Of a stretch of DNA of 44,237 bases, positions 1 to 44,237 are shown piece by piece. This stretch comes from Occallatibacter sp. Lineage in GTDB: Bacteria > Acidobacteriota > Terriglobia > Terriglobales > Acidobacteriaceae. Under the pieces are notes generated by a model. That model did no database searches, had not been told where the DNA came from, and saw nothing but the letters and a program-made list of their open reading frames with translations. Position numbers and translations under genes: made by a program. The DNA lies in NCBI GenBank assembly GCA_031296305.1, contig JARLFZ010000023.1, positions 1-44,237 of the forward strand, written 5' to 3'. The stretch's first letter is position 1. Every line of letters begins with the position of its first letter.

Positions 1-1898
1 GTGCGGATCGCACCATGGGCACGGAGATGATTACGGATTACGTTCCGGGCGCTTACATGACGCACGACATGCTGCACATGCGCGGCGGCCACCAGACCAG
101 TTGGCTGATCGACGGCGTGGCCATTCCCAATACCAAGATCGCCTCGAACGTGGGGCCGCAGATCGATCCCAGGGATATCGACTCGCTGGAAACGCTGAGC
201 GGCAGCTACGACGCCGACCTGGGCGACCGCACCTACGGGATATTCAATGTGCTGCCGCGAAACGGGTTTGCGTTCAACCGCGATGGCGAGCTGATGCTGT
301 ACGCGGGCAATTTATACACCGGCGAGGCGCAGCTTTCACTCGGCAATCACTCGGAGAAAACGGCGTGGTATGCCAGCGCCACGGGTTCACGGTCGAACTA
401 CGGCCTGGCAACACCGGTGACGGGGATCGATCACGACGCGACAAATTCCGAAAGTGGGTTTGTGTCGGTGATCCACAATCAGACGGCGAGGGATCAATTG
501 CGCGTCGACGGGCAATTGCGCGAGGACTATTTTCAAGTGCCGTACGACCCGAGCCAGACGGATTATGAATGTGCGTCCACTTATTACTGCTCGTATGGGC
601 TGAGGGATGGACAAACCGAGCGCGACTCGTTTGTGATTGCCAACTGGGTGCACACGTTCTCGGCGAAGGCGCTGGTTTCCACTGCTCCGTTCTACCACTG
701 GAACCAGTCGAATTACGATTCAAATCCGAACGACCAGCCCGTGGCCACCACGTGGAACCAGAACTCGAATTACGGCGGGGCGCAGGCGGATGCGCGGCTG
801 GACGCGGGACCCAATGCATTTTTGAACAGCTTTTCCGGCGGGCTCTACGCGTTTTACCAGCACGAAAACGATCTGTTCGGCGTGCAAGTGAACGACGGCA
901 GCGCACCATCGGAGCCGAACCAGCCGGCCGGCGCCGATGCGGGCTTGCTCGAATTTTACCTTGGCGATCATCTGCGGCTGGGCCAGTACGTAACGCTGCT
1001 GGGCGGCGAGCGTTTCTCTATCTACCGCGCGGGCTTGAACGAGAGCGCGACGTATCCGCGCATCGGAATGACGGTGCGGATTCCGCGGCTGAACTGGGTG
1101 CTGCGCGGATTCTACGGGCACTTCTTCCAGCCGGCGCCGATTCTTACGGTATCAAGCGCGGTGCTGAATTACGCCGCCAACCTCGGCGGAGGCGAAAATT
1201 ACTTTTCGCCCATCCCTTCGGAACGCGACGAGGAGCACCAGTTCGGCATCGAAATCCCCTACCGCGGATGGATGCTCAATATCGATACGTTTAAGAATCG
1301 CGTGAATAACTTCCTCGACCACTCGAACCTCGGCGAGTCGAATATGTATTTTCCGATCGCAGTGGATGGCGCGCTGGTGCGCGCGTGGGAGATGTCGCTG
1401 CACTCGCCGTCGCTTTGGCGCTACGGGCAGTTTTACGCGACTTATTCCAACCAGATTGCCGAGCAGCACGGAAACATCATCGGCGGATTCACGTGCAGTG
1501 ATCCGAGCGACCAGGCATGCGCATTGGGGCCGGACTACATCCCGGTTGACCACGACCAGCGCAACACGCTGAACACGGGGTTCACGGCGAACCTGCCGAT
1601 GCACACGTGGTTCGCGACCAATGTGTACTACGGGTCGGGGTTCACCAACGGTCTGGCTTGCACAGATCCATCGTCCTGCCCAAATAACGGGCAATACTAC
1701 GGGCCGGATTTGCCGGCGCACACAACGTTCGATTCGTCGTTGGGTCATGCGCTCGGCGAACGATGGAAATTGTCGGTGACGGCCATCAATGTAACCAACC
1801 ACCGCGTACTGCTGGATAACTCGATCACTATCGGAGGGTTCCATTTCAACGACCCGCGGATGATTGCAGTGGAGGCGAAGTACCGGTTCCATTTCTAG
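1..1898 (+). CDS. TonB-dependent outer-membrane receptor, 5'-truncated by the window edge
   Basis: The frame is open to the left edge (codons from base 3), so the start and signal peptide lie outside the window. The first visible ATG at 15 is internal. The N-terminal part reads as the end of a TonB plug domain: MRGGHQTSWLIDGVAIPN, then a DIDSLETLSGSYDADLGDR stretch, as in the plug's 'RG-DGV-ie-leVl-Gp' pattern. The rest is aromatic-rich alternating sequence typical of a 22-strand beta barrel. It ends in KYRFHF, with the terminal phenylalanine used for outer-membrane insertion. Such receptors import siderophores, vitamins or glycans with TonB energy. The substrate cannot be told here. No TonB/ExbBD or substrate-processing gene is next to it. 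The family call is firm; the ligand is unknown. Confidence 0.88.
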   Translation, partial: ADRTMGTEMITDYVPGAYMTHDMLHMRGGHQTSWLIDGVAIPNTKIASNVGPQIDPRDIDSLETLSGSYDADLGDRTYGIFNVLPRNGFAFNRDGELMLYAGNLYTGEAQLSLGNHSEKTAWYASATGSRSNYGLATPVTGIDHDATNSESGFVSVIHNQTARDQLRVDGQLREDYFQVPYDPSQTDYECASTYYCSYGLRDGQTERDSFVIANWVHTFSAKALVSTAPFYHWNQSNYDSNPNDQPVATTWNQNSNYGGAQADARLDAGPNAFLNSFSGGLYAFYQHENDLFGVQVNDGSAPSEPNQPAGADAGLLEFYLGDHLRLGQYVTLLGGERFSIYRAGLNESATYPRIGMTVRIPRLNWVLRGFYGHFFQPAPILTVSSAVLNYAANLGGGENYFSPIPSERDEEHQFGIEIPYRGWMLNIDTFKNRVNNFLDHSNLGESNMYFPIAVDGALVRAWEMSLHSPSLWRYGQFYATYSNQIAEQHGNIIGGFTCSDPSDQACALGPDYIPVDHDQRNTLNTGFTANLPMHTWFATNVYYGSGFTNGLACTDPSSCPNNGQYYGPDLPAHTTFDSSLGHALGERWKLSVTAINVTNHRVLLDNSITIGGFHFNDPRMIAVEAKYRFHF

Positions 1899-1904
1899 GA
1901 AGAA

Positions 1905-1970
1905 AGCGGAGTTAGCGGGGTTAGCGACGTTAGCGGAGTTAGCGGAGTTGGCGGCGTTAGCGGAGTTAGG
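1905..1970 (+). repeat. Seven tandem 9-bp units, consensus AGCGGAGTT
   Basis: Starting 7 nt after the receptor stop there are seven direct 9-bp units (1905-1967) with a few substitutions (AGCGGGGTT, AGCGACGTT, GGCGGCGTT), then AGG. The same unit occurs twice at 2462-2479 and twice at 33688-33705, each time at the 3' end of a plus-strand gene. It could be read as an LAE-type repeat in one frame, but no start signal or coding context supports translation. Confidence 0.9.
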
Positions 1971-2061
1971 AAAAGTCGCCGGCTGCGGTATTTGCCTGGG
2001 CTCAAACAAATCTTCCGGCGATTTGCAGATTAATTCGCAGAATCGGTTAGCATGAAAATCC

Positions 2062-2472
2062 ATGGGAAGCGTTTTTGAAAAACTCAATCTCGGAAGCCGG
2101 CAGGAGATGGTGGTAATGCACGCTCCGGAGAGCTTTGCGCCGGAGTTGGCCAAGCTGCCGGTGATCACGATTCATCACCACGTGGAATCGGTGGCGGAGG
2201 CGGGGTTCTGGCTGGCGTTTGTAACGCGCAAGAGCGAAGTGGAGAAGCTCGCGCCCGCGATCGCACGCCGCGCCAAGGGCGACGCCATCGTGTGGTTCGC
2301 CTATCCCAAGGGCACATCTAAGAAGTACACCTGCGACTTCAACCGCGACACCGGATGGGCGTCGCTCAAGAAGCTGGGGTTCGATACGGTGCGGGCCGTG
2401 GCCATCGACGACGACTGGACGGCACTGCGCTTCCGCCGGAAAGAATTCATCAAAAGTAAAGAGCGGAGTTAG
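2062..2472 (+). CDS. Small conserved protein resembling the DUF3052 family
   Basis: 136 residues, soluble, with no signal peptide. It opens with a 'KLNLGSRQEMVVMHAPESF' stretch, has a central 'WLAFVTRKSEVEKL' segment and 'IVWFAYPKGTSK', and ends with 'IDDDWTALRFRRKEFI'. This order (lgik-g-v-vlnaPe, then vt-r-el, then WvsyPKG, then vde-WsalRF-rr) is what I recall of DUF3052-type proteins, whose function is unknown. The ATG at 2062 is chosen because the ATG at 2052 is in another frame and stops quickly. No convincing ribosome binding site is visible. The 3' end runs into a two-unit copy of the 9-bp repeat. It may be transcribed with nothing else, as the next gene is convergent. Confidence 0.7.
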   Translation: MGSVFEKLNLGSRQEMVVMHAPESFAPELAKLPVITIHHHVESVAEAGFWLAFVTRKSEVEKLAPAIARRAKGDAIVWFAYPKGTSKKYTCDFNRDTGWASLKKLGFDTVRAVAIDDDWTALRFRRKEFIKSKERS

Positions 2473-2482
2473 CGGAGTTAGC
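2462..2482 (+). repeat. Two further units of the AGCGGAGTT 9-bp repeat
   Basis: Units at 2462-2470 and 2471-2479 are followed by AGC. The first unit supplies the last codons and stop of the DUF3052-like gene, so the tract touches the coding end. It belongs to the same family as 1905-1970 and 33688-33705. Confidence 0.8.
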
Positions 2483-2505
2483 ATGTCGGCACGCCAGCAG
2501 CATCC

Positions 2506-3237
2506 CTATTGGCTCTCAACGACGAAGAGTCCGGGGAGAACCTCGCCAGCTTTGCCTTCGACGACATGAGTGAAGGCGGAGGCATTGAGCGGAGGCTCGG
2601 GGCCGATGTAGACGGTGCGGGCGCCGGCTTGGCGCGCCCAGTGGACGAAGTTGGCCGCGGGATAGACTGAGCCGGAAGTGCCGATGACGAGCATCAGCGT
2701 GGATTCTGCGATTTCGCGCTCGATGCGCGGCATTTCAAGAGGGATTTCGCCGAAGAACACGATGTGCGGGCGCAGGCGTCCGCCGCAAGGGCAGTGGCCG
2801 ACGGCGTCGAGGCTCGCGTAGATGGTGCGATCTTCGACGGGTGGGCGGCCGCACTCGTGCTCGCAGCGGGCTTTCGCGAGCTCGCCGTGCATGTGGACCA
2901 AGTTCTTGCTGCCGGCGCGCTCGTGCAGGTCGTCGACGTTCTGGGTGCAGAGAAAAAAGCGGCCGCCCGCACGCGATTCGAGCTGCGCTTCAAGCTCGGC
3001 CAGCGCGATGTGAGCGGGATTGGGTGCGGCTTTCTCGCAGTCGGCAAGGCGTTTGGAATAAAAGTCCCAGACTAGCGCCGGATTGCGCCGCAAAGCCTCG
3101 GGCGTGCAAATTTCTTCCACGTTGTATCCGGCCCACAAACCGTCCGACGCGCGAAAGGTGGGCAACCCGCTCTCCGCGCTGATGCCAGCGCCGGTGAGGA
3201 CGAAGACGCGGTCGGTGGGTAGTACGGAGATGGACAT
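2506..3237 (-). CDS. cobB: NAD-dependent protein deacylase, CobB-type (class III) sirtuin
   Basis: 243 residues, the usual length for bacterial CobB. It removes acyl groups from protein lysines using NAD+, giving nicotinamide and O-acyl-ADP-ribose, in the cytoplasm. Visible motifs: GAGIS (16-20) for NAD binding, TQNVDDLHE (98-106), catalytic His117 in HMHGEL, a four-cysteine zinc site (Cys125, 129, 149, 151), and GTSGSVYPAA (186-195). Tyr60 and Arg63 in FYSKR match the Tyr-x-x-Arg pair that lets class III sirtuins (SIRT5, E. coli CobB) bind succinyl or malonyl lysine, so desuccinylase activity is likely (inference). It is convergent with the DUF3052-like gene. No acetyltransferase or acetyl-CoA synthetase lies next to it. 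Confidence 0.93.
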   Translation of the reverse strand: MSISVLPTDRVFVLTGAGISAESGLPTFRASDGLWAGYNVEEICTPEALRRNPALVWDFYSKRLADCEKAAPNPAHIALAELEAQLESRAGGRFFLCTQNVDDLHERAGSKNLVHMHGELAKARCEHECGRPPVEDRTIYASLDAVGHCPCGGRLRPHIVFFGEIPLEMPRIEREIAESTLMLVIGTSGSVYPAANFVHWARQAGARTVYIGPEPPLNASAFTHVVEGKAGEVLPGLFVVESQ

Positions 3238-3242
3238 AATGA

Positions 3243-3322
3243 CAGCTTTCAGCTGTTAGCTATCAGCTTCCTTCGAGCCATCTTGCCGGTGCGAGGATTC
3301 AAGGGCTGATGGCTGAAAGCTG
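3243..3322. repeat. Imperfect inverted repeat of AGCTTTCAGCT-like words
   Basis: CAGCTTTCAGC (3243-3253) faces GCTGAAAGCTG (3312-3322), with flanking ATCAGC/GCTGAT and further AGCT words. It fills the 95-bp gap between two minus-strand genes. A related set of words lies at 10147-10232. Confidence 0.75.
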
Positions 3323-3332
3323 ACGGCTGCTT

Positions 3333-4301
3333 TCACGGCACTAGCAGAATCTTCCCCGTGGTTTTGCGTTCTTCGAGGTCAATCTGGGCCTGGGCCGCCT
3401 GGGCGAGCGGGTAAGTGTGTTCTGTGCGCAACTTGAGTTCGCCCTTGGCCGCCCAGTTGAGCACGTCGCCGGCGCGCCACTCGAGCTCGGCGCGCGTAGC
3501 AATGTAATGCCAGAGCGTAGGCCGCGTGAGAAAGAGCGAGCCTTTGCTGTTGAGCAGGCTGGGATCGAAGGGCGGAACAGGGCCGCTGGAAGCGCCGAAG
3601 AGCGCCAGCAGTCCACGAGGGTGCAAACAATTGAGGCTGCCCTCGAAAGTAGTCTTGCCGACGGAGTCATACACGACGTCGACGCCCTTGCCGCCGGTGA
3701 GGCGCTTGACCTCGACTTCGAAATTTTTTTCGGTGTAGAGAATCACGTCGGAAGCGCCGGCCTCGCGCGAGAGCTCGGCCTTGGCCTTGGTGGAAACGGT
3801 AGTGATGACGCGCGCGCCGATGCGAGTGGCTATCTGCGTAAGTAACAGACCTACGCCGCCGGCTCCAGCGTGCACCAGCGCGGTATCGCCGGCCTTGAGC
3901 GGGTAGGTGGAGTAGGCGAGATAATGCGCCGTCATGCCTTGCAACATGGCCGCCGCCGCCGGCTCCATCGCGAGGCCTTGCGGAATTTTGACGAGTTGCG
4001 CAGCGGGCACCAGAGCGTACTCCGCATAGCTGCCGATGACGGAGGTGGAGACGACCGCATCGCCGGCGGCAAATCCCGTGACGCCGGGGCCAAGCTCCTC
4101 GACTGTGCCGGCGGCTTCGCTGCCTGGGATCAAAGGCAAGGCGGCCTTGTAGACGCCTTTGCGGAAATAGATCTCGATGAAGTTGACCCCGATGGCCTCA
4201 ATGCGTATCAGGATCTGACCTGGTCCCGGCTCGGGAATGGGCAGGTCGGCGACTTGCAGGACTTCGGGTCCGCCAGTTGAATGAAACTGGATGGCTTTCA
4301 T
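3333..4301 (-). CDS. qorA: NADPH:quinone oxidoreductase (QorA type, MDR superfamily)
   Basis: 322 residues, the typical length of QorA/zeta-crystallin-like quinone reductases. It should reduce quinones with NADPH in the cytoplasm. The N-terminal GroES-like domain has NFIEIYFRKGVY (40-51), PGSEAAG (59-65) and a GDAV turn. The Rossmann domain has the nucleotide-binding glycine motif AGAGGVG (145-151). The QGMTAHYL stretch (121-128) is typical of the quinone-reductase branch. The zinc-binding cysteines of alcohol dehydrogenases are missing, as expected for QorA. The ATG at 4301 starts the conserved MKAI(Q/R) N-terminus. Neighbours give no pathway. The family call is secure; the true substrate is not known. 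Confidence 0.9.
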   Translation of the reverse strand: MKAIQFHSTGGPEVLQVADLPIPEPGPGQILIRIEAIGVNFIEIYFRKGVYKAALPLIPGSEAAGTVEELGPGVTGFAAGDAVVSTSVIGSYAEYALVPAAQLVKIPQGLAMEPAAAAMLQGMTAHYLAYSTYPLKAGDTALVHAGAGGVGLLLTQIATRIGARVITTVSTKAKAELSREAGASDVILYTEKNFEVEVKRLTGGKGVDVVYDSVGKTTFEGSLNCLHPRGLLALFGASSGPVPPFDPSLLNSKGSLFLTRPTLWHYIATRAELEWRAGDVLNWAAKGELKLRTEHTYPLAQAAQAQIDLEERKTTGKILLVP

Positions 4302-4336
4302 GACTGCGATAAGGATGAACCCTGAGGGCGGATGAA

Positions 4337-4426
4337 AGCAAGGGAATAGGGAGTAGCCAATAGAGAGTAGTAAGACTCCGTGGCCCGATCTTTCTATTGG
4401 CTACTCCCTACTCTCCATCCCTTGCT
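4337..4426. repeat. Long inverted repeat with 18-bp perfect core (GGGAGTAGCCAATAG type)
   Basis: The arm TAGGGAGTAGCCAATAGA (4347-4364) is the exact reverse complement of 4393-4410, with a 28-nt loop. Outside the core, AGCAAGGGA and TCCCTTGCT continue the pairing after a 6-nt bulge. It sits between the glycosyltransferase stop and the qorA start, and ends against the glycosyltransferase stop codon. It could fold as a terminator-like RNA but has no clean T-tract. Confidence 0.85.
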
Positions 4427-4427
4427 T

Positions 4428-5432
4428 TTACAGCAGGCCGTCCGGGCGCTCAGAGAGCAGGCTCTGCTCGTCGGCAGAGACCAGGCGGACCAGGCGATCG
4501 ACGGAGTAGGATGCGGGGCGCTGGCTGCTGTAATAGTGGCGCACCTGCAGTTCGCCGAGCAGACCGATGGCCAGCAACTGAATACCGGCCACGATGAGCA
4601 CAGAAGCAATCACAAACATGGGGCCGTGAAGGTGCATCACGTCCATCTGGGGATTGAAGATCTTCATGCCCAGCAGCGCGGCGGCCATCACACTCCCGGT
4701 GAACATGCCCAGGATGCCGAAGCCGCCGAAGAAATGCAGCGGCCGGCTCATGTAGCGAAGCAGGAAGCGAATGGTCATCAGGTCGAAGATGACGCGGAAG
4801 GTGCGTCCCAGGCCGTAATGGCTCTTGCCGCGCTCGCGATTCACGTTGCGGATAGGTATTTCGCAGATTGAGGCGCCGTACCAACTGGCGAGTGCGGGAA
4901 TGAAGCGGTGCATCTCGCCATAGAGCGGAATGTTCTGGATGACTTCGCGGCGATAGGCCTTGAAGGTAGTGCCGAAGTCGTGAATGGGCACGCCGGAAAG
5001 GCGGGCCATAATCCAGTTGGCGCACGCGGATGGGATGCGGCGCAGAAAGACATTGTCGATGCGCACCTTGCGCCATCCGGAGACGACGTCGTAGCCCTCG
5101 TCGAGCTTTTCTACAAATGCGGGAATATCGTTGGGGTCGTGCTGCAGGTCGCCATCCATTGCCAGGACGAACTCGCCGCTGGAGTGGTCAAAGCCCGCAG
5201 CCAGGGCAGAAGTCTGGCCGAAGTTGCGGCGCAGCTTGACGATTAATACACGGCTGTCGACGGCGGCAATCTCCTCGAGAAGCTTGTAGGTTCGGTCCGT
5301 CGAACCATCGTCCACGAAGACCAACTCAAAAGAGTCGCCCACCTGCTCCATGACCTGCTTGAGGCGCGCATAGAGGATGGTTACGTTTTCTTCTTCATTG
5401 TGAAATGGCACCGCAATGGAATATTTCGCCAT
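4428..5432 (-). CDS. Family 2 glycosyltransferase with two C-terminal membrane helices (ArnC/GtrB/DPM1-like)
   Basis: 334 residues. The N-terminal GT-A domain has SIAVPFHNEEEN (5-16), DDGSTDRT (41-48) and the metal/nucleotide motif DGDLQHDP (93-100). A conserved RERGKSHYGLGRT stretch lies at 199-211. Two hydrophobic segments follow (about 234-255 and 271-293), the layout of polyprenyl-phosphate glycosyltransferases. The enzyme should move a sugar from a nucleotide donor to undecaprenyl phosphate at the inner membrane. Which sugar is not clear. AAGGA five bases before the ATG supports the start. No flippase or polymer gene is adjacent. Confidence 0.88.
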   Translation of the reverse strand: MAKYSIAVPFHNEEENVTILYARLKQVMEQVGDSFELVFVDDGSTDRTYKLLEEIAAVDSRVLIVKLRRNFGQTSALAAGFDHSSGEFVLAMDGDLQHDPNDIPAFVEKLDEGYDVVSGWRKVRIDNVFLRRIPSACANWIMARLSGVPIHDFGTTFKAYRREVIQNIPLYGEMHRFIPALASWYGASICEIPIRNVNRERGKSHYGLGRTFRVIFDLMTIRFLLRYMSRPLHFFGGFGILGMFTGSVMAAALLGMKIFNPQMDVMHLHGPMFVIASVLIVAGIQLLAIGLLGELQVRHYYSSQRPASYSVDRLVRLVSADEQSLLSERPDGLL

Positions 5433-5570
5433 ATTGATCCTTTAGACGATAAATCGCCGCGCTGAGGATGCTGAGCAGTCTCTAAGAAAATCCCCAGGGA
5501 GGCGCGAGCGGCCAAACCCGAAATGCCTTGACTCCGCCAACAGCCCATGAAGGCGGAAATCCCAAAGGGT

Positions 5571-5906
5571 CTAACGTTCGAGTTCGTCGAGCATGGCCTG
5601 CATCTCGCTGAGGGCGTGGCTATTACCCCTGCGTGCGGCACAACCGATTCCGGCCTTCAACCGCTCGATCGCCTCGTTCTTTCTGCCCGCACCCTCCAGG
5701 GTTTGCGCGGACATGAAATAGCCTGCAGTGTAATCCGGATCGTTGGTCAGAAGTGTATCAAACTCCGCCAAAGCAGCCGCAATTTCACCACGGCTCGCCA
5801 ATTCCATCGCGATTCCGTAGCGAGCAAAGCTGTTTCTTGGGTCCAGAGCAAGAATTTCTTTCAGTCTTGCGATCTTATCCATCGTGCTCGCATCCGGCTC
5901 CGCCAT
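5571..5906 (-). CDS. Small TPR protein
   Basis: 111 residues from the ATG at 5906. The frame stays open much further upstream (to 6689), but that part lies antisense to the thioesterase gene and is not coding-like, so I start at MAEPDAST. An inner ATG at 5882 (MDKIARLK) is also possible. The sequence shows two to three tetratricopeptide helices: ILALDPRNSFARYGIAMEL, then FDTLLTNDPDYTAGYFMSA, then a last amphipathic helix. TPRs mediate protein-protein contacts; the partner is unknown. It is divergent from the thioesterase with about 165 bp between the two starts. Confidence 0.75.
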   Translation of the reverse strand: MAEPDASTMDKIARLKEILALDPRNSFARYGIAMELASRGEIAAALAEFDTLLTNDPDYTAGYFMSAQTLEGAGRKNEAIERLKAGIGCAARRGNSHALSEMQAMLDELER

Positions 5907-6071
5907 TTTCGATCGGGCCGCGGGGAATTTGCGTAAATGGCAGGGATTGCCGAAACTGAAACAGGATGCGACAACGCAGCCCGGCCACTCTCTGCCAATA
6001 GACTTATTGTAGCTGGCCGGAGTAGGAAATTGCGAGAAGCCCAAGAACAGGCGAAGGAAAGCGGAGGCGTC

Positions 6072-6617
6072 ATGAGCAGCCAGGAAAGCCATCCCGGAGT
6101 ACGGACGGTAGCGAGCACGCAATCGGAGATGACGGAGATTGTGCTGCCCAACGACACGAATATGCTGGCCAACCTGCTGGGCGGGCGGCTCATGCACTTT
6201 ATCGACGTGACGGGCGCCATGGCGGCCTACCGGCACGCGCGCACCCACGTAGTGACGGCCTCGATGGATCACATCGATTTCATCCAGCCGGTGCGATTGG
6301 GCGACCTGGTGACGCTCAAGTCGAGTGTGAACCGGGCCTTCACCAGCTCCATGGAAGTGGGCGTGAAGGTGTGGGCGGAGAATACGCGAACCGGTGCGGT
6401 GTCGCACGTCGCGAGCGCCTACCTTGTGTTCGTGGCCGTGGACGAGCATGGGCGATTGCAGAAGGTTCCGCAATTGAAGCCGGAGACGCCGGACGAAATG
6501 CGGCGCTATGAGGATGCACTGCTCCGGCGCCAGCACCGCGAAGGCGAAAAAAAGCGGCGCACAAAGGCCAAGCTGGTGACTGCATCGCTGAATGATGCCG
6601 GCGCGATTGAGCCGTAG
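6072..6617 (+). CDS. Acyl-CoA thioesterase, hotdog fold (YciA/BACH-like)
   Basis: 181 residues from the ATG at 6072, which has a GGAGG five bases upstream. The open frame reaches back to 5937 but lacks such a site. NDTNMLANLLGGRLMHFIDV followed by TGAMAA is the YciA-type core, with the aspartate of FIDVTGA as the likely catalytic residue. MDHIDFIQPVRLGDLV is the second conserved hotdog segment. The enzyme hydrolyses acyl-CoA to free acid and CoA, probably as a hexamer in the cytoplasm. The C-terminal 40 residues are charged (RRQHREGEKKRR) and look like a tail. Chain-length preference cannot be read from sequence. Confidence 0.9.
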   Translation: MSSQESHPGVRTVASTQSEMTEIVLPNDTNMLANLLGGRLMHFIDVTGAMAAYRHARTHVVTASMDHIDFIQPVRLGDLVTLKSSVNRAFTSSMEVGVKVWAENTRTGAVSHVASAYLVFVAVDEHGRLQKVPQLKPETPDEMRRYEDALLRRQHREGEKKRRTKAKLVTASLNDAGAIEP

Positions 6618-6684
6618 CCGCAGTTCACAGTTCTCAGTTTGCCGGTGGCGAGGGCGCGCGAAGGCGGCGCAAGCTTTGACGTAT

Positions 6685-6716
6685 CCCACATCTCAAAAAC
6701 GAGGTGTGGGGCACCC
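6685..6716. repeat. CCCACA...TGTGGG hairpin element
   Basis: CCCACATCTC (6685-6694) pairs with GAGGTGTGGG (6701-6710), one G:U pair, around a loop AAAAAC, followed by GCACCC. A sister element lies at 8651-8686 in the opposite orientation. It sits in the gap before mrp and follows a CAGTTCACAGTTCTCAGTTT word tract (6621-6640). Confidence 0.65.
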
Positions 6717-6763
6717 ACAGGTTCCATCTGCGCGCACGGTAAAATCGGAAGAGGAGATTGACG

Positions 6764-7594
6764 ATGGCGCATGGAAACGCGATGCCGCAGCCGGTGGCAC
6801 TGCCGGGAGTATCAAAAATAGTTGCCGTGGGATCAGGCAAGGGCGGCGTGGGCAAAACCACGGTGGCCGTGAACCTGGCCATCGCGCTTTCCAGGCTCGG
6901 GCAGCGCGTGGGGCTGATGGACGCCGACGTTTACGGGCCGAACGTACCGCTGATGATGGGCTCTTCGCAGTCGCCCAAAGTTGGACCGGGCAACATGATC
7001 GAGCCCAACCTGACGCACGGCATCAAGACCATTTCGATCGGCTACATTTCGCCCGGCGACAAGCCGCTGGTGATGCGCGGACCCATGCTGCACCAGATCA
7101 TTCGCCAGTTTTTGCAGCAGGTGAATTGGGGCGAGCTGGATTATCTAGTGGTGGATCTGCCGCCGGGCACCGGGGACGTCGCGATTTCGCTAGTGCAGAC
7201 CGTGCCGCTCACGGGTGCGGTGGTGGTATCGACGCCGAGCGACGTGAGCCTGGAAGACGCGCGCAAGGCACTGGAGATGTTTGCCCAGGTGAATGTGGAC
7301 GTGCTGGGGATCGTGGAGAACATGAGCCACTTCACCTGCCCGCATTGTCACCAGGAGATCGACATCTTCTCGCGCGGCGGCGCGGAGCGCACGGCGAAAC
7401 AGTTTGGCGTGCCGTTTCTGGGCGCCATCGAGCTGATACCGTCGATCCGCGAAGGCGGCGACCGCGGCCTGCCGGTGGCACTTGCCGGTCCGAAGAGTCC
7501 GCAGGCGGCGGCGTTCTACGCGATTGCAGAGAAAGTAATGGAGCAGGCAGAAAAATCGGCAGCGGCAGCGACGGATGTAATCGAGATCAAGTAA
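6764..7594 (+). CDS. mrp: Mrp/ApbC-family Fe-S cluster carrier ATPase
   Basis: 276 residues from the ATG at 6764, with GAGGAG ending seven bases upstream; the in-frame TTG at 6758 is too close to that site. The Walker A/deviant P-loop is GSGKGGVGKTT (23-33), followed by LMDADVYGPNVP (51-62) and VVDLPPGTGD (129-138). Cys192 and Cys195 in CPHC are the pair that bridges a [4Fe-4S] cluster between two subunits in this family. It carries and transfers Fe-S clusters in the cytoplasm. The N-terminal MIP18/DUF59 domain found in many Mrp proteins is absent, giving the short NBP35/ApbC form. This window also holds complex I, a heavy Fe-S user, but not next door. Confidence 0.93.
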   Translation: MAHGNAMPQPVALPGVSKIVAVGSGKGGVGKTTVAVNLAIALSRLGQRVGLMDADVYGPNVPLMMGSSQSPKVGPGNMIEPNLTHGIKTISIGYISPGDKPLVMRGPMLHQIIRQFLQQVNWGELDYLVVDLPPGTGDVAISLVQTVPLTGAVVVSTPSDVSLEDARKALEMFAQVNVDVLGIVENMSHFTCPHCHQEIDIFSRGGAERTAKQFGVPFLGAIELIPSIREGGDRGLPVALAGPKSPQAAAFYAIAEKVMEQAEKSAAAATDVIEIK

Positions 7595-7617
7595 CAGTGG
7601 TCATGGTCAGTCATCAG

Positions 7618-7648
7618 AAAAAAAGCGGGGCGTGTGCCCCGCTTTTTT
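7618..7648. terminator. Bidirectional rho-independent terminator
   Basis: A-rich arm, then GCGGGGC, loop GTGT, GCCCCGC and a T-run (AAAAAGCGGGGC / GCCCCGCTTTTT). A/T runs on both sides let it stop mrp (+) and the small secreted protein gene at 7664-7954 (-). Confidence 0.93.
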
Positions 7649-7663
7649 GTTGCCGAGTTACGT

Positions 7664-7954
7664 CTACCGCCAGTGACCTTCAACCAGGACATATTGGCCA
7701 TGATGATGTTCCCAGTGGTGGGCGATCCAGCGTTGGCCCCTATGCGGCGGTTGTTCGTAGTGGCCGGGCGTCCAGACATAACGGCCGCCATCGTAGCGGT
7801 GATAGCCGTTCTGCCATACGTATCCATCTCCCGGAGGCGGGCCGCGCCGTTCGTACACCGGCGGGGGTGGCCCGATGCGAATCACGACCTGCGCAAACGA
7901 TGCCGCAGGGATCAGGGTAAAAGCGAGCAACAATGCCAATGCGACCTTCTTCAC
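7664..7954 (-). CDS. Small secreted YXWGXW-repeat-like protein (copy 1)
   Basis: 96 residues, starting with GTG at 7954 (GGAGG 11 bases upstream). MKKVALALLLAFTLIPAASFA is a clear signal peptide. The mature part is rich in Trp, Tyr, His and Pro: PPGDGYVWQNGYHRYDG, then YVWTPGHYEQPP, then WIAHHWEHHHGQYVLVEGHWR. This is the pattern of the YXWGXW (WxxGxW) repeat family of short secreted proteins, whose function is unknown. A paralogue of exactly the same length follows at 8214-8504. Each gene has its own terminator, so they are probably separate transcription units. The histidine-rich end could bind metal, which is a guess. Confidence 0.85.
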   Translation of the reverse strand: MKKVALALLLAFTLIPAASFAQVVIRIGPPPPVYERRGPPPGDGYVWQNGYHRYDGGRYVWTPGHYEQPPHRGQRWIAHHWEHHHGQYVLVEGHWR

Positions 7955-8160
7955 TAGAATCGAGTCCTCCAGAGGTTGGGTACTTGTGAGTTACCGCGCA
8001 GGTTCTCCATGCTGCGGAAATGAGCGTTGCGCGGCACATTCATTGCGCGCCCATTGTGACCCGCATACTTGTCACTTGTACCACCCCAGATTTTCTCCGC
8101 GCTGTACCACATTGCTCATTGCAGTTTGTTACAGTAAGCGGCTTCTCTCTTCAGGCAAAA

Positions 8161-8198
8161 AAGAGAGCGGGGACGTCCGCCCCGCTCTCTTCTTTTTT
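8161..8198. terminator. Rho-independent terminator of the second YXWGXW-like gene
   Basis: AGAGAGCGGGG (8162-8172) pairs with CCCCGCTCTCT (8180-8190) around a 7-nt loop. A/T runs flank both sides (GCAAAAAAG upstream, TCTTTTTTCC downstream). It lies just past the stop of the minus-strand gene at 8214-8504. Confidence 0.9.
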
Positions 8199-8213
8199 CC
8201 CTTGTCTTCCGGT

Positions 8214-8504
8214 TTACCGCCAGTGGCCTTCGACCAGGACCCAACCGTCACCGCGCTTCTCCCAGTGGTGTGCGACCCAGACCGCGTCGCGATGCGGGGG
8301 ACGAACCCAGTGGCCGTGGACCCAGACATAGCGGTGGCCATTCCAGCGATGATAGCCGTCGACCCAGACCCAACCGTCATGCGGTGGACGCTCGTGCTCT
8401 TCTACGATGGGCGCGGGAGGCGCCACACGAACTACGATCTGCGCAAAAGCAGCGGCAGGCACGAGGCAGACAGCAAGTAACAGCGACAGTGCAGTTTTTT
8501 TCAC
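8214..8504 (-). CDS. Small secreted YXWGXW-repeat-like protein (copy 2)
   Basis: 96 residues. I start it at GTG 8504, with GGAGG nine bases upstream, because this begins a proper signal peptide (VKKTALSLLLAVCLVPAAAFA). The frame is open to 8642 but that part is not signal-like. The mature protein repeats the pattern of copy 1: PPHDGWVWVDGYHRWNG, YVWVHGHWVRPPHR, WVAHHWEKRGDGWVLVEGHWR. Same length, same GTG start and same ending (VEGHWR) as its neighbour show a tandem duplication that has since diverged. Function unknown. Confidence 0.85.
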   Translation of the reverse strand: MKKTALSLLLAVCLVPAAAFAQIVVRVAPPAPIVEEHERPPHDGWVWVDGYHRWNGHRYVWVHGHWVRPPHRDAVWVAHHWEKRGDGWVLVEGHWR

Positions 8505-8807
8505 AGAGATTGCCCTCCATGGCGAGTATCGATCGAGCCGGATTGGGGAAGCATTCCGGGCGATTGTTTCTATCAACACGCGGCTACGAAATTGGTTGTG
8601 TGTGCTGAAAAAGCAGAGCAACTCCACAATAGCTATTCCCATCGCATCCGTGCCCCACCCATTTCGCGCTTTTTGCGAAATGGGTGCGAAAGCAGGAGCC
8701 TGGGTACGCCAATCCTGAAACTGGTAGCGTTGAAGCCCGGAGGCTGCTCTTCACTTTTGGCGCGTGCGAAAACGGACAGCAAGCCCTTGCATTTGGATGC
8801 GGCGCCT
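8505..8807. other. Gene-free stretch holding one hairpin repeat
   Basis: Apart from the ribosome binding site of the upstream gene and the 8651-8686 hairpin I see no gene or recognisable regulatory signal. Open frames here are short shadows. Confidence 0.6.
8651..8686. repeat. CACCCATTTCGC...GCGAAATGGGTG hairpin element
   Basis: A perfect 12-bp inverted repeat (8656-8667 / 8675-8686) with loop GCTTTTT, preceded by TGCCC. On the other strand it reads hairpin-then-GGGGCAC, matching the layout at 6685-6716. Confidence 0.8.
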
Positions 8808-10136
8808 CTAGGCAGGGTGGTCCGCGGTCGGGGGATTCTCGAGCCGAGGGGCGAAGACGTTGCCAAGGCGCTGAATCTGAGCGCCCACGCTGCGCAATTT
8901 ATCTTCAATGTGCTCGTAGCCGCGATCCATGTGGTAGACGCGATCGATGACGGATTCTCCGTCGGCAACCAGCGCGGCCAGCACCAGCGAAGCGGAAGCG
9001 CGCAGGTCGGAACACATAACGGCGGCGGAGGAAAGCGGGGCCGGGCCGCGCACCGTGGCGGTGTTGCCATCCACCTTGATGTTGGCGCCCATGCGCACCA
9101 GTTCCTGCACATGCATGAAGCGGTTTTCAAAGATGTTTTCGCGCACCAGGCTGACGCCCTCAGCTTGCGTGGCCAGGGCCATGTACTGGGCCTGCATGTC
9201 GGTGGGAAAACCGGGATACTCCTCGGTAGAAATGTCGGCGGCGCGCAAACGCCCGTCGCCGTACACGCGGACCGCATCGGGGCCGAGCACGTCGACGCGC
9301 GCGCCGCACTCTTGCAGTTTGCTGATAACGGCGCCGAGGTGATCCGGGTTGCAGTTCGCCACAGTGAGGTCCCCGCCGGTGATGGCGCCAGCTATCAACA
9401 ACGTTCCCGCTTCAATGCGATCGGGGTTAATGCGGTAACAGGCGCCGTGAAGTTTGGCTACCCCGTGCACATTGATGGTGGACGTGCCCGCGCCCTGAAT
9501 CTTTGCGCCCATGGCGGTAAGCAGCGCAGCCAAATCGACAACCTCGGGCTCGCGGGCGCAGTTTTCGAGCAGTGTATCGCCCTCCGCCAGCACCGCGGCC
9601 ATTAACAAATCTTCCGTCCCGGTAACGGTGATCCTGTCAAAAACAATGTGCGCGCCGCGCAGGCGTCCCACACCAGAATCCACGCGCGCCTCAAGATACC
9701 CATGCTCCTGCACGATGACCGCGCCCATCTTTTCCAGGCCCTTGATATGCAGATCGATGGGACGGCCGCCGATGGCGCAGCCGCCGGGCATGGCCACACG
9801 CGCCATGCCGGCACGCGCAATGAGCGGACCGAGAACCAGGGAGCTGGCGCGCATGGTTTTCACAATCTCGTAGCGCGCCACGGGATCGGAGAGCGAGCAG
9901 CAATTGATCGTGACGTGGTCCTGCGCGTCGCCCTCATGCCGTGCGACCACGGCGCCCATGGATGCGAGCAGACGCCGCTGCGTCTCAATGTCGCGCACCT
10001 GGGGAATGTTCTCGAGCGTGATCTCCTCATCGGTGAGAATGGCCGCGGCCATCGCGGGCAGCGCCGAGTTCTTCGCGCCCGAGACGCGCACCGTGCCGAC
10101 CAGCGGATTGCCTCCGCGAATGATGAATTTGTCCAT
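8808..10136 (-). CDS. murA: UDP-N-acetylglucosamine 1-carboxyvinyltransferase
   Basis: 442 residues, slightly longer than the usual 420. First committed step of peptidoglycan synthesis: moves enolpyruvate from PEP to UDP-GlcNAc in the cytoplasm. Visible: SGAKNSALP (19-27) with the substrate-binding Lys22-Asn23; catalytic Cys120 in [13 protein letters not shown], the residue attacked by fosfomycin (Cys, not the resistant Asp); and [13 protein letters not shown] near residue 310. The extra length is mostly the C-terminal tail after 'GNVFAPR'. No clear ribosome binding site. It is separated from its neighbours by repeat-rich gaps and not part of a mur cluster. Confidence 0.97.
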
Positions 10137-10146
10137 AGGAAAACGG

Positions 10147-10232
10147 CTATCAGCTTCTGGCCTCTAGCTCGGAGGCGCGGAGCGAGAATTCTCGCTCTCG
10201 GCAGCGAAGCTGACGGCGGGTCGCTAGCTTTC
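10147..10232. repeat. Inverted-word tract with a perfect 18-bp palindrome
   Basis: CTATCAGCT, CTCTAGCTC, AAGCTGACGG and CGCTAGCTTTCTAG words resemble the tract at 3243-3322. In the middle GAGCGAGAATTCTCGCTC (10180-10197) is a perfect palindrome. It lies just upstream of murA. Confidence 0.65.
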
Positions 10233-10269
10233 TAGTGTAAATGCGAAGCCGAGCGGTTCCGAAGCGCCA

Positions 10270-10317
10270 CCATGTGCGGGTCTGGAGACCCACACGACAG
10301 CCGGTCAGGAGACCGGC
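10270..10317. repeat. GGTCTGGAGACC / CCGGTC-GACCGG double hairpin repeat
   Basis: GGGTCTGGAGACCC (10278-10291) and CCGGTCAGGAGACCGG (10301-10316) are two adjacent hairpins. The same elements occur at 26285-26370 and 33744-33787. Confidence 0.85.
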
Positions 10318-10347
10318 GCTACTTTGATCCTGATCGCGGTCCCAGTT

Positions 10348-11379
10348 TTAGTTTCCCGTTGGCGCGGCGGGCACAAGGTTCAGCGGCTGGCTCAATGTAA
10401 AGAGCAAGACCGTCCCATTTTCCAGCGTCGCCTGAGGATGGCTCACCAGCAGATGCACGGAGATAACGCTGGCGCCGATGATGGTTCCAGCCAGCGCGCC
10501 GCCGGGTCCGCCGAGAATAGCCCCGGTGACCGCGCCTGTGCCCACCGCGCCACCGTACTCAATGCCGTCCTTCTTCATGCGCGAGCCGGGCGTCACCAGG
10601 CCTTCGTAGCCGATGCGGTCTGTTGATCCGGGAGCACCGGCCAACTGTGCATACAGGCGGAAGTGGGTGCCATCGGGCAAAGTTACCGATTCAGGACGCA
10701 GGCGCATGGAGCCGTGACCGCCGGCGCGACCCGACGAGACCGAAATCACTTTACCGTCAATTTGAGAGCCGGCAGGAATCAGCACCTGGCCGTTCTGAAC
10801 CACATCTGAAGCGACTTCCGTATGGAAGGACTCACCGGGCTGGCTCTCCGAAGTGGAGAGGCGGCCCATGAGGCGAACGCGAATGGTAGTGCCTTCGCCG
10901 AGTTCGCCCTGGGGCAGCGGGGCAGGATGCACGATGTCGCCATCGGGATCGGGCATTTCGGAACGCCGGCTCAGAGCCGGCTGGGCAGCGTTGTCTGCCG
11001 GCGCCACCTGCACAATGCCGTCGTCGGTACCGTCGCCACGGGACGGAGGTGGAAGCGTCTCGGTAGCGCTGGCTGGAGCAGGAGCCGTCTCATTGGGAAC
11101 GGTCTCAGCCGCGTAGGGCGGAGGTGCGGGCTGGGACATCGGCGCGACAGTGGACGGTGGCTGGCCGTAATGGCTGGGCGATGGCTTGGCCTGAGACGTA
11201 TATTGCGGCGCGGCTTCGGGCGCCTGCGTGGTGATGGTGCTGTCAGGAGGAGGGTTAGAGGTACCCTGGTACGGATTCGACTGGTTCGCCTCCTGCGCTC
11301 CCAGTGCGACCGCCGTGGCGGCCATTAAGGCATACACAAGCCCGTGCGCAAGTCCATTCACAAGAATCGTCCGTTTCAT
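10348..11379 (-). CDS. Secreted protein with VirB10/TrbI-like C-terminal region
   Basis: 343 residues from the ATG at 11379 (GAGGAG nearby; the frame is open to 11589 but without signal features). Residues 1-28 form a signal peptide. About 29-150 is low-complexity, rich in Pro, Ala, Thr and Gln. The C-terminal half (IRVRLMGRLSTSESQPGESF, then VLIPAGSQIDGKVISV, then SMRLRPESVTLPDGT) has the beta pattern of VirB10/TrbI-type proteins, which also have 'PG-...G-' and 'L--GS-l-G' elements. A glycine-rich hydrophobic stretch (GAILGGPGGALAGTIIGAS) follows and may be a membrane or glycine-zipper segment. No type IV secretion genes are nearby, so a role in conjugation is unlikely. Function unknown. Confidence 0.6.
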   Translation of the reverse strand: MKRTILVNGLAHGLVYALMAATAVALGAQEANQSNPYQGTSNPPPDSTITTQAPEAAPQYTSQAKPSPSHYGQPPSTVAPMSQPAPPPYAAETVPNETAPAPASATETLPPPSRGDGTDDGIVQVAPADNAAQPALSRRSEMPDPDGDIVHPAPLPQGELGEGTTIRVRLMGRLSTSESQPGESFHTEVASDVVQNGQVLIPAGSQIDGKVISVSSGRAGGHGSMRLRPESVTLPDGTHFRLYAQLAGAPGSTDRIGYEGLVTPGSRMKKDGIEYGGAVGTGAVTGAILGGPGGALAGTIIGASVISVHLLVSHPQATLENGTVLLFTLSQPLNLVPAAPTGN

Positions 11380-13141
<1,762 letters not shown>

Positions 13142-13160
13142 ATCCAGCCTCATTCTCGAG

Positions 13161-13230
13161 TTGTCATCCTGAACGAAGCGGGGGCGCTCGCCACGGCGAG
13201 CGCCCCGCGCATTTGAAGGATCTGAGGTTA
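13161..13230. repeat. GTCATCCTGA...GAAGGATCTG intergenic element, copy 1
   Basis: TTGTCATCCTGAACGAAG and TTTGAAGGATCTGAGG frame an 11-bp GC-rich hairpin (GGGGCGCTCGC 13181-13191 / GCGAGCGCCCC 13196-13206, loop CACG). It lies just after eno and could act as its terminator, although there is no T-run. A second copy with a different central hairpin is at 30210-30272. Confidence 0.85.
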
Positions 13231-13250
13231 TGGTCCGTCTGGATTGACCG

Positions 13251-14267
13251 ATGAAAATGACCGTCGCAACACCAAAGTGGTTGGCGATCACCCTTCTAAT
13301 CGGATTGGTCGCGCAACTTGCGCAGACTCAGCCTCAACCATCGGCGCAGAATCCGCCGCTGATGCTCGTGACGTGGTTTGGCCCCGGGGCCATTGCGCTG
13401 CCCAATGGACATGATTGGAAACCGGAGCTGCTAACGGTGTACGACAATATTCAGCGTCCGGTGGCGCAGTTCTCCAACGCTAACTTGCACATCGATGTCT
13501 CCTATATTCTTTTCGAAAACCACTCCGGCAAACCAGATATGCAAGGCTGCCGCACGGACGCAATTGAGCCGATTCTTCAGCACGATGGCTCGATCATTTC
13601 AAAACGCGTTTACGGCGAGGCCACTACCAACACCGGCCAATCGCTCGCCACAGCTTCCTATTTGGTCGACATGAGCGCCGCCGGGGTTCCCCACCAGCGC
13701 AATCTCTTCGGCTTTGCGGCGGACGCCAAAACCTGCGCGGAGATACACATTTCCGCTTTTGGCGACGAGCCTGCAGTACTGAACACAATGAATTCCGAGC
13801 TGGCGGACTTTCATCCTGACCTCAACTATCAACCCAATGCTATCGACTACTTCCGGTTCGCCTCTGTGCTCTTCAAGAGCGCTCCCGGCCTTGCTGCCCC
13901 ATATTACAAATCCTCGCTTGATGCCATGCCATCCGACGCTCGCTATCTCACTGCGCGCCGAGTAACCACGGATCAGCTCGTCATGTCTCTGGGTATGAGC
14001 GGCGATCTCAAGAACAGTCGCGCCGTCGCCGAAAAGGCCATTGTCGCCGATCCCGATTACCCGATCAATTACTACAATCTGGCTTGTGCTGATGCTGAGC
14101 AGGGAAACGCTGCCGACGCTAAATTGCACCTGCAAGAGGCGTTTGACCGTCGTGCCAACGTTCTAAGAGGCGAGCAGATGCCCGATCCTACGAAGGATGA
14201 TTCGATTCTCAAGCTGAAAAAGAACAAAGAGTTCTGGGCGTTCGTTCAGACCCTTTCCCAACACTGA
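13251..14267 (+). CDS. Secreted protein with C-terminal TPR-like region
   Basis: 338 residues. A signal peptide covers about 1-26 (WLAITLLIGLVAQLAQTQ). Residues 40-190 are beta-rich with no family I recognise. From about 235 on the sequence becomes helical: NSRAVAEKAIVADPDYPINYYNLACADAEQGNAADAKLHL, here given in two parts as ADPDYPINYYNLACA and GNAADAKLHLQEAF. That is a TPR unit of the 'end-of-group' type, with DPTKDDSILKLKKNKEF closing it. Proteins of this build are common in Acidobacteria as exported proteins of unknown role. Start chosen at 13251; a second Met two codons on is equally possible. No clear ribosome binding site. Confidence 0.72.
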   Translation: MKMTVATPKWLAITLLIGLVAQLAQTQPQPSAQNPPLMLVTWFGPGAIALPNGHDWKPELLTVYDNIQRPVAQFSNANLHIDVSYILFENHSGKPDMQGCRTDAIEPILQHDGSIISKRVYGEATTNTGQSLATASYLVDMSAAGVPHQRNLFGFAADAKTCAEIHISAFGDEPAVLNTMNSELADFHPDLNYQPNAIDYFRFASVLFKSAPGLAAPYYKSSLDAMPSDARYLTARRVTTDQLVMSLGMSGDLKNSRAVAEKAIVADPDYPINYYNLACADAEQGNAADAKLHLQEAFDRRANVLRGEQMPDPTKDDSILKLKKNKEFWAFVQTLSQH

Positions 14268-14378
14268 AGTTCAGAGTCAGGGTACACACGCTCTCGTTGA
14301 ATGCCTGATAACAACTTGAATGCCCGCTGGAACCGCTGTGCCTGTCCCTCACGCGCCGCGGCCTCTACACTAAACTCA

Positions 14379-15677
14379 ATGCGTTTCCTCACCACTTCCC
14401 TCCTGTTTTTTCTTTCTCCTGTCTTCGCGCAGACCGCGCCTCAATCGGCGGCGCCGCCACCGAAGATAACCCTGCACGACCTGCAGGAAGCCGACGCCCT
14501 CGGTTCGCAGCTTTACACAAACTCCAGCGTGACGGGACTGGTGCTCGTCGTCGTGCGTGGCGATCAGGTGTTCATCCGCGGCTATGGAGAGACCGCGCCG
14601 GGCTCGAACGTCGCACCGTCTGCGCAATCGGTCATCCGCCTCTGTTCGCTGACGAAAATCTTCACGACCGACGTACTCACCAAGCTTGCAGCAGACGGCA
14701 CCGTGCGTCTCGACGACCCTCTGCAAAAATATGCGCCGCAAGGTGTTCACGTTCCGGAAAAGGACGCGCCCATCACGCTGGTGGATCTGGCCACACACAC
14801 CTCCGGCTTCGACCGCGAAATCGGCACGGCCCCGCGCCACACGCCTCACTTCACCTACCCCGACTACGCGACACGCTGGCAGTGGCTGCCCACCGCGCAG
14901 CTCAAGTTCACTCCCGGCACGCAAGCCTGGTACTCGAATATTGGCTACGATCTGCTGAGCGATGCGCTGGCCAGCGCCGCGCACACGTCCTATCCCGCGC
15001 TGCTTTGGTCGCGCACGCTCAAACCGCTTGGCATGTGGGAGACGACGTTCTATCCCAGTGATGCACAGTGTGCGCGGCTGATGCGCGGCCCGCACAATGA
15101 GGGTCCGTGCACCGTGACCGAAAATACCGACGGCAGCAGCGGTCTCTATTCCACGCCCGAAGACATGGCAAAGTGGCTGCGTTACCTTGCCGGCCCGTCA
15201 ACGCCCGCGTGGGCTGCGCAATCGGACGCCGCCCATGCGGTGTACAAGCTGACGTCGAGTCTCAAGCAGATGTTCGGCCTCAACCACGCGGGCAAGCCTG
15301 CGGGCATCGGTCTCGGCTGGATGCACCTGGGCGCGAACGACGATCCTTCGCACATCATCGAGAAGACCGGCGGCGGAGCCGGATTCACAACCTACATCGC
15401 GATTCACCCGGCGAGCCACACTGCGCTTTTTGTCGCTGCCACCGACGGACCTCCGCACGCGCCCACGCAGGGGCCGGGGATCTTCCGTGCTTCGACGGAT
15501 GGATTGCTGGCGCTGGCGGGCCTGCCGCCTCTGCCGGAAAGACAAGCGAAGAGAATTCCGCGGCGTCGCAATCCCCACGCCGCAGCGCCGGTACATGCGC
15601 GCCGGCCGGTAGCGAACGAACACGCCGCGCGCGCAGCCCAACCGCGGGCCGCAAAGAGCAAGCCGAGTGCTCAATAG
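14379..15677 (+). CDS. Serine hydrolase of the beta-lactamase/DD-peptidase class C fold (AmpH-like)
   Basis: 432 residues from the ATG at 14379, which starts a signal peptide (MRFLTTSLLFFLSPVFA); the open frame from 14301 does not. Acylation motif SLTK (Ser90-Lys93), second motif YSN (Tyr185-Asn187) and third motif KTGG (329-332) are all present in order. The 'KTGGGAGFTTYIAIHP' end resembles AmpH-type DD-carboxypeptidase/endopeptidases, which trim peptidoglycan in the periplasm, more than true AmpC. A basic, Ala/Arg-rich tail of about 45 residues follows the fold and is unusual. A beta-lactam-degrading role cannot be excluded but is less likely. Confidence 0.85.
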   Translation: MRFLTTSLLFFLSPVFAQTAPQSAAPPPKITLHDLQEADALGSQLYTNSSVTGLVLVVVRGDQVFIRGYGETAPGSNVAPSAQSVIRLCSLTKIFTTDVLTKLAADGTVRLDDPLQKYAPQGVHVPEKDAPITLVDLATHTSGFDREIGTAPRHTPHFTYPDYATRWQWLPTAQLKFTPGTQAWYSNIGYDLLSDALASAAHTSYPALLWSRTLKPLGMWETTFYPSDAQCARLMRGPHNEGPCTVTENTDGSSGLYSTPEDMAKWLRYLAGPSTPAWAAQSDAAHAVYKLTSSLKQMFGLNHAGKPAGIGLGWMHLGANDDPSHIIEKTGGGAGFTTYIAIHPASHTALFVAATDGPPHAPTQGPGIFRASTDGLLALAGLPPLPERQAKRIPRRRNPHAAAPVHARRPVANEHAARAAQPRAAKSKPSAQ

Positions 15678-15717
15678 AGCGCAGAGAAAATTCCGGTCGG
15701 GAAAGTTGGGAATAACA

Positions 15718-15748
15718 GTTCGGGCCGTCGCTACGCGACGGCCCGAAC
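15718..15748. terminator. Perfect 14-bp hairpin between convergent genes
   Basis: GTTCGGGCCGTCGC (15718-15731) pairs fully with GCGACGGCCCGAAC (15735-15748) around a TAC loop. It lies between the convergent serine hydrolase and gpmA stops. The strong stem suggests termination on both strands, but no T-run follows on either side. Confidence 0.65.
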
Positions 15749-15785
15749 ACCTGCATTTGTTCAATGCACCATTTCGCAATCAGCG

Positions 15786-16532
15786 CTAACGACTGGATCC
15801 TGTGCTCTTCGCCTTATTGACTGCTTCCGCGATCTTCGCAGCGTCCCCCAGATAATAATGACGAATCGATTTCAAGTTTTCGTCGAGTTCCTGCACCATG
15901 GGCACGCCGGTGGGAATGTTGAGGTCGACAATCTTCTCATCCGGAACGTCTTCAAGATACTTCACAAGCGCCCGCAGACTGTTGCCGTGGGCCGCGATCA
16001 AAACCCTCTTCCCCGACTTAATGCTGGGCGCGATGACCTCGTTCCAGCAGGGCAGAACGCGGTCAACCGTGTCCTTGAGGCATTCGGTGAGTGGAAGCTG
16101 CTGCGTTGAAAGATCGTGATAGCGCGGGTCTTTCCCCGGATAGCGCGGATCAGTCTCTTCCAGCGCCGGCGGGCGAATGTCGTAACTGCGGCGCCAGATT
16201 TTCACCTGGTCGTCACCATACTTCGCCGCCGTCTCCGCTTTATTCAGGCCTTGCAGCGCACCATAATGCCGCTCATTGAGCCGCCAGTCGCGTTGCACCG
16301 GAATCCACATCAGGTCCATCTGATCCAGCGTGATCCACAGGGTGCGGATGGCGCGCTTCAGTACTGAAGTGAAGGCGACGTCGAAGCCTAATCCCTGCTC
16401 CTTGAGCATGTGACCGGCCTGTGTAGCCTCTTCTCTGCCTTTCTCCGACAGGTCAACGTCCGTCCAGCCGGTAAACAGGTTTTCCTTATTCCAAATGCTC
16501 TCTCCGTGGCGAAGCAAAACGACTTTATACAT
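15786..16532 (-). CDS. gpmA: 2,3-bisphosphoglycerate-dependent phosphoglycerate mutase
   Basis: 248 residues, the standard dPGM length. Interconverts 3- and 2-phosphoglycerate. The phosphorylated His9 is in LRHGES, Glu87 in NERHYG is the acid/base residue, and His182 in [10 protein letters not shown] completes the site. [21 protein letters not shown], here seen as [15 protein letters not shown] (18-32), is diagnostic of this family. AGGAAAGAGAG stands before the ATG. It is convergent with the serine hydrolase and 55 nt downstream of the GNAT gene, so it could be cotranscribed with it. Confidence 0.97.
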
Positions 16533-16587
16533 CGCGATACTCTCTTTCCTAAGCTGCGGTTTCTTTTGTTTTGATTGTTCGCTTCAA

Positions 16588-17097
16588 TTATACGAAATCG
16601 TCGCATTGCTTTTCGGCTGCGAACCGACATCCTTCCGCCCCGATGCCGTACGCGGCGGAATCGAAGATCAGGATGTGGGTTGCATCTGCGTCGGCTATAG
16701 GTTCAAACCCCAGCCGCTCGTAGAGCCGCGCCGCGCTGGGATTTTCCGCGCGCAAGCGTATGCAAGCAAAGCTTTGGCGCGCCTCATTGATGAGCGCGCT
16801 CACCAGTGCTGTGCCAATTCCCTTCCCGCGCCACGCCGGACGCACGTACACGCGGCGGATCCGGCCCACATCCGCGCGCCCGGCGAAGGGATCGTGGTTC
16901 AGCCCGCCAACCGCAACCAGAAGCCCATTCTCCAAGTAGCCGCAGAGCATCTCTCCAGGCGCGTCGAAGCGATTCGTCCCGCTCTGCCACTCGTTCGCCA
17001 GCCGCTCCATGAAGTTGTGGCCTTCAGCCCGCGCCTCGGCGCGCAACTCGTCCAAGCCCCTAAACGGCAACCGGATTCTGCTGATTTGAATGCCCAA
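16588..17097 (-). CDS. GNAT family N-acetyltransferase
   Basis: 169 residues starting with TTG at 17097; GGAG eight bases upstream supports this start and I see no better ATG. The acetyl-CoA binding motif A is VYVRPAWRGKGIGTALVSAL with R-G-K-G-I-G at 90-95, followed by LRAENPSAARLYERLGFEP, the typical motif B. It should move an acetyl group from acetyl-CoA to an unknown small molecule or protein. The hairpin at 17122-17146 lies just upstream. Substrate not predictable. Confidence 0.87.
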   Translation of the reverse strand: MGIQISRIRLPFRGLDELRAEARAEGHNFMERLANEWQSGTNRFDAPGEMLCGYLENGLLVAVGGLNHDPFAGRADVGRIRRVYVRPAWRGKGIGTALVSALINEARQSFACIRLRAENPSAARLYERLGFEPIADADATHILIFDSAAYGIGAEGCRFAAEKQCDDFV

Positions 17098-17121
17098 TTC
17101 CGAAGCTCCGGATAACGCACA

Positions 17122-17146
17122 AAGGCCTCCCGATGAGGGAGGCCTT
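17122..17146. terminator. Hairpin AAGGCCTCCC / GGGAGGCCTT
   Basis: A perfect 10-bp stem (17122-17131 / 17137-17146) with loop GATGA, 25 nt past the stop of the zinc-finger gene at 17172-17639. Only short T-rich flanks, so a weak terminator or a readthrough site ahead of the GNAT gene. Confidence 0.7.
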
Positions 17147-17171
17147 ATGGTTTGATTTGCCGTCTCCGCCG

Positions 17172-17639
17172 TTAGCGCAGGCGCAGGGCCTTGATGGCCG
17201 CGGGCAAACGCTCTTCAATCTGCTTGGCGCGCTCGGCGGCGATGCCGCCAAGGTACGACGGCGCGGGGGTCGCCATCAGCACCAGCGCCAGAGCAATCAC
17301 GGAAAAAATCAATCCCGCGACGCCGGCAGAGATGAACATGTGATACGTGTCCTCGATGTCCAGTCCGAAGACATTGAAGGCCACGTGCTCTACCGGACGG
17401 ATGTGTCTTAGAACCGCGAGCGCAAAAAAGAAGAAGACAGCCGCCAGAGAGGTGAGAACTGCAAGCGTGGCGTCAAGGCTGCGATGGAACTTTTGACGCG
17501 CGCTACAACGGGCGCATTCGGCAAAATGACTTTCGTAGTCGCGGCGCATCTCAGGGGAGATGCCGGAAATGTCATAGCGCCAGCTTGCCAGAATTGCCCC
17601 TACGACCCGGTCGGTGCATTGGATTCCTGCCGTTGACAT
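17172..17639 (-). CDS. Small membrane protein with an N-terminal HxxxCxxC zinc-finger-like motif
   Basis: 155 residues from the ATG at 17639 (GGGTG seven bases before); a GTG at 17651 would add four residues. The N-terminal part has His-x3-Cys-x2-Cys in SHFAECARCSAR, the zinc motif of anti-sigma (zf-HC2) proteins. Two hydrophobic segments follow (VLTSLAAVFFFFALAVL and a second around MFISAGVAGLIFSVIALAL). This is the layout of a membrane-anchored anti-sigma-like protein, yet no sigma factor gene is adjacent. The C-terminus is a short charged helix. Role unknown. Confidence 0.68.
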   Translation of the reverse strand: MSTAGIQCTDRVVGAILASWRYDISGISPEMRRDYESHFAECARCSARQKFHRSLDATLAVLTSLAAVFFFFALAVLRHIRPVEHVAFNVFGLDIEDTYHMFISAGVAGLIFSVIALALVLMATPAPSYLGGIAAERAKQIEERLPAAIKALRLR

Positions 17640-17678
17640 AGAGAGATTCACCCTGCAAAGAATTCAGTTCAACCGCCG

Positions 17679-17709
17679 AGCTTCCGTGTGGAGGATCGTT
17701 ACGGAAGCT
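17679..17709. promoter_or_regulatory. Inverted repeat AGCTTCCGT / ACGGAAGCT upstream of the zinc-finger gene
   Basis: Nine-bp arms (17679-17687 and 17701-17709) 13 nt apart, about 40 bp upstream of the start. It could be an operator or a 5'-leader hairpin. No promoter elements are clear. Confidence 0.4.
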
Positions 17710-17855
17710 TTCATATTGGACGCCACGCCGAGTGATCGGTTGCAAAACGTCCACAAATACACAACGCCACGCAAAGTGCCTGACGCCGACAGCAGCCCAT
17801 CGTGCGACTTCAGTTTTTTGACCGCTACCTTGCTTACTATTGTAACTCCTTCTTT

Positions 17856-18857
17856 CTAAAAACTGATAGCAGAAAGCGGCTCATGCTGCGCCGCCAGCAG
17901 CAGCCGATTGGCCAAAAGGCTGGCCCGGCCCAGCAAAGCGCGCTCGGCAGAGACCCGCGCCAACTCAGGAAGATTATTGTTTTCAGAGAGATGGCCAAGA
18001 ATGACGTACGCGGCCTGTCCGTCGTAGTCGGCGGCAAGGAACTGGGAAGCGGCGTCGTTCGAGAGATGCCCAACTCGGGACAGGACCCGCTGCTTGACCG
18101 ACCAGGGGTAGGGACCGTCGCGCAACATCTCGAGATCGTGATTCGATTCAAGCAGCAGCAGGTCCAGGTCGCGAAGCTGTTCCCTCACGTTCGGCGGGAT
18201 GTACCCAAGGTCGGTGGCAAAGCCCAGGCGAACCCCCTCGGAGCTGAAGACAAAGCCTACGGGATCGGCGGCATCATGGGGAATCGTAAAGGGGCTAATG
18301 CAAATGTCGCCTATGGAGAAGGGCTGGCCGGCCGAGAAATATTCGATGGCCGGAAGCCAGGTGGGATCGTCTTTGAGCGAAGGCGCTTGATCGGAAGAAG
18401 GTTCAGGAGCCGGGTCCGCGGAGGCTGGCATGGCGGATGGGACCGAGTTTTCCACAGCCGTCTCGCCGGGATCGTCCGGGGAATCGATTTCGCCAACCGG
18501 AGATTCCGGCTCGGCCTGTCGCTCGGCGGCCTGTTTGCGAACCATTTCGAGCCATTGGGCGTAGGTCATCTGGCGGCGCGGGCTCAGCCAGCGCATCCAG
18601 GCGCGGTGCGTGGCCTCGGTAAAGTACACCGGGATGCCCAGCTTGCGCGCCGTCACTGCGAGGCCGTTTACGTGGTCCTGGTGCTCGTGCGTGATGACAA
18701 TGGCGTTGAGGGTCGCGGGCTCTTCCCCGGCCAGCTTCATGCGCCGGAAGAGCTCCCGGCAACTCAATCCGGCATCGACGAGGATGCGTGTCCGGCCGCA
18801 GGAGAGCACCGTGCAATTGCCCTTCGACCCCGACGCCAGCACCGTGAAGCGCACCAT
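17856..18857 (-). CDS. Metallo-beta-lactamase-fold hydrolase, YycJ/WalJ-like, with a large insertion
   Basis: 333 residues from the ATG at 18857; an in-frame TTG at 18872 is an alternative. Starts with RFTVLASGSKGNCTVL, typical of YycJ/WalJ. Metal ligands HEHQDH (His57, His59, Asp61, His62), His194 in IPHDAADPVGF, TDLG (215-218), ESNHD (237-241) and His264 in GHLSN are in place. The family is usually about 260 residues. Here an acidic, Pro/Ala/Ser-rich stretch of roughly 75 residues (about 95-170) splits the fold. Family members are linked to DNA/cell-wall homeostasis or exonuclease activity in Firmicutes; the role here is unknown. VOC and kinase genes precede it in the same direction. Confidence 0.85.
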   Translation of the reverse strand: MVRFTVLASGSKGNCTVLSCGRTRILVDAGLSCRELFRRMKLAGEEPATLNAIVITHEHQDHVNGLAVTARKLGIPVYFTEATHRAWMRWLSPRRQMTYAQWLEMVRKQAAERQAEPESPVGEIDSPDDPGETAVENSVPSAMPASADPAPEPSSDQAPSLKDDPTWLPAIEYFSAGQPFSIGDICISPFTIPHDAADPVGFVFSSEGVRLGFATDLGYIPPNVREQLRDLDLLLLESNHDLEMLRDGPYPWSVKQRVLSRVGHLSNDAASQFLAADYDGQAAYVILGHLSENNNLPELARVSAERALLGRASLLANRLLLAAQHEPLSAISF

Positions 18858-18910
18858 GGTTTGAGCATACAATCTTGGACCTGTGGAGAAGCTGGCCGTC
18901 CGATTCTTCC

Positions 18911-19315
18911 TTAGCCCGCGGCGGCGCGCGGCATTTCACACATCAGGCCGATGGCCTGTTTGTCAGGATCGTGGAGGAAGGCCAGCCAGAGGTCGTGGTC
19001 GGCCATTTGTGCCACCAGGTGCGGTTTCTGCACGAACTCAACTCCGCGCGCGGCCAGCAGATCGTGCGTCTGCTGAATGTTTGCCACGCGAAAGTAGAGG
19101 ATGGTGCCACCCTTGCCCGGCAATTCGGGAGAGGTGCCGATGGCGAAGCGGATCTTTCCGCATTGGAAGAAAGACATCGGGCCGGCGTCGAAAAGAAATT
19201 GCATGCCGAGCACGTTTTGATAGAAATCCTTTGAGCGTGCCAGGTCGCTGACGGTCACGGCGATCTGGCCGATCTCATTGAGATGGATTTCTGGTGTGGA
19301 AGCGTCAGGATTCAT
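18911..19315 (-). CDS. VOC (glyoxalase/bleomycin-resistance fold) family protein
   Basis: 134 residues, one VOC domain of two beta-alpha-beta-beta-beta modules. IGQIAVTVSDLARSKDFYQNVLGM is the classical first module, here with GQIAVTVSDLARSKDFYQ as the core. The second module has ILYFRVANIQQTHDLLAARG and WLAFLHDPDKQAIGLM, where the usual metal-binding glutamate near the end is not clear. GAGG six bases before the ATG. It lies 32 nt after the histidine kinase stop and is probably cotranscribed. It may be a lyase, dioxygenase or binding protein; the sequence does not decide. Confidence 0.85.
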   Translation of the reverse strand: MNPDASTPEIHLNEIGQIAVTVSDLARSKDFYQNVLGMQFLFDAGPMSFFQCGKIRFAIGTSPELPGKGGTILYFRVANIQQTHDLLAARGVEFVQKPHLVAQMADHDLWLAFLHDPDKQAIGLMCEMPRAAAG

Positions 19316-19347
19316 GTTGACCTCACCGTGGATTTGGATTAGGAGTT

Positions 19348-20646
19348 TTACTTCATGCCGTTCAGGTTGGCAGGAATTTCAATCGAAACCGTCGTCCCGC
19401 GCCCGGGATTCGAGACAATATTGAAGCGCGCCTGGTTGCCGTAGAGAACCTCCAGCCGCTCCTGCACATTCTTCATGCCGATGCCGGCGCCAGGGCGGCG
19501 CAGCGCAGAGGTAGGACGCCCGTTCATCCCCACGCCGTCATCGGCCACCTCGATGAAGACGCGATCGCCTTCCAGACGGCTGCGCACGGTGACCGTGCCA
19601 CCGTGGATGCGCGGCTCCAGACCGTGCTTGATGCTGTTCTCAATCAGCGGCTGCAGCAGAATGCTGGGCACCAGGACCTCGAGCGTGCGCGGATCGATTT
19701 CTTTTTCCACGCGCAGCTTGTCGGCGCCGAAGCGCACCACTTCGATGTCGAGATAATCGTCGGTAAATTTGAGCTCCTCGCGCAGGGGAACGAAAGCGTC
19801 GTGGTCCTTGAGCAGAGCGCGCAGAATGTTGGCGAGCTTGACTGTCATGGTGCGCGCCTGCTCGGGCTGGCTGCGGACCAGAGAGGCGATAGAGTTGAGC
19901 GTATTGAAGAGAAAGTGCGGGTTAATCTGGCGCTGTAGAGCGTCGAGACGGGCTTCGAGCACGAGACGTTTCTGCTCTTCGAGAGACATTTCCACGCGCA
20001 GCGCGTTCCAGACCTTGAGCGCGATGCCCACGTTGATGGGTGCGGCCAGCCAGACCAGCGACTGTAACCACAACTGATCGGCAAGCAACGCAAAGATGCG
20101 GTGGGGAAACAGATGCGCGAGCCACTCGCGGGCCATCTCCATGAGGGCGATGAGGAACAGAAGCAGAATCTGGCGATCGACGCGCGGCTTGATGACGTTG
20201 CGGCGCACCCAGCGGTAGAGGCTCAGATCGATGAAGGGGGTGAAGGACCAGATCTCTTCTCGCTCGACGTAGCGGCCGATCATGCCGACCACGAGGCCGA
20301 GGAGCACGCTGAAGGGCAGCGCCAGAAATTCGCCGTGCAGGACGGCGGGAAAGGCGAGAACGGCCCCACCCAGCATGGCCCAGCCGGGACCGATGAGCAA
20401 TCCGAGAAGAATGACTGTCTCAAAGGAGACGTCGGCAGCGAGAAAGTTGGGAACCCGGAACCGGAGCCAGACGCCGATCGTGAGCGGCACCAGAAAAAAC
20501 GCCAGCAATCCCAGCGTCTGCGCGGGACGGCGCTTTTCCGCAAAGAGCAGCCGCCGGAAGGTGGTGACGCGCGCCAGCACGCTGGCCACTGAAGCCATGA
20601 CGCCCAGCTTGACCAGCAGCGTGATCCAGATGAGATTGGAGGTCAC
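19348..20646 (-). CDS. LytS/YehU-type sensor histidine kinase
   Basis: 432 residues from a GTG at 20646. The N-terminal half is membrane-embedded with about five to six hydrophobic segments (up to about residue 210), then a linker. The kinase part is of the HisKA_7TM/His_kinase type: QINPHFLFNTLNS with phospho-acceptor His244, N-box LQPLIENSIKHG (331-342), DDGVGM (369-374) and GAGIGMKN (386-393). Such kinases usually pair with LytTR response regulators, but none is adjacent; the next genes are VOC and MBL proteins. The signal sensed is unknown. Confidence 0.9.
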   Translation of the reverse strand: MTSNLIWITLLVKLGVMASVASVLARVTTFRRLLFAEKRRPAQTLGLLAFFLVPLTIGVWLRFRVPNFLAADVSFETVILLGLLIGPGWAMLGGAVLAFPAVLHGEFLALPFSVLLGLVVGMIGRYVEREEIWSFTPFIDLSLYRWVRRNVIKPRVDRQILLLFLIALMEMAREWLAHLFPHRIFALLADQLWLQSLVWLAAPINVGIALKVWNALRVEMSLEEQKRLVLEARLDALQRQINPHFLFNTLNSIASLVRSQPEQARTMTVKLANILRALLKDHDAFVPLREELKFTDDYLDIEVVRFGADKLRVEKEIDPRTLEVLVPSILLQPLIENSIKHGLEPRIHGGTVTVRSRLEGDRVFIEVADDGVGMNGRPTSALRRPGAGIGMKNVQERLEVLYGNQARFNIVSNPGRGTTVSIEIPANLNGMK

Positions 20647-20809
20647 CCCATCACTGTATCGCGGCGCGCGGGGCCAAGGCGAGGTTTGACACTATAGCTT
20701 GAGGCGAATCAGGATCGGCTCTTCCAAGATCTGTGAAGTCGGCGTCGCCGCACCTCAAGGAGGAAGCGCGTGGGGCGCGGAAGTTTCCCATTCCTCGTAG
20801 AATAGAAGC

Positions 20810-21463
20810 ATGGCATTGGAGAGCGTGAAAAAGATTGCGGAAGCGGATTTTCCCACGCGATGGGGCGCATTTCGCATTCTGGGCTTTGAAGGTGTGAATG
20901 TCGAAGGCCAGCCGGGTTGCGCGCCTGCGCATACCGAAGAGGGTTTGGTGGCGTTAGTGATGGGCGACATCCACACGAAGCCGCCACTGGTCCGCATCCA
21001 CTCGCAATGCCTCACGGGCGACGTTTTCGGATCGCTGCGCTGCGACTGCCGTCTGCAACTCGAACTTGCGCTCAAGGCGATTTCGAAAGAGGGCGCGGGG
21101 ATCCTGCTCTACGAGCAGCAGGAGGGCCGCGGCATTGGCCTGATGGCCAAGCTGAAGGCCTATGAGCTACAGGACCATGGGCGCGATACCGTGGAGGCGA
21201 ACGAGGAACTGGGTTTTGCCGCCGATTGCCGCGGTTACGAGCTGCCGGCCGAAGTGCTGAAGCTGCTGGGCGTGAAGCGGGTGAGGCTGATGACGAACAA
21301 CCCCGAGAAGGTGGCAGCCCTCGAGTCGGCAGGCATTACCGTGACCGAGCGCGTTTCGGCCGAGGTTGAGCCGCAGGAGAGCTTCGCTGGCTACCTCAAA
21401 ACCAAGCAGGAGAAGATGGGCCACATCCTGGAGACGGTCGTTACCGAGGACCAGGCGGAATAG
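20810..21463 (+). CDS. ribA: GTP cyclohydrolase II
   Basis: 217 residues, stand-alone form without the RibB domain. Opens GTP to 2,5-diamino-6-ribosylamino-4(3H)-pyrimidinone 5'-phosphate, the first step of riboflavin synthesis. Zinc ligands Cys67, Cys78 and Cys80 in SQCLTGDVFGSLRCDC; YEQQEGRGIGL (101-111) with the catalytic Arg108; DTVEANEELGF and MTNNPEK close the site. A short C-terminal extension follows. It is not in a riboflavin operon and I see no FMN riboswitch in the 163 bp upstream. No clear ribosome binding site before the ATG. Confidence 0.95.
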   Translation: MALESVKKIAEADFPTRWGAFRILGFEGVNVEGQPGCAPAHTEEGLVALVMGDIHTKPPLVRIHSQCLTGDVFGSLRCDCRLQLELALKAISKEGAGILLYEQQEGRGIGLMAKLKAYELQDHGRDTVEANEELGFAADCRGYELPAEVLKLLGVKRVRLMTNNPEKVAALESAGITVTERVSAEVEPQESFAGYLKTKQEKMGHILETVVTEDQAE

Positions 21464-22066
21464 AGCAGGTTTCAGCGGGGAGTTCCTGGCCCCGGGCTCC
21501 CGGCGCCTCCAGCCGTACTTGAATCGCCGGTGAAATCTCGAAAAAGCTCTAGCCAGAGTGCAAAGCACCTGCTAATCTACGTGGCACGTAGATGGCGGGC
21601 CGACGAAGCTGTCGCAAAGTAGGCTGTTTCCGGCGCGGTGGGCTGAAGCTCGAAAACTAGTTGCGTACAAGCAACCCTCCGCGGATCTCTGTTATCGAAA
21701 TAACACGCGCGCGGTGTCAGAGCGGAAGCAACCAACCACGAAGGCAGTCGCACTTATCGTCTTCCCCCTTGTAAGACTTCGTATTGGGTATTTTTCATTC
21801 CCCTTCTTCCTTGGCTGCCCCGGACAGTTGTTCCAATGGGTTTTTGAAAGTACCTGCCCCCGGATTTGGGGCAATTTCCTCAGAGTTCCCGGTTAATCCG
21901 CTTTCCCGCATTGATTCTTCATAGAGGTGGAATTCCGAGGTATCCGGCAGACCGAACGGGCCGAACCTGCATCTGTCGATGGCGCCAGCGGTATGTGTCC
22001 GCCTGGCGCGCGTGATTCCATTCTCTCGAGCTGAATCGCAGCCGAGTTCGTAGGGAGGACCGCGCC
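21464..22066. other. 603-bp gene-free region with a 19-bp palindrome
   Basis: No convincing gene. ATCTACGTGGCACGTAGAT (21575-21593) is a near-perfect palindrome (9-bp arms, one central base), and GTTAT-CGAA-ATAAC lies near 21690. A strong ribosome binding site (GGGAGGA) precedes the next gene. The leader of the big secreted protein gene may be long. Otherwise nothing recognisable. Confidence 0.6.
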
Positions 22067-25000
22067 ATGAAATTCCTTAATCGTTTCCTCGCCGTCACCG
22101 CAGCAGGGCTTTCCTGCTTCGCGACCTGCGACATCACGCACGCCGCCTCGGATGGGGGTAGCCCAAGCCGGGCTCCGGACTCGATTATCATTCCGGGGCC
22201 GTTACGCTCCTTTCTGCGCATGGCGGGCGTGAGCCAGGAGGCCAGCTCTTCGGAGGTGTTGCCGCTGTTGGCGCGCAATGTTTTCCTCTACGGGCACGTG
22301 GAACAGAGGAGAACGGAGTACCTGGTGCTTGCGGACCGCTACGTGCAACAAGCCAGGGAGCTGCAACCGCTGGTCGGCGAAGACGGGAAGATTCACGTGG
22401 CCGGATGCGATGATGCGAGCAGGCTGATTCAAATTCTTGGATACAAATTTGAACACGGTTGCAGCCCCAAGGACGCCTCGCTGATCACGGCCGACGCGGA
22501 GCGAGCGTTTCTTACTGTCGACTCCGGTTTCCCGCTGACGCAACTGGAACAGTCGTTGCAGGAAGGAAAGCCCTTCAGCTATGCCTTTCCGGCAACGCGG
22601 GTTCCGATTCTCTTCGCAGAGAGGGATTGGCAAGCGATCCTGCCTGCCAAGCAGCGTGCCGGAGCAACTCTGCTCGATATGCTCTTGAACGACGAGGATG
22701 TGGATAGACTGTACGCGGGACTGGCACGGCTTGACCCGCAAACGAGACTCCAGCTCCTGCAATCGGTGGGGCTGCGCCGCTTGCTCGCCTACGCACCCAT
22801 CTTCGACTTTTACGGCAGCCGCATCTGCATCCGCTCCGGCGCCGTGGTTGTTCCCGGCGGCGAGGCCGCCGATCAGGATTGGGCAGAGCTGGTGGGCGCA
22901 AATCCACATGCTCCCGGCGATTTCGTGTACCGCTTGCTGGCCAAAGATCAAGGCTGGATGGCGGCATATTTCGATGCCCTGTCGCGCGTGAGCCCTGAGC
23001 AACAGGCGCATTTGGTGGCTAACGGCCGTTTGAAACGCCTCTATGCGGCTTATCGATCGCCGAATGCAAACGGCAGCGCCGGCACCAGCGTCTTTCCGAG
23101 GAATGCCAACTTGCTTTTGCTGTTTGCCCGCGTGCCATGGGACTCGGCGGGAGCACCGAAGGTGCCGGGCGACGCTACCGTCTGGAAGGATGTCTTTGCG
23201 CATACCGACCGAGCCAGCCATTTACGCGAGCTCGCGCACTTTAATCGCGATGACAACAATCCCGACCGTCTGCTGGAAGCGCTGGTGGCGTGCACCAGTC
23301 TCGCGGCCGGCGAGGGGCCCTCGCAGGTCTACCTCATGTTGAGCGCAATCAATAGCGCGCGGCCTGCGGAACAGCAATTGTCGAGCAGTACCGTCCAGTT
23401 GCTCGCCGCGCATTTTGCCGCGTTGGAGAATTGGTATCCGATCTTCGTCGAGTTTCCGTCTTTGGACGAAAATTCGATCAAGCGTTTTGTCGACACCGTC
23501 GATCGCCTCAACGGCATTGGCAATCCGGTACTCCGCGCCAATGTAATTGGCGCGTTCCAGGCTGAACTCGGGGTATGGCAGATTCTGGCGCGCCAGCGGC
23601 AGATTCCCAATGAGCAATTGAACGCATCGTGGCAAGCTGCAATTCAGCCGTATGGCGGAGTCGGATCATCGACGGAGCTCTTCAACGCCGCGCGCAAGTC
23701 CCTCGATTCCATCCTGGTGGCGGCGGGAGGCAAAGCCGATTTCACCCAGGGCGAGATCGTAAATCTGCTGGCAGGCCCAGCGCAGAGCAGCCCGGAAGCC
23801 GCGCGCGTCCACGAGGAGATTACCCGCCGCATGCGCGCCGTACTCGACGACCAGCGGCTGGTGCCACTCGACACGCTCTTCGGACTCTACGACGGCCTGG
23901 GTGAAATGGCCCACGGCGCCGCCATTGGCGACAGCCTTCTGCCGCTCGCGGCAGCGCTGCGCGAGTTTGAATTGCCGCGGCCCATCTTCACTTCCGGCGA
24001 GCGCGTAACCTGGTCCCCCACCGTCTATGTCAGCCGGCACGCGGAACTGCAAGTGCGCACCGATCTCACCAAGGTCATCAAGACGCCCGGAACGCCGGCA
24101 CAGCTTGAGGCGGCGCGCGCGCGCCTTGCGCCCTTCCTGCGCGACACGCTGGTAGGGTTGAATTATGCGTACTATGAGCCACCCGGCTCCCAGGTGCTGC
24201 ACAGCAATCCCCTCTTTGTTCGCGCGCACGACTTCACGGGATCGTCGGTTCAGGGCATTAAAGACATTTGGGGACCTCCCAGTTTGATCGGCATCGGGGC
24301 CACGGCAGGCGGCGGGGCCTATTTCATCGGTTCGCTCGCCGACCTGCCCTTCGCCCTGGCTCTCACTGAAGAAGATTTCATCTCTCCCGAAAAGCTGCAG
24401 GCGCTGATCTGGAAAGAAACCGTACCCGAGCTTCTGGTCAATTCCATCCTGCCAAGGTGGTGGACCGTGAACCAGGACGAGTTGCACGCCGCTGCGCTCT
24501 ACCAGCGTGCCGGCGAAGAGCTTTTGACTGCCTCCACAAGCAACGCCGATCTGCGCCAAAAGGTGCTCGCCGTTTTCTCGGGCCGCGTGGGCTCAGGCCG
24601 AATGGAAGAGATGGCGCAGGCGCTCGAAGACTCGAAGAGCACAGCAACTCTGACGGCTCATCTGCTCCCCTCCGACGCGTTCTATCTCGCCGCCGAGTTC
24701 CGCAAAACGTTTCCAGGAGAAGCCGCACATTGGGGGCCTGCGAACGGGGAGCTGGATGCATTGGCGCAGAAAGATCCCGAGGCCACCTCGCCGCACCGGC
24801 TGGGCATCGACTTCGGGGTGCCGCATCCCATTCTCACCGACAGCTACTCCTGCACTTTGATCACTTCCGATCCCTTCCCGGTTGCGGGCGGTTACGGAAG
24901 CCGGCTCTTTGGCGAATCGTGGGAATCGAGCAACCTCTACTGGGCGCGGCTGGCCGACGAAAAGGGCTATGCTCCAGCGATGCTCAACATCTTGGTTCCC

Positions 25001-25180
25001 GAGTTGACGCGCCGGATGGTGGCCAACATTTCGGCAACCAGCATTGACGACTGGCCCGCTCTGCTGCGCGCCATGCAGCAGACCGGGGAGGAATTCCGTC
25101 AGGGAAAGATCGATATTCACACCGCAAGCTCGCCTCAAAACAACCAGAACATCGCGAATGGGGGAACACATGCCGAATAA
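22067..25180 (+). CDS. Large secreted protein of unknown function
   Basis: 1037 residues with a signal peptide (MKFLNRFLAVTAAGLSCF..., cleavage likely after HA at 25-26) and a strong GGGAGGA before the ATG. I do not recognise any family. The sequence looks mainly helical, with repeated 'LLaagL..l' segments, few cysteines, and no lipobox or membrane anchor. Motif-like spots are GATAGGGAYFIGSLADLP (about 745-765) and a C-terminal block DFGVPHPILTDSYSCTLI with GGYGSRLFGESWESSNLYW. It overlaps the next gene by 11 nt, so the two proteins are translated together and may act together outside the cytoplasm. Codon use looks like its neighbours', giving no sign of recent transfer. Confidence 0.8.
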   Translation: MKFLNRFLAVTAAGLSCFATCDITHAASDGGSPSRAPDSIIIPGPLRSFLRMAGVSQEASSSEVLPLLARNVFLYGHVEQRRTEYLVLADRYVQQARELQPLVGEDGKIHVAGCDDASRLIQILGYKFEHGCSPKDASLITADAERAFLTVDSGFPLTQLEQSLQEGKPFSYAFPATRVPILFAERDWQAILPAKQRAGATLLDMLLNDEDVDRLYAGLARLDPQTRLQLLQSVGLRRLLAYAPIFDFYGSRICIRSGAVVVPGGEAADQDWAELVGANPHAPGDFVYRLLAKDQGWMAAYFDALSRVSPEQQAHLVANGRLKRLYAAYRSPNANGSAGTSVFPRNANLLLLFARVPWDSAGAPKVPGDATVWKDVFAHTDRASHLRELAHFNRDDNNPDRLLEALVACTSLAAGEGPSQVYLMLSAINSARPAEQQLSSSTVQLLAAHFAALENWYPIFVEFPSLDENSIKRFVDTVDRLNGIGNPVLRANVIGAFQAELGVWQILARQRQIPNEQLNASWQAAIQPYGGVGSSTELFNAARKSLDSILVAAGGKADFTQGEIVNLLAGPAQSSPEAARVHEEITRRMRAVLDDQRLVPLDTLFGLYDGLGEMAHGAAIGDSLLPLAAALREFELPRPIFTSGERVTWSPTVYVSRHAELQVRTDLTKVIKTPGTPAQLEAARARLAPFLRDTLVGLNYAYYEPPGSQVLHSNPLFVRAHDFTGSSVQGIKDIWGPPSLIGIGATAGGGAYFIGSLADLPFALALTEEDFISPEKLQALIWKETVPELLVNSILPRWWTVNQDELHAAALYQRAGEELLTASTSNADLRQKVLAVFSGRVGSGRMEEMAQALEDSKSTATLTAHLLPSDAFYLAAEFRKTFPGEAAHWGPANGELDALAQKDPEATSPHRLGIDFGVPHPILTDSYSCTLITSDPFPVAGGYGSRLFGESWESSNLYWARLADEKGYAPAMLNILVPELTRRMVANISATSIDDWPALLRAMQQTGEEFRQGKIDIHTASSPQNNQNIANGGTHAE

Positions 25181-26276
25181 GAGATACCGCATCGTCGCCT
25201 GCGTAGTTGTTTTTCTAGGCACCTTGCTTTCTAGCGGAGGAGGATCCCGCTTTGCAGCCGCCCAGGATAGCGGCGTGGATAGCGGCATACGCCTGCGCGT
25301 GCACGTGAATCTCGTGCAGCTCAACGTGGCTGTTACAGACAGTAAAGGGAATTACATTACCGGCTTGCGCCCTGAGGATTTTGTCATCATGGAAGACAAA
25401 GTTCCTCAGAAGCTGAATACGTTTGAAGAAGGCAACTTCAACCCCGGAGCGCCGGGCACAGTTGCCTCGCCCAGGGCAGGCAAAGTCGCGGGGACTTCCG
25501 GGGACAGCGGACAAACTCTTCCCACTATCAGTTCTTCGGGTGTGAGGATTTCGCCGCTGGCGGGCGCAGACGTCTTCATTCTCTTCGATACCAGCAACTA
25601 CATGTACCGTGGATTCGTCTTCGCGCAGGATGCCATCTCCGACTTTGTGCGCTCCATGGATGACGCCAGCAAGATTGCGTTTTACTCCTACAGCCGCGAT
25701 CTTTCGCGGGCAACCATGCTCACCGCCGACCGCTTCCACGTGGTGAATGGCGTGCGCAGCACGGTAGCCGGAGACGACGCCGCGCTGTACAACTCGCTCT
25801 TGCTTACCGTGAAGGATGCCGCGCCACTCACCGGCCGCAAGGCCATCGTCGTCTTTTCCAACGGCCCCGACAACGCCAGCTCCATTCCTCCGGAAGACGT
25901 TGCTGAGCTTGCGCAGTCGACGGGAACCATCATCTACATTGTGAGTACGCGCCAGGCGCAGGAAGACCTCGTATCGGCCGCAGCTTTCGAGCGCATGAGC
26001 AGGGTCACCGGCGGCAAAGCCTACTTTGCGGGAAATTGGAGCAAGGAGAAGCAGGCCTTCCAAGCCATCCAGAGGGATTTGGGGCATCTCTATTCCCTCA
26101 GCTACTATCCGCAACCCAACCCCAACCACGGTTGGCGCAGCATCAGCGTCAAGCTCGTTGGCAAGGATCTGCAGAAGTACCACATTCGCACGCGCGACGG
26201 CTACAGCCTGCAGCAGCAGACGCAGGTAAATAGTGAAGCCTATCTGGAGCCCAACACGAATAACGAATCGAAATGA
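25170..26276 (+). CDS. VWFA-related protein of the Acidobacterial type (TIGR03436-like)
   Basis: 368 residues from the ATG at 25170 (GGGGGA just before); the ORF is open further back but only inside the upstream gene. Signal peptide about 1-31. LRVHVNLVQLNVAVTDSKG, then ITGLRPEDFVIMEDKVPQKL, is the marker N-terminal block of this family. A von Willebrand A domain follows: VFILFDTSNYMYRG, VVFSNGPDNAS, TIIYIVSTRQ and a final YSLSYYPQPNPNHGWRSISVK beta block. The metal-site motif DxSxS is changed to DTSNY (140-144), so metal binding may be weakened. Exported, likely an adhesion or protein-binding partner; overlap with the 1037-residue protein gene suggests a joint function. Confidence 0.9.
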   Translation: MPNKRYRIVACVVVFLGTLLSSGGGSRFAAAQDSGVDSGIRLRVHVNLVQLNVAVTDSKGNYITGLRPEDFVIMEDKVPQKLNTFEEGNFNPGAPGTVASPRAGKVAGTSGDSGQTLPTISSSGVRISPLAGADVFILFDTSNYMYRGFVFAQDAISDFVRSMDDASKIAFYSYSRDLSRATMLTADRFHVVNGVRSTVAGDDAALYNSLLLTVKDAAPLTGRKAIVVFSNGPDNASSIPPEDVAELAQSTGTIIYIVSTRQAQEDLVSAAAFERMSRVTGGKAYFAGNWSKEKQAFQAIQRDLGHLYSLSYYPQPNPNHGWRSISVKLVGKDLQKYHIRTRDGYSLQQQTQVNSEAYLEPNTNNESK

Positions 26277-26284
26277 GAAGCTCG

Positions 26285-26370
26285 GAGTAGTGCCGGTCTC
26301 AATATGTAACGCCGGTCCCGAGCTGTAGCGCCGGTCTCCAGACCGGCTGTCGTGCGGGCGTCCACGCCCG
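26285..26370. repeat. GCCGGTCTCC-type hairpin repeat between convergent genes
   Basis: Three successive GCCGGTC words, then GCCGGTCTCCAGACCGGC (26330-26347) and CGGGCGTCCACGCCCG (26355-26370). It lies between the convergent VWFA-related and DinB genes and may serve as a terminator for both. Related copies: 10270-10317 and 33744-33787. Confidence 0.85.
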
Positions 26371-26409
26371 CGCTTGTCCGTGGGTCGTCACACAAGCAGG
26401 AGGCTTCCT

Positions 26410-26958
26410 CTAACCTCGCATCGCTCGAATCACCTTAGCCGTGGTCACCACCTGGCCGACGTGCCGTAGCGTGTGATCGGCCACATGAATCATCGCCCCG
26501 CCGATCGACGTCGGCAACTGCTTGCGCCCCACGACGCGCGGCGTATCGAGATTCGCCGTGGCCAGCACGCGAATGTGCCCGGCTGCGTCGTTGAAGGAAA
26601 TTTCGACTTCGGCAAGCAGCTCAGCCAACGGCTCCCGCTTCCCTTCACTTCCCTGCTCCGCCCCGCCCTGTTCGGATTTGAGTAATGCGAGTTGCTCCGC
26701 CGAAAGCTGTTCGCCTTCGGCGTAAGTGAGAATGCGATCGGTCGACCGCGCAATGTGGCGCAGATGAAAAGCAATGGGCGTGAGCCCAAGCGGCTGCGCG
26801 TGCACTTCGGCGTCGGTCAGGCCCGCGGTCCACTTCGTCAGATCGTCGAGCGCAAGCTCAAGCGCATGGAGAACGGCGCGGCCCGCAGGAGGAACGTCAG
26901 TGTGCGTGCCGCGAAGCCAGGGTTCGGTGTAGGGGATATACGCAGGGGAAGTGGTCAT
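26410..26958 (-). CDS. DinB-family four-helix-bundle protein
   Basis: 182 residues. DinB/YfiT-like proteins are metal-binding four-helix bundles, often thiol transferases or of unknown role. The probable metal histidines are His65/His68 in FHLRHIARSTDRIL and His158, His162 and His166 in IHVADHTLRHVGQV. A start of TSPAYIPYTEPWLRGTHTDVP is unusual as a lead-in and is shared with a fragment at 27326-27388. Last gene of a minus-strand group. Not the DNA-polymerase DinB. The biochemical reaction is not known. Confidence 0.87.
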   Translation of the reverse strand: MTTSPAYIPYTEPWLRGTHTDVPPAGRAVLHALELALDDLTKWTAGLTDAEVHAQPLGLTPIAFHLRHIARSTDRILTYAEGEQLSAEQLALLKSEQGGAEQGSEGKREPLAELLAEVEISFNDAAGHIRVLATANLDTPRVVGRKQLPTSIGGAMIHVADHTLRHVGQVVTTAKVIRAMRG

Positions 26959-26999
26959 GGAAGGCGCTTTTCAACAGATCGTTCGGCGGTTCGAGCAGA

Positions 27000-27263
27000 T
27001 CAGGCTCTGGCATCTTCCTGGGCCTGCTCCAGTTTCTTCACCCGGTAATCGAGGCTGAGCTGGCCCTTCACGCTCTCCAGTTGCGTAAGCAGGACTTCAT
27101 GTCGCAGCGAGGATCGTTCCTCTGTGGCTGATATGCGTGCGTTCAGCGCCTCGAAGCGGCTGTCCATTTTGACCTCAAGCGCCTCGATCCGCGCGGTCAG
27201 CGCACGCAATTCAGGCGCCAGAAAATCCTGAATCACCTGACGGACATCCTCCACCACGCTCAT
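27000..27263 (-). CDS. Small coiled-coil protein
   Basis: 87 residues, almost all heptad-like helix: IQDFLAPELRALTARIEALE, then VKMDSRFEALNARIS and LRHEVLLTQLESVKGQL, with no cysteine and no signal peptide. It should form a dimeric or trimeric coiled coil. It lies between the intact DinB gene and the DinB fragment. No ribosome binding site is evident. Proteins of this kind are found in Acidobacteria with unknown function. Confidence 0.65.
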   Translation of the reverse strand: MSVVEDVRQVIQDFLAPELRALTARIEALEVKMDSRFEALNARISATEERSSLRHEVLLTQLESVKGQLSLDYRVKKLEQAQEDARA

Positions 27264-27325
27264 ACGATCATTCTGGCGGCTAACCGCCGCGCTGTCAAAC
27301 TAAACGCCCAAGAAGGGCTATTTTC

Positions 27326-27388
27326 GGGAACGCCGGTGTGCGTTCCACGGTCCCACGGTTCGGTGTAGGGGACGGGATCGGTGCTCAC
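27326..27388 (-). pseudogene. Fragment duplicating the 5' end of the DinB-family gene
   Basis: From a GTG at 27388 the frame reads STDPVPYTEPWDRGTHTGVP, then loses similarity and runs out after about 20 more codons. This matches the start of the DinB protein (PYTEPWLRGTHTDVP). A 16-bp block, GGTTCGGTGTAGGGGA, is identical on the plus strand at 27357-27372 and 26921-26936. The GTG overlaps the stop of the 27385-28059 gene as GTGA. The rest of the second DinB copy is missing. Confidence 0.7.
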
Positions 27389-28059
27389 TGCCACTTGTCT
27401 CCGGAGATCCGCGCGACTCGATATACGTTTCCAGTTTTCAGATTGAAATGCCACAGGCCTTTGTCGCCGCACTCCGGAGAATCATCGTAGATGCTTGGCG
27501 GAATCGCAAAGACGGCTTCTCCCGCATTAGTGACTCGAACGAAATCCTCTATTTGGTCGCAGCCGTGGATGCGTTTCTGAATCTTGTCGCCCAAGTCGAG
27601 GTCAATGGCATGCTGGCTTGCCAGATCCACAACAACTGGCCGATGCTCTTCGGCGTCGCCCATGGCCCACCAAAAGTCAGCCGCAAAATGAGACCCATCC
27701 GGCGATAGGGCAACTAGATCGATGCCTCGGTCTTCGCCGTCTTCCATATCCAGGGCCAAAGACTTGGCCAGAGCAAACGGCTTATCATCAACCGAAACAT
27801 AGAGTTTGTATACGAGATGGCAACCGTATTCCTTGCCTGCCTTTGGTAGACGGCGGAACGCGACCTCGCCGTAGGCCTTGAATTTGTGCAATTCGTCGCT
27901 GAATTCCGCGGTCCTGACAACCGACACTTTCAATGGCATCGCTTTGCCACACTCGCCCGAGTCAATGGACAAGTGCTTTGGCGCTGCCCAGCAATACGGG
28001 ATTGCGGCAATCGCGAACGACACCACCGCGAGGTTCCTGCGAATGGCGACGAATCTCAC
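27385..28059 (-). CDS. Secreted protein of unknown function
   Basis: 224 residues from a GTG at 28059, with TAGGAAA just before. The first 25 residues (MRFVAIRRNLAVVSFAIAAIPYCWA) are a signal peptide. Four or more cysteines in the mature part (SGECGK, EYGCHL, IHGCDQ, SPECGD) could make disulfides in the periplasm. A 'LVALSPDGSHFAADFWW' piece resembles a WD/TolB-like propeller strand, but one strand is not enough to call a family. It lies 4 nt after the P-loop kinase stop, so the two are likely cotranscribed. Confidence 0.65.
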   Translation of the reverse strand: MRFVAIRRNLAVVSFAIAAIPYCWAAPKHLSIDSGECGKAMPLKVSVVRTAEFSDELHKFKAYGEVAFRRLPKAGKEYGCHLVYKLYVSVDDKPFALAKSLALDMEDGEDRGIDLVALSPDGSHFAADFWWAMGDAEEHRPVVVDLASQHAIDLDLGDKIQKRIHGCDQIEDFVRVTNAGEAVFAIPPSIYDDSPECGDKGLWHFNLKTGNVYRVARISGDKWQ

Positions 28060-28063
28060 TTTC

Positions 28064-28876
28064 CTACCCCGCGCTCTTCACCCGCACCACCGTAATCTTC
28101 TCAAACCCCTCTTCAAACACCGGCGGTTTCAGCTTCTCCGCCATGCGCCGCATTACCTCTTCGCTCACCGAGCGGTCGCGCTGGCGGTTGCGCTCCAGGC
28201 ACACTTCGAGCGGCACATCGAAGAAGACCGCCTGCACTTCGTAGCCGAAGCTCTTGGCCATCTTGATCCATTGGCGGCGCTCGTGGATGGAGAGATTGGT
28301 CGCGTCCACATAGTTCATGGGCATTTTGGCGATGAGTCGCGCGCGCAAAAGCGAGCGCAGCGTGGAGAAGACCAGCCCCTGGTAGCGCTGCTCCTCAACA
28401 TCGTCAAAGAGGATGTTGCGCAGCAGGTCGCTCGACAACGGCGTGATGCCGCGCCTCCCGAACCACGTGGTTTTGCCGGAGCCGGGCATACCGATTGCCA
28501 GCACCACAAAACCTTTTGGAGTTTGCCCCTGGGCGTTGGGCTTGGGAGACGGAATGGCCGGCATCTCAGGCTGAGTTTCCACCTCAAGCCGGCCAGAACC
28601 CGCCGGCTCATTCCATTCCGGCTTGGCGGGCGATTGGGTCCGCCCGGGCCGGTCTGACCGGTCTGACCGGTCAGTACGCTGCGGCCGCGCCGCCTGGCTT
28701 TGCCGGGGCTCCTGGGCTCGCGGCGCGTCTTGAGCTCGCGGTGCAGCCGGCGCCCGCGCCGGGATCTCGTCGGGATAGAGCGGAACTAGCGGAGCCGGCT
28801 GATTCGATGGAACTTCCGCGCCCGTCTTGCCTGTGGATTCTGAAGTATTAGGACCACGTCTGGAGCGTCTTCTCAT
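28064..28876 (-). CDS. P-loop kinase of the AAA_33 / polynucleotide kinase-like group with a disordered N-terminus
   Basis: 270 residues from the ATG at 28876 (a TTG at 28897 would add seven). Residues 1-120 are Pro/Arg/Ala/Gln-rich and surely disordered, with an [13 protein letters not shown] repeat (68-79 region). The kinase domain starts near 121: Walker [10 protein letters not shown] (129-137), [14 protein letters not shown] (147-159), [15 protein letters not shown] (189-203), [18 protein letters not shown] (218-235) as the lid. This order fits zeta-toxin/T4 PNK-like small-molecule or nucleic-acid kinases. The substrate is unknown. Divergent from gap. Confidence 0.82.
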
Positions 28877-29150
28877 GTTGCTTTCAACCCTTGCCAATCA
28901 CTTTCGCTTTCACACGGAATACCATACCGGGCGCGGGCGCTGCAAATCTTGTGCACTCCGTCACATACAGTTCCATCGCGGGAACCCCATCCTAACGGTA
29001 GGGAATCGTGTGCGACGGGCAGAGCTGCTTGCACTGCTTTGCCGCCGTCCACAATGGTACGATCAAGAGTTTGGTGGAATCCACTCCAGACGCCCTGAAA
29101 ATCAAGGTTTTGAACCCGAAGGCTCACCCAAAGCGAAGGAGAAAACACAC

Positions 29151-30155
<1,005 letters not shown>

Positions 30156-30469
30156 GAAACAGTGGTTAGTGGCTAGTGTCCCGAGTCTGAAGTTCGCATC
30201 ACAATGATCTGTCATCCTGAGCGAAGTTTGCCGTGCTTTTTGCGGCAAACGTAGTCGAAGGATCTGCGGTTGTTCTTCAACGAACTTCAGACTCACCACA
30301 CTAGTGGTTAGTTTTGGAGCGACCTCTTCCGGCAGAAGTCGCTCCATCTGACCCGTTGCGATTGTTTTGCCGCAGCGTTTGCTGACCTGGACGAATTAGC
30401 TACTAACCACTAATCACTAACCACTAATCACTGATCACTGACGACTGCTTCTTCACGAAAGGCAAAACC
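30156..30469. repeat. Composite repeat block between gap and pgk
   Basis: No gene. In order: AGTGGTTAGTGGCTAGTG words; a 14-bp inverted repeat GAGTCTGAAGTTCG (30183-30196) / CGAACTTCAGACTC (30281-30294); inside it the GTCATCCTGA...GAAGGATCTG element (30210-30272) with hairpin GTTTGCCG/CGGCAAAC; a hairpin GGAGCGAC (30316-30323) / GTCGCTCC (30338-30345); and an ACTAACCACTAATCACTAAC word tract (about 30401-30446) that is the inverse of the first words. pgk starts 24 nt later. Confidence 0.9.
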
Positions 30470-31684
30470 ATGGCCAAGCTCTCGATCAAAGACATCGACC
30501 TGACCAATAAGCGGGTGTTCATCCGCGTTGACTTCAACGTTCCCCTCACCGAAGACGGACAAACCATCACCGACGACACGCGCATTGTGGCCACACTGCC
30601 CACCATCGAATACGCGTTGCGGCACCGCGCCAAGGTGATTCTGGCCTCGCACCTGGGGCGGCCCAAGGGCAAACCGAATCCGAAGTATTCGCTGCGGCCA
30701 GTAGCCATCAGGCTGCGCGAGCTGCTCGACAAGAAATTCAGCGACAGCGTCAACGTGGCCTTCTCGCCGGATTGCGTGGGCGAGATTGCCGAAGAGATGG
30801 CGCGCCAGCTCGAATCCGGCCAGGTGCTGCTGCTTGAGAACCTGCGCTTCCACGCCGAAGAGGAAGCCAACGACCCCGCCTTCTCAAAATCGCTCGCCTC
30901 GCTGGCCGAGATCTACGTCAACGATGCGTTCGGCTCGGCGCATCGCGCGCACGCATCGACCGAAGGCATTACGCACTTCCTCAAGCCCGCCGTCGCCGGA
31001 CTGCTGATGGAAAAGGAAATCACCTACCTCGGCAAGGCGCTCGAATCGCCGGAAAAGCCGTTCGTAGCCATCCTCGGCGGATCGAAGATCTCCGGCAAGA
31101 TCGATGTGATCCAGAATCTTCTCGACAAAGTCGACACGCTGGTGATCGTCGGTGGTATGGCCTACACCTTCTACCGCGCGCTGGGCGTCAAGACCGCCAA
31201 GTCGCTGGTCGAAGAGGACAAGATCGAGCTTGCTAAAGCGACTCTGGACAAATCCAAAAGTAAGGGAGTGGAACTCCTCTTGCCCGTGGACAACGTGATC
31301 GCCGACAACTTTGCCAACGACGCCAAGACCCAGGTGTGGGACAGCTCGAAAGACTTTCCAGAGGGTTGGCAGGGACTCGACATCGGCCCCGAGTCGGTGG
31401 CCGCCATCGAGCAGGTGGTTGCGACAGCGAAGACGATCGTGTGGAACGGCCCTGCGGGCGTGTTCGAGTTTCCACGCTTTGCCGTAGGCACCAACGCCAT
31501 TGCGCGCGCTGTGGCGGCCAACCGCGCAGCTACGTCGATCATCGGCGGCGGCGATTCGGTCTCGGCCATCAACCAGGCCGGCGTAGCCGACCAGATCACG
31601 CACATCTCCACCGGCGGCGGAGCCAGCCTCGAATTCCTCGAAGGCAAAAAGCTCCCCGGCGTGGAAGCGTTGACGGACAAGTAG
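30470..31684 (+). CDS. pgk: Phosphoglycerate kinase
   Basis: 404 residues, typical length. Moves phosphate from 1,3-bisphosphoglycerate to ADP. Sequence marks: FIRVDFNVPL near 17-26, HLGRPKGKPNPKYSLRPVA, LENLRFHAEEEANDP, NDAFGSAHRAHAS, ILGGSKISGKI, the nucleotide-binding WNGPAGVFEFPRFAVGT and the closing GGGDSVSA loop. All expected substrate and ADP loops are present. AAAGG lies before the ATG. Directly after gap in the glycolytic group; the C-terminal SxxxG STGGGASLEFLEGKKLPG is intact. Confidence 0.98.
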   Translation: MAKLSIKDIDLTNKRVFIRVDFNVPLTEDGQTITDDTRIVATLPTIEYALRHRAKVILASHLGRPKGKPNPKYSLRPVAIRLRELLDKKFSDSVNVAFSPDCVGEIAEEMARQLESGQVLLLENLRFHAEEEANDPAFSKSLASLAEIYVNDAFGSAHRAHASTEGITHFLKPAVAGLLMEKEITYLGKALESPEKPFVAILGGSKISGKIDVIQNLLDKVDTLVIVGGMAYTFYRALGVKTAKSLVEEDKIELAKATLDKSKSKGVELLLPVDNVIADNFANDAKTQVWDSSKDFPEGWQGLDIGPESVAAIEQVVATAKTIVWNGPAGVFEFPRFAVGTNAIARAVAANRAATSIIGGGDSVSAINQAGVADQITHISTGGGASLEFLEGKKLPGVEALTDK

Positions 31685-31743
31685 CACCTGCGGTGCGGCA
31701 GCCGCGCCTTCGGCGCAAAAACCGCGCGCAGTTCCGACCGAAT

Positions 31744-31772
31744 TCGGATCCGGCGCGTAGCGCCGGATCCGA
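31744..31772 (+). promoter_or_regulatory. 13-bp hairpin directly upstream of a small membrane-protein gene
   Basis: TCGGATCCGGCGC (31744-31756) pairs perfectly with GCGCCGGATCCGA (31760-31772), loop GTA. The right arm overlaps the start of the GAGAGGA ribosome binding site of the next gene (ATG 31785), so folding would affect its access. It may also act as the pgk terminator, although no T-run follows. Confidence 0.55.
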
Positions 31773-31784
31773 GAGGATCGCGGA

Positions 31785-32114
31785 ATGATCCTGGCAATCA
31801 TTCTTGGCGTATCGGCTCTGCTGGCTGCATGGGCTGGATACTGGTGGTCGTCCGTATTATTGGGCGCGAAAGCAAACCGCGCAAGCCGCACGGCGAGCGT
31901 CATTTCTCCTTTTCTCATCGCGGGAGTTTTCGCATGGGCTGCAGGCCCACTGGTCGACGCATACGGAATCGACCTTGAGGGCCTGATGAACTGGCATATA
32001 AGGGGATTCGCCGCGATCTTTTTCGCAGTCGCCATTGTTCTACTGATCCCCACCGTCCTCATCGCTATGCTCGCGGGACAATTGTTTGACAAGCGCGCTC
32101 CGAAGAAAACCTAG
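31785..32114 (+). CDS. Small three-helix membrane protein, unknown
   Basis: 109 residues. Three hydrophobic segments: ILAIILGVSALLAAWAGYWW (2-21), about 39-58 (VISPFLIAGVFAWAAGPLV) and FAAIFFAVAIVLLIPTVLIAML (about 75-96), with a basic C-tail (FDKRAPKKT). A clear GAGAGGA precedes the ATG. No family recognised. Located between pgk and tpiA; the spacing to pgk (100 nt) with the hairpin suggests a separate expression control. Confidence 0.65.
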   Translation: MILAIILGVSALLAAWAGYWWSSVLLGAKANRASRTASVISPFLIAGVFAWAAGPLVDAYGIDLEGLMNWHIRGFAAIFFAVAIVLLIPTVLIAMLAGQLFDKRAPKKT

Positions 32115-32200
32115 TACACAATTTCACCGCCGTCCGCCGGCTCATTTCCATTCCCTTGCCTCCGGCAGAATGACTACACTGAAGACTGAGGCGAAAAACC

Positions 32201-32821
32201 GTGGCCTATTACACGCGAGTCCTGTCGAAAGATGAGGAGTTTCCGTCCTTTGACGAGCTTGAGCAATTCGTTCGCGCCGAGCATCCCCAGTTCAAGCTGA
32301 CTCTCGAGGAAGGCGCGGAGGAAGAGTGGGAAAGCCTGCTCCTCTCCGGCAACGACGACGTTGAAGTTGCGGTGATCGAGCGCAATCCAGTCTCGGAGGG
32401 CTCCATCGGCGAGGATGACATTGCCGAATTCATCGAGGACACCCAGGATGCGAAACCGGAAGCTGGCAAAGCATGGCTCCACGAGTTTCTGGCCTCCGTG
32501 AAAACCATTTATGCCTTCCAGCACCTGCAGGGAAACGAATTCGAAGAGGGCAGCAGCGCGCTCCACGCGCTGCGCACAAAGTTGTGGGAGCGTGGAGATG
32601 CGATTCTCCAAGCCGATGGCGAAGGGTTCACGAACGAGGAGGGCTTCCACATCGTCTGGCAGTTTTCCGACTCCGTCTCGGGCCCATGGAACATGGCCGT
32701 GCAACAGGACGGTGTCTGGCGTCAATTCACGATGGACCTGGGCGATCCGGATCATCGCGCTGCGTTCCTCGAAGGCTCTGTGCCCGACGATTTAACCTCG
32801 ACGATCGGATCGGGCTCGTAG
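32201..32821 (+). CDS. Conserved-looking soluble acidic protein, unknown
   Basis: 206 residues starting with GTG at 32201, with GAGG nine bases upstream. Cytoplasmic, acidic; no membrane segment. An AYYTRVLSKDEEFPSFDELE start and a IVWQFSDSVSGPWNMAVQQ centre stand out, but I know no family that fits. It lies between the three-helix membrane protein and tpiA in the same direction and might be cotranscribed with the former. Function unknown. Confidence 0.7.
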   Translation: MAYYTRVLSKDEEFPSFDELEQFVRAEHPQFKLTLEEGAEEEWESLLLSGNDDVEVAVIERNPVSEGSIGEDDIAEFIEDTQDAKPEAGKAWLHEFLASVKTIYAFQHLQGNEFEEGSSALHALRTKLWERGDAILQADGEGFTNEEGFHIVWQFSDSVSGPWNMAVQQDGVWRQFTMDLGDPDHRAAFLEGSVPDDLTSTIGSGS

Positions 32822-32930
32822 GCCCAGAACGGCCGCGCCTTCCCAGCGTGGTCTGCTCATTAGGCATTGTGCCCGGCGTCACCCGGGCGCTGAAGCCGAT
32901 CCCCTAAAATTGAACTGAGGAACTCAGAAC

Positions 32931-33683
32931 ATGTCTCGTAAAGCACTGATTGCTGCCAATTGGAAGATGTACAAGACGCCGGCCGAAGCCAAGGCGTTTG
33001 TCGATGCTTTTTTGCCGCTGGTTGCCGGGCACACGCGCGACGAGATCGCGCTGTTCCCTTCACCGGTGCTGCTGCCAACCGTCGTTCCCGGCTGCAAGGG
33101 ATCGAATGTAGCCGTGGGCGCGCAGAACATCCACTTTGCCGAGGAGGGCGCATACACCGGCGAGACCTCCGTCGGGCAGTTAATCGCCGTAGGCGGTACG
33201 CACACGCTCATCGGTCACTCGGAGCGGCGCCAGTATTTTGCCGAGACGGACGAGATTGTGAACAAGAAGTTGCACACAGCCCTTAAACATGGAATCGTCC
33301 CAATCGTCTGCGTGGGCGAGGTGCTGGCGGAGCGCGAAGCCGGCAAGACCGCAAGCGTGCTCGAGACCCAGGTCAAGGGTGCATTTGCGGGCATCACGCC
33401 CGAGGCCGCCGCGCCCATCGTGATTGCGTACGAGCCCGTATGGGCCATCGGCACCGGCAAGACTGCGACGCCGGAGATTGCCGTCGACGCGCACAAAATC
33501 ATTCGCGCTGAAGTGGCGAAGTTGCTGGGAGCCAATGTTGCTGCGGCCATCCGCATTCTCTACGGCGGCAGCGTCAAGCCCGACAACGCGACCGCGCTCA
33601 TCGGCCAGGAAGAGATCGACGGAGCGCTGGTAGGCGGCGCCAGCCTCAAGCCGGATTCGTTCGCGGCGATTGTGAAGTATTAA
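32931..33683 (+). CDS. tpiA: Triosephosphate isomerase
   Basis: 250 residues, standard length. Interconverts DHAP and glyceraldehyde 3-phosphate. Active site Asn10-Lys12 in AANWKMYK, His96 in GHSERR, Glu168 in AYEPVWAIGTG, and ILYGGSVKPDN for the phosphate loop. GAGGA about ten bases before the ATG. Third glycolytic gene of the group. In many bacteria secG follows tpiA; here the complex I operon starts on the other strand instead. Confidence 0.98.
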   Translation: MSRKALIAANWKMYKTPAEAKAFVDAFLPLVAGHTRDEIALFPSPVLLPTVVPGCKGSNVAVGAQNIHFAEEGAYTGETSVGQLIAVGGTHTLIGHSERRQYFAETDEIVNKKLHTALKHGIVPIVCVGEVLAEREAGKTASVLETQVKGAFAGITPEAAAPIVIAYEPVWAIGTGKTATPEIAVDAHKIIRAEVAKLLGANVAAAIRILYGGSVKPDNATALIGQEEIDGALVGGASLKPDSFAAIVKY

Positions 33684-33687
33684 AGGC

Positions 33688-33705
33688 AGCGGAGTTGGCG
33701 GCGTT
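33688..33705 (+). repeat. Two units of the 9-bp AGCGGAGTT repeat after tpiA
   Basis: AGCGGAGTT (33688-33696) and GGCGGCGTT (33697-33705) begin four bases after the tpiA stop, like the tracts at 1905 and 2462. Confidence 0.75.
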
Positions 33706-33743
33706 AGCGCCCGCATCTCTCACGCGCGGCGGGAAAATGTAGC

Positions 33744-33787
33744 GCCGGTCTCCTGACCGGCTGTAGCGGGGGTCTCCAGACCCCCGC
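33744..33787. repeat. GCCGGTC / GACCGGC and GCGGGGGTCTCCAGACCCCCGC hairpins
   Basis: GCCGGTC (33744-33750) pairs with GACCGGC (33755-33761); GCGGGGGTCT (33766-33775) pairs with AGACCCCCGC (33778-33787). It lies between the convergent tpiA and nuoN stops and can work as terminator on both strands. Family copies at 10270 and 26285. Confidence 0.88.
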
Positions 33788-33798
33788 ACGCATTTGCG

Positions 33799-35379
33799 CT
33801 AAACGTAGAAACTCGCAATCCAATTCTGCAGCAGCGCCGGGAAGCAGCCGAGCGCGATAACCGCCGCGGCGATGAGCACAAGCACGGCCATCGTGACGGG
33901 ATGCGCCTTGATCGGCGACTCGTCGCTCGCGGGCATTACGTATGCGCGCTTGAGCACCTGCAAATAGTAATAGAGCGAGACGGCGCTGAAGGCGATGGCC
34001 AATATCACCAGCGCCAGAGCATCGGTAGGCAGCGAGGATAGCGGCCCGGGCCCATGAAGCGGTCCCGACCCGAGCGTGATCACCGCTGCAAACAGATTGA
34101 ATTTGGCCCAGAAGCCGACCAGCGGCGGAATTCCAGCAAGCGAGAGGAAGAGCACCAGCAGCACGGCAGCGAGCAGCGGATTGCGCTTCTGTAATCCAAG
34201 GAAGCTGTCGAGCTTGTCGGAACCGGTCGCGCGCTCCACGACGCCGACCACGCCGAACGCGCCGACGGTCGTCAACCCGTACGTGACGATGTAGTAGAGA
34301 ATCGCCTGCGCGCTCAAGTTTGACCATCCGAAGAACGCGAGCCCAAGCAGGATGTAGCCGGCATGCGCGATAGCGGAGTACGCCAGCAGGCGGCGAACGC
34401 TCGTCTGCGCCAGCGCGGCCAGGTTGCCGAAGACCATGGACGCAGCAGAGAGCACCATCAGGATCAGCGGCCACGCGGTGACCATGCCCGGCGTGTTGTG
34501 CGGCATCGGTGCGCCGGGCGAAGAAACCGTGACGGTAAGGCGACCGCCCAAGTGCAGCATCGAGGGCCACCAGAGAATTGCATGACTGATGGAAATGAGC
34601 AGCGCGAAACTGGCGACCTTCGAAACCGATGCGATGAAGGCGGCGGCTGGAGCCGGCGCGCCCTCATAAGTATCCGGTGCCCAGAAATGGAATGGAACGG
34701 CCGCAATCTTGAATCCGAGGCCCACGGCAATCATGACCAGCGCGATCAGGAGCAGCGAAGTCGCGCCGTTGGCCGACGCCATATAGGTCCAGAGCACAAC
34801 GCGCGGCAGGCTCGTTGAGCCTGACAGCCCGTAGAGATAGCTGAAGCCAAACAGCAGAAACGCAGCGGACATGCCGCCAAAGAGATAGTACTTGAGGGCG
34901 GCCTCGGCGCTCTTGCCGGATTGCTTGGCGAAGGCCGTGAGGATATAGAGGCCGAGCGAAAGCAGCTCGAGGCCTACGAAGATGACGAGTAGATCCTGTG
35001 CCGCAGAAATGAGCAGTCCGCCGGCAGTGGCCATCAGCACTACGGAAACGTATTCGCCGGGGTTGCGCGTGAATCCGGTATCGATAAAAAGCAGAAGCGT
35101 GAGCGCGGTGAGAACCAGAATGGCCACCTGCGCGACAGCTGCGGAGCCGCCCGCGGCCAGCACAACGTAGCTTCCGTTGCTAAGGCTGCCCCATCCGGCG
35201 GCGTAAACGGCCCAGATCGCCGCGGCGCAACCGGCGACACCAAGGACGGCCGCCGCCGCGACGCGGATTTGGGCCGCGGCCTTACGCAGGAAGCCGAGAT
35301 CGACGACGATCACGAGCAGCGCGGCAATTTCGAGAGCCGTTTCAGGCAGCGTGGCGCGGAAGAGGTCGACGTAGTTCAT
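33799..35379 (-). CDS. nuoN: NADH-quinone oxidoreductase subunit N
   Basis: 526 residues, about 13-14 membrane helices. One of the antiporter-like proton-pumping subunits of respiratory complex I in the inner membrane. Key lysines are in place: KIAAVPFHFWAPDTYEGAP (TM7), SKVASFALLI (TM8) and FWAKFNLF (TM12, where N carries Lys instead of Glu). VGLELLSLGLYIL holds the TM5 glutamate. The start overlaps the stop of the preceding nuoM by four bases (ATGA). It is the last gene of the operon; a hairpin repeat follows. Confidence 0.95.
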   Translation of the reverse strand: MNYVDLFRATLPETALEIAALLVIVVDLGFLRKAAAQIRVAAAAVLGVAGCAAAIWAVYAAGWGSLSNGSYVVLAAGGSAAVAQVAILVLTALTLLLFIDTGFTRNPGEYVSVVLMATAGGLLISAAQDLLVIFVGLELLSLGLYILTAFAKQSGKSAEAALKYYLFGGMSAAFLLFGFSYLYGLSGSTSLPRVVLWTYMASANGATSLLLIALVMIAVGLGFKIAAVPFHFWAPDTYEGAPAPAAAFIASVSKVASFALLISISHAILWWPSMLHLGGRLTVTVSSPGAPMPHNTPGMVTAWPLILMVLSAASMVFGNLAALAQTSVRRLLAYSAIAHAGYILLGLAFFGWSNLSAQAILYYIVTYGLTTVGAFGVVGVVERATGSDKLDSFLGLQKRNPLLAAVLLVLFLSLAGIPPLVGFWAKFNLFAAVITLGSGPLHGPGPLSSLPTDALALVILAIAFSAVSLYYYLQVLKRAYVMPASDESPIKAHPVTMAVLVLIAAAVIALGCFPALLQNWIASFYV

Positions 35380-36881
35380 TGCGTGCCTCCCGCGAGCAGC
35401 GTTTTCACGGCCGGTTCAATCTGGTCGAGCAGAATGCGCGGATAAAGCCCGACAGCAAGTGTGCAGAAGCCGAGCAACGCGACCCCCGCGTACTCAGGCC
35501 AGGTGATGGGCGCGAATTTGTGCGTCTGCTCCGCTTCAAGCTCATGCGGAGTGGGCAGCGTATCGCTGAAGAATGCCTTTTGCAGCGCGCGCCAGATGTA
35601 AGCAACGCCGACGATGATGCCGATGCCGGAGATGATCGTCCACCAAGGGTTGGCCTGCCATGCTCCGACCATCACCTGCAACTCGGCGACGAAGCCGGAG
35701 AAGCCGGGCAGGCCCATCGACGCAACGCCGGCAAAGACGAAAGCCCACGCGGCAAAGGGCAGTCGTCGCGAAAGGTGCATCGGCTCCAATTCGGCAAACT
35801 GGCGCGTGTGCGTACGGTCGTAGACCACGCGGCCGACAATGGCGAACAAGAGGCCCGCGATGATACCGTGCGAGAACATTTGCAGCACCGCGCCGTCGAC
35901 GCCGATCTGGTTGAGCGTCATGAGGCCGAGCAGCACAAAACCCATGTGGCTGACGCTGGAGTAGCCGATGACGAATTTGAAATCGGTTTGCGCCAGAGCG
36001 ACCAGCGCGCCGTAGACGATACCGATGACCGCGAGCCATGCGAAGACGTCGCGCCAAGAACCGATGCCGACGAACGAGAATCCCCACGGATCGAGGCCGT
36101 GCGGAAAAAGGCCGATGCCGACGCGCAGGCAACCATATGCCCCGAGTTTCATGACTACACCGGCGAGCAGCATTGACGCCGCTGTAGGCGCGGCGACGTG
36201 GCCGGTGGGCGCCCAGGTGTGGAAGGGCCACATGCCGGCGAGAATCCCGAAGCCAACAAACACCAGAGGAAAACACCACATCTGGAAGCTGATGGGCAAG
36301 CCCGCGCTTGCAAGCGCGGCGAGTGTCGTTGAGTGTGAGCCGGCGGTGACGTAGGCTGCAAGCAGGCCGATGAGCACCATAGCCGAGCCGACGAAAGAGT
36401 AAATCGCAAGCTTCATGGCGCCGTACTCGCGGCGCGTCGAGCCCCAGATGGCGATGAGGAAATATTTGGGAACGATGGCGATTTCGTAAAAGACGAAGAG
36501 CAGGAAGAGGTCGCCGCTCAAAAACACGCCGTAAACGCCGCCGATAAGCGCGAGATAAAACGCGAAAAACTGATTGGTGCGCAGATCGATGTTCCAACTG
36601 AAGAGGACGCCCGAAACCGAGGCGATGCCGGTGAGCAGAACCAGCACGCGGCTGATACCGTCGGCAGCAAGCAAGAAGTGGATGCCCATGGAAGGCACCC
36701 AGAGCGCGTCGACAAACACCTGGCGTCCCTGCCCAAAGCCCGCGGCGTAACCCGCGACGGCGAGGCCCAGACCCACCACGGACACGACGAGCGCAAACCA
36801 GCGCGCAAGGACAGGTTTGTCCTTGGGCAGTAGTGCCACAATCAACGCCCCGGCGAACGAAATAGTTATGGTCCAAGCCAT
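35376..36881 (-). CDS. nuoM: NADH-quinone oxidoreductase subunit M, second copy
   Basis: 501 residues, second of two adjacent NuoM-type antiporter subunits. Conserved parts: FYEIAIVPKYFLIA with Glu133 (TM5), VVMKLGAYGCLR with Lys245 (TM8), and FVAELQVMVG with Glu400 (TM12). At TM7, where the first copy has VKVPLMPFHTWLP, this one reads ILAGMWPFHTWAP, so the central lysine (E. coli NuoM Lys234 position) is Leu214 by my by-eye alignment. The glutamate of the following YAEAP is also changed (HVAAP). It starts three bases after the first copy's stop. It probably forms an extra module in complex I, perhaps with altered pumping. Confidence 0.92.
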   Translation of the reverse strand: MAWTITISFAGALIVALLPKDKPVLARWFALVVSVVGLGLAVAGYAAGFGQGRQVFVDALWVPSMGIHFLLAADGISRVLVLLTGIASVSGVLFSWNIDLRTNQFFAFYLALIGGVYGVFLSGDLFLLFVFYEIAIVPKYFLIAIWGSTRREYGAMKLAIYSFVGSAMVLIGLLAAYVTAGSHSTTLAALASAGLPISFQMWCFPLVFVGFGILAGMWPFHTWAPTGHVAAPTAASMLLAGVVMKLGAYGCLRVGIGLFPHGLDPWGFSFVGIGSWRDVFAWLAVIGIVYGALVALAQTDFKFVIGYSSVSHMGFVLLGLMTLNQIGVDGAVLQMFSHGIIAGLLFAIVGRVVYDRTHTRQFAELEPMHLSRRLPFAAWAFVFAGVASMGLPGFSGFVAELQVMVGAWQANPWWTIISGIGIIVGVAYIWRALQKAFFSDTLPTPHELEAEQTHKFAPITWPEYAGVALLGFCTLAVGLYPRILLDQIEPAVKTLLAGGTQ

Positions 36882-36884
36882 TCT

Positions 36885-38429
36885 TTAAAATCTCCAGTGC
36901 GCCAGCAGGTTCTGGACCGTGGGATTGATAGTGTTCACGATGAGCTGGGGCACAAGGCCGAGCAGAAACAACAATCCAATGACAGGCGCGAGAGCCATCC
37001 TCTCGCCGTGATGCAGATCGGGAAACGCGGCCCAGTGCTCCGGAACGGGGCCGCTGAATACTTTTTGAATGACGGTGAGAATCACCACGGCGGTCACGAG
37101 CAATCCCAGCACACTCACTGTTGCACTCATCCAAGACAAGGAAAAAACGCCGCGGAAGATGAGAAACTCGCCGACAAATCCATTCAGGCCCGGCAGACCG
37201 AGCGAGGAGAAGAGCGCGATGCCCATGAGCCCCGCGAAGACCGGCGCAGGCTTGCGCAGACCGCCGAAATCGTTGATGCCGCGCAGACCGCCGGAGCGAA
37301 ACTGCATCATCGAAACGAACCAGAAGAGCGCTGCGGCAGTAAGTCCGTGGTTGAACATTTGCAGGATGACGCCGTTCAACGCAGCAGCCTGGCTGGCCTG
37401 CTGCGCAGCACCGGCTGCGGGAACCGCCAACGCGAAGATGCCCAGCAGGCAGTAGCCCAAGTGATTGATCGAGGAATACGCGAGGACGCGCTTGAGATCG
37501 GTTTGCGCGGCCGCGGCCCACGCGCCCATCACGACGGTGGCGGCGGCAAGAACGAGCAGCGGCGTGCGCATCGCGGCAATCTGCGGGCCGAAGATCGGAA
37601 TGGCGATGCGCAGCAGGCCGTAGACGCCCATCTTCGACATGGCGCCCGTAAGCAACATAGTGACGGGCGAAGGCGCCTCGGCGTATGCGGCGGGCAGCCA
37701 GGTGTGGAAGGGCATCAGCGGCACTTTGACCGCGAAGCCCGCGAGCACGCCGATGGCGAGCCACGGCATCACGGGCCCGAGATGCGCGGTGACCATTTGC
37801 GCGAGCTGTCCAGATGCAGCCATTTGCGCGAGCTGACCGAAGTCCATGGTGCCGGGCGCGTTTTTACTGGTTGTCGCGAAGAAGATAGCGAGGAACGAGA
37901 GCAACAGCGCCACCGAGCCGGCCATGGTGTAGACGAAAAACTGCGTGGCCGCGGGACCGCGCTTCGGCCCTCCCCACAACTTGATCAGGAAGAATGCGGG
38001 GATGAGGCTGAGCTCCCAAAACAAAAACCAGTGGAAGAAATTGAGCGCGGTGAAGGAGCCGAAGAGGCCTGCTTCGAGCGTCAGCACCAGTCCAAAGAAG
38101 AGGCCGGGCATGTGATGCACGCGATGCTGCGCGGCATCGACCGCCATGAGTGTGACGATGGCCGAAAGCACGAGCATGAGGCCGCCAAGGCCGTCGACAC
38201 CAAGGTGATACTCGATGCCGAGCGATGGCGCCCACGCCGCGCGCTCCACGAGGCCGATGCTGCCGTCGGCGGGCAGGCGGGTCCAGATGAAGAGCGCAAT
38301 CAGTACACAGGCCAGCGTGGTGAAGAGCGCCACGATGCGGGCATGACGGCCAGAGAAGAGCGCGAACGCCGCACCAATCAGCGGCAGCACAGTGAGCAGC
38401 GTCAGGATTGGGAAGCCGAGTACGTTCAT
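36885..38429 (-). CDS. nuoM: NADH-quinone oxidoreductase subunit M, first copy
   Basis: 514 residues, antiporter-like proton-pumping subunit. All the canonical charged residues are seen: FWELSLIPAFFLIKLW with Glu139 (TM5), VKVPLMPFHTWLP with Lys235 (TM7), SKMGVYGLLR with Lys266 (TM8), and FVGEFLIFRG (TM12). A short tandem duplication, GQLAQM-AAS-GQLAQM (198-212), sits in the loop before TM7. The start overlaps the nuoL stop by four bases (ATGA). Followed at once by the second nuoM, which differs clearly in sequence, so this is an old duplication. Confidence 0.95.
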   Translation of the reverse strand: MNVLGFPILTLLTVLPLIGAAFALFSGRHARIVALFTTLACVLIALFIWTRLPADGSIGLVERAAWAPSLGIEYHLGVDGLGGLMLVLSAIVTLMAVDAAQHRVHHMPGLFFGLVLTLEAGLFGSFTALNFFHWFLFWELSLIPAFFLIKLWGGPKRGPAATQFFVYTMAGSVALLLSFLAIFFATTSKNAPGTMDFGQLAQMAASGQLAQMVTAHLGPVMPWLAIGVLAGFAVKVPLMPFHTWLPAAYAEAPSPVTMLLTGAMSKMGVYGLLRIAIPIFGPQIAAMRTPLLVLAAATVVMGAWAAAAQTDLKRVLAYSSINHLGYCLLGIFALAVPAAGAAQQASQAAALNGVILQMFNHGLTAAALFWFVSMMQFRSGGLRGINDFGGLRKPAPVFAGLMGIALFSSLGLPGLNGFVGEFLIFRGVFSLSWMSATVSVLGLLVTAVVILTVIQKVFSGPVPEHWAAFPDLHHGERMALAPVIGLLFLLGLVPQLIVNTINPTVQNLLAHWRF

Positions 38430-40498
38430 GGCCGGCTGCTCCAGAGAAGAATTGCAACGAGCGCGACCACAGCCGCGGCCAGAATGCGCAAGTAATTCTG
38501 CACGCGGCCGCCTTCGACGCGCGACAGCAGGCCGCCGCCAGAGGAAAGCCCCTCACAGGTTTTGTCGAAGCCGCCGTCGACCCAGTCGATGTCGAGCAGG
38601 CGGTTGAGCTGTGCCCAGAGGCCGAAGAGCCACGTGACGGCGGCGACGATGCCTCCCCAGATGCGGCGGTCGAGCCAGTCGGCCACGCGCGCCCACCACG
38701 CGTAGAAGGCGATCACGGTCGCGCCGTAAAGCTCGTCAACGTAGAGGCGATCGCGCAGCGGCTTCCAGAGCCAGGGAGCAGATTTTTCGAGCGCATCTGG
38801 AGCTTCGGGCTTGGGCGTTTTGTTTCCGTAGAGCCACCAGCCGAGCCCGAGGCCGGCAAAGACGACGAACGACGACCCGAGCATGAGCAAGCCGAGGCCG
38901 GGCTCGGCGAATCCGCGCCAACTGAAGGAGGCGGTTCGATTCTCGAGGAACGCGTGGAACCATGGCCACGCGGGAGTTCCGATGACGCCGAGCACAATTG
39001 CGAAGAACGCGAGAATCGCAAGCGGCAGCGTCATCACCTTCGGGCTCTCGTGCGCGTGCTTCTCGCCGCGGTTGTAGCCGAAGAATACGTAGCAGACCTG
39101 ACGCGTCATGTAGAACGCGGTGAGTAATGCGCCGAAGACGAGCAGATAAAACGGGCCTTTGGAGATATCCCAATGCTGCGCGGCTTCCAGGATCCCGTCC
39201 TTCGACCAGAATCCGGAGAAGAAGATTGGGAATCCACACAGCGCCAGCATACCGATGGCATAGGTGATGAAAGTGAGCGGCATGTCGGAGCGAAGGCCGC
39301 CCATGCGGCGAATGTCCTGCTCGTCGTGGCAGCCGTGGATGACCGAGCCCGCGCCAAGGAAGAGCAGCGCTTTGAAGAAGGCGTGCGTGATGAGGTGGAA
39401 CATTCCGACGGCGATGCCGCCCAGGCCGAGTCCGGCCATCATGTAGCCGAGCTGCGAAATGGTCGAATAAGCGAGGATGCGCTTGATGTCGTTTTGCGCC
39501 ACGGCGATGAGCGCGGCAAAGACCGCGGTGGACGCGCCCACCCAAGTGACGACGGTGAGCGCCGCGGTGGTTCCATGGGGCGCGGCGCCGATTGACATGA
39601 GGGGATAAACCCGCGCGACCAGAAAGACGCCGGCCGCAACCATGGTAGCCGCATGAATGAGCGCGGAGACGGGCGTCGGGCCTTCCATCGCGTCAGGCAG
39701 CCAGACATGTAATGGAAGCTGGCCGCTCTTGCCCACGGCTCCGGCGAAGATCAGTAGACCGATGGCGCCGGCGGCGCTGAGGCCGAGCCCCGCATGCTGC
39801 GAGAGCAAGTTGACGAGCGCGAGACCTTCAAGCGAGCCCACGCCGTGGTTGTAGAAGAGCAGCGTGCCGGTCTGCGAGTACAACCACACGATGCCGAGCA
39901 AAAAGAAAATATCGCCGACGCGCGTGGTGACGAAGGCTTTTTTTGCGGCGGCCGCGGCGGAGGGTTTTTGATACCAGAAGCCAATGAGCAGATACGAGGT
40001 GAGGCCGACGATCTCCCAGCACATGAAGAGCAGAAGAAGGCTGTTGGAAATCACGACGCCCAGCATGGCTCCGGCAAAGAGTGAGAGGAAGCAAAAGAAG
40101 CGCGTGAAGTTTTCATCGTGGGCCATGTAGCCCACCGAGTAGATGAAGATGAGCAGGCCGACGAAACTGACCATCACCAGCATGATGGCTGCGAGCGGAT
40201 CCAGGACCCAGCCGAGATCAACGGTGGAGGAGCCGAAGCGAAACCAGGTGAAGTTGACGAACTCACGGACGGCGGAATCGTGCGTCCATCCGGTCAGTAC
40301 GTGACAGAGCGCGACCAGCGAGAGCAGCAGCGAAATCGAAAGCGAGCCGATCGCCAGCCCCGCGGCAAGCCTGCGCCGCGGCTGTTTGAGGAGCGCGATC
40401 AACCCCGATGCAACCATGGGCGCAACGGGAATGAGCCACAGAATTCCCGTGATAGCTGAGGCGGCGAATTGTGGAGTGAATGCTGCGGATTCCTGCAT
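38426..40498 (-). CDS. nuoL: NADH-quinone oxidoreductase subunit L with a lengthened C-terminal lateral-helix region
   Basis: 690 residues from the ATG at 40498; an in-frame TTG just before (40501) is less likely. Distal antiporter subunit of complex I. CWEIVGLTSYLLIGFW (TM5 Glu), GKSGQLPLHVWLPDAMEGPTP (TM7 Lys) and FWSKDGILEAA (TM12 Lys) are intact. After RLYVDELYG (585-593) about 75 residues follow before the RVQNY (666-670) and last helix. In ordinary NuoL this span is, as I recall, some 25 residues shorter. Extra segment: roughly 600-640, with amphipathic WWARVADWLDRRIWGGIV and LFGLWAQLNRLLDIDW. This fits a lateral helix reaching over an additional NuoM. E. coli NuoL is 613 residues. Confidence 0.95.
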   Translation of the reverse strand: MQESAAFTPQFAASAITGILWLIPVAPMVASGLIALLKQPRRRLAAGLAIGSLSISLLLSLVALCHVLTGWTHDSAVREFVNFTWFRFGSSTVDLGWVLDPLAAIMLVMVSFVGLLIFIYSVGYMAHDENFTRFFCFLSLFAGAMLGVVISNSLLLLFMCWEIVGLTSYLLIGFWYQKPSAAAAAKKAFVTTRVGDIFFLLGIVWLYSQTGTLLFYNHGVGSLEGLALVNLLSQHAGLGLSAAGAIGLLIFAGAVGKSGQLPLHVWLPDAMEGPTPVSALIHAATMVAAGVFLVARVYPLMSIGAAPHGTTAALTVVTWVGASTAVFAALIAVAQNDIKRILAYSTISQLGYMMAGLGLGGIAVGMFHLITHAFFKALLFLGAGSVIHGCHDEQDIRRMGGLRSDMPLTFITYAIGMLALCGFPIFFSGFWSKDGILEAAQHWDISKGPFYLLVFGALLTAFYMTRQVCYVFFGYNRGEKHAHESPKVMTLPLAILAFFAIVLGVIGTPAWPWFHAFLENRTASFSWRGFAEPGLGLLMLGSSFVVFAGLGLGWWLYGNKTPKPEAPDALEKSAPWLWKPLRDRLYVDELYGATVIAFYAWWARVADWLDRRIWGGIVAAVTWLFGLWAQLNRLLDIDWVDGGFDKTCEGLSSGGGLLSRVEGGRVQNYLRILAAAVVALVAILLWSSRP

Positions 40499-40505
40499 CA
40501 AGCTT

Positions 40506-40820
40506 TCACCCCTTCATCCTGTTCATCTTGTCGAGATCGGTGGTGTTGGTGTGGCGATGAATGGAAATGACGAGGCCGAGACCGACGGCTGCTTCCGCCG
40601 CGGCCACGGCGATAGAGAAAATGGCGAACATCATGCCCGTGAGGAATTCAGGATGCGGGCCGTATCGCCAGAAAGCGATGAGGTTGAGATTGGCCGCGTT
40701 CAACATCAATTCAATCCCAATCAGCACGAGAATCGCGTTGCGGCGCACCAATGCACCGGCAAGGCCAATGGCAAAGAGCAGAGCGGCAACCAGCAGATAA
40801 CCGGCGAGCGGCGTGGTCAC
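40506..40820 (-). CDS. nuoK: NADH-quinone oxidoreductase subunit K
   Basis: 104 residues, three membrane helices, starting with GTG at 40820 that overlaps the nuoJ stop (GTGA). IGIELMLNAANLNLIAF carries the proton-path glutamate of TM2, and AVAAAEAAVGLGLVI the TM3 glutamate. Part of the E-channel of complex I. The tail after VISIHRH is a few residues longer than usual (NTTDLDKMNRMKG). Confidence 0.95.
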   Translation of the reverse strand: MTTPLAGYLLVAALLFAIGLAGALVRRNAILVLIGIELMLNAANLNLIAFWRYGPHPEFLTGMMFAIFSIAVAAAEAAVGLGLVISIHRHTNTTDLDKMNRMKG

Positions 40821-41320
40821 GGTTTCGGCCTCTCTTTCTCGTGCATGGCCACGATGACCGCACCGATGGTGGCCGCGGTGAGTAGCAGAGCGACAATCTC
40901 CAGCGGCAGCACGTAGCGGCCCACCAGCGCGTTGCCGATGTCGTGCACGGTGACGGCGGGAACGGCGTTATGCTGCGGCAAGGCCCGCACGCTTTCGAGG
41001 ACGGCCCAGGCCAGAACCGCAAAGACACCGGCTGCAATCACAAGTCCCACAAACCAGGTGCTGCTGAAGACGCCTTCTTTGGGCAAATCGGCGCCCCGCG
41101 TCAGCAGAATGGCGAACACAATCAGGATGGCAACGGCGCCGATGTAGACGAGAATCTGCGCGAAGCCGGCGAACTGCGCATCAAGCTGCAAATAAAGCAA
41201 CGCCAATCCGGCGAAGGCTACCGTGGTGGCGAGAGCGCAATGCACCAGGTGCTTGAGCATCACAGCAGCCAGACCGCCGCAGATGGTTATGGCCGCAAGC
41301 AGATAGAAGAGAGCGTTCAT
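40817..41320 (-). CDS. nuoJ: NADH-quinone oxidoreductase subunit J
   Basis: 167 residues, five membrane helices. AQILVYIGAVAILIVFAILL is the conserved TM3 with the pi-bulge used in coupling. The C-terminal part ends in a charged HEKERPKP. The start ATG lies nine bases after the nuoH stop. Forms the central membrane path with H and K. Confidence 0.94.
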   Translation of the reverse strand: MNALFYLLAAITICGGLAAVMLKHLVHCALATTVAFAGLALLYLQLDAQFAGFAQILVYIGAVAILIVFAILLTRGADLPKEGVFSSTWFVGLVIAAGVFAVLAWAVLESVRALPQHNAVPAVTVHDIGNALVGRYVLPLEIVALLLTAATIGAVIVAMHEKERPKP

Positions 41321-41329
41321 GGATGGCTC

Positions 41330-42520
41330 CTATTCAGCATAGCGGTATCTCCTGGGGCCGAAGTGCTCGTTGCGCATGCTTAAGCGGCCCATAAGCACGT
41401 AAGCCGCGGCCAGAATCACCGTGCACACCACCCAGCGCATCCAGCCGTCGCCCATGAAGCGCCAGAGCGCGGTCACAAAGAGATTGAGCAGCGTGAAAGG
41501 CAGCACAAACTTCCATGCAAAGTTCATCAGCTGGTCCTGGCGCAGGCGGGGCAACGTGCCGCGCATCCAGATGAAGACAAATATGGAGAGCATCACCTTG
41601 GAGAAAAACCAGATCCACGAAGGAATGAAAGTGAGGAAGGAAAATGGCGCAGACCATCCGCCGAGGAAGAGCGTGGTGCCGAGGCCTGAGATGGCGAACA
41701 TGGCCAGATATTCGCCGAGAAAGAAGAGCGCGAATTTGAAGCCCGAATACTCGGTGTGATATCCGGCGACAAGTTCCGATTCGCCTTCGGGCAGATCGAA
41801 GGGCGAGCGATTGGTCTCGGCCGTGGCGGCAATAGCGTACATCACAAACCCGGCCAAACCCCATGGCGTAAAGATGTACCAGTGAGGAAAGATGCCCGTG
41901 TAGCTGTTCTGCGCATCCACGATCTTCGGCAGCGAAAGCGAGCCGGCGATCATGACCACGGAAACGCTCGAAAGCAGCAGCACAACTTCGTAGCTGATCA
42001 TCTGCGCCACCGCGCGCATGGCGCCCAGCAATGAATATTTATTGCGGCTCGACCAGCCGGCCATGAAGACCGAAAGCTCGGTGGACGCGCTCATGGAAAA
42101 GAAGAAGAGCAGACCGGCGTTCAGGTCGACCAGCACCATGTTGCGGCCCATGGGCAGTACGGCAAATTCCATAAAGACCGCGACCACCAGCGAAAGCGGC
42201 GCAAGGAAATGCACCACCGCATTGGCGCTGAAGGGAACGATGTCTTCCTTGGTGAGCGACTTGATGCCGTCGGCGACGGGCTGGAAGAAGCCGAAGGGGC
42301 CAACGCGGTTGGGGCCGAGGCGATTCTGGATACGGCCCAGGCCTTTGCGCTCAAACACCGTGGTCAGCGCGAACAGGCCGGGAAACAAGCAGACGATGGT
42401 GATGACGCCAAGCACGATGCCGGCGGCGGGGCGCAGCGCCGCGGGCAAAAAATCGACAAGCCAGTTGCGAAGAAGGATGAAGATCTGGTCGAGGTTAGTG
42501 AAGAGGCGCGATGTCGCCAT
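41330..42520 (-). CDS. nuoH: NADH-quinone oxidoreductase subunit H
   Basis: 396 residues, longer than E. coli (325), with extra N-terminal (first 40) and C-terminal residues. It couples quinone reduction to the membrane pumps. ERKGLGRIQNRLGPNRVGP is the hallmark loop; AETNRSPFDLPEGESELVAG is the quinone-chamber loop with conserved acidic residues; FVFIWMRGTLPRLRQDQL is the last conserved loop. About eight membrane helices. Start ATG three bases after the nuoI stop. Confidence 0.97.
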   Translation of the reverse strand: MATSRLFTNLDQIFILLRNWLVDFLPAALRPAAGIVLGVITIVCLFPGLFALTTVFERKGLGRIQNRLGPNRVGPFGFFQPVADGIKSLTKEDIVPFSANAVVHFLAPLSLVVAVFMEFAVLPMGRNMVLVDLNAGLLFFFSMSASTELSVFMAGWSSRNKYSLLGAMRAVAQMISYEVVLLLSSVSVVMIAGSLSLPKIVDAQNSYTGIFPHWYIFTPWGLAGFVMYAIAATAETNRSPFDLPEGESELVAGYHTEYSGFKFALFFLGEYLAMFAISGLGTTLFLGGWSAPFSFLTFIPSWIWFFSKVMLSIFVFIWMRGTLPRLRQDQLMNFAWKFVLPFTLLNLFVTALWRFMGDGWMRWVVCTVILAAAYVLMGRLSMRNEHFGPRRYRYAE

Positions 42521-42523
42521 GGT

Positions 42524-43138
42524 CTAGCTTCCTCCTCCGGTGGGTGGTGCAGGAGGCGCGGAGGCAGCGGTTTTGGCTGCGGCAGCCTCGGCCGCGGCTT
42601 TGGCCTTGGCTTCCACCTTGGCTTTTTCCTCGCCCAGTCGCGCATCGACCTGCGACGCTTCCGTGGGATGGATCGAGTGATAGTATTCGTTCGATCTAGC
42701 CAACTGCTTGCGATCGTAGAGCAGGCCGCCGAAGCGATCGTCAGTGGCCAACTCGAACTCGTTGTCCATCTTGATGGCCTCGAACGGGCAAACTTCAACG
42801 CAAATCTGGCAGCTCATGCAAACAGAAACATCAATGTCGAAGCGCGTGGGATAAAACTGCTGCTTGCCCACATAATCCGGCTTCTTGTCCTTGCTTTTGT
42901 CGATGTAGATGCACTTGGGCGGGCACTCCTTCTCGCAGATCTGGCAGGCCACGCAACGCAGCCCGGCCTCCCAGTCCGCTCCGTCGTACACGAGAAAAGG
43001 AAATACGCGTGCGGCCTCGATGGTGGGAATCCGCTCCTCCGGATACTCCACCGTCGTCATCCGCTCTTTGGAGACGTAGCTACCGAAGAAATTCTTCGCC
43101 GTCTCCGCCATTCCCTTCAGGATGCCTTCACCAAGCAA
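42524..43138 (-). CDS. nuoI: NADH-quinone oxidoreductase subunit I (two [4Fe-4S] ferredoxin domains)
   Basis: 204 residues from a TTG at 43138 with GGAG eight bases upstream; an ATG at 43111 is the alternative. Carries clusters N6a and N6b toward quinone. Cluster ligands: Cys62-x2-Cys65-x2-Cys68-x3-Cys72 and Cys107-x2-Cys110-x2-Cys113-x3-Cys117. A tail of about 40 residues (EEKAKVEAKAKAAAEAAAAK..., Ala/Lys-rich helix then Pro/Gly) is beyond the usual end and may be unstructured or contact other subunits. A 100-nt word-repeat gap separates it from nuoD. Confidence 0.95.
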   Translation of the reverse strand: MLGEGILKGMAETAKNFFGSYVSKERMTTVEYPEERIPTIEAARVFPFLVYDGADWEAGLRCVACQICEKECPPKCIYIDKSKDKKPDYVGKQQFYPTRFDIDVSVCMSCQICVEVCPFEAIKMDNEFELATDDRFGGLLYDRKQLARSNEYYHSIHPTEASQVDARLGEEKAKVEAKAKAAAEAAAAKTAASAPPAPPTGGGS

Positions 43139-43238
43139 ATGCGCTACTCCGTATTCGTTGTCAGTTCCTAGTTCTTAGTTCCAAATTCGTAGTTCGTAGC
43201 CAGCGTTCTTCGTTATTCACTGTGAACTGTGAACTCTT
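43139..43238. repeat. AGTTC / GAACT word tract inside the nuo operon
   Basis: TCAGTTCCTAGTTCTTAGTT and further TAGTTC words (43161-43199), then inverted GTGAACTGTGAACT (43222-43235). It is the only long gap within the operon. A CAGTTCACAGTTC tract of the same type is at 6621-6640. Confidence 0.7.
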
Positions 43239-44237
43239 TCATCGATCCACTTCACCCAGCACAATATCCACGCTGCCAAAGATCAGCACCACATCGGCCA
43301 CGTTGCTGCCCAGGCACATATCTTCGAGAACCGTCAGGTTGATCAGGCTGGGCGGGCGCACGCGATAGCGATATGGATTCGGACCGCCGTCGCTGATGAG
43401 ATAAAAACCCAGCTCGCCCTTGGGCGCCTCAATGCGGCCGTAGGCCTCGCCGGGCTTGGGCCGAAAGCCGCGGATCTTGGCTTTCGCATCCATGATGGGC
43501 CCGCCGGGAATTTCGTTGAGCGCCTGCTCGACAATCTTGATCGACTCGCGCATCTCCAGAATGCGCACCATGTAGCGGTCGTAGACGTCGCCATGATCGC
43601 CCAGCGGCACGCGAAATTTGAAGCGATCGTAAATGCCGTAATGGTCGACTTTGCGAATGTCGTAGTCCACTCCTGACGCGCGCAGCATCGGCCCCGTGAC
43701 GCCGGCGTTCACAGCCAACTCCGGCTTTAAAATGCCCACGCCCTGGCAGCGCGCCATCAAAATCTCATTCGAAGACAGCAGCGCTTCGAACTCGTCGACA
43801 AACTGCGGCAAACCGGCGATCACCTTGCGCGTCGCGTCAAGCCACAACGCAGAAACATCCACGCGGCAGCCGCCGAAGCGCATGTAGTTGCACATCATGC
43901 GCGAGCCGGTGAGCGACTCAAAGAGGTCGAGGATTTTTTCGCGCTCTTTGAAGGCGTACATCAGCGGCGTGCCGCTGGCGCCCATCTCCTGAATCAAGAA
44001 TCCAATCGACGAAGCGTGATTCTGAATACGCGTAAGTTCCCCAAGAATGACGCGGATGTACTGGGCGCGCTCCGGTACTTCCTGGGCGGCTAGCTTTTCG
44101 ACGGCCAGCGCGTAGGCCCAGTTGTTGGTGAGCGAGCAGATGTAATCAAGGCGGTCGGTGTAGGGCATCGACGCCAGGTAGCTGGCCTGCTCAGCGATCT
44201 TCTCGTGGTTGCGATGCAGGTAGCCGAAGACCGGCTT
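43239..44237 (-). CDS. nuoD: NADH-quinone oxidoreductase subunit D, 5'-truncated by the window edge
   Basis: 333 residues seen; the frame is open to the right edge. At the edge it reads [20 protein letters not shown], the GYxHRGxEK motif of NuoD (an ATG at 44168 is internal). Further: [20 protein letters not shown], GxxxRASG in [15 protein letters not shown], and [20 protein letters not shown] near the end, DIVLGEVDR at the C-terminus. It forms the quinone-binding pocket of the peripheral arm with NuoB. The missing N-terminus should hold the HFGPQHP motif. Next gene is nuoI; E, F and G are not between them. Confidence 0.96.

Follow-up and report, generated by a model that had tools for sequence, protein, structure and literature searches.

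A complex I operon with two nuoM genes, a lengthened nuoL and an apparent lysine exchange in a member of the Acidobacteriaceae

Two NuoM subunits and a lengthened NuoL are encoded by the complex I operon in the window, by which we mean the whole stretch of Occallatibacter DNA that was analysed (44,237 nucleotides); both features, claimed in an earlier note on this DNA, are confirmed here. The best explanation, which we consider probable as a whole, is that the operon encodes a 12-gene complex I (nuoABCD-IH-JK-L-M1-M2-N) without NuoE, NuoF and NuoG, which is of the 2M kind described in the literature and would act as a four-module proton pump fed by ferredoxin; an ordinary 14-gene complex I is encoded elsewhere in the genome. 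The four-pump 2M type is already known, and this case apparently adds an exchange of lysines between TM5 and TM7 of the second NuoM, together with neighbouring genes for 2-oxoacid:ferredoxin oxidoreductases (Kor/Vor).

Operon structure and subunits

The operon lies on the minus strand in the order nuoD(cut)-I-H-J-K-L-M1-M2-N, and its features are as follows.

33799..35379, minus strand: nuoN, 526 aa (TIGR01770, 334.2 bits, above the cut-off of 332.6)
35376..36881, minus strand: nuoM2, 501 aa, with Leu214 for the TM7 Lys, Lys139 on TM5, and E133, K245, H312 and E400 kept (residue comparison and NDH_I_M score)
36240..36242, minus strand: codon of NuoM2 Leu214, at the site of the TM7 Lys (K234 of E. 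coli NuoM; residue comparison)
36465..36467, minus strand: codon of NuoM2 Lys139 on TM5, six residues after Glu133 (residue comparison)
36885..38429, minus strand: nuoM1, 514 aa, with the ordinary NuoM residues E139 (TM5), K235 (TM7), K266 (TM8) and E421 (TM12) (TIGR01972, 426 bits)
38426..40498, minus strand: nuoL, 690 aa, the distal one of the antiporter-like subunits, which carries the lateral helix (NF005141, 640 bits, above the cut-off of 556)
38603..38680, minus strand: insert of 26 codons in the predicted lateral-helix region of NuoL, about residues 607-632, borders approximate (spacing of 78 vs 53-54 and C-terminal alignment)
40506..40820, minus strand: nuoK, E-channel Glu36 and Glu72 kept (profile match and residue check)
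40817..41320, minus strand: nuoJ (best match NF005168, 101 bits, below its cut-off of 154)
41330..42520, minus strand: nuoH, 7/7 checked Glu kept (profile match and residue check)
42524..43138, minus strand: nuoI, 9/9 Cys of E. coli NuoI kept, including the ligands of two 4Fe-4S clusters (family scores below their cut-offs; Cys check)
43239..44237, minus strand: nuoD, truncated at its 5' side by the border of the contig (profile match)

The start of nuoD, followed by nuoC, nuoB and nuoA, would lie on contig C158 (locus L104, positions 1-2072, minus strand). The nuoL, nuoM1 and nuoM2 genes are intact and in tandem, with an overlap of 4 nt between nuoL and nuoM1 and a gap of 3 nt between nuoM1 and nuoM2. 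Both NuoM proteins score well above the NDH_I_M cut-off of 263.8 (426 bits for NuoM1 and 425 bits for NuoM2), and the two genes are adjacent, as had been claimed. They had also been called divergent, which is correct for their sequences (29% identity) but not for their orientation, as both are read in the same direction.

Cluster and channel residues are intact, namely the NuoI cysteines, four cysteines of NuoB that are putative ligands, and the E-channel acids of NuoA, NuoH and NuoK; these ligands and channel residues are the positions taken as such in complex I. The key residues of NuoL (E162, D196, K257, H282, K376, K433 and D434) are kept in 56-57 of 57 relatives, and those of NuoM1 (E139, K235, K266 and E421) in 71-73 of 73. 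For the residue comparison, NuoM and NuoN proteins shorter than 440 aa, NuoL proteins shorter than 560 aa and proteins below set identities were dropped, leaving 84 NuoM2 (G007 and G171 are present twice), 73 NuoM1, 68 NuoN and 57 NuoL sequences. This set overlaps with the set of 120 NuoM proteins that was used for single-M relatives.

The NADH module is not encoded with the window's complex, which places the operon in the EFG-less class and apart from the canonical 14-subunit NADH complex I. No match to nuoE, nuoF or nuoG was found in any of 80 relative loci, most of which, where the flank was sufficient, span nuoB or nuoC to nuoN. The three genes were also not found at the nuoA end of the operon on contig C158 of the same genome, in the genomes G036, G195, G130 and G147, or in loci L241, L242 and L244, each from a different genome of the phylum to which the Verrucomicrobiia bin L086 belongs. 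One NuoF above the cut-off was found in the window's genome, in the complex I on contig C83, which has all three subunits.

Apparent lysine exchange in NuoM2

The earlier note had combined the doubled NuoM with an altered lysine, and this was borne out. NuoM2 has the NuoM fold and a family score in the NuoM range; a Leu occupies the site of the TM7 Lys and a Lys is found on TM5 in 84/84 orthologue sequences, and the pair of TM7 Lys and TM5 Glu is present neither in the window's protein nor in any of the 84. Nor was any variation seen among the 84 at the TM5 Glu, the TM5 Lys, the TM8 Lys, the His or the TM12 Glu. Of the 247 Acidobacteriota genomes sampled, 7 had a NuoM2 orthologue, and each of the 7 belongs to the window's family. 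Two cultured species, Terracidiphilus gabretensis (L052) and Occallatibacter savannae (L059), also have the operon in their genomes. The phylum of L086 gave 15 high-scoring matches, and residues were inspected in four of them.

Lys139 is taken to stand in for the missing TM7 Lys. This assignment is based on sequence, because TM7 is of low confidence in the structure model of NuoM2 (residues 223-232 below 50). By simple geometry, the position of Lys139 at +6 from the Glu places it off the helix face of the Glu.

The loss of the TM7 Lys could also mean that NuoM2 is a non-pumping spacer or chain link in the complex, in which case the ratio would stay at 4 H+/2e-. In E. coli, mutation of this residue in NuoL, NuoM or NuoN led to loss of function (PMC3046159), and the TM7 Lys is the partner of the TM5 Glu in each antiporter-like subunit (PMC10212512). 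A module without the lysine is evidently tolerated, since the lone NuoM of the nearest single-M relatives has neither the TM7 Lys nor the TM5 Lys. However, the invariance of the other key residues and of the TM5 Lys in NuoM2 is more than a mere spacer would need, and we regard a non-pumping NuoM2 as rather unlikely.

In a quick NuoM tree, for which the careful search was unfinished and long branches were flagged, NuoM2 grouped with four single-M proteins that lack the TM7 Lys (support 100), and NuoM1 was placed apart from them (support 100). The TM7-Lys-less single-M group adjoined the 2M complexes in the NuoD tree only, and not in the NuoH and NuoN trees. The idea that the lysine swap arose with the duplication is not favoured, because the loss of the TM7 Lys is shared by the single-M relatives.

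Electron donor

Ferredoxin is the likely electron donor of the window's complex, on the basis of gene neighbourhood and gene content. Genes for 2-oxoacid:ferredoxin oxidoreductases were found near nuoA in the window's own genome and, among the 32 2M genomes that could be tested, in 10. Against the link, the other 22 of the 32 showed no KorAB or Vor within 20 kb upstream; the count was made by hand, with a 20-kb limit chosen after the data had been seen, and contigs with less than 20 kb upstream were excluded. G252 and G253, whose coordinates equal those of G007 and G171, were counted once, and G000 was excluded, its operon being split over two contigs. KorAB is directly divergent from nuoA in G036, G195 and G130; in G147 it lies 5.5 kb upstream, and in G280 and G282 the distance is about 4-5 kb. 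In the window's own genome (C158) and in G248, G249, G258 and G262, nuoA is preceded on its own strand by a Vor cluster (CoA transferase-ferredoxin-Vor alpha-Vor beta/gamma-ilvE-gdh). Among single-M relatives, KorA, KorB and nuoA are in line in G028, but of the four loci that lack both EFG and the TM7 Lys and whose 5' side is complete, only one has KorAB next to nuoA.

Gene content points in the same direction. KorA scored above the cut-off in 7/7 2M genomes of the family vs 7/19 family genomes without NuoM2. Of the 42 2M genomes that were reached by way of their loci (G007 and G171 included again), 36 had a KorA above the cut-off. SucA, the E1 component of 2-oxoglutarate dehydrogenase, was found in none of the three sampled genomes of the window's genus, and 23/23 other genomes of the family had matches. 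Against this, SucA is retained in four 2M genomes of the family and in 8 of the 42 other 2M genomes. RnfC, sought as a sign of Rnf as an alternative ferredoxin outlet, was above the cut-off in 0/30 genomes. Other ferredoxin routes, which count against this reading, are present in the window's own genome, namely an [FeFe] hydrogenase and a Hyf/Mbh-like complex.

The complex could be an NADH dehydrogenase after all if it borrowed an NADH module from the same genome; the C83 complex has its NuoEFG, and the [NiFe] hydrogenase has HoxEFU, which could dock. However, no EFG genes were found beside any fetched 2M operon, and ferredoxin oxidoreductases are repeatedly found there. The energetics also argue against NADH: with the potentials assumed here, transfer of 5 H+ would stall at about 98 mV for NADH to menaquinone and at about 138-170 mV from ferredoxin. 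With menaquinone, which we take to be the quinone of the window's family, the energy from NADH is too small for 5 H+ at the usual proton motive force. We therefore consider an NADH dehydrogenase unlikely, even though HoxEFU and EFG-less NDH-1 have been discussed together (PMC9414918) and the Acidobacterium capsulatum complex with a duplicated nuoM has been called an NADH dehydrogenase (PMC11636273).

Reverse running, in which the proton gradient would drive electrons from quinol to ferredoxin, has been proposed for the 2M complex I of autotrophic Nitrospira (PMC6606698, PMC12342949). For the window's complex this is improbable: the neighbouring genes look catabolic (ilvE, gdh, Vor and CoA transferase suggest a branched-chain amino acid route), and in the window's genus KorA is present and SucA was not found among the sampled genomes, so that reduced ferredoxin would form in the oxidative direction.

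For ferredoxin as donor, the repeated Kor/Vor linkage offers a testable candidate partner of the EFG-less enzyme, whose direct donor is still questioned in the literature after a search for a common donor protein failed (PMC11238625). The name NADH-quinone oxidoreductase for the window's complex is thereby put in question.

Lateral helix of NuoL

The earlier note had placed about 25 extra residues between YVDELY and the last helix of NuoL, and had proposed an alignment with E. coli and Acidobacteria homologues as a check. The insertion was found. The spacing from YVDELY to GRVQNY is 78 in the window's NuoL, 53 in the other NuoL of the same genome (contig C83; 54 with a slightly shifted anchor) and 46 in E. 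coli, and therefore the window's NuoL is longer by 24 to 25 residues than ordinary NuoL of the family and by about 32 than that of E. coli. Among 2M complexes, the spacing was readable in 46 of 63 rows, which include two genomes twice, and came to 78 in 37, 77 in 8 and 60 in one; most tails of the 17 unparsed proteins look alike, and one is a broken end. The 2M complexes of Verrucomicrobiota that were measured also have a spacing of 78 (3/3). For other NuoL of the family, 31 matches in 26 genomes yielded 23 fetched and 20 parsed proteins, with a spacing of 53-54 in 18 and 88 in two, these rows being counted irrespective of their number of nuoM genes. The nearest single-M relatives have 52-53 in 5/5. 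The extra stretch lies in the predicted lateral-helix region; the AlphaFold model of NuoL, made from a shallow alignment, has a pLDDT of 38.5, too low for interpretation.

An extra NuoM and a longer NuoL had been said to support each other. This holds in the comparison with the nearest single-M relatives (52-53 vs 78), but we reject the general rule that a long lateral helix proves a second NuoM. Length alone is not diagnostic, because the NuoL spacing is 88 in L154 and L155, two operons of the family that have one nuoM and no EFG genes, and NuoL insertions also occur in complexes with canonical gene content (PMC9040806). NuoM1 and NuoM2 could also be alternative isoforms, one per assembled complex, but this is very improbable, since both genes stand together between nuoL and nuoN in Acidobacteriota and Verrucomicrobiota (with the exception of L243, which has M2-N alone) and NuoL of 2M loci is longer by 25 than that of the nearest single-M complexes.

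Proposed mechanism

In the ferredoxin-fed four-module complex that we favour, two kinds of enzyme, KorAB with 2-oxoglutarate as its assumed substrate and a Vor-type enzyme acting on branched-chain 2-oxoacids, would reduce ferredoxin, whose electrons would pass directly to the iron-sulphur clusters of NuoI and NuoB and reduce the quinone, presumably menaquinone. The antiporter-like subunits, in the order L-M1-M2-N, would pump together with the E-channel, probably with a yield of at most five protons for every two electrons, and the lengthened lateral helix of NuoL would span the extra subunit. Lys139 on TM5 of NuoM2 would take over from the missing TM7 Lys. A changed proton-to-electron ratio, suggested in the earlier note, is plausible. 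NuoM2 would descend from a lone NuoM, that of ferredoxin-type complexes, in which the TM7 Lys was already lost, and NuoM1 would be the added subunit.

A fuller history is offered tentatively, and we give it somewhat less than an even chance. The lone NuoM of a ferredoxin-linked, EFG-less ancestor may have lost its TM7 Lys; with the later insertion of an ordinary NuoM1 between it and NuoL, and a gain of 25 residues in the lateral helix of NuoL, the old module would have acquired the TM5 Lys. The result would be a four-module ferredoxin:menaquinone pump in which one module has its Glu and Lys on a single helix. Its ferredoxin would come from 2-oxoacid:ferredoxin oxidoreductases, in a bacterium without a detected 2-oxoglutarate dehydrogenase E1.

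What the TM7 Lys does and how many protons each antiporter-like subunit moves are current questions, and window-type complexes are a natural test, as nature offers modules without the TM7 Lys, with or without the TM5 Lys, in otherwise similar complexes.

Comparison with known systems

The class had been described as known, and the published record agrees. The 2M complex I of Chadwick, Hemp, Fischer and Orphan (2018, ISME J 12:2668), as described in citing papers, has two nuoM genes and a NuoL lateral-helix insertion of about 26 residues (PMC9040806); 2M complexes are also described in PMC6606698, where CI_1 of Nitrospira moscoviensis is without NuoE, NuoF and NuoH, and a complex with a duplicated nuoM is described for A. 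capsulatum (PMC11636273). The window's operon has both marks, a pair of nuoM genes flanked by nuoL and nuoN and an insertion of about 26 residues, and apparently differs in the TM5 Lys of NuoM2 in place of the TM7 Lys and in the Kor/Vor neighbours. The lysine exchange was not mentioned in the literature searched; the 2018 paper lay outside that search and may contain it. The earlier interpretation was right in the doubled NuoM, the long NuoL, the 2M features and the altered lysine, and missed the absence of NuoEFG, the ferredoxin-oxidoreductase neighbours and the kinship of NuoM2.

The 11-subunit complex I-like enzymes of Desulfitobacterium and Dehalococcoides, for which ferredoxins are proposed carriers, likewise have no NuoEFG, but they have one NuoM and the operon nuoABCDHIJKLMN (PMC11238625). 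In Campylobacter, 2-oxoacid oxidoreductases also feed a menaquinone-reducing complex I through a low-potential flavodoxin or ferredoxin; there, however, NuoXY replace NuoEF, and the complex is not presented as 2M (PMC6682613). Complex_I_3 of Ca. Manganitrophaceae and the rhizobial green complex I share with the window's complex more than three antiporter-like subunits, and Complex_I_3 also has a 26-residue lateral-helix insertion, but in these complexes two MrpD-like subunits replace NuoL (PMC9040806), whereas the window has a true NuoL (NF005141). The TM7-Lys-less single-M complexes (L234-L237 of Acidobacteriota and L238 of the phylum of L086) have also lost the TM7 Lys, and the four of them whose 5' side is complete have no EFG genes. 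They differ from the window in having one NuoM, no TM5 Lys and a NuoL spacing of 52-53, and the NuoM of the four Acidobacteriota complexes groups with window-type NuoM2.

Layout of the operon and absence of the NADH module

The genome assembly (4.1 Mb, 171 contigs, 84% complete) contains the window as its entire contig C88, on which the complex I operon with two nuoM genes (2M) was laid out as follows.

44237 down to 33799, minus strand of the window: nuoD (5' end cut)-nuoI-nuoH-nuoJ-nuoK-nuoL-nuoM1-nuoM2-nuoN

Contig C158 carries, also on its minus strand, the nuoD start, then nuoC, nuoB and nuoA. Since NuoD profile positions 4-27 were matched on C158 and the match resumed from position 34 on C88, we infer that the two contigs join within nuoD. 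The glycolytic genes gap, pgk and tpiA (28827-33683, plus strand) are convergent with the operon end.

The absence of the NADH module is a point that the earlier note overlooked. No nuoE, nuoF or nuoG was found in 80 relative loci, and the gene order was B-C-D-I-H-J-K-L-M1-M2-N in most loci with enough flank; a few were without B, C, D or N, or had split frames. These genes were also absent at the nuoA end on C158, in four other genomes of the family (Acidobacteriaceae, 26 genomes sampled) and in three genomes (L241, L242 and L244) that share the phylum of the Verrucomicrobiia bin L086. Most of the 80 loci are labelled Acidobacteriaceae or Acidobacteria; a few carry a Verrucomicrobiota label, and Proteobacteria, Rhodoferax and bacterium each occur as labels of single bins. 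Seven of 247 sampled Acidobacteriota genomes had an M2 orthologue, all within the family. The cluster cysteines of NuoI and NuoB and the channel acids of NuoA, NuoH and NuoK are kept. In locus L243 (G454) the 2M operon is split: nuoM2-nuoN are present, and the 9 kb upstream contain neither nuoL nor nuoM1.

The window's genome encodes another complex I on contig C83, with one nuoM plus nuoE, nuoF and nuoG. The NuoM of that complex (L090, 14624-16222) has a three-residue gap beside the TM8 Lys, and its DYWRLMAF stretch is unusual. In locus L245 of this genome (C52, 4649-9645), HoxE-, NuoF- and HoxU-like genes precede those for the Vhu-like small and large subunits of a [NiFe] hydrogenase, and locus L246 (C145, 1378-5902) encodes a three-gene, NADH-linked, group A6-like [FeFe] hydrogenase. 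Another set (L091, C26, 4953-9450; L105, 596-1786), in which the gene for a 1019-aa NuoL/M-like protein comes before NuoB- and NuoH-like genes, may encode a group 4 hydrogenase or a Hyf-like complex, and a similar set is close to the 2M operon in L047.

The two NuoM and the NuoL insertion

The two adjacent nuoM genes are divergent in sequence, as had been claimed, with NuoM1 and NuoM2 29% identical to each other and 31% and 33% identical, respectively, to E. coli NuoM. At the QTDxKR motif (NuoM2 residues 298-307), NuoM2 and its sisters from single-M complexes, which also lack the TM7 Lys, carry Phe or Tyr at the position of Arg in E. coli NuoM and NuoM1, a second change common to both.

The spacing between YVDELY and GRVQNY in the lateral-helix region of the window NuoL is 78 residues. 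Among 46 parsed 2M rows (63 examined, two genomes present twice), it was 78 in 37, 77 in eight and 60 in one. For the other NuoL of the family (31 matches, 23 examined, 20 parsed), it was 53-54 in 18, which bears out the roughly 25 extra residues noticed earlier, and 88 in two, both from EFG-less operons with one NuoM (L212, G121 C16; L213, G073 C42). The spacing was 52-53 in 5/5 of the nearest single-M relatives and 78 in 3/3 measured Verrucomicrobiota 2M complexes; the insertion therefore accompanies the second M in this lineage. The proposed tie between an extra M and a longer NuoL thus stood here, yet the insertion is no proof of a second M, as the two 88-residue cases demonstrate. The nuo operons of L239 (G406) and L240 (G564), from the L086 phylum, have two NuoL-like genes (500-606 aa) ahead of nuoM and resemble the rhizobial green complex I.

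Kor and Vor genes and the electron donor

KorA was over the cut-off in 7/7 family genomes with M2 versus 7/19 without (one-sided Fisher 0.005, kinship ignored), and in 36 of the 42 2M genomes reached through loci, which include G007 and G171 a second time; five of the remainder had partial or Vor-type matches and one had none. KorAB is divergent from nuoA at about 0.2 kb in G036, G195 and G130, lies 5.5 kb upstream of it in G147, and in G280 and G282 is separated from it by about 4-5 kb. On C158, the genes upstream of nuoA on the same strand encode a peptidase M28, a CoA transferase, a ferredoxin-like protein carrying two cluster motifs, Vor alpha, a Vor beta/gamma fusion, IlvE and glutamate dehydrogenase. 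Two further genes lie between this set and nuoA. The same arrangement, from the CoA transferase gene through nuoA, recurs in G248, G249, G258 and G262. Overall, a Kor/Vor link was present in 10 and absent from 22 of the 32 genomes with 20 kb or more of upstream sequence. In the 26 family genomes, no ordinary NuoL match had a KorA-type match within 300 kb of it on its contig, where contig ends may hide links. In the single-M relative G028, KorA, KorB and nuoA are directly consecutive; no KorA-KorB was seen by nuoA in the other three single-M loci whose 5' side is complete.

In the window's genus (three genomes, two of which are about 100% complete), SucA (2-oxoglutarate dehydrogenase E1) had no match. 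It was over the cut-off in all 23 remaining family genomes, of which four are 2M, and in 8/42 2M genomes reached through loci. RnfC was over the cut-off in 0/30 genomes. From gene content and neighbourhood, the best reading of the Kor/Vor links, the KorA and SucA content and the lack of RnfC is a putative ferredoxin-fed complex. At 5 H+ per 2e-, the computed stall is ~98 mV from NADH to menaquinone versus ~138-170 mV from ferredoxin to menaquinone, with assumed midpoint potentials; thus, by this calculation, a fourth pumping module fits ferredoxin better than NADH.

Comparison with known complexes

The doubled-NuoM class was rightly regarded as known: following Chadwick et al. 2018, the second NuoM of 2M complex I is described in PMC9040806, PMC6606698 and PMC12342949, and its lengthened NuoL in PMC9040806 and PMC6606698. 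Other papers record a duplicated nuoM in Acidobacterium capsulatum (PMC11636273) and a Chloroflexi version (PMC7117926), and count four antiporter-like subunits as known (PMC7419157). The observation is confirmed, and the variant consists of the moved lysine (NuoM2 Leu214 on TM7, with Lys139 on TM5), the ferredoxin neighbourhood and the proposed evolutionary order, of which the excerpts searched, Chadwick et al. 2018 not among them, make no mention. For the ferredoxin-fed reading of the 2M complex, precedents come from Campylobacter (PMC6682613) and from Desulfitobacterium (PMC11238625), the latter with ferredoxins as proposed carriers.
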